Positions 1 to 64,000 of a stretch of 64,000 nt of DNA are shown here, piece by piece. Position 1 is the first letter of the stretch, and each line of letters begins with the position of its first letter. The notes below the pieces were generated by a model. The model worked only from the letters and a program-made list of their open reading frames with translations, did not search any database and was not told where the DNA came from. The translations under genes were made by a program, and so were the position numbers. The stretch comes from Isoetes taiwanensis. Lineage: Eukaryota > Streptophyta > Lycopodiopsida > Isoetales > Isoetaceae. The stretch spans positions 11,606,680 through 11,670,679 of the forward strand of contig JAJEKV010000023.1 in assembly GCA_021234155.1 (NCBI GenBank), in the 5' to 3' direction.

Positions 1-452
1 GCAATTATTGTTAGAGAAGTTGTTGAAAGCCGCTACAAAATAGACCAAGCGCCTGATGGATTCCTTAAGCAATAAAGTAACTTGACCTGTCATTATATAC
101 AATTCCCTGAATTTTCCAAACTGAAGACTATGAATGAAGGCCCTAACTGTTTTCGAAGGCTCACTTGGCAAATTTATTTTGGATTAAAGAGAAAAAATTT
201 GCTGGAGCAAGAAATAATTATTTCTAAGCTGCCATCATTTAAAGAAGAACAAATTTTCATTGTTGTTTACTATGATAATGGTTCTTTTGCTTCTAGATCA
301 ATGTTTATGTAATGTATGCCATTCAACAATATAAACGATATTGTGATGCTTCTAACACCTAAATAAATAGTATAAGTCATAATAATAAATAGTATAACGC
401 CATAATAAGATCCTTCAAAATTAAAATATATAACAATAATAATAATAACAAT
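1..452. other. AT-rich flank left of the LINE, no gene recognised
   Basis: The only open frames are short and have no recognisable motif. The end of the stretch is a low-complexity AAT/AAC run (about 422-475) in which the LINE inserted. The neighbouring host sequence resumes at 20,010, where an aspartic protease relic lies on the minus strand, so this stretch would be downstream of that relic before the LINE inserted. Confidence 0.5.
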
Positions 453-468
453 AACAGTAACAATAACA
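453..468. repeat. Left target-site duplication of the LINE
   Basis: The 16-mer AACAGTAACAATAACA occurs here and again immediately after the poly(A) tail at 19,994-20,009. Long TSDs of this size are typical of target-primed reverse transcription by LINEs. The surrounding DNA is AAT/AAC-rich, which raises the chance of coincidental similarity, but the match is exact and sits at the expected positions. Confidence 0.7.
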
Positions 469-1246
469 ATAATATGAATGCGTTTTTTGGAGAAAAATGA
501 GCGCATCCTTCTCGTGCCTCAGACCCGAGCCGATGGATGAGGCTTTGCTCGAAGCTTGTTCTCCAGGGGCTGGGTTATGTCATTCCTCCCGGGGCCATGA
601 GAGCACCCTTCGAGGCCATCGAGGATTTGATTGAATTAGCTAGTAATAATCAGTCTAGAATAGATTTCTGTAGAGCAGATTTTGAGTTCTTTAACAAGTT
701 TTTTCTTTGCATACTTTGCTTCGACAGAGTCGTCTCCCTCAGAGTCTCTGCTCATAACTCTCAGCCTTATCTGGCTTTGGGCAACAGATTCGAGAGAAAT
801 ATCTTTCTTCTAGAGGTCCCTATAGAATTCGGAATTGAACCTATCCACCACTGGGCAGATTTCTTTGATCTTCAGCCAGCAGAAGTCTTTGGGGACCTTG
901 GCGTTGTGGTTTGGAGGTTTGGGGTGGCCAATTGATTTTGTCGGCAGATTGGCTCTCTTTCTTTCTTTCTCTGGTTTCTCCGGTTTGCTATTTCTCTGAC
1001 GGTTGATGGGACCCTCTTCCCCTGTTAGATCCTCGCAGATGGTTCAGGGTACGAGCAGCAGTCTTTCTTGATTATAATGGCAGCTTTCCTCTTTTTTATC
1101 AATCAGTTTCTTTCCCTTGTCCTTTTTCCCCCTTTCTGATCTTCCGCCCCTTTTGCATTTCTTTTCCCTCTTTCTTTCGATTTTCTTCTCAGTTCGCCTT
1201 TGTTTCTCCTTTTTCTGTCGACCGTTTCCCCTTTCTTTGTTGCATT
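469..1246 (+). other. LINE 5' region
   Basis: The region between the left TSD and ORF1. Its second half (about 950-1,240) is strongly pyrimidine-rich, with runs of CTTT and TTTC, as in many plant 5' leaders. A 132-codon open frame at 537-935 has no motif I recognise and is probably not a gene. Internal LINE promoters lie in such regions, but I see no specific element. Confidence 0.4.
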
Positions 1247-2979
1247 ATGAGAACCAAAAGCTTGACGAGTAAACCGGCGGTTGGAGGACCTTCGTCCTCA
1301 ACAAGAGTGCCTTACGAGTACAAGGATACTGATCCAATTTTGATTATCCAAAGTTGGGATCAGATTTTTGTTCTGGATGACAAGAAAGATCAAACATGGA
1401 TCAAGATGAAAGAATTAAAGGCTGCCTTTGATATAATCAGGGAACAACAAGAAGTTGCAGCAGAATGCTTGGGAGTACAGAAGGAAGGGAAGATCTTGGT
1501 GTGCAAACTCGAAATGCAGAGGCTAGAGAACCAATATAAAGAAGGCAAAGCTAATGACCGGGACCTAGCTTGGTAGATGCTTCAGAAGATTCAGGAAATG
1601 GACATTCTTCTATACCAACTCATCAGAGTGAAGACGGGACATTCAAAAGAGGATTGTTGCAGCCTCAAAAACCAATTTTTTAGAAGATCTATGACGGAAA
1701 TGCTGCAGGCAACAAAAGGTTTAGTTGAAGAACTCGAGGATCTTGGGTGGAAATCCAAAGCCTCTTTCTAGTTGGTTAAAATTTGGGAGGAAGCCGACGA
1801 TCGTGTTATTGAGAACTTCCGGAAAGGTTTCAAAAATAGACTCCCCTTTTTTGCCGCTGAAACTCTGAAGGAAGTGGAGATGGATTACAAGACCTACCAA
1901 CTCCCGCTAGAGACACCTACCAATTGCAAAATTGCTGACAGTAATGGCTATTTTCACCCGACCGACTGTGCTAATTGTGAATGCCAAAATTGTACCAGCA
2001 TCAAAGAGCGGAATATGGACAAGAACAAAACAAAGGTTTCCAAGCAAACTCTGAAGTCCTCGGTCCCGATCATGGGAAAATATGACAAAATCAATGGTAA
2101 CTCTTACAAGAATGCTTTACTTAATTCTTTGAATTTTGTTAATGTTGCCACTGATTCTGTTAAAAGTGAAATTGAAACTAATAAGGTAGAGGGTATTCTT
2201 GACCTCAGTGATATTATTGACAACTCTGCTAATATCAGATATATCAATCATGGAATTCTTGTTCATTTCCCTCAAAATTGTCCTTCTATAAGCACTGTGA
2301 AGTATTGGATCACCAAATCTCTCTTGGTTCCTATCCTTTCCATTCTTAAATTGGACAATAAGACCTTTCAGATCATTTCTAAAGAGGAAAAGAATGTCCC
2401 TCTGATCCTTACCAGAAAGATCTCCCTCATTTCCGGATATCCTGTGTATATTATGAAATGGGATCCTCTTTATATACCAGGGGACTTCTCCACGATTTCT
2501 ACTACCACATGGATCTCCTGCTTGAATCTGCCCATGGGATGCTGGACAGTCTCTCATCTTAAAGCTATAGTCAGTAGCTTAGGAGAGATCATTCAAGTTT
2601 CCATTCCTCAAACCAATTTCCCCTCTGTCTGTGTTCAAAAGAAAATTTATTCTAACTGGGGGGATTGTATTCCCTGTAAAAGCCCCAGCAGAAGCATTTC
2701 AATCTCAATATTTCTTACTCTAAAATGCCTTTGGCCAAAAGTTCTCAAACTCCCCTAAAGGAGCAGAATAGGAAAATTAGGGTGCAGAAAGATGTGGAAA
2801 CACATCTAAGCAAGCAGGTTTGGAGACCAAAAGCTAAGCACATGGAGGACAATCACAACATCAAGACTGAGTGCAACACCAGCAAAATGGATGTTCAAGA
2901 AGAAAATCATAAAACCAGGGTCGATTATAGTACCAATAAAAAGATTTTCCATGGTATGTATTTTTCAGACAGAGGTATC
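1247..2979 (+). pseudogene. LINE ORF1 (gag-like, DUF4283-type), first part
   Basis: One frame runs from the ATG at 1,247 to 2,758 and is broken only by TAG codons at 1,574 and 1,769; it then continues in another frame from about 2,725 to the LTR insertion at 2,979. The region around 2,280-2,560 (YWITKSLL, then KWDPLY, then TTWISCLNLP) has the spacing of the DUF4283 domain of plant LINE ORF1 proteins, an RNA-binding, gag-like fold with a conserved tryptophan-proline and an LP motif. A Cys-rich patch (CANCECQNC) sits near 1,970. ORF1 protein would package the LINE RNA. The two stops and the frameshift make this copy non-functional. The tail resumes at 15,500. Confidence 0.65.
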
Positions 2980-3562
2980 TGTTTGGGGTCTGGGTTCGGG
3001 AACTCCTGCAAGACAGCCCTCTGAGAGGACCCTTGGATCAAACAGGAGAATCCGGTAGCTGTGTCACGCGGGATTTGCAAAAGGAACAAAGGAAAAGGGA
3101 AAGAGAGAGAACAAAAGAAAAATAATAAGAACACAATGATGAGAACGAAACTCTTTGATATCAATGATGATACATGAGCTCTCGCAATAGAGAGAAAACA
3201 GAATGGAGATAAGACCAAAAACTCATCTACCCTATGAATACTAGCTCTACTCACATATATAGTACAATGGCCTTTGGCCCAATATAGATACTCTGTCAGA
3301 TCTCGGTGCCGACTCCTGGAAGGAGGCCTGATTTGCAGGAATGTTGGCGGTGCCTCTTAAGATGCCTGAAATCACGCTGACGGTGACGGTGACGGCCCGT
3401 CACTTGTCTGTTCTCTGCCTCTTCTTTGGCGCGGGCGTGGTCTGCTGCTTGGTCTTCTGCGGGGCTGTTGACGACTGACCTGGACCTGATTGTGGCTCCT
3501 TGTTCTTGACCTGGTCCTCCGTGTGCATGAATAGTCATGTACCAGGACGTACAAGACTAACA
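2980..3562 (-). repeat. LTR (3' LTR of the minus-strand gypsy element)
   Basis: On the minus strand it begins TGTTAG and ends ..AAACA, so it has TG..CA ends. Its partner is at 14,922-15,499. By eye the two differ by about 15-17 substitutions plus one 2-bp insertion. The first seven plus-strand bases (2,980-2,986) are not matched in the partner copy. Confidence 0.85.
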
Positions 3563-3574
3563 CTCCCCCCCACC
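3563..3574 (-). promoter_or_regulatory. Polypurine tract of the gypsy element
   Basis: On the minus strand the sequence reads GGTGGGGGGGAG directly before the LTR start TGTTAG. A purine run in this position primes plus-strand DNA synthesis in LTR retrotransposons, and it fixes the element's orientation as minus. Confidence 0.85.
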
Positions 3575-3917
3575 AAACGACACTCAGGGAGGAGAAAAGG
3601 AGGAACTGTTTCAGATGGCGGGAACCCAGCAGTCTGAAATTCATCCTGGCGGGTATGAGGATGGGGCCCATTATGATAGTTCCCAATGAGATCCTGGCGT
3701 GCCTGGAGAGCTTCAGGAGTGTGGAGACCGATGGCTGGATGAGCGTCAATGAGAAACCCAGAGTGCACCATTTCTTCAAGTGCACGGTGTGCTTCAGCAG
3801 GTATAAACTGGCATTCCATGAGAAGGCAGGTCTGGAGGCCAAAGGTTCTGATGCTTATATTCGGGTTGCAATAATAGATAGGACGCTGTCTGTTTAGAGA
3901 ACTCAGCAGAAAGCACT

Positions 3918-6592
3918 TTAAGGCAGCACAAAAACCTGCTTGGCAGTGAACAGATGGATCCGGAAAATGGCAGCATGTTCCAAAAAGAGATCAAGGCCAG
4001 AGACAGCATGTGTGGGTGTCTCCCAACCTCTTGCATTAGGGATGTAGATCCAATTTTCAGTATGGTCCAAGGTAGCGCCATTCTCCCAATTAGAGCGGCG
4101 AACAAAACGCGGATCCCAGCGGAGATCCGTGGAGATCTGAGGAGGAGTCCACCCAGCGTGGCCTTCCAGGACCTTAGTCCAAAAGGGAAGGCGCCAATCC
4201 GAGGTTAGATACCTGGGGCGTGCGGGTGCACCTAATGAAGCATACGGAGAGTGAGCCATGCCCGTGGGCGTGGGCTGCTGAGCCTGCTCCCTGAATTCAC
4301 GAACAAGGTCCGCATCTAGAGCACGGCACCACTGGTCTCAATCTGAATCTGAGAGCTGGGTATAGACTGGAGGATTAATCCAACCCGTGGGTATAGTCTT
4401 GCTGTCCAAAAGGGCCCATAGGGAGTTGTAGCCACCCAGGTGCTGCATATAAATTTGTGCAAACGGAAGATCCTCAGGATGGGCTAAATTCTTCCGCACC
4501 TGTTCCAGCGTCTCAGCTTGCCATAGAGGTAGGTGATGAGCAAGTTCAGGCATGTACTCCGTGCAGAGAGTGTTGGACCGAGCAGGATCCTGTAAATACG
4601 GATTGTTTTCTAATAACAACCAGTGAGCATGAGGGTTGCCTTGAAAAATGCGATGGGCCTCATCTCGGAATTTGTCTCGTGTATCAGCCAGATAGAAATC
4701 ATGAAAAATATAAGCCATAGGCTGAACAACACGGAAAATGACCAAATCAGAATCCTCACAGTGGATTTGATCAAAGACTAAGAGGGCACAGAGTAAGCCT
4801 TTGTCTTCAACAGAAAGGTCCGGCCAGATCCTGAGAAAATCCGCACTGCCCAGGGGCTGCGCATTAATCTTGCCGTTTGCTGAGTACTACTTGAGAAGAA
4901 AAAGGTGGCGTCGGGCAACCACATAATCCAGATAACTGGAAGGGGTACAGAATTCCATAGGAATGCGGAGAGCAATATCAATATATACCTCATGTTGACT
5001 CTGGGCTTCTTCCGCAGATTGAACAGCTTGTTGGAGTTGATGCTCTAAGTCTCGCGGATCTGATGATCTTTGTCAGCAAGAAGACGGGACTGATCATGGA
5101 ACTTCCGGTGAGAGAGCGTGGCCTGTGAAGTGGATGGCACTTGAGTGGAGTTGTGAAGCCGAAGAGTGGCAATTTCTGCGTCATCAATTATCTTCTGCTT
5201 TTGAGCTTCCATGAGTTGAGCCTGAAGAGGCGTGAGCTGACTGTGCAGCGTGGAAAGTTGGTCTTTGAGAGAAGAGATGCGCACATTGCACTCAGCAAGT
5301 TCTTGGACCTGGTTGGTGTAATTCTGAGAGAGCTCCGTGTACATGGTTTTGAGATCTGCAAGAGCGTGATCCTTGTCGGCAAGGAGTGTATCCTTATCCT
5401 TGTGGGTAGCCAACAATTCCTGAATAGTGGACTGTAACTGAGCCTGTTGATCAGCGAGCAGGCTAGTCTGGTCCTGTTCAGCCTTTAGAGATTCACGGGC
5501 CTGTAAAAGAGCCTCGTGCTTCTGTTGAAGTTTATCTTCAAGGGACTGAACTTCCATGGTGGCAGCTTGGAGATCCCTGTGAAGTGCTTCCGTGGCCTCC
5601 ATGTAAGCTTGCATGCCATTCATGAAGGTTTCTTGTGAGTCCTGAAGCTTAATGACAGCGGATTGTACATCCTGCTGATATTGATACAGGGCCTGTCGAG
5701 AAGGTGGAAGTGTGGGGCCCTGTTCGCGATTAGACTGTGACGTCTGAGAAACATGATGAGAATTTGAGTGCGTGGATTCCGTGGAGGAAGAGGAGACAGA
5801 AATAGATTTTTCTTGAGAAGGACGAGGGCGTGAAGTTTCAGCCTGATGGTTGACAGGAATAGGATTTGAAAGTGGTCGGGTGGATGCATGAGAAGCAGTT
5901 GTTTGATGTGTTTGAGAACCGAGACTGGGTAGAGGGACACAATGACGGATGATGGCCTGTAGATGACCCCCTATGGTAGCTTCATGGCCCGAAGAAGGGG
6001 ATGCACGGATGCGATCAATTTCATGAAGGAGACGAAGGAACAAAATCTGAGGCCAATCAATAGAATGAGGGGAGTGGATGGCCATAATGAGGATGTTGAA
6101 AAACTGTTTATTGATGTGAGTATTCTTGATGGAATACCCATAGAACTTGCGCCAGAGAAATTTAACAAAAATATCATGAGACTTGGCAATGTTTGTGAGT
6201 CTGTGAGTGTTGGCCTGATAAGGAGTTTGGCCATATTGAGAGACATCCTGTTCCTGTAAAGCAGCCCAAGATAAAGAAGGCATGTGAAGAGGAACTTGGA
6301 ATACCTGAAAAAGCAGAACCGGGGTAAGCAAAATTGTGGTCTGATCGACCCTGGTGGCGTATCCGTCAGTGGTGTTGATCATGTGAGCAACAAACTGCCT
6401 GAGTTGATTCGGATTTGGGGCAGGGAGTTCCTGTCGAGAGAATTCATACAGTCCGTGGCGTTCTGCAACAGCGCGATTTGGACCTTCCAGAGCATCGCGA
6501 AAGATGGGAGTGGAAAAACTAACAGACTCAAAAAGAGCCGGATCCCTGGGAGCAATATCTTGAAGAGTAGGGAATTTTGGTGAAACAGCCAT
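3918..6592 (-). pseudogene. Extra sense ORF between pol and 3' LTR, coiled-coil protein of about 890 residues
   Basis: The ATG at 6,592 (MAVSPKF) opens a 515-codon frame to 5,045. The reading continues in the next frame (about 5,050, REDLEH-type heptads) and runs to 3,918, interrupted only by single stops near 4,888 and 4,336. The first 230 or so residues look globular with many hydrophobic and aromatic positions (FLWRKFYGYS). Residues of about 300-530 are a long coiled coil rich in Q, L, E and K (LADKDHALADLK). The C-terminal third is globular again (MAYIFHDFYLADTRDKF). I do not recognise the family. Such extra ORFs are known in Tat-lineage elements, with unknown roles. It lies in the same sense as gag-pol, separated from integrase by about 0.9 kb. 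It could be a captured host gene or an element-specific structural protein. Confidence 0.6.
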
Positions 6593-7485
6593 GGCAAGAG
6601 ACGAAAGAAGGAAACGCAAGAGCGGATTGAAAGAAGCTGGAGGACGGAGAGCGGAAGACAAAAACGAAGGAAGGCGAAAAGGTATTAGGGCACACAGCGG
6701 GGGCGAAAGGACATGATGAGAAGGAAAAAGGGGCCGTTGATGGGGCCGGTGGCAACAGATCAGAAGGGGACGATTGAGAGGCAAAATTTTGGCTAAGCCC
6801 CAGAGTAGTAAAGGGAAGGCAGATGAACGGTGGAGATACGTCGTGAAGGAACGGTAGGATTTGACAGTGAAGCGCAGGTACAAATATTAATGACCGACGG
6901 GCGTGAAAGGAAGGAATGTCATTTAATGCTGGCAACTCGAAATGAGATATCATAAAAGGGAACTGTCAGACAGTACCATGGCTAGATATGCGGCGAGAGA
7001 AAAGATTCTGGATTTAGAAATAACCTTGCATTGCAACCATGTTAGCACTGTTTCGATTGGTCCACGTCGATAGAGTTCCAAGCGGTTGGGCTATATAAGA
7101 CGAGTAGTGTGCGAAGCTGAGACACCAGTTCGTGAGCATGGATGATGAATGTACTATGCCGACTAGTTGCTAGGAATGGATCACTTGCAAGATGAACGCG
7201 ACGGACCTCTGAAAATGTCGCAACCGCGGCATCCGAATGGACGGCTGATGTGGCGCAATGGCGGAGTACCCGGACCCCAAGACTACTCCCATCGAGGTGG
7301 TGATTCATCTGTGCTGGGAACCTGAGCACTGCCGCTACCTGGTGCTCCGCATCACCTCTGCTCCAAACCCGGAGTAGGGGTTCTGTTAACTTAGGATTTT
7401 GTAAATAGGGCTCTGCCCATAGCGGATGTATATGGGCAATGCCCACCTTTTGTATTTCGCCACTAATATAATATAAATATGTCGC
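6593..7485. other. Spacer between integrase and the extra ORF
   Basis: No coding region is supported here. A plus-strand TATATAAG (7,092-7,099) is present, but nothing downstream on that strand looks like a gene. A promoter for the extra minus-strand ORF would have to lie here if it is not expressed from the LTR; I see no convincing minus-strand TATA box. Confidence 0.35.
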
Positions 7486-10400
7486 TTAGTCACTATCTAT
7501 GGAGTCAGAATTTGGTTGTTGATCATGTGTATGAACACTGGGTTGAACAACTTTAATAATTTGATAAGGACCAAGCCACCTGAATTTTAACTTGCCTGGA
7601 AAATTTTTGTAACGAGAATCATAAAGCAAAACCAAATCACCTTCTTTAAAAGTTTTGGTCTTCAGATGTTTGTCATGCAAGGATTTCCGCAACTGTTGGC
7701 CATGAAGAACCCGAATATAAGCATCGCGCCTAAGTTCATCCAATTGTTCAAGTTGGTAAACTCGTTCCTGAAGAGCTGCAGGTGGATTACATGTGGTAGC
7801 GAGTTGGAAACGAAGTGTCGGAAAAACATATTCAAAGGGCGTCAAAGCTTCTTGGCCATAAACCAACTTAAAAGGAGTATGACCAGTAGCAGCAGTTGTA
7901 AGCCCAAAGAACAGTAGGTAACTTTTCTGGCCAATCCGTGCGAGAGACATCACAGATTTTCTTCAGAATAGTGATGAGAGTCTTGTTTGTGCTTTCAGCC
8001 AAACCATTCCCTTAAGGATAGTAAGGTGTGCTTTTGCGGTGATGTATGTGCAAATAATCCGTCAGCTCCTTGATGGTGTGATTAACGAAATGAACTCCAC
8101 GATCACCGACCGCCTTACGTGGGACAGCCAAAGCAGCGTGATGATTTGCGCGGTACAGGACCTTGGCGATTGCTTTGCCGCATTATTATGCGGAAGGGCA
8201 CAAGCCTCACCCATTTGGTAGCGTGTCGGTGATGACCGAATGTAGCGAACGCACGTGTATGCCCGTCTGGCGGAGGATCCATGGGCCCCACAAAGTCCAT
8301 TCCCCATTTGCTGAAGGGAAGTGGCGTGGTGACCGGCGTCAACGGGAGTGCGTCACAGGCCGTGGGCCGACTCACACGCTGACAGACATCACACGTGCAG
8401 GCGTGAGCGTGGGCATCCTTGAAGAGCGTGGGCCAGAAATAGCCTGCCGTGGTGTCACCTTGGAAATGACCACCACCAAGCCCCTCATGGGCTTGTCGAA
8501 CGATATCGGGCACTTCATGAGGAAGAACACAGCGTCTGAGGACCATATCCTTGCCGCGTTTGTACAGATGGCCTGCAACCATGGTGTAGTCATGGACCTC
8601 ACGGAGAAACTGACGGTGGCGGGATCGAAGCTTTTCAGGAGAAAGCGTGGGATCTTCTGAGGGAAGAGCACCAGTGAGAAGATACTGCTGAAAGTTATGG
8701 AACCAATGGGGCGTGGCTGTGATCAAAACAGTCCGTGGCGTCGAAAGGCATCCGAAACACCCGTGGAGGGATCATCTGTGTGGATGCGTGAGAGATAATC
8801 TGGGACAACATGAGATTTGCCGGCTTTATGAACGATTTCAAAAGGAGCCGAATTCTTGCAAAAGAAGGACCCAACGAGCAATCCCGCCTGGGCATGGACT
8901 TGTTGATCAAATAGAGAAGAGCCCGATGATCAACAAAGAACTTGATCCGACCGCCCAACAAATAATGACGGAAGCGTTGGACCTGAAAAATTAAACCCAA
9001 GGCCTCCCCGCCGGTGGCGAGTAGTTGCGCTTAGCGTGGTTGAGTTTTCTGGCGGCATAACGGTTGGGTTTATCTGTGTGCGCGTCATATGCTTGAGAGA
9101 GAACAACACCAATAGCAAACGCGGAGACATCGACATGAACATGGAAAGGCTTGTCCCATTGAGGAGGAACAAGCACGGGGGCCTGAGTAAGCAAGAGCTT
9201 CAACTGTTGGAAAGCAGCATCTGCCTGGGAATTCCACACCCAGGTGGATTCATCACTCGTGAGTTTATGAATGGGATCAGCAATAGCTGCAAGGCCAGGA
9301 ATGGTGGAATAGTAATTTACCTTGACCAGGAAAGAACGTGTCTCCTTGATATTAGATGGTGCTTGAGCCTTAAGCACACAACTGATTTTAGCAGGATCCG
9401 TGGTGATACCTTCTTTACTGACCACATGACCTAACAGAACACCAGAGGTGACACAGAAGGTGCATTTCTCAGGATTTAGACTAATACCAGACTCATCACA
9501 TTTCTGAAAGACGAGCTCTAACTTGTCCAGGTGATCATCCACGGAACTGTAGGCTGAAAAGTCATCTTGAAAGATCTGGAGAAAGGGTTTCTCCTTCATA
9601 TAATTGTGAAAAACCGAGAGCATGATGCATTGAAACGTGGATAGAGAGTTGGATAAACCAAAAGGAACCACCTTGTAGGCAAAAGTACCCCACGGGGTGG
9701 TAAAAGTAGTCTTGAGTTGATCTGCCTCTTTGATTGAAATTTGATTGTAGCCTGAAAAACCATCCATGAAGGAGTACATTTCATGACCAAAGAACCTCTT
9801 CCAAGACAGTGCGTGAAGGGAAGCGGAAGTGACGACGCTCCGTGGCGATTGAGTTTGCGATAGTCCACGCACCTTGCGGATCTTACCGTTGTGTTTGAGA
9901 GCAATGACGATGGGGCTCACCCATTGAGTGTTTGACCTCATAAATCAAAATTTGCAGCTAGAAGTTTATCAATTTAGCCTTGACACCTGTCCACGTAATT
10001 GGGGTTGAGTCGGTCTTGTCGTTGCTAGAGCGGGGCGTGCATCCGGGTTTGGTAGGAATGGTGAGTTCCCCCAAGTCTTTGTTGATACCCCGAAGATCTT
10101 TATAGCTCCAGGCAAAAATATGTTTGAATTTTTTGAATAGCATGATGGCGTGTCTTGGCAATTGGTCGGGAGATTTGCGATTAGGCGGGCCGGGCTGATT
10201 GTTGCCAACGCCCACAATCTCTACCTCGTGTCCGAATGTGTGGAACAACTTCCGTGTCTTGAACAACGTGGAGCAGGAGGTTGAAACATGACCGGATGAG
10301 CTGCATTTTGTGTGGTGAAGAAAAGCGTGGTCGAAAGTCATCTAGCAGTGGTTGCTTCATGACGGCATGGACGTCCACCATTTCTGGAGGAAGTTCGGTG

Positions 10401-10917
10401 TCGGAAAAATGGTCAAGTCTTTGGATGCGATTGCAAGGAGCCAGGTAAGGGTCTAGGAGGAGAGCGGCCCGCGGCGGTCCTCGATCCGAGTCATCTCTCC
10501 CAAGGATCAACATATTACAGGAAGGATGAAAGAGGCGGACTTCGCAGTGGAGCCCGAACATGATAGATATTCCCGGCTTCTTCCGAATCGGTTCCGAGAG
10601 AGAGAGAAGGTTCGGCATGTTCAACGAGATGATCTTGCCGGTTTCCAAATCCATGGTAGCATTGAAATGATCATCGGTAATGACGAAATGGGTCCGCGGG
10701 CCCAAAGAATATTTTTGCCCCGACGGAGAAAAGGTCTGCCGACCAACATTTCATAATCACCGAGATCTTCGCCGGCTTTCCAAACACCAAATTCCAGAGG
10801 GAATCTGAGTTCGCCTATATTGATGTGAAGGAGGGGTGTGACGCCTTGAGGGCGCGTGATATGACCATTGGCCAACTTGATGTCATAAGGGGCACGGTAA
10901 AGTTGTTTGATGCCCAA
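7486..10917 (-). pseudogene. pol: Ty3/gypsy pol polyprotein (PR-RT-RH-IN), broken
   Basis: Read downward from 10,917. The protease tail has YEMLVGRPFLRRG (about 10,740-10,790). The linker has KHIFAWSYKDLRG (about 10,100). The RT frame, 9,941-8,991, has FMDGFSGYNQI and the catalytic box FQDD at about 9,566. It runs into RNase H (FFVDHRALLYLI, about 8,940). The integrase frame, 8,726-8,115, shows the HHCC zinc finger (H-x-GGGH.., then CTCDVCQR) and the first core Asp in GMDFVGP. The C-terminal integrase part (8.0-7.49 kb) has FKLVYG and GDLVLLYDSRY. Function: cleavage, reverse transcription and integration of the element. Several frame changes and stops separate the domains, so it cannot make a full polyprotein. 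No chromodomain is present. Confidence 0.8.
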
Positions 10918-13252
10918 TTATTGCCTACCGTGGCATGCACCGTGGGTGTTGAGGTAGCCACGGCCCCAACCAGAACAGTGGGAAGGGGTAGCTGGTCCTT
11001 GAGGGCAGGACAGAGTTTCAAAATGGTGGCTAGACTCAACGGAATCTTGATTTTTGCAAGTTCTTCCTGGAGTTCCAAGGGAACATGAGAAAACGGACTT
11101 GCAGGATCCAAGGGAGCAGGAGTTGTAGGTAACTGAGCAGCAACTTCTTGGAGAAGCTCCATCTCTGCAGCAATGTTAGGATATTGCTGAGAGCGTGAGG
11201 GTTGAGATGACTGAGTGGTCTCTTGACGCTGCTGAGCACGTGTGGTTGCGTGTACATTGGCAAGCGTGCGCCCTTCAGCAGCTTGCATAAGGTTGAGAAT
11301 GCTCTGTCGGACCTTTGGCATGACATGGGGCATAAGAGTATCCAAAGCTGGAGAAAAATGGACCTTTTTGTTGTCTTCATGAGGGATCGTGTCGACTGCA
11401 AAGGCGGGTTGTGTGTCATTAGGAATGATGGTCAAGAGGCGGGAAGCCCTGGTCTGACATGAGACCAAACCAACCCAGTTTGACGGTTGGACCAGAGGAT
11501 TGAGAGCTTGGTAAATTTCTTCCTGAGCTTGTTGATCCACAGGAGGAGTTGACGAAGGAGCTGGTTCATACCTTTGTTGTTGAGGCATGTGTGGGGGCTT
11601 TCTGAGAACAGGACGAGGGCCTTGTTTGCCATTAGCGATCCAAAGTTGATAGGCCGTGAGGCGTACTGACGTGGTTTGATTCGTGCCTGGAAGTTGGACT
11701 TGAACTTGAGGAAGTTGAGGGCACGCCGTGGTGGTATGACCCCATTCCAGACAATAATAGAACTGGGCTTTCGAAGGATCAGAAGGGGGGCGATTGTTTT
11801 GTCCCCGTGGCTGCTGAGATTGTTGATACTGTTGAGGAGGTTGTGCTTGAAATTGCTGAGGCGGGTATGAGAGTTGTTGCTGAGGCGTGGTCTGTACTTG
11901 ATAAACCATCTTTTGTCTGAAAGGTGTAGGATGAGTACGAGTGCATTCTTCTGTGGCATGATTGCACATGTTGCAGCGTTTACAATGAGGGGGGCCATTG
12001 GAGGAATTGCACTCATTGGCCAAATGGCCTTGATATTTGCAGACGTGGCACCAAATTTGACCGCGTTATGGATTGGAGTGTTGAGGCTGAATGGCAGTCT
12101 GAGGAACCATGACATGTGGGATGAAGGGTAGCTCTTGGAGAGCCACGCCACGGGAGGAAACATAAACTGAATGATTGACGAGTTCGATGGCCTGCTCCAA
12201 AGTCTTGGGGCGCAGGTATTCAGTCATGAGACGAATAGCCGGAGGAAGTCCCTGTAGAAACCAGACGAGGATCTGGCTCTGCGTGGGGTACTCTTGAAGT
12301 TTGCTGAGGAGAATGTGAAGACGATCCGCAAAATCCCGGGCTGACTCCGTGGGCTCTTGCTGAAGATCATTGAGTTGCTTGAGAAGAAGTTGATCATCAT
12401 CTGTGGTGCCATAATGAGAAAGGAAAGCAGTCTTCATGTCTGTCCAGTTTTGTTTCCAATGGCTTTTGTTTGCCATTAGCCATTGATGAGGAGAGCCACG
12501 CAACGTGGTGGAAAAGATGTGGAACTTCAGTTGAGATTGAGTGTGACCATTTAGGACAGTCAGAGCCTCAAATTCTTCCATGTGGGCTTGAGCACTTTGA
12601 TCTAATGATTTGCCTTTAGTACTGCCAAAAGTGGGATAGGTCAGTTTGAGAGTCTGAAAAGAAGAGTGTGACAGACCTTGCGCATAGAGCGGCTGAGTAG
12701 GAGGAGGCACATAATGAGGTGGTACAGCCATAGTCTCGGTATGGTGTGTCAGAGGGGCAGAAAAACCCTGAGAGTCTTGAAAAGGAGCATCCTATGGGGA
12801 AGGTGAGAGCTTTGTTTGAGATCAGTGAGAGTGTAAACTGGAAGAGTATGTTGAAAAGAAGGGGATTGGGGATATGTCTGAACCTGGGGAGGGCCGAAAG
12901 AGACATGGGGATAACCCATTCCGCCAGGGGGAGATGATGGTTGTGAAGGCAGAGGAGTATGGCCAGAGGAGATATGAATGTAGGCACTCTCTAGAGTGTT
13001 GAAATAAGCTGGAGGGGGCTGAACAGGTGTATGATGGGGAGATTGAGGTTGTGAACAATGTTTACACGCTGGAGGAGAGCTAGGACGAGAGTGAACACGA
13101 GAAGTAGGTGGCGCCGACTGAGCTCGTGAGCGAATATGGATATCATAACCAGTGTCATACATATCTCGAGCAACTTCGCGACGTTGATGGCGCTCCAATC
13201 GAGACGCCGTCTGGCTAAGGAGCTCCTCTGGGGTGAAAGCTCGGGCAGACAT
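10918..13252 (-). pseudogene. gag: Ty3/gypsy gag with zinc knuckles, frameshifted
   Basis: The likely start is MSARAFTPEEL at 13,252, followed by a Ser/Pro-rich arm. After a frame change near 12,750 the retrotransposon gag domain follows (YPTFGSTKG, WLMANKSHWKQNW, YGTTDDDQLLLKQL, SARDFADRL), about 12,650-12,150. Two zinc knuckles of C-x2-C-x4-H-x4-C type lie around 12,045 and 11,985 (CHVCKYQGHLANEC and CKRCNMCNHATEEC). A third near 11,745 (CLEWGHTTTAC) lacks its first Cys. A Gln/Pro-rich stretch lies between knuckles two and three. Gag forms the virus-like particle and binds RNA through the knuckles. At least two frameshifts break it. Confidence 0.75.
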
Positions 13253-14481
13253 GGTAAAAGAAGGAAGAAAAAGAAAATCAGACCCGACAGCGGCGACAGT
13301 GTTTGCGGTTGTCGTCTGCCAAATCGAGGCGAAAATCTGCAAAAAGCAGATTAATAAGAATATAGCTCGGGGAATTATGCTAGCTTAGCGAAGAAAGCTA
13401 AGCAAATGTGGAAAGAGGAAAAGTAGTGCAAGAGATGTGCTACATGAAAGAATACCCATGAGAAAACATGGGAAGAAAGGACATGGCAGAATTGTCGTGA
13501 AGGAACATGGCAACAGGGTTGTCGGAAGAAGAACCCCATAGAAGAAAAAATACCTATGGTGGAAATATGAAGATAACGTGACAAAGTAAAGGCCTCAATT
13601 AAAGAAGGGGTCAAGTCACGAAGATTTGAAGGAGAAAAGATGTCGAGAAAACGGGAGAAAAACCCTTGAGAAGATTATGGAAGCGGAATTACCCATGAAA
13701 GAATAGAGAAAAGTGTCATGGCCCTAGGGGAAAAAGCCAGAAAAGAAATTGCAATGGTGACGTGGGCGACTATGAGCAATGAAGGTTGAAGAAGATATCT
13801 AAGGAATAAAAGTGCCAGCCGAGATTGGGAAATAAAAACCCATTGAAAAGTAAAAAGATACTAAGGAGATGGCAAAGAAAAAAATCATGGCAAGGGGCAA
13901 GGTCGAATTTGTGAACCATAGAGAAAAAAAAAATAAGCAGAAATTGTTAACACAAGATAATTGTTAACAAAAGGGAAAATATTTGGGGCTAAGAATTCTG
14001 AACGGACGGAGCTCTTGGCCGGATTGATGGTGCAAAAAGACATGGCTTTCCAGATTGATTCGCCCAGCATATCGCCAATACAGGAAGGACTCCGCTTGAG
14101 ACTTCTGCAGACCGGCTGTTACAGATCAAAAGCATTTAGACTGAAGCCGAATTGATCGAGGAAAACAGAGAAGATTGTTCTAAGAATAGCGTGAAAGGAA
14201 AAGGGAAAAAATCGAATTGAACTTGTTGGAAGCAGCCATTCCGGAATCCTTAAGACTATTTGGTCAAGAGTTGTTGGAGCAGCCGAATTGTTGTTGAAGA
14301 AACACAAAAGGTGAAGCCAGCAATCCGCAGATTCACAGAGGATTAGGCCGGAATTGAAGCATCTCCATAAAATTCCCGCCGATCTTCTGCTGCAGAATGC
14401 GAAACAGAGAAAGAGAAATAATAAAAATTAGGAAATACGAAGCACTTAAAGAAAGAAGGAAGTGCACCACTTCAAATACAT

Positions 14482-14550
14482 GATGGGTAGCCGAGTTGGG
14501 CAAGACCTATGCCTCCTAATGCATAGGTGTCGGGTTCAATTCCATTCCAC
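14482..14550 (+). other. tRNA-like segment with Pol III A and B boxes
   Basis: TAGCCGAGTTGG (14,488-14,499) matches the A-box consensus TRGCNNAGYNGG exactly, and GGTTCAATTCC (14,533-14,543) matches the B box. Between them CCTATGC..GCATAGG forms an anticodon-arm-like hairpin. The T-arm is only partly paired and the acceptor stem does not close, so this is not a functional tRNA. It is most likely a tRNA-derived SINE head or a tRNA relic. Confidence 0.45.
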
Positions 14551-14599
14551 GACCTTTTGCTAAAGGAGTGAACCACAAAATCGCATCTTTTTTGCGTGC

Positions 14600-14841
14600 T
14601 GACGTGGCAAAGATGAGTTGGCATATGAGAGACCCAAGGTGGCATATTTGATGATGTGGCGTGACCAGTTGCATGTTTGATGACGTGGCGAGTGCCACGA
14701 GGGCGATCCGCCTAGGTGGCGAATACGAAATCCAAGGGATGCGATGACGTGGCGCTGACGTGGCGAAGGGGTAGATTGGACTATAAATATGTGAACCACG
14801 GTTGGGGTTTTTCCAACCATAACCAAAGCAAGTGCAATAAA
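14600..14841 (+). promoter_or_regulatory. Promoter-like block: TGACGTGGC array, TATA box, AATAAA
   Basis: TGACGTGGC, a bZIP/ABRE-type core, occurs at 14,600, 14,681, 14,745 and 14,756, with a variant TGATGTGGC at 14,652. TATAAATA follows at 14,782-14,789 and AATAAA at 14,836-14,841. This is the layout of a plant LTR U3-R or of a stress-responsive promoter, but on the strand opposite to the element's genes. It may be a solo LTR of another element or an antisense promoter. ABRE-like arrays are known to bind ABA/stress bZIP factors; activity here is inferred. Confidence 0.45.
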
Positions 14842-14921
14842 GTTTGATTTTCCGTTCTAGTTCTCTTGGTTCTCCTTCACAGCGCTACCTTTTCCTCGGG
14901 TTGCGAGCGGGGCTCGACAGC

Positions 14922-15499
14922 GGTCTGGGTTCGGGAACTCCTGCAAGACAGCCCTCTGAGAGGACCCTTGGTTCAAACAGGAGAATCCGGTAGCTGTGTC
15001 ACGCGGGATTTGCAAAAGGAACAAAGGAAAAGGGAAAGAGAGAGAACAAAAGAAAAACAATAAGAACACAATGATGAGAACGAAACTATTTGATATCAAT
15101 GATGATACATGAGCTCTCGCAATAGAGAGAAAACAGAATGGAGATAAGACCAAAAACTCATCTAGCCTATGAATGCTAGCTCTACTCATATATATAGTAC
15201 AATGGCCTTTGGCCCAATATAGATACTCTGTCAGATCTCGGTGCCCCGACTCCTGGAAGGAGGCCTGATTTGCAGGAATGTTGACGGTGCCTCTTGAGAT
15301 GCCTGAAATCACGCTGACGCTGATGGTGACGGCCCGTCACTTGTCTGTTCTCTGCCTCTTCTTTGGCGCGGGCGTGGTCTGCTGCTTGGTCTTATGCGGG
15401 GCTTTTGACGACTGACCTGGACCTGACTGTGGCTCCTTGTTCTTGACCTGGTCCTCCGTGTGCATGAATAGTCCTGTACCAGGACGTACAGGACTAACA
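14922..15499 (-). repeat. LTR (5' LTR of the minus-strand gypsy element)
   Basis: Direct-repeat partner of 2,987-3,562 in the same orientation. The element's transcript would start in this copy and run toward lower coordinates. The outer end (..CTAACA at 15,499) is identical to the other copy; the inner end diverges just before GGTCTGGG. Confidence 0.8.
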
Positions 15500-15804
15500 A
15501 TATCATATTCCAATTTCCCTCTAAAGTGGTGATTAAAGTTGATCCCATCAATATGAGAATCTCTACTCTGGATCTTGGCATTTTAAATGACAACTTTGGT
15601 ATTTATGAGGAAACCAGGAAGGAAGACTCGGAGGATGACTTTGACTTCCATGTCAGCAGCAAGACCTCCACACTAGAAGACGAGGCCTGGCTCTCCACAA
15701 ATAGTAGAAGGAAAAGGGGAAAGAAAATCTCCAAAGATTATACCTTGGGACCTCCAACAAGATCCCCAAGAAAGATCCTCCCACCAAATGGATATAAGTC
15801 TTAA
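15500..15804 (+). pseudogene. LINE ORF1, C-terminal part
   Basis: The LINE resumes directly after the LTR. An open frame (from about 15,500, with VIKVDPINMRIS) runs to the stop at 15,802-15,804 and ends in a basic tail (RRKRGKKISKD). It overlaps the start of ORF2 at 15,788 by a few codons, as is usual in plant L1 elements. Fusing it to the first part at 2,979 restores a normal-length ORF1. Confidence 0.5.
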
Positions 15805-18800
15805 AGGTATCACTTGGAATATCCAAGGCATCAATTCGAATCTCAAAAGAGGTAGGTTGAAGGTTTGCCTCAGTTCTATGAACCTTGACTTTATTTTTTT
15901 TCAAGAGCATAAGATCCATGATGATAATATCATTTCAATAATTAGAGATGTTTTGCCTGCTAACTTCCAGCATTGGTCTCTTAAAGCTAATAATACTTCT
16001 GCTGGCATTACTATAGCTTGGAGTAATAGACTCAACCTTGAAGATATTCAGATGGTCAATGATAACAGTAGGAGATGGCAGATCATCCATGGGAAAGTAG
16101 GTGATAAAATGATTGTTTTCATTAATGTATATACATATCATCAGCCCCCTGATAGAGTTAACCTTTGGAATGTCATAAATAGGAGTTTAGAAAGAATTTC
16201 CTATGATGAATGCATTTTAGCTGGTGATTTCAATATGGTTACTCATAGTTATATGAGAAATACTAATTTCAGGTGTCTGACTGATTGAGTTCTCGAGCTG
16301 GAATTCTCTCCTCTCTTCTCACCATCTCTCTTTGGCCAAGGTTACTCCCCATTCTTTCAGTTGGAGTGACCACATAACTCAGCCAGTTTGTTGTCTCCAT
16401 GACAGATTTTATCTCAGTGAATAGTTCTAGGATCACTAATCTCACCAATTACACTCTCTCTGACCATTTCCCTCAGCTCATTAGCATATGTGGTAACAAT
16501 GTTTAGAGGAAAAGAAATTCTTATTTTAAGTTGAATACTAATCTTCTTGAGCAGGATGTTTTTTGCCTAACCTTCAACAGATCATCTCTCAAGAGAAAAA
16601 GCCTTCTGGTGATAGATGGATTGGTGGGTTAAAAGTATCCAAAAGGATCAAGAATTGGCTGAAAGTATGGGGAAAAGAAGTCCACAGAAGTAACACTGCC
16701 CATCTTCAGGACTTAAGAACCCAGTTAAATTTGGCTCAGGGTCAACAAAAAGATGATATCAAAATACAGATAGAAAGAGAGGAAATTAGAATTGCTAGGG
16801 GTTGGAAGATCACGGCAAAAGTGAAGGAGCTCAAGGAAGATGAGAGGAGCAACTCAAAGTATTTCTTCATCAAAGCTAAAGGCAGAGTCAAGAAAAAATC
16901 ATATTTACAGCATTCTTTGGGAAGGCAACAATATCGATAATGACACTCAGCTAAAGTGTGCTGCCAAAGATCATTTTTCTAGGATCATGGGAACTGAGGA
17001 AAATATTAGTAGAGAAGACATTGAAAATTTTGTGCATATCCAGCAGAAAGTTACTAATCAGATGAATGACAGATTATCTAGGCCTTTTTCTTATGATGAG
17101 ATGCTCAAGGTTCTTCAGGAAATGGAGAATGGTAAGACTCCAGGCCCCGATGGCTCCCAGCTGAATTCTTCAAAAAATCTTGGGAAATTCTGGGTAAGGA
17201 TATTGTCTCCTTGGCTAATGAGTTCTTGACTATTAAGCAACTGGACTGCAGAATCAATACAAGTTTGATTGCCCTCATCCCGAAAATTGAGCTCCCAATC
17301 ACCTTCTCTGATTATAGACCTATCTCCCTGACCAATGTGGTTTATAAGTTAATTACAGGTACCATTGCTGCTGGACTCAAGCCCATCCTGGAGGAGGTCA
17401 TCAGCAATACTCAAAGTGCCTATCTTAGGAGAAGGTATATTCTAGATAATGTTGCTGCTGCATCTTTAGGTATCTCCTGGGCCAAAGATTCTAACCAGTC
17501 AACTGGCCTCCTTAAATTAGACATCACAAAGGCCTTTGACACGGTAAGTTGGGATTTTTTATGCTAGTGCTGTAAGAAACTTGGATTCTCTGATAATGTA
17601 ATTTCTGTTTTCCAAGCTATTCTTAAGAATTCCAGATCTGCTGTTCTTATCAATGGTGAATGCAGTCCATTCTTTGATATTAAAAGAGGGGTCAAGCAAG
17701 GCTACCCCTTTGCACCTGTTTTATTCTTAATTGTGATGGAAGGATTGAATAGTAACTTCAAGAGGGCAAAAGATCTCCATTTAATCAAGGGTCTCAGTCT
17801 TCCCTCCCAGGAAGCAAACGAGATTCTTAATGTCCATTTTGCAGATGACCTTCTTATTCCTACATTCGGAGGATCAATCCATTCAAAATACTCAAGCTAT
17901 CTTGGAGGATTTTGGAAAATGCTCGGGATGCAAAATCAATCCCAATAAGACCAAGTTAATCTCAAGGCATCAAGAAGAGGGTGAGCATGCAGCTGCAAGC
18001 ATGGGATGTATGTACCTCTTCCCTAATACTAAAACGAAAAGTCTAGGCATTCCTTATGCTATTAGAATTAATGCATGTGACCTCTGGGAGGACCTGATAG
18101 ACAAATTCTACAGAAAGGTTGACTCTCTTAATTCTAAATTTTTATCTAAAAATGGGAGAGCCATTCTGGCAAACTCAGTCATTTCTTCCTCTCAGATCTA
18201 CCAATCCTCCATTATTATGGCTCCTAAGAAGGTTTTGGCTAAAATGCAAGGTATCATTGGAAGGTTTATTGCAGGTGGATCTAGCAGGAGGTGCTGGGTC
18301 CCTATCTCTATGGATGAATGTTGCAAACACAAAAGGAAGGGGGGTCTGGGAGTTATCAATATTGAGAAGCAGGCCACTGCTTTGGCTACAAAATATTTCT
18401 TCAGGGCCTGCAACAACCAGATGAACCACCCTGTGAGTGCTCTCATTTCTCATTATATTGAAAAGTGTCATCCCTTTGGCTGGAGAAACCTCAAAATGCA
18501 GCTACCTCATAGCATCCACTTTGAATTCACTGTTCCTGCCACCATGCTTTTGATTATCAAGAAATGGATTAGAGCATGGCTAAAGGTAAGAGGTATGTAC
18601 ACATGGAAAGAAGGACTTTCTCAGGACCAGCCTATTTTCTGGAGTCCCTCTCTTATTTTGGATGACCCTAATATGTGTTTAGCCACTAATTTCCCTAAGT
18701 TAACCAAACAGTGGACTAATAGAGGCATAATCTATATAAGGGACATCATTGATGATTTCGACTATCAAGAATCCACCCTTAGAGATCTGGGAGAGGACTC

Positions 18801-19415
18801 CAGGCAGCTTTTCAATAGTATCTCTCAGAGATTGGCAATTGGAGAATGGCATGATACTAATGAATTTTGGCATATTAATGGCTTTTGTGGATATAGAATT
18901 AACTTGGCCTACAGGTATCTCAACAGGCACCAAGAAATATCCATTCATATGAAATGGAATATTGACCCTGACTGGGTATTCAGAAATTTGACCTTTATGT
19001 GGAAAAGTCCAATTCATCCAAAAATCAAGGCATTCATGTGGCAGCTTTGGCATAGAGCCTTGCTACCAACAGAAAGAGGTGGAGGCTCAACATGTCTAAT
19101 TCTGATATCTGTGTTAGATGTTTGCAAGATCAGGAAAATGAAGAACATTTATTTAAAAACTGCCTATGGGCAGAATGGACTCTGGAGTTAGCAGAAACTG
19201 AGCTTAATATTCCTGGCTTGCCCAATATGCAAGCTATTGAGCTTTTTTTCCCTGGCAACCCAGTTGAATGGAGGAGGTATATTCTCCTATGGAGAATGTG
19301 GAAGGGAAGAAATGCCTTGATTTTCAAGGATGAAATCATCTGGCCCAACACCATAATAAAACGAGCCCAATATGACATAAATTGGGTTTTGGAAGTTTAT
19401 GGGAATCAAAATTAA
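15788..19415 (+). pseudogene. LINE ORF2: AP endonuclease, reverse transcriptase, zf-RVT
   Basis: The endonuclease begins MDISLKGITWNIQG at 15,788, with FFQEHK (catalytic Glu) and LAGDFNMV. The SDH-type motif (TLSDHFP) is near 16,460 in another frame. The RT has FSDYRPISLTNVVYKL (about 17,310), LLKLDITKAFDTVSW (about 17,510) and the catalytic box HFADD at about 17,840. A 453-codon stretch (17,830-19,191) carries the thumb region, and zf-RVT follows (SPIHPKIKAFMWQLWHRALL, then CVRCLQDQENEEHLFKNC) to the stop at 19,413. ORF2 nicks the target and copies the RNA. Stops at 16,286 and 17,565 and several frameshifts show it is dead. Confidence 0.8.
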
Positions 19416-19993
19416 GGTTCAGTTCTATTCTTTAATGCCTGTTTCTTCTTGTTTGTAGGTAATACTTTGATCATGTTTAAAAGGCTGAGATGGAAAAGGA
19501 TGAATCTCCACGCCAGTGCATTATGGCTTACTCAGTTCGGAGTCGAGGTACCTAATGAACATGGAGAGGAATATCAATGCAATTGCACCTGCACCTCCTA
19601 CTTTGATGTGAAAAGATATATTCTTTGCACTGCAAAAGACAAAAAGGACAGATTCAATCCAAGAAAGGCTCATCTGTGCAAATGCCCTTATTGCTTGTTC
19701 ATTGTAGCTAATAAGGGGATGGAAAGAAAGGATCATTCTCGAAGGGAGCATAAGAAGAGAAGTTTTTCGGGTGAATACTGATCACCATGCTAATCTTGAA
19801 ACCAGCTGCTCTGCTTTTTTGAACTATCAAGAACTTTTCTACTCTATTTTGGATTTGGATAGTTCTGTTTTAATCAGGGTCCCTAACCTACCCTATCCTA
19901 AAGGTTATTCTCAAAAACGCTTTTAATAGCTCTTTATGTAATCTTTTATCATATGGATTTTTAATATACTTCAGCCTTCAATTAAAAAAAAAA
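19416..19993 (+). other. LINE 3' UTR and poly(A) tail
   Basis: A non-coding tail follows the ORF2 stop and ends in an A run at about 19,984-19,993, directly before the right TSD. A small open frame at 19,449-19,781 with several Cys pairs (CNCTC, CKCPYC) is in this tail. I do not recognise it and regard it as part of the LINE 3' region. Confidence 0.55.
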
Positions 19994-20009
19994 AACAGTA
20001 ACAATAACA
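19994..20009. repeat. Right target-site duplication of the LINE
   Basis: Exact copy of the 16-mer at 453-468, immediately after poly(A). Confidence 0.7.
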
Positions 20010-20051
20010 TAATGATGATGATAAATTTTAAAGTATATCTTTTAATAAAAA

Positions 20052-21031
20052 TCAACATTGCGGAGTTGGTTTCACTTCAAAAAACTCTTCATATACATCA
20101 AATCCAAACCTAAAACTTTGCAGCCGATGATTGCCCAACGTATTATGTTTCTCATGTGCTACAAAAGCTAGACAAGTATGCCCTAAGACATCTATTAGTG
20201 TGTATGGAGTCTCAGTGTATACACAATGAGGGAAATGTATTGTAACCTCGGGATAATACACATCATCTTCAGATGAAAATGCAAAGCAATTGTGTCACGG
20301 CATACCAAGAATTCCCTAAACCTCTCTAGGAAGAGAAAAATTTTGCTCGATAAAAGTATAAACGAACTTGTCAGTAATATAATACATTAATTGAGTAAAA
20401 GTACAACCAGTGTTTATACTAAAACCACCATCCCCATTGTCTTTCAATCTGAAGTCATCACTTGGTATTGACAGAAATTTATTATCAATGCTAATTTGCT
20501 AATTTGAAGAATAGGTATAAAATAAAAGTGTAGTAGAAAATGATTTGTATAAAATGGCATGATATTATAGTCATCAAGAAAACTGGGGTCATTAAATATC
20601 AATGTAGAACTTGACTTAGAATTTTTAAAAGGAAGACAAAGTGAGAACTCTTGCTTACTAAAATAAGCGCGTCCACAATTGACAATTCAGTTCTTCCCAG
20701 TCCTAATATTCCATCTCTGATCCTTCCACCGTAGTTATATCCATAGCAAAAAACAAAACGTAATAATACTTTTACAAAGGTCAATGTATCTTTTATCACT
20801 TGTATCTTCACCTCACTTTTCTTCCCATATATCAACTTAATGCGACATAAGTTATCTATACAAGTAACATTGTTTAACGAAAATAAATCACACCGAATTG
20901 CAAGGTACTGAATATATATTTTTTATGATGACTTGTTATATCTATTGTATTTTGTATTGGTGCATGATTCAACACCAGCAATCCATGTTGTCCCACCTCC
21001 TGTATCAACGGTGAGCTTCACAAATATATTT
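20052..21031 (-). pseudogene. Aspartic protease relic (A1B, nepenthesin/CDR1-like)
   Basis: Reading downward on the minus strand, the family's landmarks occur in order. The first active-site loop is VKLTVDTGGGTTW (Asp-Thr-Gly codons at 20,998-21,006). Next come FCYGYNYGG and GILGLGRTELS (about 20,690-20,760). The second active-site loop reads SINTGCTFTQL (about 20,400), where the family has DSGT or DTGT, so the second catalytic Asp is Asn. The C-terminal core has YYPEVTIHFP, TCLAFVAHE and LGNHRLQSFRFGFDV, ending PTPQC at 20,052. In-frame stops near 20,320 and 20,300 and frame changes show it is a pseudogene. The family are secreted or apoplastic peptidases with defence roles. The LINE inserted just downstream of its 3' end. 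Confidence 0.75.
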
Positions 21032-22369
21032 GAGGATCCTGCCCTCAAATATACTTGCAAGAGGTAGAATTGAGATGAGTTGAACTTACAACAAAGTCGT
21101 ATTCAATTCATGTTTATTTGCAAATATAGGCAGTTCTAAGAATGAGGAAGAGGCTGTAAAAATGATTAATAGCATAAGCATGTATTAAAACAAAATGCTA
21201 TACTTAAAAGTTTGGTATTTATAGGAGAAAACATGGAGGTATTTAGAAGAAAATATAGCACACCAAAAGTAAACTATGAAGCTTCTACAATAAAATATAT
21301 ATTTATATATCAATATTTGTGCAAAATAAGGGGGCAAATCCCTTTACAGAACAAAACAGAATAAACAACACACAAAATAAGATTTTATAGAACTAAAGAA
21401 AATAAAACAACACACAAAATAAGGTCAGTGTTGGGAGCAAATACAAACATTTGCAATTGCACATTTTTTGCAAAAGTTTGCACTGCAAACATGGTATTTG
21501 CATCTGTTGTTATAGAGAATATAGTTTCAGAATTTACAGAGATCATAAACATGTTAAAGATTCAAAGATTTCAGAAATTTCAAAGATTCCATTCTGGTCC
21601 CTTCCTTTTCATTTCACCTGATTTGTGTTATCTTCAGCATGTTACAGACCCGTGGAGAATAGGAAGACAAGATAAGCAAAATACAATAAAAGAAGAAGAA
21701 GAAGAAGAGATGCAAAAATGAAATGAAAAACTTGGACCGAAATTGTAGAACAAAAACCTGTTACTTTTTTTTGAAAATAATAGAGCAAAGGGTCATCTGG
21801 GCGCTAAAAGTTTGAGCAGGAAGGCTGCAAACAGCAAAGAATGCCAAATGTTACCATTTTTAATTTGTGGTGCCACTTGTTCGCTTGAATTTCGCTGCCA
21901 GAGATACCAGAAAGCCTAATTCAATTTTGGAATGTCCTTACTTTTTAAATTTATTTTTGGCACTGTGAGAATCTAGGGAAACTAAAGGGATTTAGAGGAA
22001 TCTAAAGGAATCTAGAAGAATCTTAAGAAAATTTACAGATCCTACATAGTATAAAGACTTGTAAATAAAGACATATAAGTGCTATCAAATGATATATTTA
22101 TAGGTATATCAGATGGGGGGCATCGCCTTTAGGTGTATATAGACACAAATCCTGGCCGTCCAAATCTTGAGGTGGCGCATTTATGGCCCTCAGATCTGAT
22201 GGGGGGCATGCATGGGCATGCATGGGGGCATGCACCACATGCCTGGACCGTTGGACCGTCGGATATGGAGGAAGTTAAATCTTGGCCGTTGATTTAGGCT
22301 TAAGGAAGGTGCAAAGAAATTCATCAATTAAAAGTTGGTATTATATCATTTATTATTACAAGAAATTTA

Positions 22370-22387
22370 TCGCGGCGGCCGCCGCGA
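22370..22387. repeat. Perfect 18-bp GC palindrome
   Basis: TCGCGGCGGCCGCCGCGA is self-complementary and sits in otherwise AT-rich DNA. It contains a NotI site. It could be a chance hairpin or a small GC-rich regulatory island; nothing nearby decides. Confidence 0.8.
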
Positions 22388-23020
22388 ACATTTCTTTGGT
22401 TCTAAACTTGTTACCAGTTAGAAACTGTCAGTTTAGGGCTAGCACTATTACATCCATATATATTAAGATGAAGTCAAGTCATTGTTATTTTGCAAGAGTC
22501 CACATATTGTTCAATTCCATCTATGGACTTTTGTTTGTACCATTTGTACCCTTAACAACATTAGGTGTTTAAGCTTTAGGAACATGTGCTTTAGGAACAC
22601 CCTAATATCATTATTGTATTCCCATCTAGCTTAAACTGAAGGCACCAAAATATAATTTTAAAAAAGTATGGGAGCAGAGAGATGTTAGCTATGGCTGCAA
22701 AAAATAATGGCGACATGGGGAATTCTGTTGGTAATATGCTTTTCATTCTCTTGCACTAGTTGGCACCTGCACTAGTTGGCATTATTTATCTTGCCAGGCT
22801 ATTGCTTTTCTTAACTAGACTATGGTGTCTAAAGGATCAAACTAGAACAATGGTAATGGCCAACTAGGACATAGTAATTCTTTATCCAAAATGCCTGCAC
22901 TGGTTTGACAGTTCTGGTAGGATCAGGTATGCAAAGTGATTTTCTTGTAAGTCTAATTAAATAGATACTTCTCTTGCTCAAATCCTCGGTCAAAAATGCA
23001 GTTATATCTGACGAATGCAG

Positions 23021-23060
23021 GAGGATATTGTGGTTTACTGGAGGATATTGTGGTTTACTG
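23021..23060. repeat. 20-bp unit duplicated in tandem
   Basis: GAGGATATTGTGGTTTACTG occurs twice without a gap. It looks like a recent slippage or microduplication event. Confidence 0.9.
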
Positions 23061-24025
23061 ATACTACTTTTTATTACTTCTCCCAATGGAGGAGTCAAAA
23101 TAATCTTGCCAGCTGCACCTCAAATCATCATCTTGTAGGCACTCCAATTGAATCCCAGAATGCCATTTCTCACAGTTCTGTAGTAACTTTATTATCTTGG
23201 TAGCTTTTTATCAATTATTGTAGGATCCCACAGAATATACAATAATTGGAGAAATGGAGATGAGATGGTTTTTATGCCTTCAAATGAAGCAACCCAAAGA
23301 ACAAACTCTCAAAGAAACACCTCAGTGGCCTTATTACACATCCTTGAGTACAACAACAGATCTTCCGTACCTGGTCAGCATCATACTCTTCTTCAAGCTG
23401 GAATTGGACATATGCTAGAAGAAAATATACAGAATGGACAGGGTGTTAACAATTCAGTCAAAACAGAAACAAGGTGCGATAAATTTTCTTGCATATCTAA
23501 TCTCAAAAGCAACCTGGCCAAGTGGCATTTTCAGCAATTGCCACAAGACCTTTTTTCCCACTAAACATTGGCCTCGGAGGCTTTTGCCAAATCCATCTCA
23601 TGTTGCCATTGCCACAAGAAGAATAATTGTGCCCTATAAACCTTTCTATTAAATCCAAAACTATATTGAAAAATAAGGGCATTTCATTTCATTAACAAAG
23701 GCATAATTCAGTACTTAGAAGGCATACCGGGATCATCTTATCCTGGTTTCCTTATATGGTGCTGCTTACAAACAATTCAGTACCTGACGTCAAACAATCA
23801 CTAACGATAGACTGCCTTGATGTCTAACGAACTATTAAATTTGGAAACCCCCTTATATAATATTAAGGTACAAATAACATAGGGCTGCCACTGCATCTTT
23901 AGGTAACTTGTTATCAAAAGAAGAGATCCAACTGTACATCCAGCAGCAGCCACAGGCGACCACAGGCTGGACTATTCTGCACCCATGCCACAGATCTTAA
24001 ATCTCTCATATAGATGGATATTTAC

Positions 24026-25871
24026 TCAAGCTAGCAACTTGCCTTCTGAAAATACAGTTTTGATAATTCTATGCAGATTTGAAAGTACATGTCTTGGTCC
24101 AATACTTTCAACACCTAAGTAGTTCAAAATCTGCTCCAGGTCCTGCAAAAAATAGGACGTATTAAGAAACTTGCTAAGAGTCACACCTAAGGAATAATGA
24201 AGTATGCACACAAAAACCTTCTATGCCCTCTTCAATATCCTCAAGACTAAATATTGGTATGTTGGAGTCGCTTTTGCTTGTCATCTTCTTATCAGATTTG
24301 GATTTTGATTTTGTCAAGACAGTACACTACCAGCGCCACATAAATCCCACATTGGAACGAGGCCCGCAATGCTACCTGCGCACCCACTTGCCCCTGAAAA
24401 GACGCAGACTCATTGCCTCCATTCGCACAGGGGCACATCATCTTCGAATTGAGACAGGCAGGTGGATTGGTGAGCCACGTCAGGACAGGCTCTGTTAATG
24501 CTGCCAAATGGGAGTCATTGAGGATGAATCTCATACCCTTCAAAGTTGCCCAACATATGATCAAATTCGGACGCCGCTTATGCCGAAGTTGGTCGCCCGC
24601 CAGCCGCTACATGTGACATTGAGCACGGCATCCGCATCGGTGCTAGGATCATACCTTCGTGAGGTCATGGACATGCGAGATCAGCTATGTCCTCGGCACG
24701 CCAGCTTGACATGTACATACACATTTATTTCCTAATGATGTATACTTGTATGCGGTTTGATTAAAGATTCTTATTATCGCCATGGTTTTTCCTCGAAAAC
24801 CCTTCGCCGGGCGAGGGTTTTAACCCCGACAAGAATAAGTTTGTCAAGGCCCTTCTGGGTCCCATAGGCCGATTGGTCTCAATGGACGATAAAAAACTAT
24901 TCTTATTCTTATTCTTATTCTTCTTATGCACCACAACACCAAATGCAGTAGCTTATTCAGCTTTTTGTTTTGTTTTTCTTGGGCGGCTCATATCCGTATA
25001 GAGACTGCCTTCTAAAGCAACATCCAGTACCCACATATACAGGTCCTTGCACTCCATCAAGACCTTTCAAGTTGATCTGCACAATGCATCATTGTAAAAT
25101 CAATTCAAATCATGAAGTAAAAAATAATCAGTGCGCAAATGGACCAAATTAGCTTACATCGAAGAAGACAGTGTTGTGATTTGCATATCGACCATTTCTG
25201 TCAATACCGTTGAACCTTTGTGGGAACTGAACATAGCAAACTTGCTTTCCAATAGTGGGATCCATCATGAAACACATTGCTTCTCGAAGTGCTTTTTGTC
25301 ATTGTTGATATAATGGTCACAATCAAGATTGAGGAGAAATGGAGCATTTGTAAGGACCGCAGACACTTTACGGGCGCTATGACAAAGAAAGTTTCTTGCC
25401 CCTCGCTGCGGGAAGTAGCCCATTCGTATCTCAGAATCAAAAAAGGACAACGCCAAATATATTGTCAGATGATTCAAACATCTGTTCAAGCGGACTCATA
25501 TCCCCACTATAGCATAACAGATAGCAGAAACGCGGCCTGCATAATCGGTTTTAGTCTTCTTCCTTGCAAGAAATCTGTATGAATCTATAGCCCAGCTCTT
25601 CGCAATGGATGCCAAACATCAAATTTGGAAAGGGATTTAGATCTGGGCTTCAAATGCTTTCGGTTTATGCAGGCGCTTATGAGGGCGTAAAAATGCAAAA
25701 ATAAAGGTAGTTTGAAGGGCAAAAAGGTGCTCTAACCTCTTCCTCCTCTGTTATCTGCTGCTCCTCTGTTATCTGATGAAGAGTTAAAAAGATCTTAGCA
25801 TCATATCTTTTGTGGCCAGATATGTCTATAGATGCAGCTTCTATCGCCAAAAGCTCCTTAAGGCGGTTCAT
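24026..25871 (-). CDS. Two-exon small protein of unknown function (putative)
   Basis: Exon 1 is 25,871-25,737 (45 codons, starting [17 protein letters not shown], ending in a run of Glu) with donor GAG|GTTAGA. The last exon is 24,142-24,026 (38 codons plus stop, [19 protein letters not shown]..) behind a good acceptor, TTTTTTGCAG. Both borders are phase 0, so splicing gives an 83-residue, Glu/Leu-rich, probably helical protein without signal peptide or membrane segment. I do not recognise the family. Further exons may lie in the 1.6-kb intron, which contains a CesA fragment on the same strand with a LINE piece inside it. Alternatively the two exons belong to different relics that happen to be in phase. 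Confidence 0.4.
24218..25369 (-). pseudogene. CesA: Cellulose synthase (CesA) gene fragment
   Basis: Three exon pieces read downward. (1) 25,369-25,158: [19 protein letters not shown], then after a frameshift near 25,295 [12 protein letters not shown] and [14 protein letters not shown], ending at donor GAT|GTAAGC. (2) 25,076-24,957: acceptor GTGCAG, then [17 protein letters not shown] and [15 protein letters not shown], ending in a TGA. (3) 24,314-24,218: a Lys/Ser-rich piece and [12 protein letters not shown], with donor G|GTTTTT. These are consecutive parts of the CesA catalytic region, including the DCD substrate-binding motif. CesA makes cellulose at the plasma membrane. The intron is retained, so this is a genomic fragment and not a retrocopy. 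A LINE 3' end interrupts it between pieces 2 and 3. Confidence 0.85.
24325..24925 (+). mobile_element. LINE 3' fragment inside the CesA fragment
   Basis: Plus-strand frames read [28 protein letters not shown] and then [19 protein letters not shown]. This matches the C-terminal region of plant LINE ORF2 proteins, where an ETGR..R..RLC..C..IEDE.H.L..CP..D pattern follows the RT. A non-coding tail follows and ends in TTCTTA repeats (about 24,898-24,925). Tails of simple repeats replace poly(A) in several LINE clades. It is a 5'-truncated copy of a different family from the large LINE at 469-19,993. Confidence 0.6.
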
Positions 25872-28800
25872 CTACATTGAAAAGATCAGAGAATAACATC
25901 GCCAAAATATGTCGCCGTAGCCGGAATCTCCTGATCTTTATCTGGCCTTCCTCAAGAAACCAAGACTGGGGATCCATGGCGAATGGATAGGAAAGGTAAA
26001 GAGGAAACCTAGCAGGGCTGGAATTGAGCAGGGCGGCTATTAATAGCTGTGCTTTTTTTTTTTAAGTCTTTTTTTAAAAAGAAAACTTACACGTCTCTCC
26101 TACGTTTTTCCTGGCGAAAAAATATTAGGTTCAAACAAAAAATACAACTGCCTTAGAGACGCTTCACATGTCACCGGCAAAAACTTGCCGGACGTCAAGC
26201 CGTTGGAGACGCTCAGCTGTAAACTGCTCCAGCAGTTCAGGGACGAACGGCTCTCAACGTCAAACCGGCCGTTTCAAATGAACTGCATGTGAATAGGGTA
26301 TGGTCGCCATGTTCCGCGCACTTAAGGGGCAAATTGTCCTTAAACATCCGGATTTCACCCAAATTTCGATCTGTCAATTTATTGGGATACCTAATGTTGT
26401 CCTCAACAACTTCCCCGAAGACAATTTTCCGAAATTCAATCTCCATTGAAAGTTATGGTGGCATCAAGAAGGGGGGGTCAAACGTCCACCCTCGCCTGTC
26501 CCCAAACCACACTTCGCGGTACCCGAGGCCCTCTTTAGCGGCCTTTATTGCGTGCTAGCGCGCGGGAGGTGCCACCTACTGCGCACATGTTGCCACCTAT
26601 CGCGCAATTGCATGGATCTGCACGCCACGCCCGCTCCCACTTTAGAGGCCACATCCCATTATTAGTGGCGGGCCTAGGTGCCGATAATCTAGGCCTAGGT
26701 CGCCAGCTACCAATAATGTATGGTAACGCTATCGAGGTACCGCTTAACGGTAACCGTTGGTCTTTTGGCCCACTTTCGCCAGAATTTGAGGCGAATTTCT
26801 CCACTCTAACTCCAATTCTTGACCCAATTTGGCCCGAACATTCTCTGCCATGTCCGGATGCCAATTAATTCGGCTGTAAAGGCCGATTTTTCAAATCCTG
26901 ACCCATCATTACGCTTAAGCCCTTAAATTGAGCTGATCGAAAGCGGCGTAAGACACTCCATTCCTTTCAAGCATCCGGTTTTCGGCGTCCCGAGGTATGT
27001 TCTCGCCTTTATATGTTTTTGTTTCTTATCTTCCATTGATCTTGTGTCGTTGTGTTACAAGGTTTAGGCGCCATGGATCATGCACGACGAACCGCTTATC
27101 CCGGTCCGGGGGGAGGTGGGACATAGTGAGGGGTGGCGGGTATGATCCGTCCCAAGAGAGCTCGCCTCGCCCGAAGCGCCATCCTCCCCTTAGTAGCTCC
27201 TCCTCGACCTCTACCACTCCTAACTCTTTCAAGATTAGGAACCGTTTGGTGACCCCAAGCAGAGATCACAACGGCCGCTCAACACGGGTATCTTCTTCTG
27301 TTGAGCTGGCTCGCGGTATCGCCACCGCCAGAAATAGTCTCTCAAGTTGAGCCCCTTTTGGCTGCGTTAAGCATGAAAGGGTGTAATGCATATTGTACCG
27401 ATCCATGTACAAATATGGATACTTTTCACGACCATGTGCTATTCCAAAGCCCCTTTTTTATGTACTTTGCATTTAAGCCCCTTTTGTATGCATGTAAAGG
27501 CCCCCGGGTGATTTGTGTAATATAGCCACATCCTCCCTCCTCTTCCTTCATGTTTGTGAAACGGGATCCCTTCTTCCTTCATGGCATATTTTGTGCAGCG
27601 AGGGCTCATTTTTGTGTACGAACATTATTTTTGTGTAATGGAATGATCCCGCTTTTTACCACCATCGCGGTTCATTACCGCTTCATTGTTTATGTTCATT
27701 TCTCCATTATTTATTTATGGTTGTGTTCGTGGTCGGTCCATGCAAATGTTGAAAATGTGCAACAATCACTATTTTAATCGGGTTCACTATCTTAGTCATA
27801 AATCTTGTACAACAAGTTCACTATTTTCCTTCATATATAATGTACAATAAGTTGTCGACATGTCTAATTGTCTTGGGTTTCATCCGAGTCTTGGATACCG
27901 CGTACATTGTCCGTTAATAGCGAGTGCCAAATAAAAGGTGAACTGAATATTAAGATTACAACGTGACCAAACATACCTGGCTATCACGTGGTGTAGCTAT
28001 GAATGAGGTCCCTCCCCAAACCTTGAGTTGGTCGGGTTACTCGAGCCATGTCAGCCCTCCATATCCTTGCAAACCCAACATCCATCTCCTTTGCACGGCT
28101 CACAATTCCGTGGTCTACCCCAATTTCCACCATTTCCCGATAATCCTTGCCTTGTCTATTGCAAAGAACTGGGTCATGCTCGGTCCCTGAATTGGCGGCA
28201 AAGATAGTTCACCCATCCCCGGGTGTCCAAATCATTGAGTTGCCGCGGACCAATGTCAAAGATGTTGTCTGGGAGCGTGCAAGTCCCACCTCTTCATTGG
28301 GGAATTGAGTGTGTTGATTGGGTTTGCTACAGCCTAACTAGAGGTATGCAACCCCTCGATACTTACGCGATGCTCATGACCAAAGATCACTTTCGAAAGC
28401 GTATATGTGTGTCATCTAAACCGCACATGACTTGCTCTTCATCAAAGATCCTCCAATGGTTGGGAGTTCAGGTCACACGAGGGGACTAGCGGTGTACAGC
28501 AGGTTCAAGAGCCCGGTCAATTCCTCGACGCCCGATTTACAGCAATGGGTGCCCCAAGTGGACTTAACCCTTGTCTCATCCTAAGCCCTGCCCTCACCTG
28601 TAATCTTCTTGTCTTAACCTCCTCGCCAACACCCTTTGAAAACCAAATATGGATGCCACTCTAGACATCCCCCTTGGGTACATAAACTCCCTAAGCCTTG
28701 CAAAGACTTGCGGCTTCCTTGCATCGACCAACTTCCTCTTCTCTCTCTCCCCCTCCCTGTTAGCTTGTGCCCTCTTGGCGTACCTCCTCCCTTTCAGCCT

Positions 28801-29075
28801 TCCTCCTCCTTGTCCTCAACCTTCCTTTGCTGCCACTGCCCAATTTCAATTTCTCGGCCTCTCTTTTCTAGCCCTGTTCAGCTCTCAATGCCTCACAAAA
28901 CCATCACTTGATATGTGAACTCTCCCTCCCGGATCCGGGGCAAAGCCTCTCTTCCTTGCCCTTATGGTCCGTGGATGGCATGCCACATGTTTGAGACCCT
29001 CCAACATCATTGGCATGCACCGACTCACTACAAAGAAGACCTCCAATGGGCAATTCATGGGTATGTTCCACATGG
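25872..29075. other. GC-richer stretch of unassigned repeats
   Basis: Both strands have open frames because of base composition, but I recognise no domain. A 106-codon frame at 26,548-26,868 is mirrored by an antisense frame, typical of a composition artefact. 26,997-27,350 holds a Ser/Arg-rich frame. On the minus strand 28,070-28,260 reads QLNDLDTRGWVNYLC and KDYREMVEIGVDHGIVSRA, which looks protein-like and could belong to a transposon linked to the pogo-like transposase next door; I cannot name it. Confidence 0.35.
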
Positions 29076-30569
29076 TCAGCTTTGTGGCACTTGATCACCA
29101 ACCGGATTGTGTGGCATTTGGTCATTCTCGCACTTCATTTGGGAGTTGTCCCGTAAGGCCTCCCATAGCCGGTGCACTTCCGCCATGTCAAAGGCCTCCA
29201 CTTGTGCCATATCCGATGGTAATCTTCTCCAGCTTGCTCTGGCCTCTTTGAATGTCTTCAACATGCACCCTCCCAAACCTGGTACATTCTTCACTGGCTT
29301 AACCTTCTCCCCGGTCAAAGGGCGGATACCGGTTGCCCTAAAACCTGCCTTGATGTTTTGGGGTGTGAGGCCGCATGCAATTGACTGGGAAATCAATTCT
29401 GCTATCTCCTCCTTCTTTGGTTCTGCCCTCCCTTTGCTAACCATGTAGGCAGCTCTATGCCTCTTGAATGCTGCCTTAAAAGGGGCAAAGCATGCCACAT
29501 CTAGAGGCTGAAGCCTATGAGATGTGTGTGGAGGCAATAAGGCAAAGTGGATGCCCTTCTCTTTTGCCTCCAATATGACTTCCAACTCTACATGACTGCC
29601 ATGACCATCCAATATGGAACTCTTGCTGCAAAATGTGACAGCCATGACTTAAACAGTTCTGATGTCATCCAAGCCGAAGATTGGACAGCCTGAATGGCAC
29701 CTTCTTCACATCTTGCAATATGATCCTGCCTCATGCGATTACCTTTAAAAATATACATGTTGGGGATCCTGTACCCCTCAGCATTAACACAAACCAAAAT
29801 AGTAACCCATTCCCTATTGTTCATAACTACCTCACTCACCCTATTCCCCCCCTTTCTAGCTATGATTTTCAACCCCTTCACTTTCCCTGCCTCAATTCCG
29901 GTCTCACAAGATTCCATATCCTTGAGGCGGGAAGGCAAATTCAGAGTCCCGGCATAGAAGTTGTCGAGGTTCTCCCCGTCATGGCACGGGCCCCGGCCAC
30001 ATCTAGGGTTTCGGACTCCTTAGAGCCACTTCGGGTGTCTTTGTTTAAAGAGCTTCCACCACTTACCGCCGGTACTCCGATTCACCACATGAGCCCCCGC
30101 TCTAGCCATCTCTCTGCCGCTTTTCCTTGACAACAGATAGTGTGACCCCCATCCCTTGCTCGCCATGCTAAGGGCCCAATTGACGAGCTCCTCCTCTTGG
30201 AGAGTTGTCAATATCTCGTGGATGATTTGTTTGCTTGTGGCTTGTTCACCATATAACCAATCCCTCGATTGTGGACTCGTATACCGCACCTCCTAGAAGC
30301 CTCTCTAATTGAAATGCCAAATTAAACACCTCTTCGAGGATGTCGAGCATTTGCTCTTCTCGTCCATTGACCTCTCCTACTCGGCCTCCTTGGCATTGGA
30401 CCGTAGTAGCACCGACTGTGGTGCCCTCCTCTTTGTCCCGGGCGCTTGAGACCCTCTTGGATGATGCCGGTCTCCTGGTACCCCTTTCAGCATCGGATTC
30501 TCTTCGTGCCCTCGTCGAAACCATGGCTACCTTCGTGCTCTTCATAGCCTCCTCTCGATAACATTTCAA
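29076..30569 (-). pseudogene. pogo/Tigger-type transposase (CENP-B HTH + DDE_1), broken
   Basis: Reading downward: a basic N-terminal region (30,569-30,290); a CENP-B-type helix-turn-helix frame (30,289-30,020) with EEELVNWALSMASKGWG and WWKLFKQRHP; then the DDE_1 catalytic domain (29,938-29,076) with MYIFKGNRM, SSAWMTSELFKSWL, LDGHGSH (second catalytic Asp) and SHRLQPLDVACFAPFK (third Asp). At the first catalytic Asp the family has N-x-DETG; here the frame reads ESCETGI, so that Asp is Cys. The protein would cut and paste its element at TA sites. Frame changes and the lost Asp mean it is inactive. I did not find convincing terminal inverted repeats. Confidence 0.75.
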
Positions 30570-31371
30570 CTATGAAAGGAGGGCGAGATTTTATGGCCAT
30601 GGAAGCCATAGCGGGTGTCGGAGAATTGAATTTCGAAGAATGCAATCGAGTGCAAGCTTTGGGCGCCAAATCGTTTCAAACCCGCATTGAATTCGTTTCA
30701 AATCGGCATGCTCGGGGTATTTTCTTCAACACGGACGTGGTCATCTAGTGCACGAGCATGGTCACCCAGGGCACGGTGCCAGGGACATTCAGTCACGACA
30801 GAGGCCATTACAGGCACGGATGATGGAACCTGGTGTCTCGGTTGACGGAACCCTAGATAACGACACGGCCACAAACCGACGACACGTAGACGGGGATACC
30901 CATGGCTGCACGGCGATAACCAGCGTAGGGACGGGGGGGTTACCGTCGCTCCGAGGTGGGGTCACGGCAGCAAGCGACCATACCCTACAGAAAAATTTAC
31001 ATGTGAGGCGCCTCTTATATATGTTTAGAAAGAATGATGTGGCAGAGCATTTATAACTGTGACTGTGACTGACAAACATAATCTGTTCCACGCGACATCT
31101 AATTCCAGAAAACACTAGAAGATTTCGAAGCTTGCGATCAGCTTGCCCTGTTATTCCGGCGCATCTCTATTCCGCTTTCGAGCTATGCAGACGTGCTAAA
31201 CCGGCGCCATGGCGCCAGCCAGCTGGGAGTCTTCTAGCTATGTTGCAGCTTGCGGAGATGTGGCAGATATATTCTGGAGCTATTTTTTCTTTAAGCCTTG
31301 TGCATTCTCCGTGTGGAATTCTTTGTAATCAGAGCACAGCGGTGATCAGATGTTGAATGTTCCCGTTATTT
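30570..31371. other. Flank upstream of the pogo-like transposase, nothing recognised
   Basis: Moderately GC-rich DNA with short open frames on both strands and no motif. It probably contains the 5' end and terminal repeat of the pogo-like element, which I could not define. Confidence 0.35.
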
Positions 31372-31704
31372 TTATCTGAAGCCGTAAATAGGTAAAGACT
31401 GTTGGATCCGGCCTTCTCCGAGCTTTTCTTTTGCCTTATCTAAATCGGGAAACATATCACGGCTGATTGAAGAAGAATGAGCAAGATGGGCAGAGTCTCG
31501 TCCTAAACCGCATTTCTTTGCCTGCTCCTTCCATCCATATCTAACTCCGGGGATCATCCGATCGGCCAATGGCATGCGCCAGATTAAACCGCCGGATGGT
31601 TTTTCATCGACATAGGACGCTTTGCATGCCCATTTCATAAATATACCGGATTTTGTGAAGAAAAGTATTTTTATATGTGTCTCCATGGTCCAAACTCCCG
31701 GCAA
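31372..31704 (-). CDS. Hypothetical protein or exon
   Basis: A 110-codon frame (starting MPGVWTMETHIKILFF, ending in GYGFR-like YGFR) with a balanced, protein-like composition: an amphipathic start, then PLADRMIPGVRYGWKEQ and a charged C-terminal segment with a KAKEKLGEG run. I do not recognise a family. It may be the last exon of a minus-strand gene. No shadow gene on the other strand explains it. It lies about 0.6 kb before the chromovirus insertion. Confidence 0.3.
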   Translation of the reverse strand: MPGVWTMETHIKILFFTKSGIFMKWACKASYVDEKPSGGLIWRMPLADRMIPGVRYGWKEQAKKCGLGRDSAHLAHSSSISRDMFPDLDKAKEKLGEGRIQQSLPIYGFR

Positions 31705-32293
31705 AGACCTGTATTTTGTTAGCCAAGTGAAATCTCCCCGTGGGTCTCTAAAAGCTTCGCAATTTTGTTAACAATATAGCGGTAAAGCTTCGCTTCTCGT
31801 GACATTCCCTTGCCATTTTAGATACAGCACGTCATGAAGACGTGTGCATACAGTAACCCATAGCATTTTCTGATTGTCCATCATGTCTTATGCAGGTTCC
31901 ATGGTCTTCCAGTACCCTAACTCTGTGCCGTGATGCTTACTTGCTTATATTACTAGATCCCAAGAAAGTCAGGAGCATTGTGTCTTATGGTGCTTGTAAA
32001 AGTGATGAGATATGTCGCTATAGTGGAGTCCTCCTGGTATAGTCGGGGCTATATCCATATGAATGGCCCAACAATTATAACTCTGAATTATTCGCCATGC
32101 AGACAGGTATATTTGCATGCACTTACATTTGAACAATTGTTTTAGATTAAAACATGAATGCAATGGATCTTTCTCCAAACAATGTTTATTGTTTTTTGCA
32201 GGCCTAATAACAGAGACTAAACACTTGATGTGGGGATCCTGGCATCTGAGTAGGACCGCTCATTAAAATAAATGAATTCCTGACTCTTACAAG
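31705..32293. other. Host DNA left of the chromovirus
   Basis: AT-rich sequence with intron-like features, such as a pyrimidine tract ending TTATGCAG near 31,895, and a short open frame after it. It may belong to the AARE gene whose relics continue on the far side of the element, but I could not match an exon. The last five bases (ACAAG, 32,289-32,293) are the left TSD of the chromovirus. Confidence 0.35.
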
Positions 32294-33962
32294 TGTGACG
32301 TTCCACGTATTTATACGGTACACGTAACGTATTTATACGGTACACCTATAAATATACTGACACGTCACCCGATAAAGGTACGCCACCATGGGGTATTGTA
32401 ACCTAGGGGATTGACTTAAAAGGGATTAAATTAGCTATGCTAATTTAATCATTAAAGATAATAGCCTATAATCTAGGGATTAATATTAAATGGGATAATT
32501 AGGCCAATAAATGCTTTGGGAAGGCGCCACCTGGCCTAATTCGATTGGCCAACATGGGGACTTCCAAATTGGGCTGTCAACCTGATCCCTATTGCTAATT
32601 GACTCCTAAAATTCGTCCAAGAAGGAGCAGGAGCTGAAACAAACCCCTCACCACGTTGAGCCACCACCGGACCAAGTACTTTTACTGTGTAGTCAAGTTT
32701 GAACCACCAAGCCCTAGGAGATGGAAGCACCAATTGGTAATGGATCCAGCCAGAATACAGGTGGGTGGCTAGTATAGGCTGATATTCTAGGGTAGCGCCC
32801 CTTTTGGGCACTTGTGTGTTGTCTTGTATGTTTCTCTGTGCTTTTATTCGTAGGAACTAACCCTTGGTTGAAAAGGTAAGTTCTCTTTATATTTTGATTC
32901 GGGTTTTGCTCTCAAAGGATGAATTGATAGTTCTTTGCTTAGTTAGCACTCCCCAGAGATGGGGATTACGGAGGGTAGAGACCTCTGAGCCCATATATAT
33001 ATGGTAGTATGCTCCTAGATAAAGCCCTGTATTATCCCAATAGTGCGGCCTGTGCCCAAGAGCCCACCGGGTCATAGATGCTATGGTACTGGCTTAGCAC
33101 CAGACAAGGAACACAGTGGTGAAGTGGAGGTGGGGTCTTGCACGAACATAAAAGGCTCCTGGGACTCCTATAGCGAGCTAGACCTGATAGCCGGTCACGT
33201 AGAGGGCCGGGTATGGGTCTGACACTCCCTGGGTGGGAAGGTGTGACCCGTATGGGGCACCTTGCACTTTGAGTAGAATTAGGGTGAGTAAGTCGGGTAC
33301 GGATGCGGGGGTCGCTGATGCGGCACGTATTCTCTAGCTCGCCCATGGAGCCACTGTGATTCTGGAAGGGGACGCTTCCCTGACCTGCCTCATCGGACCG
33401 GGGCTTCATGAACCCTGGAGTGGGCTCGCCAGGTGATGCCTCGAGCCTGCGTCTCCTAAGGCTATAGCGACGCCATAGCGTGAATTGACCCATCCGCAAA
33501 GTGTGCAATGGGAGGGGCGGATGGAGTGGACAACCCTAGCCAATGTTCTATGCCGCCAACGCCATGTCAAGATTCTCGGCTCGCTGATCTCTTGAGGCCT
33601 AGCCGTCCCGTCGATCCTCACCGGAGTCTGAACCGGGGTAGAACCATGGGGTTGGGGTGTTTTCTTAGGTTTAGATGCATATTCTTTGCCGCTGGTATTT
33701 GATGGATATGCCACCCTTCGTGGGTGGTTATTTATATGTGAATTATGCCGTGTGCTAACCCTTGTATTCACGCCACGACGTAGGAGCCCCATTGAAGGCG
33801 TGGGCCGAATGACCCCTTCGTGTCCTTCTTCCGGGCATCGTATTATGGATGGCCCGAAATAGACGGAGGGCCCTGGCCATGGCGAGTTGGTCGCCATGGG
33901 AGGGGAAAGTCCTCAGATGTGTAATGCAATCGAGGGTCGTGATATGTTCGAGGGAGCGTCCA
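32294..33962 (+). repeat. 5' LTR of the chromovirus
   Basis: Starts TGTGACGTTCC and ends AGCGTCCA. It opens with two copies of ACGTATTTATACGGTACAC (32,305 and 32,327), also present in the 3' LTR. Open frames inside it on either strand are not genes. Confidence 0.9.
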
Positions 33963-33965
33963 CGC

Positions 33966-33980
33966 TGGTATCGAGCATGG
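33966..33980 (+). promoter_or_regulatory. Primer-binding site, initiator tRNA-Met type
   Basis: TGGTATCGAGCATGG lies four bases after the 5' LTR and resembles the usual plant PBS TGGTATCAGAGC with one base missing. The 3' end of initiator tRNA-Met would prime minus-strand DNA synthesis here. Confidence 0.7.
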
Positions 33981-34111
33981 TTTTGGGAAGCCAAACTATT
34001 GCACTGGCCACATACTAACTCGATAGATCGTTAGCTAGAGAGTGAGGATTTTGGAGTAGTATGAGTTTTTGGGTGGTGTAATGGATGCCGTCATGCTTGC
34101 TTTAGCGTGGT

Positions 34112-34340
34112 CTAATTGTAATTAGAAGGGGTGTACCCGGTACCCAACCCTAACCCTAAGTGGCGGGCAGGGGGTACCCGGGTGTCGTTGGGCGCCTCAG
34201 AGAAACCTCGGGGTAGGGGTGCCCGCCACCTCGAGAAAAAAAAAAAAAAAAAAAGTGGCGGGGGGTACCCCGGACGCCGGCCGGCCCATGAAGACGGCCG
34301 AGGTAGGGGTGCCCGCCACCTCAAAAAGCGCGCCCGTCAT
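34112..34340. repeat. GC-rich block with a repeated GGGTGCCCGCCACCTC unit
   Basis: GTAGGGGTGCCCGCCACCTC occurs near 34,213 and again near 34,303, separated by a 20-base A run and a GC-rich linker. CCCTAACCCTAA at 34,147 is telomere-like but only two units long. The block lies in the element's leader and is non-coding. Confidence 0.6.
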
Positions 34341-34546
34341 TTTTTTTTCATTAAAAGTTTTTTAGGGTTAAAATTTTAAAAGTGACTTTTTCTTTCACTT
34401 TTCTTAACCACCTAGCGCCCTCTTGAGCTCCCGGCCGGGTCAGCCATAGTCACGGAACTAGAAGCTTCCCTCCGCCATAGCCAAACCTCGCCCCTTACCT
34501 TTCTCCCCCTACCGCCCAAATACCACCTAGCGCCTACTCTATAAGG

Positions 34547-35219
34547 ATGGAGGCACCCAAGCAAGTTTATACGCGTAAGCCTCGCTATTCCAAAACCCCC
34601 ATAGAGTTTTTAATGGCTGAATTGCTACCACAACGAGACCCAGCGCCTTGACGACGCGTTTAAGACCTAAGAAATACTAGAGTATTTCGCGAAGCGCTTC
34701 ACTAAGGGGTCGAATCCCATACCCGCTTTTTTGCTATAATGAGCTTTGTGTTCAAGCTCAACGCTATTCGGGAAACCCGCATAGTAGTGGAACAGAAGAT
34801 GGCGCCCGGTATGCCCGTTCTTTCCGCCCGCCAAATAGGGATGAACAAACAGAGGAGGAGGCCTTACAAATGCAGGCCCGTAAACGGTTTGCAAATGGCT
34901 CGTGAGGCGGATCTGCGCAGTGGTTGGCATTGGATGATCCGGCCCGTGATACCGCTACCTAGGAAATGGCATGTGCCTTTTTTGATGGGGAGCCTATACT
35001 CTTCCATCGTTCTCATATGAAGAGGAGACCAATCGTATCCTTTGGGAAGCGTGATCACCCTCAGTATTTCACGATCACTTCCAAATGGCCGTTGAACGAC
35101 ATGCAAGCTAGTCCCCCACGCTACTTCATAGAGCTTACAAGAAGAACGGAGATCAATAGCCAAAGAGAAGCAAGCGAGAGGAGCAAGCCACACCGGGCGC
35201 AGCACGTAAGGCAACACAG
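34547..35219 (+). pseudogene. Upstream part of the H3-like reading frame, broken
   Basis: An ATG at 34,547 opens a 34-codon basic frame (MEAPKQVYTRKPRYSKTPIE) ending in TGA at 34,649. Further frames downstream (34,739-35,020 with QKMAPGMPVLSARQIG; 34,966-35,223 with HMKRRPIVSFGKRDHPQYF) look protein-like and run into the coiled-coil and H3 region. They could be one gene broken by frameshifts and stops. I do not recognise the family; the composition is basic. Confidence 0.35.
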
Positions 35220-35896
35220 TTGACGGAGGAGGCTGCCAAGCTTCGTGAGGATACTATCCATCAGCAGCAGGTAGAACAAGAGCAAAATCTGAAAAGAATG
35301 CAGGACGAAGCAGAGCAGAGAGCAAGAGAGGCAACCGAAGCCGTGATGGAGCGACTGAGGAAGGAAGAGGAAGAAAGGCATCGGCAAGAGCAACCACCTG
35401 CAGAAGCCCGTATTCCTCGCCGAAGACAAAAGAAAACACCCCAAAGATCTGGTGCTCAGTATAAGGACCAGCTTAGAGCTCGGGGAGGAATCGCCAAGGC
35501 TGCAGGGGATAACCGGCGGGATAATATCATCCGTAAAGCCCGGCATCCTGGAACAGCAGGGAAGACTCTACCCGGAGCTGCACCCCAACCTAGGAGGAGG
35601 CATCGTTACAAACCCGGTACCGCGCGGCACTTCGAGAGATAAGGAAGTACCGTAAATCCATCGAAGTTTCACGTTTTAAAACTTCCTTTCCAAATGCCCG
35701 GTCCGAAATTGCCCAAGAATTTAAGACGGACCTTCGTTTTCAAACTCATGCCATTCTAGCACTTCAGGAGGCGGCCGAGGCTTACTTGGTGGCCCTCTTT
35801 GGCGATGCAAACCTATGTGCCATCCATGCCAAGCGAGTAACCATCATGACAAAAGACCTACAGTTAGCACGCCGGATCCGTGGGGAACGGTCATAA
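35220..35896 (+). pseudogene. Histone H3-fold protein with coiled-coil N-terminal region, carried by the chromovirus
   Basis: The first frame (from 35,220, TEEAAKLRED) is a Glu/Gln/Arg coiled coil, then a basic tail (ARIPRRRQKKTPQ, IIRKARHPGTAGK) reaching the H3 hallmark HRYKPGT at 35,601. Two extra bases at 35,637-35,638 shift the frame. From 35,639 it continues [62 protein letters not shown] and stops TAA at 35,894-35,896. After the shift this aligns with histone H3 without gaps from the alpha-N helix to the C-terminus. Loop 1 has canonical H3 length, not the longer loop typical of CENH3. The start of alpha-1 (KTSFPNARS) is changed. Non-coding AT-rich DNA with A runs follows (about 35,990-36,042), which could be a captured mRNA 3' end. 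H3 packages DNA in nucleosomes; its role here is unknown. Confidence 0.85.
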
Positions 35897-36156
35897 TTAT
35901 GTACATCACAATTTTGTATCTATGTAAATCGGTATATATATATATTAATACAAAACTGTTTTGACTTCTTATTTTGAATTGTGAATTTTCCTGAAATTAA
36001 AAAAAAAATAATAATAAAATAATAATAACTGGAAAAAAAAAAAGATGATGAGTCAAGCCAACGCCGCGTGCCCAAAGAAGTTAAATACTCGATTCATTTT
36101 TAGGGTTTCATCATTTCTTACTCCTGTTTCCTTCTTCCTCCCATCTTCCACCTGCA

Positions 36157-36480
36157 GTGATGGACTACGCTGGCCGCCTAGCATGGTACATGGGAGGCGA
36201 GCAATGGGATCCCCAGGTTCCTTACCCTCTCTTGGACCCTATGCTACAGAGTTCAGTCGACCTCATCGACAATATGCGCGCCCACCCTGACTATGCGACC
36301 TTTGTAGAGTTCTATGATGAGGAAATATTGCCTGAAGCGGAATTCTTTGGGGAACCGCCCCAACCTTATCTTCACAGAGATATTGTGGAGCATATGTTGG
36401 GAGATGATCGCCACAGCTATGATATCCTTAAGGGCATCATCGGCGTGCTAAGCACGCCCCATTATCGATTGTGGCTCTAA
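36157..36480 (+). pseudogene. Uncharacterised acidic ORF in the chromovirus leader
   Basis: A clean frame starts MDYAGRLAWYMGGEQWD (ATG at 36,160, after a pyrimidine-rich leader ending CCACCTGCAG) and runs to a TAA at 36,478. It is acidic, with many Asp, Glu, Tyr and Pro (FVEFYDEEILPEAEFF). Continuing frames with YVDGMRHRFRA lie at 36,520-36,570 after further stops, suggesting the original protein was longer. No family is recognised. It follows the H3-like cistron by 260 bp on the same strand. Confidence 0.4.
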
Positions 36481-36861
36481 TGGGCTATACTTTGAAGCCC
36501 GGTTGCCCTTGCTCTTATTATGGACAGGTATGTAGATGGTATGCGACACCGCTTTAGAGCAAGCTAAGGCCCCACTTCCTCCATTCGAGGAGGACGAAAG
36601 CGGATAAACTTTGCTGATTTCAGACGATGGAAGGAGTTAGCTAAAGGGAGGCCTTTACCTCGTAGTAAGGGCCAAGCACTTGTGGGATTGAGTTCGCTTG
36701 CTACCATTAAGATTGGGGATCGATTACTTGTCTGGAAGCGACATTCAATGGGCCTATCGAAGATATCGCAAATAAGGGTAAGCAGAGGACCGCCACCTTC
36801 TTTATGAGCTGGCCAATATTGTCGTGGTCAAGATGATTTCATTGATTACTCTCCCCTAATT

Positions 36862-37562
36862 ATGCGCCGAGATACATCACCGCTCAACTATCAACCTCTC
36901 GATGTTGAGCCTATCAGCACCCCCTCTTGTCCTTGCGCCGCCAATGATTCGGGTACCCCATCTTCGGTTCTGAATCGGCTTTCCAGTTACTGGGGGCCAC
37001 ACGTGCCCAACATCAACGACGCCGTCGTCAAGCCGGAGGACGACCCAACCATGGAGGATTTATGTGATGAGAGTCGGTATGCTCGGGAAGAGAAGGATTT
37101 TGCCATGGAGGAGGAGCTGCCCCAAACTTGAGTCCGAAGTTGGCCTCTTCAACCCATCCGATGGTTCGGGGGTTGAAATGCCATATTACTTCGATTCTTC
37201 CCCGCCGGCTTTCACAAGCGCATGTGTTCTCTTCTTTGCTAAGGCAATTGCCCCCGAGGCGCAGGCGGTCAGTATGGGCATTGAGGGCACTTTCCACCAC
37301 AGCGGGCCACAAGAAATTAGCTCCTAACCTTGAGCAGATCATCCTAGTGAACCGTGATCTTGCCATTGCAGTGTTTGACCATGAGATTGGTTCTTGGATG
37401 AACATGAGTCTGCTGGTTGCGGCGCCATTGGCTACAAATGTTCCTCCAGAAATAGCTTCATCAGCTGCCTCATCAGTTAATCCTAGCGTGTTACTCCTAC
37501 AGCATCGACCAGAGCCCCAGTTTGGTACTCAAACTCAGGATGTTGACGGATCGACCTTTTAG
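36862..37562 (+). pseudogene. Uncharacterised ORF remnants in the chromovirus leader
   Basis: Overlapping frames 36,862-37,131 (MRRDTSPLNYQPLDVEPIS), 37,064-37,327 (MPYYFDSSPPAFTSACVLFF) and 37,128-37,562 (LEQIILVNRDLAIAVFDHEI, stop TAG at 37,560) look like pieces of one protein broken by frameshifts. No domain is recognised. About 240 bp of AT-rich, intron-like DNA separates it from the next frame. Confidence 0.35.
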
Positions 37563-37811
37563 TTTTAGATTTCATTGAGTCATTGTATGAAATTTTGTTA
37601 ATTTTGATTGGCATTACCTCTAGTGGGCCAACACCAAAATCTATGTACTGTTTTCAATTTTATATATATTCAGGATATCTTCTTACGTTTCTTGCACTGT
37701 TGAAAACCACTTCATTGTTTTCTCCTTTCAATGATTAAGTATTTTCCTTAAAGCTCCAGTGGAAGGAAATTGTTTTCAATGTATATATAATTATTCCTGT
37801 CGTCTTGCAGA

Positions 37812-38274
37812 AGAAACACTTGAGGAATACCAGGACAGGATCACCGATCTGATAAGAATGGATGAACAGGGACCTCCTGAACAGGACTATGGAGAACGGT
37901 ACAACGAGTATCCTGAACGGGAAGTTGACGATGACATAGCGGAGCTTAGGGTTCCGGAACAACCTTATGATCCTGACAAGGGCATGGAAGTAGTTACTCT
38001 TCTTCGAGAACGTGCTTACGATGATCTGAGATGGACTCTTTCCCGTACTTGGGATTATTGGAATATGACCCCACATCAAGCTTTTGATGATGCTAATGAT
38101 CGTCTCTGGCAAATCTTCTACGCACTGCGAAGGCTCTTCAACCTCCTGATTATTAGCCCCACTTGGGATTATCAACCCGTTATTATCCAGGCTTGGGCAC
38201 GCTACAAGCTCGTCGAGCCGTATGAGAGTGTGCGCTTATGTCGCCATGTATCCCTGTATCGCAAAAACCCTTAA
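37812..38274 (+). pseudogene. Uncharacterised acidic ORF or exon before gag
   Basis: A frame opening directly after an acceptor-like sequence (CTGTCGTCTTGCAG at 37,811) reads ETLEEYQDRITDLIRMDEQ, then an acidic stretch, then Trp/Arg-rich helices (RTWDYWNMTPHQAFDDAND, FYALRRLFNLL) and stops at 38,272-38,274. It may be the last exon of the preceding cistron. The tail after it resembles a 3' UTR. No family is recognised. Confidence 0.4.
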
Positions 38275-38526
38275 GCCACAATTTCCAGTTTTGTGTGTTT
38301 CTATGCTTCGCCATGGCTAGGAAATGGCTTGTATCAGGCCTCTTTGTGTATTATATAACTATAAGTTGATAACTGTGTTCTATATAAACTTCTTTGATGT
38401 AACCGTTATCTCGCCTGTAAATTGAATCTTCCGTCCTTTTTCGTGTTCACTTTGTGTTACTTGATATTACTCAGAATGACTTTGTTATAACACTTACTGT
38501 TATCGTACTCTTTCTTATATCATCGT

Positions 38527-39660
38527 ATGTTTAATATAGACGGTGCACGCAATGCCGCCTGGCAGACACCCTCAAACGCCGGTCGGTTAACACCCGAACA
38601 AGAATTGATGCTGATGAAAAGACAGTTAGGCGAATTACAGGCCTACGTCTTGCATGCTAACCCACCACAGCATGTACAACAGGATGCACCGGAGTTACCT
38701 CCGTTACCACCTAGTCCACCTACACAGCAGCCGTCCCCACCACGAACTAGCCCTGTACCTGTGCGAAAGAGGTCCCACTCTAAACGCCGACGGAGCTCCT
38801 CTAGAGACAAGCCACCTCTTCAAAGTCTGCCACTTCACCGGCCATCCGCATCATCAAATCATCCTGGGGCCATGCAAAGCCCGAGATAAGGAGTACCGCA
38901 AGACAGGTTTGATACACCATAACTAGCATATGGAAGAATAGGAAATTGGCCCACTTTGATGGGAAATCTAGAGGCGGCTTGAATGCCGAATCCGGCCGGA
39001 CGAAATGAAGGAATTCGGCAGTCCTATGGCATGACAGAGAAGGATACGGAAAGGTTGCCACCACAAACCTTTACCGGAGCTGCCCGTATTTGGTGGAAGG
39101 GCTATGCGCCGAGCCAAACATCCGGACGAGAGTAGATGCAACTTCAGAAAAGTTTGCCAAGGCTTTCAAATCGCATTATGTGCCTCGTGCACATAAATGC
39201 CGCCAGATCCGCACTTTCTACAAAGTTGGAGCGTAAGAGTATGTCCGCATCTGTGCCTACACGGATGAGTTCATGCTTTGACCTGTATGTACCGGTATGA
39301 ATGAGAAAAGAGCAAAGGAGGGCTATATTGAGGGTTTGGCACCATCGATCAAAGCGGATGGTTAAGGCTATCGACCAAATCGGGCTTCTGCGTGGCGAGG
39401 CTAAAGCATTGAGCCTCGAGGAGGACATACCAAGAAATCGATCCGCCGCCCCCGCTCCTTACTGCAGCCCACGCCCGTCCACACCTTACAAGCCCCCGCT
39501 CTCCAAGTCCGGGCCCTCTCGCCAAACTCTTACGGTTGGCCGCCAGAGAAGAAAGTCGCTTTTAACACGCCCATAAGCGTAACAATGCGGGTAAGGAAGT
39601 TCAAACCTCTTACAGTCCATTCCTAAAGAGGCGAGGAGAACAAATTGCCGGGGATAAGGC
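38527..39660 (+). pseudogene. gag: Chromovirus gag, frameshifted
   Basis: The N-terminal frame (38,527-38,889; RLTPEQELMLMKRQLGELQ, then a Pro-rich, Arg/Ser-rich arm) is followed, after frame changes, by gag-domain pieces in several frames: AHFDGKSRGGLNAE (about 38,950), TSEKFAKAFKSHYVPRAH (about 39,140) and EGYIEGLAPSIKAD (about 39,320). A degenerate knuckle-like CYSV..GRHFMH lies near 39,663. Gag forms the particle and binds RNA. Several frameshifts and stops break it. Confidence 0.6.
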
Positions 39661-39688
39661 ATGTTACAGTGTATGAGGCCGACACTTC

Positions 39689-42600
39689 ATGCACTTGCCC
39701 ATATGTTACCCAGACGCCTACCGGCCATGGCCGACCTTGATCGGGGCGATATTGAGTCAACATTACCTGCCGACGGGGCGCCCCGTACATTCACGGTCGT
39801 CTCATATCCTTGCAGCTATTGAAACTGGCAATGCTGAAAACCAGCCTTCTGTTATTTCTACCATAGGCCAAGTAGGCAGTAAGCCTTTCATAATTTTGAT
39901 GGATACGGGTAGTACACATAATTTTGCTTCTCCTAGAATGGCCCAGGTATTGCAGCTTGAAACGTTGAGATCCCACCAAAGCCGCCACGCTAGCCTGGCA
40001 AAGGTCAGCACACACATGGTCAGCATTAACTTTAAAATGCAGTTGCCAGGTGCACCAGTTGCATTGGGTGCCGAGCTAATGGACATTGGCAAATATGATC
40101 TCATTGTCGGGATGGAGTTTTTGGCAGCTGCAAAGGCCAATATAGACTGCGAGAAACGGGAGGTTACCTTCAACGCCGCTAACGGAGCTCGCGTAACTAT
40201 AAAAGGTGAACCATTCAACCCTATTATCCAGTCTATGTCCCTCAAGCAGTTAGATAAAGCTATACGCAAGGATAAGCTCCTTTGCATCATTAGACTTGCC
40301 TCTATTGAGTCGGATGTTAAGCAGAAGCAGATAATTGACACCTTGCCGGGAGGGATTGCTAACCTTCTCCGAGAATATAGTGATCTTTTTCCAGATGAGA
40401 TTCAGAAGCTTCCTCCTTTCAGAGGGGTCGAATGTGAGATCGCTCTAGAACCAGGTACTAAGCCTACTAGTAAGGCCCCGTACCGTATGAGTCCCCCAGA
40501 GTTGGCAGAGCTTAAGAAGCAACTTCAGGAGCTCCTAAACTTAGGTTTCATTCGGCCTAGTGTTTCGCCTTTTGGTGCCCCTATCCTTTTTGTTAAGAAA
40601 AAGGATGGCTCCTTAAGGATGTGTATTGATTATAGGCAGCTCAATAAGCATACCATCAAGAATCGATACGCTTTGCCTAGGGCAGATGATCTAATGGACC
40701 AGTTGCAAGGGGCCAAATATTTCTCAAAGATTGATTTACGCTCTGGCTACCATCAGATAAGAATAAAGGAGGAGGACATCCATAAATCTGCTTTTCGCAC
40801 GAGATATGGGCATTATGAGTTTACCGTTATGCCTTTTGGGTTAACTAATGCTCCTGCAACTTTCATGCGCTTGATGAATGATATCTTCCGCCAATACTTA
40901 GATGACTTTGTTGTTATTTTCTTTGACGACATCCTCATCTATAGTAAAACTTTGAAGGAGCATGAACAACATCTTAGGTTGGCCCTACAAAAGCTCAGAC
41001 GTCATCAGCTTTTTGCCAAGTTCTCCAAGTGCAAGTTTGCCACTCCCAAGGTGGATTACCTGGGACATATTATTTCAGCAGAGGGAATTGCTACGGATCC
41101 CGCAAAGATAGAAGCAGTAAGAGATTGGCCTATTCCGGGTAATGTCTCGGAGGTCCGAAGTTTCTTGGGACTAGCAGGATATTATCGGAAATTCGTTAAG
41201 GATTTTGCAACGATTGCCGCACCTCTTACTGATCTCACAAAACACGTGAAGGTGAAGGATTGGATGGAACATTGGAAAGCAAAAGTCCAGGTCGGGTTCC
41301 AGAAGCTTAAGGATGCTTTAACGTCTACACCAGTCCTCACATTGCCTGATCCTGAAAAGGATAAGCTAGTGGCAACCGATGCTAGTAAGATTGCTACCGG
41401 TGGAGTCCTAATGCAGGAAGGGAGAGTTATTGCATATGATTCAAAGAAGATGAACGACACGGAACAGCGATACCCTACTCATGACCAGGAATTGTTGGCA
41501 GTTGTCCGCGCTCTGCGTATTTGGAGACACTACCTTCTTGGTAGGAGATTTCAGTTAGATACGGATCATCAGAGTCTCCGTTATTTAACCACCCAGCCGA
41601 ATCTCAACCTCCGTCAGAGGAGATGGATGGAATTTTTGGAAGAATATGATTTTGAGATTATGTATAAGCCTGGGAAGCACAATGTCGTTGCGGATGCGTT
41701 GTCACGCCATCCTTTAGTAACCCGGACCCATTGTAACGCAATCTCCACACTCACTAGTGAGTTTGGGAAACAAATAGAGCAGACTTTGGCCACGGATCCC
41801 GAGTTCAGTGATGTTTGGGGGAGCTTGAGTAAGGAAGCCCGTACAGATAAAGAGCGGGAAACTTTTCGTTCATATAAGAAAGAAGGCCACTTGCTATATT
41901 ACAAGGATAAGTTATGTGTACCTCAGACTTCCGGAGTGCGTAAGTTAATCCTCCATGACACACATAACAGCCCTATAGCTGGACATGCAGGATTTATGAA
42001 GACCTATTTTAAAATCCGTTCTAGCTACTTTTGGCCTTCAATGAAGAAGGATATTGCTAGGTACATCAAGCAGTGTCAGGTATGTCCCGTGAGCACCAAA
42101 GGCGTAACAATTAAGGACTCGTGAGAATTGCAACCTTTGGATGTGCCCAACGCTAAGTGGGAAGTGATAACCATGGATTTCATTGTGGGCCTTCCACGTA
42201 CTCTTCGTGGGTATGATGCGCTAATGGTAGTGGTCGACAAATTGTCGAAAATGGCTCATTTCCTCCCATGTCGTACCACGGACACCGCCTTTGATACTGC
42301 TCTGCTTTTTGCAAAGGAGATCTTCAGGTTGCACGGAATGCCACGGGTTATTGTATCTGACAGGGATCCCAAATTTGTAAGTGCATTCTGGAAGGATTTC
42401 TTCACCACCATACGCACCAAGCTTGCTATGAGTACCGCATATCATCCTCGCACGGATGGTCGACGAGCGCACTAACCGTATAATAGAGGATATGCTACGC
42501 AGTTATGTGTGGAGTAAGCAATCCCAATGGGCTGACTATATTTATCTAGTAGAATTTGCCTATAACAGTATGAGACAGGAGTCTTCCAAAATGTCTCCTT

Positions 42601-43274
42601 TCATGATAAACTATGGTTATCAATGCCTTACTCCCACACATGGCACAACCCCCGTATCGAAAGTGGAAGTTTCTCAACAACTCCTCTTGGAGATGCAAGC
42701 TTTGGTCGACGAGGTGCGTGGTTACTTGCTAGGCGCACGCAAATCGTCAAAAAGTGTAGCAGATAAGCCTGTAACCCCACGAAGTCTTCCGGTGGGTGAA
42801 TCGGTTTGGCTTAAGATTAAGGTAAAACAAGCCAAGCTTAAGATTGGTAATTGCAAGAAGTTGGCACCCGGATGGGCTGGACCGCTCAAAATCAATGAAC
42901 GTATTGGGGAGCAAGCATATCGCTGGACTTGCCACCCCCGCTTAAAGATCCACAAGGTTTTTCATGTGAGTCTTCTAAAGCAAAGACACCCCCGATCCGT
43001 AGGAGGTTTTGGAAACCCCAACTCTCCCGAAATGACAGAGGAGCAGCTAGAAATAGTACCTGAAACTCTTCTTGATCGAGCTTATAAACAGACCAGGAGG
43101 ACTCAAATGCTACAATACTTGGTCAAGTGGAAACACTTGCCAGTGGAGGATGCCACGTGGGTGATGCAAACAGATCTTGAGAAGCATTATCCGGATTTCA
43201 TCTTGCCAATCTCAAGGCCGCAGACCATCAACGATGCTATCAACCCCGCCTCCCGGGTAAGCTTGAAGACTTGA
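39689..43274 (+). pseudogene. pol: Chromovirus pol: protease, RT, RNase H, integrase, chromodomain
   Basis: A clean 811-codon frame (39,689-42,124) carries protease ([12 protein letters not shown], Asp at residue 72), RT ([23 protein letters not shown] at 411-420), RNase H ([21 protein letters not shown]) and the integrase zinc finger (H..H, then CQVC). A TGA at 42,122 and a frame change near 42,465 interrupt the integrase core: Asp in TMDFIVGLP, Asp in IVSDRDPKF, Glu in ERTNRIIEDM in the next frame. The last frame (to 43,274) ends in a chromodomain (about 43,060-43,205): LLDRAYKQ, YLVKWKHLPVEDATWV, LEKHYPDFI. Pol copies and integrates the element, and the chromodomain is thought to guide it to marked chromatin. 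Two lesions would suffice to inactivate it. Confidence 0.9.
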
Positions 43275-43848
43275 TTCACGAGAACCAAAGAGGGGTAGAT
43301 GCATCGTAGTTAACAACGGTTACCGATGGTGGGATCACCTTCGTGTTCCTTAGGACGTGGTGTACTGTCAATGTGGACATGACCGCGAGCCGCTTGTAAA
43401 CCATGTACTCCCTAATGATAGGTTCCTTGTAGATAAGTTTTCTTTTATTTTCTTATAGGGGGTGGACCCTTCAACCACAATCTAATTATATTATTGATAT
43501 ATATATTTATATATTGACATGTGCAGGCCAGTGAGCAGTTCGTGACCTGCCCATGTATAGAGGGTTGCTGATGACCCAACTTTTCGGATTCGCTTGCTTT
43601 ACATGTCTTATTTTCGTCCTCTATGATGTTTTAAGAAAAAAATCGGACTTCGGTCCTTGAACTTCTTCTGATGATACGTTTGTTAAAGGCACCTTGGTGC
43701 TGACACTTTGTTATTTTCAACTTCAATGTATTACTGTTTGATATAATAAGTTATCTTCCTTTCTTAAGTATATTCTTCCTAATTCAGTTTTTGTTTAAGT
43801 AACTGTCTCTGATTAATTAACCCCAATGCTGAGGACAGCATTGTTTTT
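43275..43848 (+). other. Non-coding 3' region of the chromovirus
   Basis: AT-rich sequence between the pol stop and the polypurine tract, without a coding frame. It contains a TATATATATTTATATATTG stretch near 43,497. Confidence 0.6.
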
Positions 43849-43861
43849 AAGGGGGGGAGAA
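43849..43861 (+). promoter_or_regulatory. Polypurine tract of the chromovirus
   Basis: AAGGGGGGGAGAA directly precedes the 3' LTR start TGTGACG. It primes plus-strand DNA synthesis. Confidence 0.9.
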
Positions 43862-45517
43862 TGTGACGTTCCACGTATTTATACGGTACACGTAACGTAT
43901 TTATACGGTACACCTATAAATATACTGACACGTCACCCGATAAAGGTACGCCACCATGGGGTATTGTAACCTAGGGGATTGACTTAAAAGGGATTAAATT
44001 AGCTATGCTAATTTAATCATTAAAGATAATAGCCTATAATCTAGGGATTAATATTAAATGGGATAATTAGGCCAATAAATGCTTTGGGAAGGCGCCACCT
44101 GGCCTAATTCGATTGGCCAACATGGGGACTTCCAAATTGGGCTGTCAACCTGATCCCTATTGCTAATTGACTCCTAAAATTCGTCCAAGAAGGAGCAGGA
44201 GCTGAGCGCCAAACCCTGTCACGTTGAGCGCCACCAGACCAAGTACTTTTTACCTGTGTAGCTGAAGCTGAACCACCAAGACCTAGGAGATGGAAGCACC
44301 AATTGGTAATGGATCCAGCCAGAATACAGGTGGGTGGCTAGTATAGGCTGATATTCTAGGGTAGCGCCCCTTTTGGGCACTTGTGTGTTGTCTTGTATGT
44401 TTCTCTGTGCTTTTATTCGTAGGAACTAACCCTTGATTGAAAAGGTAAGTTCTCTTTATATTTTGATTCGGGTTTTGCTCTCAAAGGATGAATTGATAGT
44501 TCTTTGCTTAGTTAGCACTCCCGAGATGGGGGATTACGGGAGGGTAGAGACCTCTGAGCCCATATATATATGGTAGTATGCTCCTAGATAAAGCCCTGTA
44601 TTATCCCAATAGTGCGGCCTGTGCCCAAGAGCCCACCGGGTCATAGATGCTATGGTACTGGCTTAGCACCAGACAAGGAACACAGTGGTGAAGTGGAGGT
44701 GGGGTCTTGCACGAACATAAAAGGCTCCTGGGACTCCTATAGCGAGCTAGACCTCGATAGCCGGTCCGTGAGAGGGCGGGCATGGGTCCGACACTCCCCG
44801 GTGGGAAGGTGTGACCCGTATGGGGCACCTTGCACTTTGAGTAGAATTAGGGTGAGTAAGTCTGCACGGATGCGGGGTCGCCGATGCGGCACGTATTCTC
44901 TAGCTTCGCCCATGGAGCCACTGTGATTCGGAAGGGGACGCCACGACCTGCCTCATCGGACCCAGGGGCTTCATGAACCCCGAGGGGCTCGGCGGGGTGA
45001 TGCCTCGAGCTGCGTCTCCCAAGGCTATAGCGGCGCCATAGCGTGAATTGACCCATCCGCAAAGTGTGCACGTGAGGGGCGATGGAGTGGACAACCCTAG
45101 CCAATGTTCTATGCCTACCAACGCCATGTCAAGATTCTCATCACGATCTCTTGAGGCCTAGCCGTCGGTCGATCCTCACCGAGTCCGAACCGGGTAGAAC
45201 CATGGGGTTGGGGTGTTTTCTTAGGTTTAGATGCATATTCTTTGCCGTTGGTATTTGGATGGATATGCCACCCTTCGTGGTGGTTATTTATATGTGAATT
45301 ATGCTGTGTGCTAACCCTTGTATTCACGCTTCCGCGACGTAGGAGCCCCATTGAAGGCGTGGGCCGAATGACCCCTTCGTGTCCTTCTTCCGGGCATCGT
45401 ATTATGGATGGCCCGAAATAGACGGAGGGCCCTGCTCATGGCGAGTTGGTCGCCATGGGAGGGGAAAGTCCCCGTATGTGTACGACCGAGGGTCGTATAT
45501 GTTCAGGGAGCGTCACA
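43862..45517 (+). repeat. 3' LTR of the chromovirus
   Basis: Direct repeat of 32,294-33,962, starting TGTGACG and ending CGTCACA, so its ends are 7-bp inverted repeats. Differences from the 5' copy are scattered, with a cluster near 44,202-44,290. ACAAG follows as TSD. Confidence 0.9.
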
Positions 45518-45770
45518 ACAAGCTTCTGTGCTTTAGAGACTGCCAGATGAACTTTCTATCTCATTATACACTGGACATGTGATACCGAAGTGGTGCGCAT
45601 ATTCAGCTTCAGCCAAATGGTAATCCTAGTGATTGATCCTAGGTGTAGCCTCTGTTGATGAGCAAAGAATCTATAATTTCCTATAGCAAATTGTACTTTG
45701 AGCAGTAAATGAACATCTCTTATTTGTTTCCCATACAATGGGCATGTTGATTTAATTGGCAACTCTGTAG

Positions 45771-46161
45771 GTTTGAAGGCATTTCTTGGAGTCGTGACGA
45801 GGAATACATTGCATATATTGGAGAAGAACTTACCGCAAGCAGGGCCTGTTTTTGGTCCAGGATGCAGTGAAGCTAGTATCCTTAATAAGGAAGGTAAAGC
45901 TGGGACATGGAAAGGTGTGGAGATTGGATGGAAGATCGGGGTGAGAGTTATTCGAAAAAGGGATGGCCACTTAACGCAGTAGCCAATATTAGCAGGTATG
46001 CCACTAAAAATGCATACTCCTTGCATTGTGCTATCACTTATTTTTCTGTGGCTCAGCGGCGGCGTTGTCCGTAGTTCGGGGCATCCCAAAAGACATAAGT
46101 CTTTGGTCGTTTATTTGGGCCCCTTTGCTTAGCAAAAATCTCCAGTATTTAGTTTTCATCG
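45771..46161 (+). pseudogene. Acylamino-acid-releasing enzyme (AARE) relic, left part
   Basis: Exon 45,771-45,995 sits behind acceptor CTCTGTAG and reads FEGISWSRDEEYIAYIGEE, then in another frame LNKEGKAGTWKG, then GDWMEDRGESYSKKGWP, ending AG|GTATGC. The next exon (about 46,057-46,161) reads VVRGIPKDISLWSFIWAP and QYLVFI, where the CACTA element cuts in. These are consecutive parts of the N-terminal propeller of plant AARE (peptidase S9), which removes acylated N-terminal residues. Two internal frameshifts and stops show the gene decayed. The exon continues at 57,436. Confidence 0.75.
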
Positions 46162-46203
46162 CACTACAAGAGAACAGTGGTTTATTGTCACTTTTTTTGT
46201 CAG
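46162..46203 (+). repeat. Left terminal inverted repeat of the CACTA element
   Basis: Begins CACTACAAGAGAA and is complementary to 57,394-57,435 with about five mismatches. Confidence 0.9.
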
Positions 46204-46925
46204 TAAAATAACATGTCAAAAAACTGATACAAAAGTGACAATAACTGTGACAAAATTAGTGACATCCAAATGACAATAGTTATGACAATGGAGAGCCACA
46301 ATAGTGACAAAAAAAAGTGACAAAATGTTGACTATCATATGACACTAGACTGACATGGTTCTGACAAAACCGTATGTCAAGAATGTGACAATAAATTGAC
46401 TTAATAATGATACAAATAATGACAAAAAAAAGCGACAAAATGATGACTATCATATGACACTAGACTGACATGGTTCTGACAAAACCGTATGTCAAGAATG
46501 TGACAATAAATTGACTTAATAATGACAAAAATAGTGCCAAAAAAAGCGACAAAATGATGACTATCATATGACACTAGACTGACATGGTTCTGACAAAACC
46601 ATATATCAAGAATGTGACAATAAATTGACTTAATAATGACGAAGACAGTGACAAAAAAATGATATAAATCTGACTATAACGTACTATTTAGATGACAAAA
46701 TTGTGACTATAGATTGATATAGTTTTGACAAAAGTATTTGCCAGAAATGTGACAATAGACTGACTTTATAATAACAAAAGTAGTGATAAAGAAATGATAT
46801 AAATACTATCACAATATGCCAATGAAATGACCCAAATGTGACAAAAGAGTGAGAATAAGTGACAAAAAAGTGAGTGTAAAGTGACAATAAAGTGACTTTG
46901 TAGATAATTTGATAAAAGTGTCTTC
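46204..46925. repeat. Left subterminal repeats of the CACTA element
   Basis: Repeats of TGACAAAA, TGACAATA and similar words. A longer unit of 114-115 bp, starting GACTATCATATGACACTAG, is repeated at 46,330, 46,444 and 46,559 and decays after that. Such arrays bind the TNPA-type protein during transposition in En/Spm. Confidence 0.85.
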
Positions 46926-46943
46926 AAGAATGTAAAGATACCA

Positions 46944-49900
46944 TCAACCATCTCCTTCATGCTCATCATTGAGCTCTAATGCAGTAGTATCAATAAGACG
47001 TCTGCGCCTGGGTACAACATGAACCACAATCCACCACCTTGGGTTAACAGGGTTTTCAGTAAAGAAAACCTGTTCAACTTGTTTAGGGTAAACAAATGGT
47101 TCGTTCATTTCTCCAAGAATCTGTGTTGAATCAATCTCGTAGAAACCCGAAGGATGTGATCTCACGGTCTTATTTCTGCCTCTATAAATAACTTTGAACC
47201 ACTTTGCCTTCAATATAGTTACATGAAATGAACGGAAGTCAACATCAATAATATTGGTGATTTGCCCAACATAATTAAGATCACCCATAACTGGTTGCCG
47301 ATCACGTTGACTAGCTTGGCTTTTTTGTTCAAATTGACAAGCAATTCCACAGTCATTTGTCAGACGACCTTTATCGACCTCTATAGTTCGAAGATGATTT
47401 CTATAAGCCCACATGGAATTGTGGAAACGAGCCTGCATTTTACAGGATATGAGAAAGCAAATCATATGTATGTAGTAAACATTACCAATAAATAGAAAGT
47501 TATACCTTCTTAACGCATCCAAGTGCTATATTGAAGTCATCCTTTGGAACATCCTCTCCATTATCTCGTGCATTTTCCATTGCTTCAAGCAACCAATCAC
47601 GAGTCATATCCTCAGGCAATTCTTCCAATGATTCTGGATATAGAACACGTTTTTTTGGCCATGATGTATGCTATTATGTGCAAAATCTTGCCCGGCCATC
47701 TACTTATCAAGACTATCGAGATTACGTATTACAAACTTATTTATTTCTTCAAACATTTCCTCGTTCAATTTTATGTTGCACTCCATGACCTTGCAAGACT
47801 TCTTCTGCTACTTCCTTATCTTCCTCACCATTCCAAATCTTTGGTGCATCTTTGTGTATTGAAATTGTGGCTTCACTTAAAAAGAACAATGTTTCATGAA
47901 GCAAGTGACCCTCGGTCATGGACCCCTCAGGCCTAGCCATTTGCCGGATGTATCCTTTCAAAACTTTCATGTACCGTTCTAAAAAAAACATCCACCGACT
48001 TGGAGCTGGTCCAAGAAGCCGGATTTCTTCTGGTAGATGAACCAATAAGTGTACTTGAAGGTCAAAAAAACTTGTAGGAAGCTATTTCTCCATCATGCAC
48101 AGAAGCTCAACTATCTCAACCTCCATTCTTGAAATGTCATCTAAGCTAATCTCTTTCATTGAGACCCATCTATACACAAAATTGGTAGTTGTTAACAACA
48201 AAATTGAAAACAAACTACTAACAAAGTTTTTAAACCATACCTTGCAAACTTTCCAAGTCGATATATAATGTCACGTATGTTACTTGTAAGACAATTCTCA
48301 ATTGCACATGGAAGAATGTGCTACAATGCAGCAAACACACATAATGAAGAAATATCCAACAAGATAATTAATACAAAATTAATACCTGTATAAATTTGTG
48401 CCAATCATGGGACTTTAACCCGCTAAGATCACCATCTTTTGTGAAGGCTTTACGTAGTGACGCACCATAGCCGGTAGGAGTGCGCATTTTGGATATAATA
48501 TTAGTCACTTGCAATGCCTCTGATTTACTTAGAACCCACGGTGCCTTGGGTAACATAATGGCTTTGCCCTCCTCTTCAATAGGCCATAAGGTACGCATTA
48601 TGTTACAATCTTGTAAGTCTCTTCTAACACTTAATTTCTCCCAATCCCCAGTCAAATGTCTCCAGAGTGATTGTCCAACATTTTTGAAGACATGCATAGG
48701 ATCGAGTAGGTGCACAAGTTTTAGTTCTGGCCAATATTCAAGCCGATAAAATATGGATAAACGTTTCATGCCTGGTGGTGGTATAACATCATCATCATTC
48801 GAAGCACCTTGTGATTCACGCGCCATAGTCCATGTTTCTAACCAATCCTTGGGTGTCCTACGCGTCGGTCGCTTAGTAGCATTTGATCCTCGCATAGGGT
48901 GATTGCATGGTAGGTACTTTTTGTGTCCGCGATATATTTGCTTGTTAAGGTGCTTGGAGCGATAACAACTCAAATCAGTTCCACATGATGGGCAACTATT
49001 CATTCCACTTGTTTGCAAACCTATATGTAGATAATGAGTTAGCATTTAATAAAAAGAGCATTGGTATTTAAAAAAGACATACCAGAAGCAACACTAAAAC
49101 CAGGATAATCATGTGTCGTGAAGCAACATATTGCATGTAATGTGAACTGATGTGGCGTCCTTACTATGTCGTACATTTGGATGCCTTGCCATAATATCTC
49201 TAATTCTTCTATGAGTGGTTCAATGTACACATCCATGTTCTTTACTTGATGCTTACCTGATAATAGTATGAAATAAATAAAACTTGTGAAAATGACATAT
49301 TGAAATGTAATAAGGACAAACCTGGAACAACAAGTGTCAACATCAAATGTCCGGCTTTAGTTGCCATCCATGGTGGAATATTGTAGTTGACCACAACTAT
49401 GGGCCACACACTATGTTTTGACGATAACGTTCCAAAAGGGAAAATTCCATCCATTCCAATAGCAAGGCGTAAATTGCGTGGTTCATCCTTGAATACCCTC
49501 CACTTATCTTCTATGTGTTTCATAGCTTCTCCATCCGCTGGTATTCTTATAATTCCATTACTTCGATGTGTCACATGGAAATCCATTAATGCAGACAAAG
49601 ATGGAGAACGAAACATGTATTGTAGACGTGGAATTATGGGCATGTGCCGCAAAACTTTTCTAGGAACATTTTTCTTCTTCATATCCATCTTATAGCGTGG
49701 CTCCTTGCATTTTGGACACTCATGTAATGTTGCATATGCATTCCGGTACAATACACAATCGTTTGGGCAGGCATGAATGCAATTATATTCCAACCCTAAT
49801 GCACGCAAAATTTCTCTTGCTTCTCTCCTTGTTTCGGGAAGACAATGACCACTAGGTAGTATCTTACTTAGCAAGCTACAAAATAAAATGCAGTCATCAC

Positions 49901-50165
49901 CTAAATGAATTCATAAGAAAATAACTCATTCAAACAAATAACATACCTAAATAGCTCGGTTACACTATTATTACTCCATGCAAATTTGTGCTGAATATTT
50001 AGGATTAGCAAGCATGTTGCAAGACGTGACATCCTAGCCCCGGGATATAGTGGTTTGCCCTCATTTCATCTTTTAGAATACTTGCATCTTCTTTATTGCC
50101 TTCATCGTTGGCCTCCTCATTGGCATCATCATTATCTCCATCTATAACAGGGTAATAATTGTCAA
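46944..50165 (-). pseudogene. TNP2-type CACTA transposase, multi-exon, damaged
   Basis: Reading downward: KPLYPGARMSRLATC (about 50,045-49,945); after an intron LLSKILPSGHCLPETRREA, then HACPNDCVLYRNAY, CPKCKEPRYK, FPFGTLSSKHSVWPIV, NYNIPPWM (49,880-49,322); MDVYIEPLIEELEILWQG (49,240-49,080); CPSCGTDLSCYRSKHL to LDPMHVFKNV and LSGLKSHDWHKFIQ (49,020-48,390); HILPCAIENCL (48,320-48,240); the DUF4218 part LPEEIRLLGPAPSRWMFFLE and LKGYIRQMARPEGSM (48,100-47,750); and a DUF4216 part with QVEQVFFTENPVNPRWW, ending 46,944. TNP2 catalyses excision and insertion. A TAG at 48,082-48,084 and frame changes around 47,650-47,750 break it. Exon borders are approximate. Confidence 0.85.
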
Positions 50166-50558
50166 TAGCTTCAATTAAACCCGGTCTCGGGATCTCATTT
50201 CACATTGCGGATGTTGGTTCGAGCTTGATGTAGACTCTTCAGTAGACTGCAATATTGCCACATTAGTGCAACATTTATTAAACTAGCAAAACTTGTTATA
50301 TTGATATTCAATATTCTAGAAGGGAATAATCATCATGCAAAGCATTATGCAATTACAAAGTATGCAATTTTGTCCTCCCTAGTCCCCCCCGCTCGAGCCT
50401 ACAAGAAGTTAAAATCCAAAAAGAATATTTCCAACAACCGAATATCATATGATTAATGGAGCAATTGCATTAGACACTTCCAATAGTATTTGGACATATA
50501 AAGGTAATAGAAAATAAAACAAAATTTTTTAGTTAATCATAAATCTAATTTCTAATAG
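50166..50558. other. Spacer between TNP2 and SET genes
   Basis: AT-rich DNA. An acidic segment of the TNP2 reading (VIDGDNDDANEEANDEG) lies just below its left edge; nothing else is recognised. Confidence 0.4.
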
Positions 50559-51769
50559 TCACAAAGTTTTTTCTTCACATAGCTTTCTTTTTGGCCTCCC
50601 TAGTGGAACAATGAGGGCACCCCCGTTTAGCTCCCTACGTCTTCGAGTTGGTATGGGTCGTTGAAAACTATAGTTAATAAAAATCTCATCCCCTGGTTTC
50701 AAATTTTTAATAGCGCAAATGCGCACATAAAATCTAGAATGGCCATTCATGTGACTGGAATCATGAATATCCGTCTCCTCAAAAATAGCATTAGACAACT
50801 CCAGATGACCATGTGAACTATTAATAAGACCAGCAATATTTCCATGCACACTAGGACGCCCATCTATGTAAATCTTGTCAGATGGTGCCACATCTTCTCC
50901 ATCTTCCTTCCTTTTTGCCAATTGGCACCAATTCTTTACTAGACCATAGGTCGACATGCTAGGCATGAATGATGCTAATCTTAACCAAACACCCCAACTA
51001 TATTCGGGCCCTCCATATGCCATTAGAGTCGTCGGATTTTCAAGATTTCCACATACACTTTCTAAAATATATAAACCCCTTCCTGCCTCCGAAATTTTTC
51101 TGGATGGCGCAATCATATATCGACGTCCCCAATAAATGAATTCTTCCAACATAAGTGCGAGTTGTCCTTCCCAACAACCAAATACTTTACGATTGAATGG
51201 AATAATTGCATTCCTAAGACAGTCTCGTTGACATGTGCAAGAGAATATTCATTTGTGCTAAACCAAGCCTTGATTGAAAGTGCTGCAGATGCTCCCCTTG
51301 TCCGTCCTCGTACTTGTGGAGTCTCTACTACCATTCTTTCTCTATCACTCGAGGAGGTACTCCGTTCACGACATTTACGAAGCCGAACCCTAGGTGGTGT
51401 AGATGAGGATGTGGAAGGAGATACGATTCGATGTTCACGTGCAATTTGTGTGTTCTTGTGCAACCCCCTCATGTACTGCAAAACTAAATAAATTCTAACA
51501 TGGCCAATAATTTGATTATAAAGAAAAGAGTTTGATACCTCATTGGCTTTTTTCCGCATCCGTCGTTCAGAAGAATCAGGGGGCGGTGCATCTTGACACC
51601 ACCCAAACCTTATTTTATGATCTTCTCTAACACTGTACTCCAACTTTTTCGAACCCCGACACGTGAGACACCAACAAGGCCATTTGGCCTGATATAATCT
51701 TTGGATGGGGTCGAGTCTTATATTCTCTGATCGTGCACCCCTACTTGAGTGTGAAGAGGAAGAGTCCAT
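50559..51769 (-). CDS. SET-domain protein carried by the CACTA element
   Basis: Exon 1 (51,769-51,539, 77 codons, MDSSSSHSSRGARSENI..) carries a Cys-rich patch (CWCLTCRGS) and joins in phase 0 across a 63-bp intron (donor GAG|GTATCA, acceptor TTTTGCAG) to exon 2 from 51,475 (YMRGLHKNTQIA, then Ser/Arg-rich). Near 51,208 one apparent missing base changes frame, after which RNAIIPFNRKVFGCWEG and MLEEFIYWGRR lead into the SET domain: SEAGRGLYI (GxG motif), KIYIDGRPSVHGNIAGLI, NAIFEE, FYVRICAIKNLKPGDEIFI and NYSF (catalytic-site Tyr), stop at 50,559. The usual NHxCxPN motif reads GNIAGLINSS and there is no post-SET Cys cluster. SET proteins methylate lysines, mainly on histones. SET is not part of the core TNP1/TNP2 set. 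The frameshift may mean a pseudogene or an unrecognised short intron. Confidence 0.75.
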
Positions 51770-52050
51770 ACTGCGTTTAATTAATACATGCATTATTAAG
51801 ATGTTGTTTTATGGAAAAACTATAACAAAACCAAGCTAACCGTTGTTTTCGACGAGTAAGCTGTATTCTTTTCTTTCTTGAAGGCCCCGCTTTTCGATTC
51901 GATTTGACTCACTTGATGATGAAGACTTACGCGTTTCCACTTGATGAACTCGATTCACTTGACTCACTTGATGATGTAACATTTGTGTTTCTACTAGAGG
52001 CCATCTTCATAAACATAAAAAATATTAGCTTTACATTAGATGGAAAGGGT
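51770..52050 (-). other. Possible Ser-rich 5' exon of the SET gene
   Basis: On the minus strand an ATG near 52,003 opens MASSRNTNVTSSSESSESS, and a possible exon ends at a GTTAGC-like donor near 51,840. It could be a first exon of the SET gene. The frame is interrupted after about 25 codons unless a short intron is spliced, so support is weak. Confidence 0.3.
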
Positions 52051-52068
52051 AAGAACTCGAGAGACATT

Positions 52069-52156
52069 TGCCTATTTCACAAGAAATACATTTGCCTACT
52101 AATTTGCCTATTTCACAAGAAATACATTTGCCTATTTCACAAGAAATACATTTGTT
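52069..52156. repeat. Short tandem repeat of a 24-bp unit
   Basis: TTTGCCTATTTCACAAGAAA-type units occur three times with one insertion. Non-coding. Confidence 0.8.
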
Positions 52157-53133
52157 AGGAAGTTCAATCCAATTTTGAGAGCATATCAACTATCTTGCAT
52201 GATACATTATATTTGGACAATCTCTAACTCTCAAAGGCTTCATTTTTATGCCTAATGAGTAGGGCCATTTCTCGAGTCATTTACTACCCAAACATATAAC
52301 TAGAAGCTAACGTGATTAGGCTAAGCATTGTTTTTGCGCCTAATGAGTATGACATTCCCATGTGGGTTTCCATTAGAAAATGAATTCATTCTCAAGCTTA
52401 GAATATTCGATAGGCTAGGTCCTTTTGGGCCATGTGTTTCTCATTAATAGGACCTTAAACATACTCAAACATACTTAGGGATAATCTAATAGTTAAGTTT
52501 AAAATCTAATGTCCAAAATCTAATTAAGTCCAAAAATCTAATAGTTCTAATAGTGACAAAACAATGTGACGAAATTTTCGTCACTGCATTGTCAAATTGC
52601 ACATGAATTTTTTGCCGTTCCCGTTCCCGCCTAATCAATGTCAACCACTCTAAAAATCAAGAAAACAAAGAATCGATCCTACCTTGAGATCCGAAGGCCG
52701 CCTCCTCCTCCTCATGATGTGCTGAAATGACCAAATGAGAAGAACAACCTGATAGAAGAATCGATGCTAGAAGAGAAAACGATGCAGTTTAGGTGTCAAG
52801 CATCGATTTGCAGTTTTTTTTTGGCAACTTTTTGCTAAAACTAACAACTAACCGGCATTATATTTTTCTGTTGTTCAAGACGATCAAACACAAGGGAGCC
52901 CTTTCAAGGAGATCACGACACAGGGGAGCCATTCACAGGAACCAGAGCACAACACGGATCAGGTAAGTTCATTTCTGGGAGTCTGATTATCAGGGATGTC
53001 TGGTTTTGCATTTTTTTGTTTGGCACTTCTCCTGTTGTTTTTCAGAAATAAAGTTTCCTAACTCCATCCTGCCATCGAGTTTATTCAACATGCTTACAGC
53101 TGCATCTCGTTCTATGAGTTATTCAAAATAAAT
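52157..53133. other. CACTA internal non-coding DNA
   Basis: AT-rich with no supported gene. It includes an odd-length palindrome GTGACGAAATTTTCGTCAC at 52,566-52,584 between TGACAAAA-like words, and from about 52,870 a segment resembling a spliced host-gene fragment (ACGGATCAG|GTAAGT near 52,960). Confidence 0.45.
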
Positions 53134-53195
53134 TCTCATCTGAGGTTGTGGCAGGAAGCGCTCTGGTTGATTTGTATGCTAAGTGTGGCCTATAG
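53134..53195 (+). pseudogene. PPR protein fragment captured by the CACTA element
   Basis: The frame reads SSEVVAGSALVDLYAKCGL, close to the plant PPR signature V.GSALVDMYAKCG, and then meets a TAG. PPR proteins edit or stabilise organelle RNAs. Only about 20 residues remain. Confidence 0.6.
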
Positions 53196-53641
53196 TTTCA
53201 GATGTCTCATTGTCTGTCTTTTTGTTTGTCCTTGCACTATTTCTCATTGGTCTGATATCCTTGCATTATTGGTATGGTATCCTTCCTATTACAGCCTAGT
53301 AAGATTGTCAATCTTGTTCCAAGAGTATCTTACTTATGCAAACACAAGCTTTGTTAGATCCTCTGGAATTTTTGCATTATTTTGCATTTCTGCATGCTAG
53401 ATTTCTGAAGCAGTAATTGCTAGATTCAGAGTATTGAGAATGGTAGATCAGAGCTGAGAAATAGAGAGGATTAAGCCACTCTGAGTTTGAAACATGCCCT
53501 CCGAAGTTCCAAAATCATGCATCCTTGCATGCCACAGTTGAATTAGGAAGGTTGCCTTCTGCTATGATTCCTGGGTGGTGCATGCATTAAATGCTACCTT
53601 GAGCCTTCAGGGCACAGCACAATCTCATCTGCAACTTGCAT

Positions 53642-53812
53642 ATTGAGAATATTGAGAAAAGACATTATGGCAGGAACATAACAGATGACCCAAACAGGCA
53701 AATGGGACTCTGGCACAAACATGGTCATGGGGAGAATAATGCAGAATAGAGTGAAAGAATAGAAGGGTAAAATTAACTTTCTGAGCAGAAAGAAAAGAAA
53801 AATAACTTTCTG
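53642..53812 (-). pseudogene. Cellulose synthase-like C (CSLC) fragment captured by the CACTA element
   Basis: Within an open minus-strand frame, residues 55-110 read [36 protein letters not shown] and [14 protein letters not shown], matching a membrane-spanning part of plant CSLC (xyloglucan backbone glucan synthase, Golgi). The flanking frame is not CSLC-like, so only one exon-sized piece is present. Confidence 0.75.
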
Positions 53813-54199
53813 TCCTCTACATCGTTCTTTCCAGCCATCCTCCAGATTCCTCCAGTGCTTTAATTCTCCAAACCCCAGCCGTACCATTAAAACCATTAAA
53901 ACCCCAGCTTGCCATGAGCACATAACTACTTCAGAGATTATTACTCTTGATGTGGATAATATTGTTTTCACATCTATAAAGCCATTGTTTCCTATGGGAG
54001 GTTGGGTTTCTCAGTAATCTGGCCACTCTGGGCATACTTAGGTGCCAAGTAACTGTTTCCAAATATCAGAATCTTTAGACATTGAGCAGGAGAGAATAGA
54101 CATTTCTTGCAAGAAAAAAGACAATTACCCAAAAGTTCCAATCACTCGTGTTTCAACACCCAGCTCTCGCTCAGGTTGCCACCTTACCAATCCAAAATC

Positions 54200-54520
54200 C
54201 CCCACCTATGCAAGATAAACAGAGCACAGCTAAGGACTTCAACCTCTGAGCAAAATTCAACGTCCCCCTGCGAACTAGCTAGCTTATGTTGCTTGACAGC
54301 AACGGCCTGTCCATCAGGTAAGACACCCCTGCGGACAGATCCAAATCCACCTTCTGCTAGAAAATTGGCATTTGAAAATCCTCCAGTAGCAAGCTCCAAC
54401 TCAGAGTATATAAACACCCTCGGAGGTTTCCCAAACATAGGTGCTTTATGCTGACAGATTGAGCATAGTGGAGGAGGTCCAGGAGGATTATGTCGTGTTA
54501 GGGACATGGCTTTCCTTAAA
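54200..54520 (-). pseudogene. Receptor-like or cytoplasmic kinase fragment captured by the CACTA element
   Basis: The frame reads PPGPPPLCSICQHKAPMFGK, then PPRVFIYSELELATGGFS, FLAEGGFGSVRRGVLPDGQ (Gly-rich ATP loop), VAVKQHKLAS (catalytic Lys) and EVEVLSCA. This is the start of the kinase domain of a plant family with a CSICQHKAP motif before the kinase. The rest of the kinase is missing, so it cannot be active. Confidence 0.8.
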
Positions 54521-54534
54521 CTAGAGATGACTAG

Positions 54535-54916
54535 AAGTACGCTCAAACGTTATATCATTTGAGATGCATGCTCCAGCTTTAGGATACATTTTTTGACGAT
54601 CCAAAATTAATGTGGCTTTCCTTGGTTGATTCTCCATCATCCTTCTCTTGCTTGTACTTTTCACTGATGCTAGCAGATCCGCAATAGTTAACTTCTGGGA
54701 TGGAGCGTTCTTATCAGCCTTGATATTAAGGCTTGGCATTGTAAGAGGACTCATTACACCATGGAGGCTATTCTGAGGCTCTCTATTCTGAGATCCACCC
54801 TCCCTTGTACTTGAAGATAATCTTGCATGAGACGGTTTTATCAAAATTGTTCCTATCATAAGATTCATTTCTCTCAAAATTGTCCCCATCAAGAGGACAT
54901 CGAATGCTTCCTTCAC
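54535..54916 (-). pseudogene. Unidentified gene fragment next to the kinase fragment
   Basis: A minus-strand frame (KEAFDVLLMGTILREMNLM, LSSSTREGGSQNREPQN, LTIADLLASVKSTSKRRM, LILDRQKMYPKAG) with a good acceptor-like border at its start near 54,916. The composition is protein-like, but I do not know the family. It may be another captured exon or an upstream exon of the kinase. Confidence 0.4.
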
Positions 54917-55057
54917 CTGAAATTCAACAACAGTGAACAGATATGTTTATTTATTTCCTTTAAATAAAAACAGCTGATGCCATTGTTGAGTTTTAATGCC
55001 ATTGTAGATTGTTGAGTTTTAATATTGTTCTTGTTGTTATTGTATCTGCAGTTCAAC

Positions 55058-56471
55058 ATGGCTAACGGCAAGGAAAATGAAAAGGGAAAGGAGAAAGGTG
55101 TCTCAGCTACGATGCTATCAAAGATCTTGTCAATGTTAACAGAGGAACAAAAGGACGCAGTGGCACATGAACTATTAAATGGAGGCGCATCGTCATCGAA
55201 GAAATCCAAGAGAAGGTCTTCCATTGGTAGTCGCATTTCCAAGACATCGGGAGAAGGCAATGAATCGACGGTATCGGGAAATTCTCGTGGTATGAGCTTT
55301 AGGAAGTTGGACGACACTGAGGTACAACTTTGTGCATATTTATTTTGAGTGTTGTTTTTATCTTGTTGATGAGTATAAAGTGTTATCCAAAATATATTAT
55401 AGGTGTGTGTTTCTACGGATGGAAAGATTCATCCTGATGCGCATGGAAAAGAGTTTATGGATGTTGCCACTAGTTCAATGATGGATCACTGCCACGAGAT
55501 ACATCTAAACTGGCGACAAGTTAAGTTGCGCCATAAGCAAGAAGTGATCAATCACTTGAAGGATCAATTCGGTGCTGGTTTTAATGAGAAGGACGTGTTG
55601 AAACAACTTGGACGCCGATGGAATCATCACAGGTTAGATCTAAACCCTATCCAAATCTTTTTTATTTGACTTATCTAGAGTTTTAATTTTCTTCATATAT
55701 TGGTAGGGATTACCTAAGACGGAAGGCACGAAAAGGTTTGACATCCAAGCCTTCATCTGTTAAAAAAGCAAACTGGAAAAAGTTTCTAGAATTGGCGAAG
55801 GTGGAGCACCATGCGAAGAAATTAGCAGCATCTCAAAGGAAGAAAAAACCATGTACTGGTTCAGGCGGGGATAGATCGATCATCTCTAATTATGTGAGTA
55901 TCACTTCTTATTTGTTTGAAATCAAGTAAGTATATGATACTTATAACTACCCTATATTTTCAATATTTAGTATGCCCACTTTAGGGGCTATCCTAGTGAG
56001 AAGGTCATTTCTGAGATTAAGGAAATTGGAGGATGGAAGAAATGGATCAAACGCGAAAGTGATGAAGGACGTGTTCCAGAAACAAAGGTACAATTTCAAT
56101 TTTAAGAATCATAATTTGAAAATATACATGTAAGGCATTACTTGGCATTAACTTTTTTATTCAATTATAAATGTTGTAGCACATGGCACAAGATTACGTA
56201 GGCAAGGGCATTGTCCCGCCAATAGATGTCAAAGGAAAAGCCATTGCGCAAGTAGCAGATGAGGAGAAGGAAGACACTGAAGAGACTGTGCATGTAAGTG
56301 TTCTAGTTAGATATAGTACATGCTTGACTGTTAAATTGTAGACATATAACCCTTTGTTTTTTCTTTTTGTAGCTGGATATAGACGGATCATCAAGCAGCA
56401 GTGGAAGCGAAGATGAATCCAGCAGCGACAGCGCAGAAAGTAGTGAAAATGAAGACGTTGAAATTGATTAA
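55058..56471 (+). CDS. TNPA / Ptta-En-Spm-like CACTA protein, six exons
   Basis: Exons 55,058-55,321, 55,403-55,632, 55,707-55,893, 55,971-56,087, 56,180-56,293 and 56,373-56,471 all have GT/AG borders, keep frame and contain no stop, giving 336 residues. The ATG (MANGKENEKGKEKG) follows an acceptor-like TCTGCAG, so a 5' UTR intron is likely. Exon 2 (IHLNWRQVKLRHKQEVINHL, LGRRWNHHR) and exon 3 (DYLRRKARKG, ANWKKFLELAK) match the plant transposase Ptta/En/Spm family, which in En/Spm binds subterminal repeats and assists TNP2. The C-terminus is a Ser/Glu/Asp-rich acidic tail ending EDVEID. It is convergent with TNP2 and the SET gene and looks intact, unlike TNP2. Confidence 0.85.
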
Positions 56472-56569
56472 GACATCTCCATTATTTCTTTTGTGAGAAA
56501 ACTATCTTTATGTACACTTTTCATTTTACTAGGTTTATGTACACTGTTCATTTTAAATGTTTTGAATCA

Positions 56570-57393
56570 AGCATGGTGAATTGACAAATGAGATTGACAA
56601 CAATCTGTCAAAAATCTGAATTAATTACGACCAAAACGTGACTAAGCATTGTTAACAAAAATGACATAAATGTAGTAAAATGATGATAAAAAAATGTCAA
56701 AAAGTAGCTTCAAACATGACCAAGTATGACAAAAATTTGCCAAAAAAGTGAAAAATATGACCTAAAATATGACAACAGAGTGCCAAAAAGAACACAAAAT
56801 AGGACAAAATAGGGACCATAGAATTGCCAAAAAATTGCCCAAAATTTGACAAAATAGATGTCAAGGAGTAGCCAAGAAAAGTGACAAAAAGGCTAAATGA
56901 CAAAAAAATGGTACAAAAATTAACAAAAAGGCATTAAAGAATTGCCAAAAAAATGACAAAAAAAGATTAGAATATAACATAAAAAATGACAATAAATTAT
57001 CCAAAAATAACCTAAAGTATGCAAAATAGGTGCTGAAGAATTGCCAAAAGAAGTGACAAAAAAAAGGTTTAAAGTATGACAAAATATGTGTCAAAAATTT
57101 GCCAAGAGAAGTGCCACACAATTGCCAAAAACATGACAAAAAATGACAATAAATTATCCAAAAAAAACCTAAAGTATGACAAAATAGGTGCTGAAGAATT
57201 GCCAAAATAAGTGACAAAAAAAGGTTTAAAGTATGACAAAATATGTGTTAAAAATTTGCCAAGAGAAGTGCCACACAATTGCCAAAAAAGTGACAAAAAA
57301 ATGACAAAACATTGACGATGCATCGTCACTTTTTTTTGACATATTTATAGCATCTTTTTGTCAGTTCTCCAGAATTTGCAGTAGTCTACAATG
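56570..57393. repeat. Right subterminal repeats of the CACTA element
   Basis: Dense TGACAAAA, TGCCAAAA and related words. A unit of about 157 bp beginning ATGACAATAAATTATCC is repeated at 56,986 and 57,143 with few differences. The words have the same orientation as at the left end. Confidence 0.85.
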
Positions 57394-57435
57394 TGACAAA
57401 AAAAACTGACAATAAACCCCTATTCTCTTGTAGTG
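57394..57435 (-). repeat. Right terminal inverted repeat of the CACTA element
   Basis: Ends ..ATTCTCTTGTAGTG, the complement of the left end. Confidence 0.9.
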
Positions 57436-57790
57436 TCAGTTGGAACTCCTACTCAAGCAATTTTGAAACACCAAGAAAGCTAGGGATCAAGTACTGCCAA
57501 AATAGACCTTGTGGTCTTTACACTATTGAATTTATGAGGTAAGCTTGCAACCCATGTAATTTCACTATGGGCTTGGCTGTAAATGAGATGCATTTCAGTT
57601 AACAATTTCTTATTTGCATCTCAGAAAACCTCCTAAGGAAGGCCACGTTTCTATGGCCCAGAGGTAAATGAGATGCATTTCAGTTAACAATTTCTTATTT
57701 GCATCTCAGAAAACCTCCTAAGGAAGGCCACGTTTCTATGGCCCAGAAGTTAACAGAATCAATACCCAATGCCCTTTCTCCATGTTTGAG
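57436..57790 (+). pseudogene. AARE relic, right part, with a duplicated exon
   Basis: The exon cut by the CACTA element resumes: after VFI comes SWNSYSSNFETPRKLGIKYC, then QNRPCGLYTIEFM and donor G|GTAAGC at 57,538. The next exon reads KPPKEGHVSMAQ and then KLTESIPNALSPCL, ending GAG|GTGTGT at 57,790. The segment with its acceptor and first 12 codons is present twice (85-bp period, from 57,581 and from 57,666). The C-terminal hydrolase domain with the catalytic triad is not in the window. Confidence 0.7.
57581..57750. repeat. 85-bp tandem duplication covering an AARE exon start
   Basis: AAATGAGATGCATTTCAG through ATGGCCCAGA occurs twice in tandem, almost identical, so acceptor and exon start are doubled. 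Confidence 0.9.
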
Positions 57791-58417
57791 GTGTGTTTTT
57801 TAGTATTCAAATGCATCTTTCGTCCTGATACATGTGCAATTGCACTCCACCTTCCAAAGAAATTGCTCAGTGGCAGTAAATATAGTATAGCCTAGACATA
57901 TGAAGAGAACTTTCCACAAAAACGTGATAAAAAGCAGCTTATAGGAAGTGTAGCAGTTAATACTACTGGCATCGTTTTTTTGATTGGCAACAGCAGAAGC
58001 ACGAAATCCTTCAAGATGTAACGTTTCAAACTCGCCTAACTAATTGCAAGAGCATCTGGATGCTTATTCGAAGTCCGTGGAATGCAGAGGCATATTATCC
58101 AGCTTATGTTTGTTCATCTTGGAGCATCATATTATCCAATACAACCATAAAAGTCCCTATAATGGCAATGTTCTTAATAAATACCTGAATTTCAAATAAT
58201 AATAAAAAGAAAAAAAGAAAGAAGTAGCAAAAGGAATTTGAAAAACCAGGAAAAATGCTGTAAATTCCGGAGAAAAGTATAAAAGAATAATCAAAATAAG
58301 ACCACAGTTGAAGGAATTAATGTAAGCCTAATCCGATATCCATCAGTGGCACGTACTTGGTACAAATTGTTGCTAAACTTAAAGCACAATAGTTGGAATG
58401 TAAACTTATAAACAGGC

Positions 58418-58545
58418 AGGCAATATGTGAGAAACAATGCAATATGTGAGAAACAATGCAGAGTTAGCAGAAGGAATTACCATATGTGAGAAACAATGCA
58501 GAGTTAGCAGAAGGAATTACCATACAGAAGGAATTACCATACAGG
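58418..58545. repeat. Short nested tandem repeats
   Basis: The words AATATGTGAGAAACAATGC and AGAAGGAATTACCATA are repeated two to three times in a mixed pattern. They look like replication slippage. Confidence 0.8.
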
Positions 58546-61500
58546 ACGAAGCAAATTGAATCATTGTTGTCTTTGTGTTCATGCATATCATCACCACATT
58601 CCTTTTCCGTGATCTCAACAATAGCAACCTCAGTAATTGCATTGCTATAGCCACCGCCGCCTTCATCATCTGTTGACTCCATGATCTCTCATCCTCATCT
58701 TCTCCTCAATCTCAGGTTTTTTTTCTTTATGAAATCAACGTAATGCCTCTTTGGACTGATGAATTTTCGAGAGCTTTAAATTGACACTCACAAACATGAG
58801 GTCAGAAGCTCTTGTGGGCAAGACGAACTCTTTTTCATTATCTTCTAAGAGCCACATGTCCAAACACAGTGCATAGATGCTCAAGAAAAGAGACACTTGA
58901 ATAAGTATACAATTCGCAATTATTTTCTTTATTTTATTGTATCAGAGCGATAGTCCCATAATTCGCCCGCTTTCTCTTGTCGTCTTTGCATTAGTATAAC
59001 TTAGAAATTATTTCAGCTAGGTTAAGCTCTTGAATAGCGGTTTTGACTAGAAGACCTATTGTCCTATGTCCTAAATTCCTTAAAGAATAGCAAATGCAAG
59101 TATGTTTAGAAATTGCAAGTTTCATTGACTAGTCAAGTATGAATTTACAAGTAGTTGACAAAAATGTTCCAAAGAAAAGTTAATTACTTGACTAGAGAGT
59201 CATAACTAGCAAGGTTGATTCAGTATGGTCAATTTATTAATGAAATAGTAGGTTTGACTAAAATAAAAAAGTGGCGAACAATAAGGGCTAGAGTGCAAAA
59301 GAGGTATATCAGGATAGCGATTTGGTGTGTCAGATTATAAGCGAACTATCAAGTTTTGTGTACATTCCAAAAAATACATACCATGGATTTATAATAGACC
59401 CTGTGCATGAATTTGAAATCACATTTGACTTTACTATTGTGTTTGATTTTCACTTTACAATTGACTTTCACGGTTGGAGTTGATTTTGATGGGCTTATTG
59501 AACTGCGACTTTGTGTTTGACTTCCACTTTGAATCCAACTATCGATTTTGCTAGGCTGAGCCATTCGATTGATTTCTACGTTCCCTAGAACAGATACTCA
59601 TAATGAACAACTCGAGTTTAATTCAAATCCAGGTTAACTTTCTTATTTGCCCCTGCCTAATAGGATACGGTCTTTAACTTCCATTTTTTTGCTCTTTATT
59701 GTGAATTACTCACATAGGAATTTCGACCACAAATGGCTAGTCGGCTTAATACACTCTATCATAGTAGAAAATCTATGAAAGTCTTTGAGAATCGAGAGGA
59801 ATCTTGATAGGATCTTGGATAATCTAGGGGAATCTTCATAGAATCTGTGAGAATCTAGGAGAATCTAAATAGAATATTGTAGAATCTAAACGAACCTTGG
59901 GCTAATCTTCGGAAATCTAGGGGAATCTTTCACGCTGGGTGTGTTTTGGAGGGTCAGCTTCATGTTTGCCATGCTTAGTGCAAACTTAAATTAGACTATC
60001 AAACAAAGTATTATAATGAAATCATGATAACCAAGGTTACCCGGGCCTAAACTTTATTGGGAGTTTATAAAATGGCAAAAATAACTATGCTTTCAAATAC
60101 TGATACGCTTTTCTATTTCGCTACCAGTGCTAGACATTTTTAATAGTAATTATCCTGGCAAAATCAGGGAGCTTTCCCCCTTAGGGAACTTTTGCATGGG
60201 ATCCCGCTACGCTTTAGATTACAGTATTGGTTGGATTTCGTGGTGAACAACTCGAGTTTAAGTAAAATTTAGCAAGAGGAATGCACTCATATGTAGGAGG
60301 GTATGCCGTCTACATTAAAGGAATGGCAAAAAATCCTGGTTTTCTATTCGTCTTTACCCAATAGGATCATTAATATAGATAAATAAAACTCTTTGCTAAG
60401 ATCTTCATTGTAAATTCCTTAGACAGAAATTTCGACAACGAATCACCAGTCGACTTGATACACTCTGTCATAGTACAAAGACTTGTAATATATATATAAT
60501 GACATATATGACATATATTATGTGCCATAAGTCAGATATAGTATATAGAATGTCATATATAACATATGTCACACGGTGTATGTAATGTCGTCAATGACAT
60601 ATGACAATGTCGCATGATACATACATATGTTTTGTATATCATAAATTAGATATAAACGTCGCATGATATATGTAATGTATGGGTTATTTTCTTTTTATTA
60701 CTAGTTAAGTTAAATAGGACAAATAACTGAAACTTTCTTTTCCACTGATCCTCAAGTTAATATAATTAAGTGATTTTTAGTTTTTGATTGACTCGAGTCG
60801 TAACAGCTCCACAAAACACATGATGTAAATGAAGGACCATGACAGGCACTCCCCTAATTCCAAACTGAAAAATACAAATACAATCAATAAAGACTCTTAG
60901 TAGATAGCAACTTCCATGTCCCTCATGCCTACTGGCCTTTTAGGGCTCACAAATAGCTTTCGTCATGACATTCGACTGCTATCATGATATCTTGATTACT
61001 CAAAATAATGACATGCTATCATGGTTACCGTTATGATCCTAGGAGTTTTTTTCTAAAAAATATTTCCTGAAGCATTAAGTTTAAGTCAAATGCCAATATT
61101 CAACAGAGTATTCTAGCGTTACTGAAAAATACATATTGTGCTGCAATTTTCAGCTGGTCTATACTTTGGCAGAAGCGCTTTAATGCCTATGATTGTTGCT
61201 AAGCCTGGAATGCCTATCGCTAGCATTGCAGCTAGAATTCAGAGTGAGCCGCAGTTAATTTGGCTCCCCTAGCAAGCTTTCATAAAGAAGAAATTAGAGT
61301 TTCATAGACAAGAAACATTTACTGATCATACAACTCATCCTACAGGCTAATAACCAAATCATTCTAGGGCACATCCTGCCATTTGATGTCAACCCCAAGA
61401 AAGTGCTATTATAAGGAGAGATGATGTAGGAACATGTTTCTCTTATGGCTGTAATACCTCATTCCTGCCAGTTGATTTAGAGACAAAACTTGATGAAATC

Positions 61501-63157
61501 AATAAAGGTACATGTGCAGGGGTATAAGCAGTGAATGCATCTACCAGTGAGTTCTTCTTGGACCTCCTTAGCACGTGACTCTGCTACTCCATGACCAATT
61601 AGTATTTCTTACTTTCGTGACAAGATCAAAAAGAAAAGCTTACATGCAATAACTTTTACCAAATTATTAGACATATTCAGCCAATCAATGAAACTTAAAA
61701 TGATTTTGAGTGCGTAGTGAAACATACTACAGTATACCACTTTTGGAACCCACCTCAAAGGTAGCTACACTAGGTACTTTTAAAATTGGTGCTTTGAATC
61801 CCCCCCCCCCCCTCCCCAAATTAAAATCAATCAATAAACTTCAAAATAAAGGTCAATAACATGTCAATTTGTAGTATTAAGAGGATAACAATCCTGTTAA
61901 TTAAAATGAATGCATCAACTCTTAAACTTATTGTTTATTGAGATATTTAAGAAGTTTCCAATACGCAGTGCACTCCTTAAAACTGCTATCGACTCCCGAT
62001 ATTGACTAGAGCACTCAAGGAGGATTTGCTTGGGTGAATCCTCCATGTCATACTCAACAAGTAAGCTCGCATTATGCTTGGAATTGTTCATATTCAACAA
62101 CTAAGCTCGCATTATGTCTAATGCATGTCTGCTATGTTTTGGCGCGTTCATTTGGTCTGATAGAGCAGTCACTAGGACATGAAAGAGGTGTTGCATATCT
62201 AACTAGTGTTGTATAATCTATTTGCTAATCTTTCATTGACAACAACTCTACTCTTACCCCTACTCAACTCCACAATAAACTGTCCTACTCCCTATAGATT
62301 ACCATGGCATTTTAAGTCCCAACATCTGGGCTATAAGGGCACTCCTTATGTAGTTCACTGTGTTATAAGGCTAAGGAGAGGCAAAAACTAGAATTTCAAT
62401 TTGCAACGCGAATTGACATGTATAAACTCCTCTCCACTCCATGGAATATATTTTAAGTAGCATAGCCATTATTATGTGGTATAATTATTCAACCTAAAAA
62501 CATTTATGTCGAACATTTCAAAGGAAAAATGGCAAAGCATATTATTGTATAACGTCAATCTTTCAATTTTTTTCAAATATTGCCATTTAAATGTAACCTA
62601 TGTGATATTCAACAACGGAATGAATTTGAGCAAATGCATTTCGTAATTCTAAGTTGAAACTTAATCATCTCTAACATATTATTCTACCAATAATTGTTCT
62701 GATGAAATTATAGGCAAACATGTATATTTTCCAAGGGGCCCATAACAACATCTTTAAGTTGCCAATCTAGAACAAACGAAGCATTAATTACAACTTACTT
62801 AGGAATTTGACCGTGAAGTTGATCTTGAACGATAGGTCTTTCACCAGAGCTTGAACGGCCAAGCGTTCTGAATTCATCCACCTATATCAACACACTCTAG
62901 GGTTTTCTACAATGTTTTGGCAGCCCATAAATAAGCACCTTCACCAAAAATAGAGGAATTAGAGTCAACTTCATGAGATAGCGGGAGGAAGCTGGCGAGG
63001 AGAAAACCAAGCAAGATATATTTAATCAGAGTTTTCACCATATATATGTCTTGATACATGGGGAGCAATGCTCCCTCTACACGTTGCGCACTTGGGTTCG
63101 ACCCCTACGGGTGCATAGGTGCTGGCTCCGCCTGTACACATATATAACATATAAGTA
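58546..63157. other. AT-rich intergenic stretch with diverged repeats
   Basis: No gene is supported. It contains GAATCT-type repeats (about 59,780-59,935), two diverged copies of a segment with AACAACTCGAGTTTAA and TAGTCGGCTT-like words (59,598-59,770 and 60,243-60,480), ATATGACATAT-rich DNA (60,485-60,670) and a 42-bp spaced repeat near 62,050 and 62,092. A short open piece at 61,154-61,269 behind TTTTCAG (GLYFGRSALMPMIVAKPG) may be a lone exon relic. Confidence 0.45.
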
Positions 63158-63594
63158 CCAACACATAACTACCATTAACATTAATGAATACAAACCATTA
63201 CATCCAACACGTTCAAATTAAAATCCCCCTCAAACCCCCTTTGGTTTGGGTGAATATTCACACGGCTCCGGGCATCGCGAGCTGTCAGATGGGCATATTT
63301 GCCCTTTATTCCTGGATCTAGACCGTAAATAGCGGTCCTCGTTTGTGGGGTATGCTTGTACAAACTTTGGCATACTATATATTGAGGTTTGCAAAATACT
63401 ATAAGGTTTGAAACAATGTACTGAATGGTTTTGATTTTATACATATTATATGATTTTAGGGGCTCTCGCTGCCCTACATCATCCCCCGTGTGAATATGCA
63501 CCCAAACCAAAGGGGGTTTGAGGGGAATTTTAATTTGAACGTGTTGGATGTAATGGCTTATGTTCATTAATGTTAATGGCAGTTATGTGTTGGT
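63158..63594. mobile_element. Foldback MITE-like element with about 100-bp inverted arms
   Basis: 63,158-63,262 and 63,476-63,594 are inverted repeats with only a few mismatches: CCAACACATAACT at the left, AGTTATGTGTTGG at the right, and arms containing CCCCCTTTGGTTTGGGTG and its complement. About 210 bp lie between the arms. No coding capacity. ATATAACA-like words beyond both ends suggest the arms are slightly longer or that a TA-rich target was used. Confidence 0.75.
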
Positions 63595-64000
63595 TGTTAT
63601 ATTAAAAAAAATATTGGGCCCTTCGGACCCTAAGAATATCAAACATAGTTAAACGTAGATGAACAAAGTAGATATATGCTCCAATAAGGCCATGTACAAT
63701 GAAAGTGTGGTTTTGAGTCATTGAGGCATTAATAGAACTTACAAACTATAAAGGGAAGGCTATGAAGCAAGAAGTAAAGCAAGAAGCAATCACATAAGGT
63801 TTGCAAGATGACAGCATGCTCTATTCAGTCTTTGTTGGATTTGAACCAACATAAACATCCAAGCCATCCGAATATCCCTGTCTTGCATTTGTTGAAAGGC
63901 ATTTGTTGAAAGATGGTAAGACCATCCTCTGCATTGCCATGCTGTGCACATGATGCAGTAATTGCATTCCAAACCAGGTGCATTCCAAACCAGGTGACTG
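63595..64000. other. Right edge of the window, nothing recognised
   Basis: A-rich sequence with small direct repeats (GCATTTGTTGAAAG and CATTCCAAACCAGGTG, each twice). No gene is supported. Confidence 0.5.

Follow-up and report, generated by a model that had tools for sequence, protein, structure and literature searches.

The window, meaning the whole 64,000-nt stretch analysed here (C1027:11606680-11670679, without any N), contains a decayed chromovirus whose element span is 32294-45517 and whose features are collected in Table 1. Its assignment to the Ty3/Gypsy chromoviruses rests on the LTRs, the target-site duplication and the primer-binding site (PBS, decayed in the window), and on the presence of gag and of protease, RT, RNase H and integrase in order, with a chromodomain at the integrase C-terminus. 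The two LTRs are 94.5% identical (K2P 0.049). The PBS-like stretch resembles a decayed initiator-Met site, and a clean PBS, TGGTATCAGAGCC, follows the 5' LTR in L068, a copy from a second clade of the family. In the C952 copy pol is a single 1261-codon frame that includes the chromodomain.

Table 1. Features of the H3-bearing chromovirus in the window (positions in the 64,000-nt stretch)
Feature	Position	Strand	Remarks
Target-site duplication ACAAG, 5' side	32289-32293		directly before 5' LTR
5' LTR (TGTGACG...)	32294..33962	+	blastn self-comparison, ends checked; 3' limit approximate
PBS-like TGGTATCGAGCATGG	33966..33980	+	starts TGGTATC; after 5' LTR
ORF1: broken N-domain/coil/linker/H3 gene	34547..35896	+	stop codon included; tblastn of intact P0121 onto window; ATG and stop checked
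N-terminal domain of ORF1	34547..35141	+	limits approximate; no known family
Coiled-coil segment of ORF1	35142..35420	+	limits approximate; long helix in AF2 model
Basic linker of ORF1	35421..35600	+	limits approximate; possibly rewritten H3 tail
Histone H3 fold with alpha-N	35601..35893	+	two frames in window
ORF2 (MDYAGRLAWYMGGEQWDPQVPYPLL...)	36091..37556	+	frame pieces in window; no Pfam match in the pieces tested
ORF3 (MEVVNILQERAF-type)	37777..38235	+	overlapping frame 37759-38271; no Pfam match in the pieces tested
gag	38515..39636	+	frame pieces in window; Ty3_capsid / Retrotrans_gag in C952 copy
pol: protease, RT, RNase H, integrase zinc finger	39689..42124	+	Pfam
pol C-terminal part: integrase C-terminus and type II chromodomain	42456..43274	+
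3' LTR (...CGTCACA)	43862..45517	+	blastn self-comparison, ends checked
Target-site duplication ACAAG, 3' side	45518-45522		directly after 3' LTR

ORF1 of the window copy is split into four frame pieces (34547-35893, by tblastn of the intact protein P0121). Its H3 frame at 35594-35893 scores 97.9 bits (E 6.6e-28) against Pfam Histone and has an H3.3 as its best solved relative (7ux9_E, E 2.4e-37). HRYKPGT is encoded in the frame before it, 35160-35639, and the reading frame breaks after this motif; the first-pass annotation had thus correctly recognised an H3 reading frame with a frame break inside a chromovirus. It had placed that frame between the PBS and gag, which is right as to location, but the gene is longer than described, and ORF2 and ORF3 intervene before gag. 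Likewise, the canonical tail is indeed replaced by a coiled coil and a basic linker, but a further N-terminal domain precedes both. A supposedly rewritten start of alpha-1, KTSFPNARS, did not survive comparison: 15 intact ORFs of the clade to which the window copy belongs (clade 1) read RKLPFQRLVR or RKLPFQRLIR, followed by EIAQ, at that place, so that KTSFPNARS is a frame slip of the window copy and a redesigned helix is ruled out, alpha-1 being canonical in intact copies. Loop 1 has canonical length, as annotated, with no insertion relative to H3 in either clade. CENH3 has a longer loop 1, and capture of a CENH3 gene is ruled out by the lack of such an insertion.

The chromodomain was compared at the positions of the aromatic cage (Y24, W45, Y48), of which W45 alone is retained in three integrase ends aligned by eye (window, C952 and C1018). 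With two of the three cage aromatics missing, it would by our reading be a plant type II rather than a type I, H3K9me-reading chromodomain, and classical reading of a methylated H3 tail is unlikely because only one cage aromatic is present. Plant chromoviruses with type II chromodomains are described as having the order gag-PR-RT-RH-INT-chromodomain and as lacking the first and third cage aromatics (PMC3350952, PMC6317226); the element shares both this gag-pol order and the incomplete cage, but differs in that gag is preceded by three additional ORFs, of which the first has H3 at its end.

Elsewhere in the window, a second Gypsy-type element lies at 2987-15499 (minus strand), with LTR-like repeats of about 578 bp that are 97% identical and a 612-codon ORF (5045-6883) downstream of pol that perhaps encodes a coiled coil. 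A weak SET-domain match at 50559-51152 (minus strand; 26.2 bits, cut-off 22.4), for which no solved relative was found by sequence, lies near CACTA-type (Transposase_21) pieces at 48368-49874.

Copies of the element and the site of the H3 ORF

Further copies were sought in the 1,658,258,908 bases (1110 contigs) of the genome; the numbers of first-look candidates given here are not copy numbers. A search with the H3 piece yielded the best 150 scored places of 7733 first-look candidates. With the 450-aa protein, 94 of 12089 first-look candidates were scored, giving 99 rows of 100% to 55% identity that correspond to 94 loci, every one with a match starting at residue 198 or earlier. Among these 94 listed loci the H3 fold is present in 88, partial in five and absent in one, where presence means a match reaching residue 426 or an adjacent match to the H3 piece (the latter in seven of the 88). 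The match is uninterrupted over at least 430 residues in 18 of the 99 listed rows, one of which (L047) ends early in the fetched DNA. The intact ORF L015:421-1770 encodes 450 residues with a Histone match at residues 340-446 (E 3.9e-39) and no other Pfam family above cut-off; P0121 scores 134.1 bits against Pfam Histone, and five more intact ORFs are 86-89% identical to that of L015. All of these copies were found through H3 or H3-ORF searches, and the sample therefore favours H3-bearing, little-decayed copies. Two H3 ORF copies on C1045 (27217670-27219004 and 27222274-27223608) face the same direction with their starts 4.6 kb apart.

A search with plant H3.3 returned, among the best 150 of 9052 places, 15 canonical host-type H3s (96-99% identity) and 135 places at 68-87%, which we take to be element copies or fragments, having fetched nine of them (L058-L066) as a check, while some of the rest are loci that had already been fetched. 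Among these 135 places we counted 44 that have an open frame of at least 400 codons with no stop inside the match. The four host H3 genes fetched are of two forms, A31/S87 (L055-L057) and T31/H87 (L054). The element ORF does not match a host H3 gene or a processed pseudogene of one, which would encode the 136-aa canonical protein, and the 15 listed canonical genes stand apart.

The first-pass annotation had raised the question of an intact H3 frame in further copies flanked by these LTRs, and such copies exist. Both LTRs, the H3 ORF, the gag region and pol occur in order in all five copies compared, namely the window copy and C928, C1018, C1034 and C952, the last four having been selected for an uninterrupted H3 ORF (LTR K2P 0.058-0.106). 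In the second clade, copy C1064 has a 5' LTR 79% identical to that of the window, followed by PBS, H3 ORF, ORF2, ORF3, gag and pol, its 3' LTR lying outside the fetched DNA. The downstream half of the C1025 copy (75% identical) keeps the same order, and in the C1078 copy (57%), which may be truncated, only the start of ORF2 follows the H3 ORF. Of the eight copies whose downstream flank was read, seven thus have the H3 ORF ahead of ORF2, ORF3, gag and pol. Open frames between the H3 ORF and gag are found in clade 2 as well (L067:160-1605, 482 codons, and L067:1818-2315).

Architecture and origin of the H3 fusion protein

The first ORF of this chromovirus family, upstream of gag, encodes a protein of 409-455 residues whose C-terminus is a near-canonical histone H3, preceded by 310-350 residues in which a domain without known family is followed by a coiled coil and then by a basic linker. 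Of the 15 intact clade-1 ORFs, 13 align with canonical H3 over 97 residues of the fold without a gap; in the other two, L048 is missing four residues and L041 stops one residue early. Residues R63, R69, R83, C110, H113 and D123, which we take to be core to H4, H3-H3' and DNA contact, are unchanged in the aligned element sequences of both clades. All 26 element folds used for the tree below carry E105G and T107A, which are seen in none of 211 reference cores; L051, whose alpha-1 lies out of frame and which was therefore excluded from trees and core counts, has R105 and A107. The 17 clade-1 cores all have H87 and L90, as in plant-type H3.3, and the six clade-2 ORFs compared have F87 and L90. Unlike H3.3 and CENH3, the element protein bears a foreign N-terminus, and unlike CENH3 it keeps the shorter loop 1.

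The N-domain has no Pfam family and no match at E<=0.001 among solved or viral structures, none of 73 pattern matches in viral contigs was confirmed, and its structural model is not confident (pLDDT 62.6, pTM 0.36). A search with the linker/coil piece gave 158 candidates of about 88-280 aa, below the length of a 450-aa relative, with none at E<=10. When the full ORF was compared with 5.8 billion proteins, the best 120 of 4514 matches covered the histone end only, with a best coverage of 44%, in a search that scored the 7933 candidates with most common words, among which H3 words dominate. An AF2 model of the whole ORF built from six sequences has a mean pLDDT of 46.9, with the coil forming a confident helix at about residues 205-280.

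The canonical tail ARTKQTARKS... was not found in the element ORF, although a K9-like ARKS occurs in some copies. Where H3 has QTARKST, the linker of some copies reads STARKSG or VARKSG, and all 11 ORFs compared contain KT[LIV]P with its K aligned to K27. Shufflings scoring as high as the K9 half numbered 20 (L045), 242 (L043), 329 (L046) and 2284 (L015) out of 5000, so that this half exceeds chance in L045, weakly in L043 and L046, and not in L015; the K27 half was not significant in any of these four. The linker may thus be a rewritten H3 tail, a reading for which shuffling gives weak evidence in the K9 half and none in the K27 half. We rejected the idea that a linker with ARKS docks on the chromodomain of the same element through the classical cage, since the cage is incomplete and ARKS is not in all copies.

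To place the element H3s, we built a maximum-likelihood tree from the 26 element folds (17 of clade 1, nine of clade 2), 53 distinct reference cores and the four host H3s over 80 columns. The element folds of both clades formed one group (100/97) against the 57 other H3s, as did clade 1 when run alone, in a tree whose bootstrap had not settled and whose references had been chosen by similarity to the element protein and required to have a near-canonical alpha-1 start. This grouping suits a single capture, from which we infer all the element H3s to descend. The captured gene probably came from the host lineage. Here the argument is drawn mainly from E77, because the tree does not place the host H3 genes next to the element group: E77 is found in all four host H3 genes fetched, in 15 of 17 clade-1 cores and in four of nine clade-2 cores (the other five having Q), compared with two of 211 reference cores.

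Two clades and selection on the H3 fold

The second clade comprises L058-L066, six of which have the whole ORF, with 409-420 residues from the first likely Met as against 450-455 in intact clade-1 ORFs. Over the 30 pairs formed by five clade-1 and six clade-2 ORFs, identity was 28-34% in the N-domain and 25-36% in the coil and linker, but 86-91% in the H3 fold, and the element folds are 85-90% identical to the four host H3s. Clade 2 has RKPHR[YF]RPGT and L60/I62, identical or close to canonical H3, whereas clade 1 has H[RH]YKPGT or HRFK, with F60/L62 in 16 of 17 cores; L049, the most diverged clade-1 member, retains L60/I62.

Among the 15 intact clade-1 ORFs, dN/dS was 0.022 in the fold (89 of 105 pairs usable), 0.088 in the N-domain, 0.154 in the coil (103 pairs) and 0.190 in the linker. 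Since six of these ORFs had been found by H3 similarity, which biases dN downward, the rates were recomputed on 11 copies picked by whole-ORF match, two of which carried a masked stop; pN/pS was then 0.075 in the fold, 0.205 in the N-domain, 0.376 in the coil and 0.321 in the linker. When L049, the most diverged copy of this set, is compared with the remaining ten, identity is 86-91% for the fold and 54-61% for the N-domain. Between the clades, one pair (C952 vs C1064) gave a saturated pS of 0.98 in the fold with a pN of 0.084. The preservation of the fold protein at saturated synonymous divergence argues for strong purifying selection, in agreement with the suggestion of the first-pass annotation that the fold had been selected, and we conclude from these substitution patterns that such selection maintained the H3 protein as the family divided into its clades. 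For the fold of the broken window copy, compared with C952 at 88 of 98 codons, the ratio is 0.257; pol ratios among the window and three H3-intact copies were 0.155-0.338, values that stem partly from decayed or frame-broken pol.

Divergence between the clades is uneven along the element. For C952 and C1064, pol has dS 0.75 and dN 0.035, and gag dS 1.08 and dN 0.101; protein identity between clades is 46% in ORF2, 76% in ORF3 and 93% in pol; and pS is saturated or nearly so (0.73-0.98) in ORF1, ORF2 and ORF3 when L063/L067 are compared with the C952 copy (L022, L037, L038). That the 5' ORFs are more diverged than pol at synonymous sites suggests that 5' modules and pol have been exchanged between element lineages.

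Possible roles of an element-encoded H3

The explanation we favour, with somewhat better than even confidence, is a maintained H3 fusion derived from one capture that acts on chromatin through H4 pairing or nucleosomes. The chances are about even that the H3 part forms pairs with H4 of the host, relies on the host's H3 chaperones and enters nucleosomes. Once deposited, the element protein would be a histone with a very long tail from which most normal modification sites are missing. Less certainly, the coil would multimerise it and the N-domain would bind an element or host factor. One outcome would be the tethering of element cDNA or integrase to chromatin, another the shielding of element copies from silencing that works through the ordinary H3 tail. 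A more specific proposal, which we advance tentatively and hold at slightly less than even, is that the fusion sits in nucleosomes on element cDNA, on element copies or at chosen host sites, where the N-domain marks them for integration or blocks silencing; in such self-made chromatin the loss of the ordinary H3 tail would be what prevents silencing. The conservation of the H3 protein suggests that this retrotransposon acts on chromatin for its own benefit, but constraint is also seen in gag and pol, so that the role of the H3 protein cannot be read from selection alone.

An unlikely but serious alternative is that the H3 fold serves as a handle, binding H3 chaperones or H4 (for example, at sites of H3 turnover) and tethering the integration complex without entering nucleosomes. 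A separate ORF bearing a coiled coil and a large N-domain would suit such a tether, as would the H3.3-like chaperone region of alpha-2 in clade 1, but clade 2 lacks the latter likeness at position 87, and conservation spans the entire fold rather than one surface. Less probable still, at perhaps one chance in eight, is a structural role in which the protein binds element cDNA or RNA in an H3-H4-like manner in the virus-like particle or cytoplasm. The position of a basic linker and histone fold upstream of gag would fit, and a nuclear role is itself conjectural; against it, the closeness of the fold to host H3 suits host partners, and we know of no case of H3 packaging nucleic acid without H4. 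It is very improbable that the element simply carries along, as passive cargo, an H3 gene captured from the host: there is ample documentation of plant LTR elements capturing host genes (PMC13317346), but intact ORFs persist in two clades and the fold protein is kept across saturated synonymous divergence. That the broken window copy is a private insertion of an H3 pseudogene, the reading that the first-pass annotation had offered as its own refutation, has a negligible probability, for the other copies whose flanks were examined have an H3 ORF at this site as well, and the H3 protein is under purifying selection.

The maintained fusion has partial parallels. Ogre-like elements also have an extra ORF between the 5' LTR and gag, and to our knowledge this upstream ORF contains no histone fold. 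Ty3/Gypsy elements of Phalaenopsis, 25 kb long, carry an ORF for an AlkB-type RNA demethylase, and of the 15 atypical domains reported across 121 angiosperm genomes the nine named in the part of the paper available include no histone (PMC9289625). As in those orchid elements, an LTR element here retains an extra host-type ORF, plausibly aimed at host surveillance, but this ORF encodes a histone rather than a dioxygenase. Single viral H3 genes are described in DNA viruses, for instance in Manila clam xenomavirus, a phycodnavirus; according to a review, single viral histones, host-like in fold, are mostly at 73-89% identity and are thought to enter host nucleosomes, and two phycodnavirus metagenome-assembled genomes encode H3-like proteins with about 170 N-terminal residues without known homology (PMC9145170). 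The quillwort element resembles these cases, so far as they are described there, in having one captured H3 with a host-like fold and an altered or longer N-terminus, but its H3 sits in a retroelement rather than a DNA virus. The string "retrotranspos" is absent from the text of that review (PMC9145170), and "histone" is absent from the main texts of the Isoetes genome paper (PMC8566536), a 2026 review of plant gene capture (PMC13317346), PMC6431247 and PMC5408684. In line with the first-pass annotation, which knew of no such element, no retroelement encoding a core histone was found in the open-access literature searched, so that absence in print is likely, not proven.

If our reading is correct, this would be the first retroelement-encoded core histone, and retroelements would join DNA viruses as carriers of "viral histones". 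Few proteins are as firmly bound to the host as the core histones, and a maintained H3 of its own would show that an element can act on the nucleosome itself and not only on its marks. Integration targeting, or evasion of silencing based on the H3 tail, would become directly testable in the lycophytes, a plant lineage in which little chromatin work has been done.
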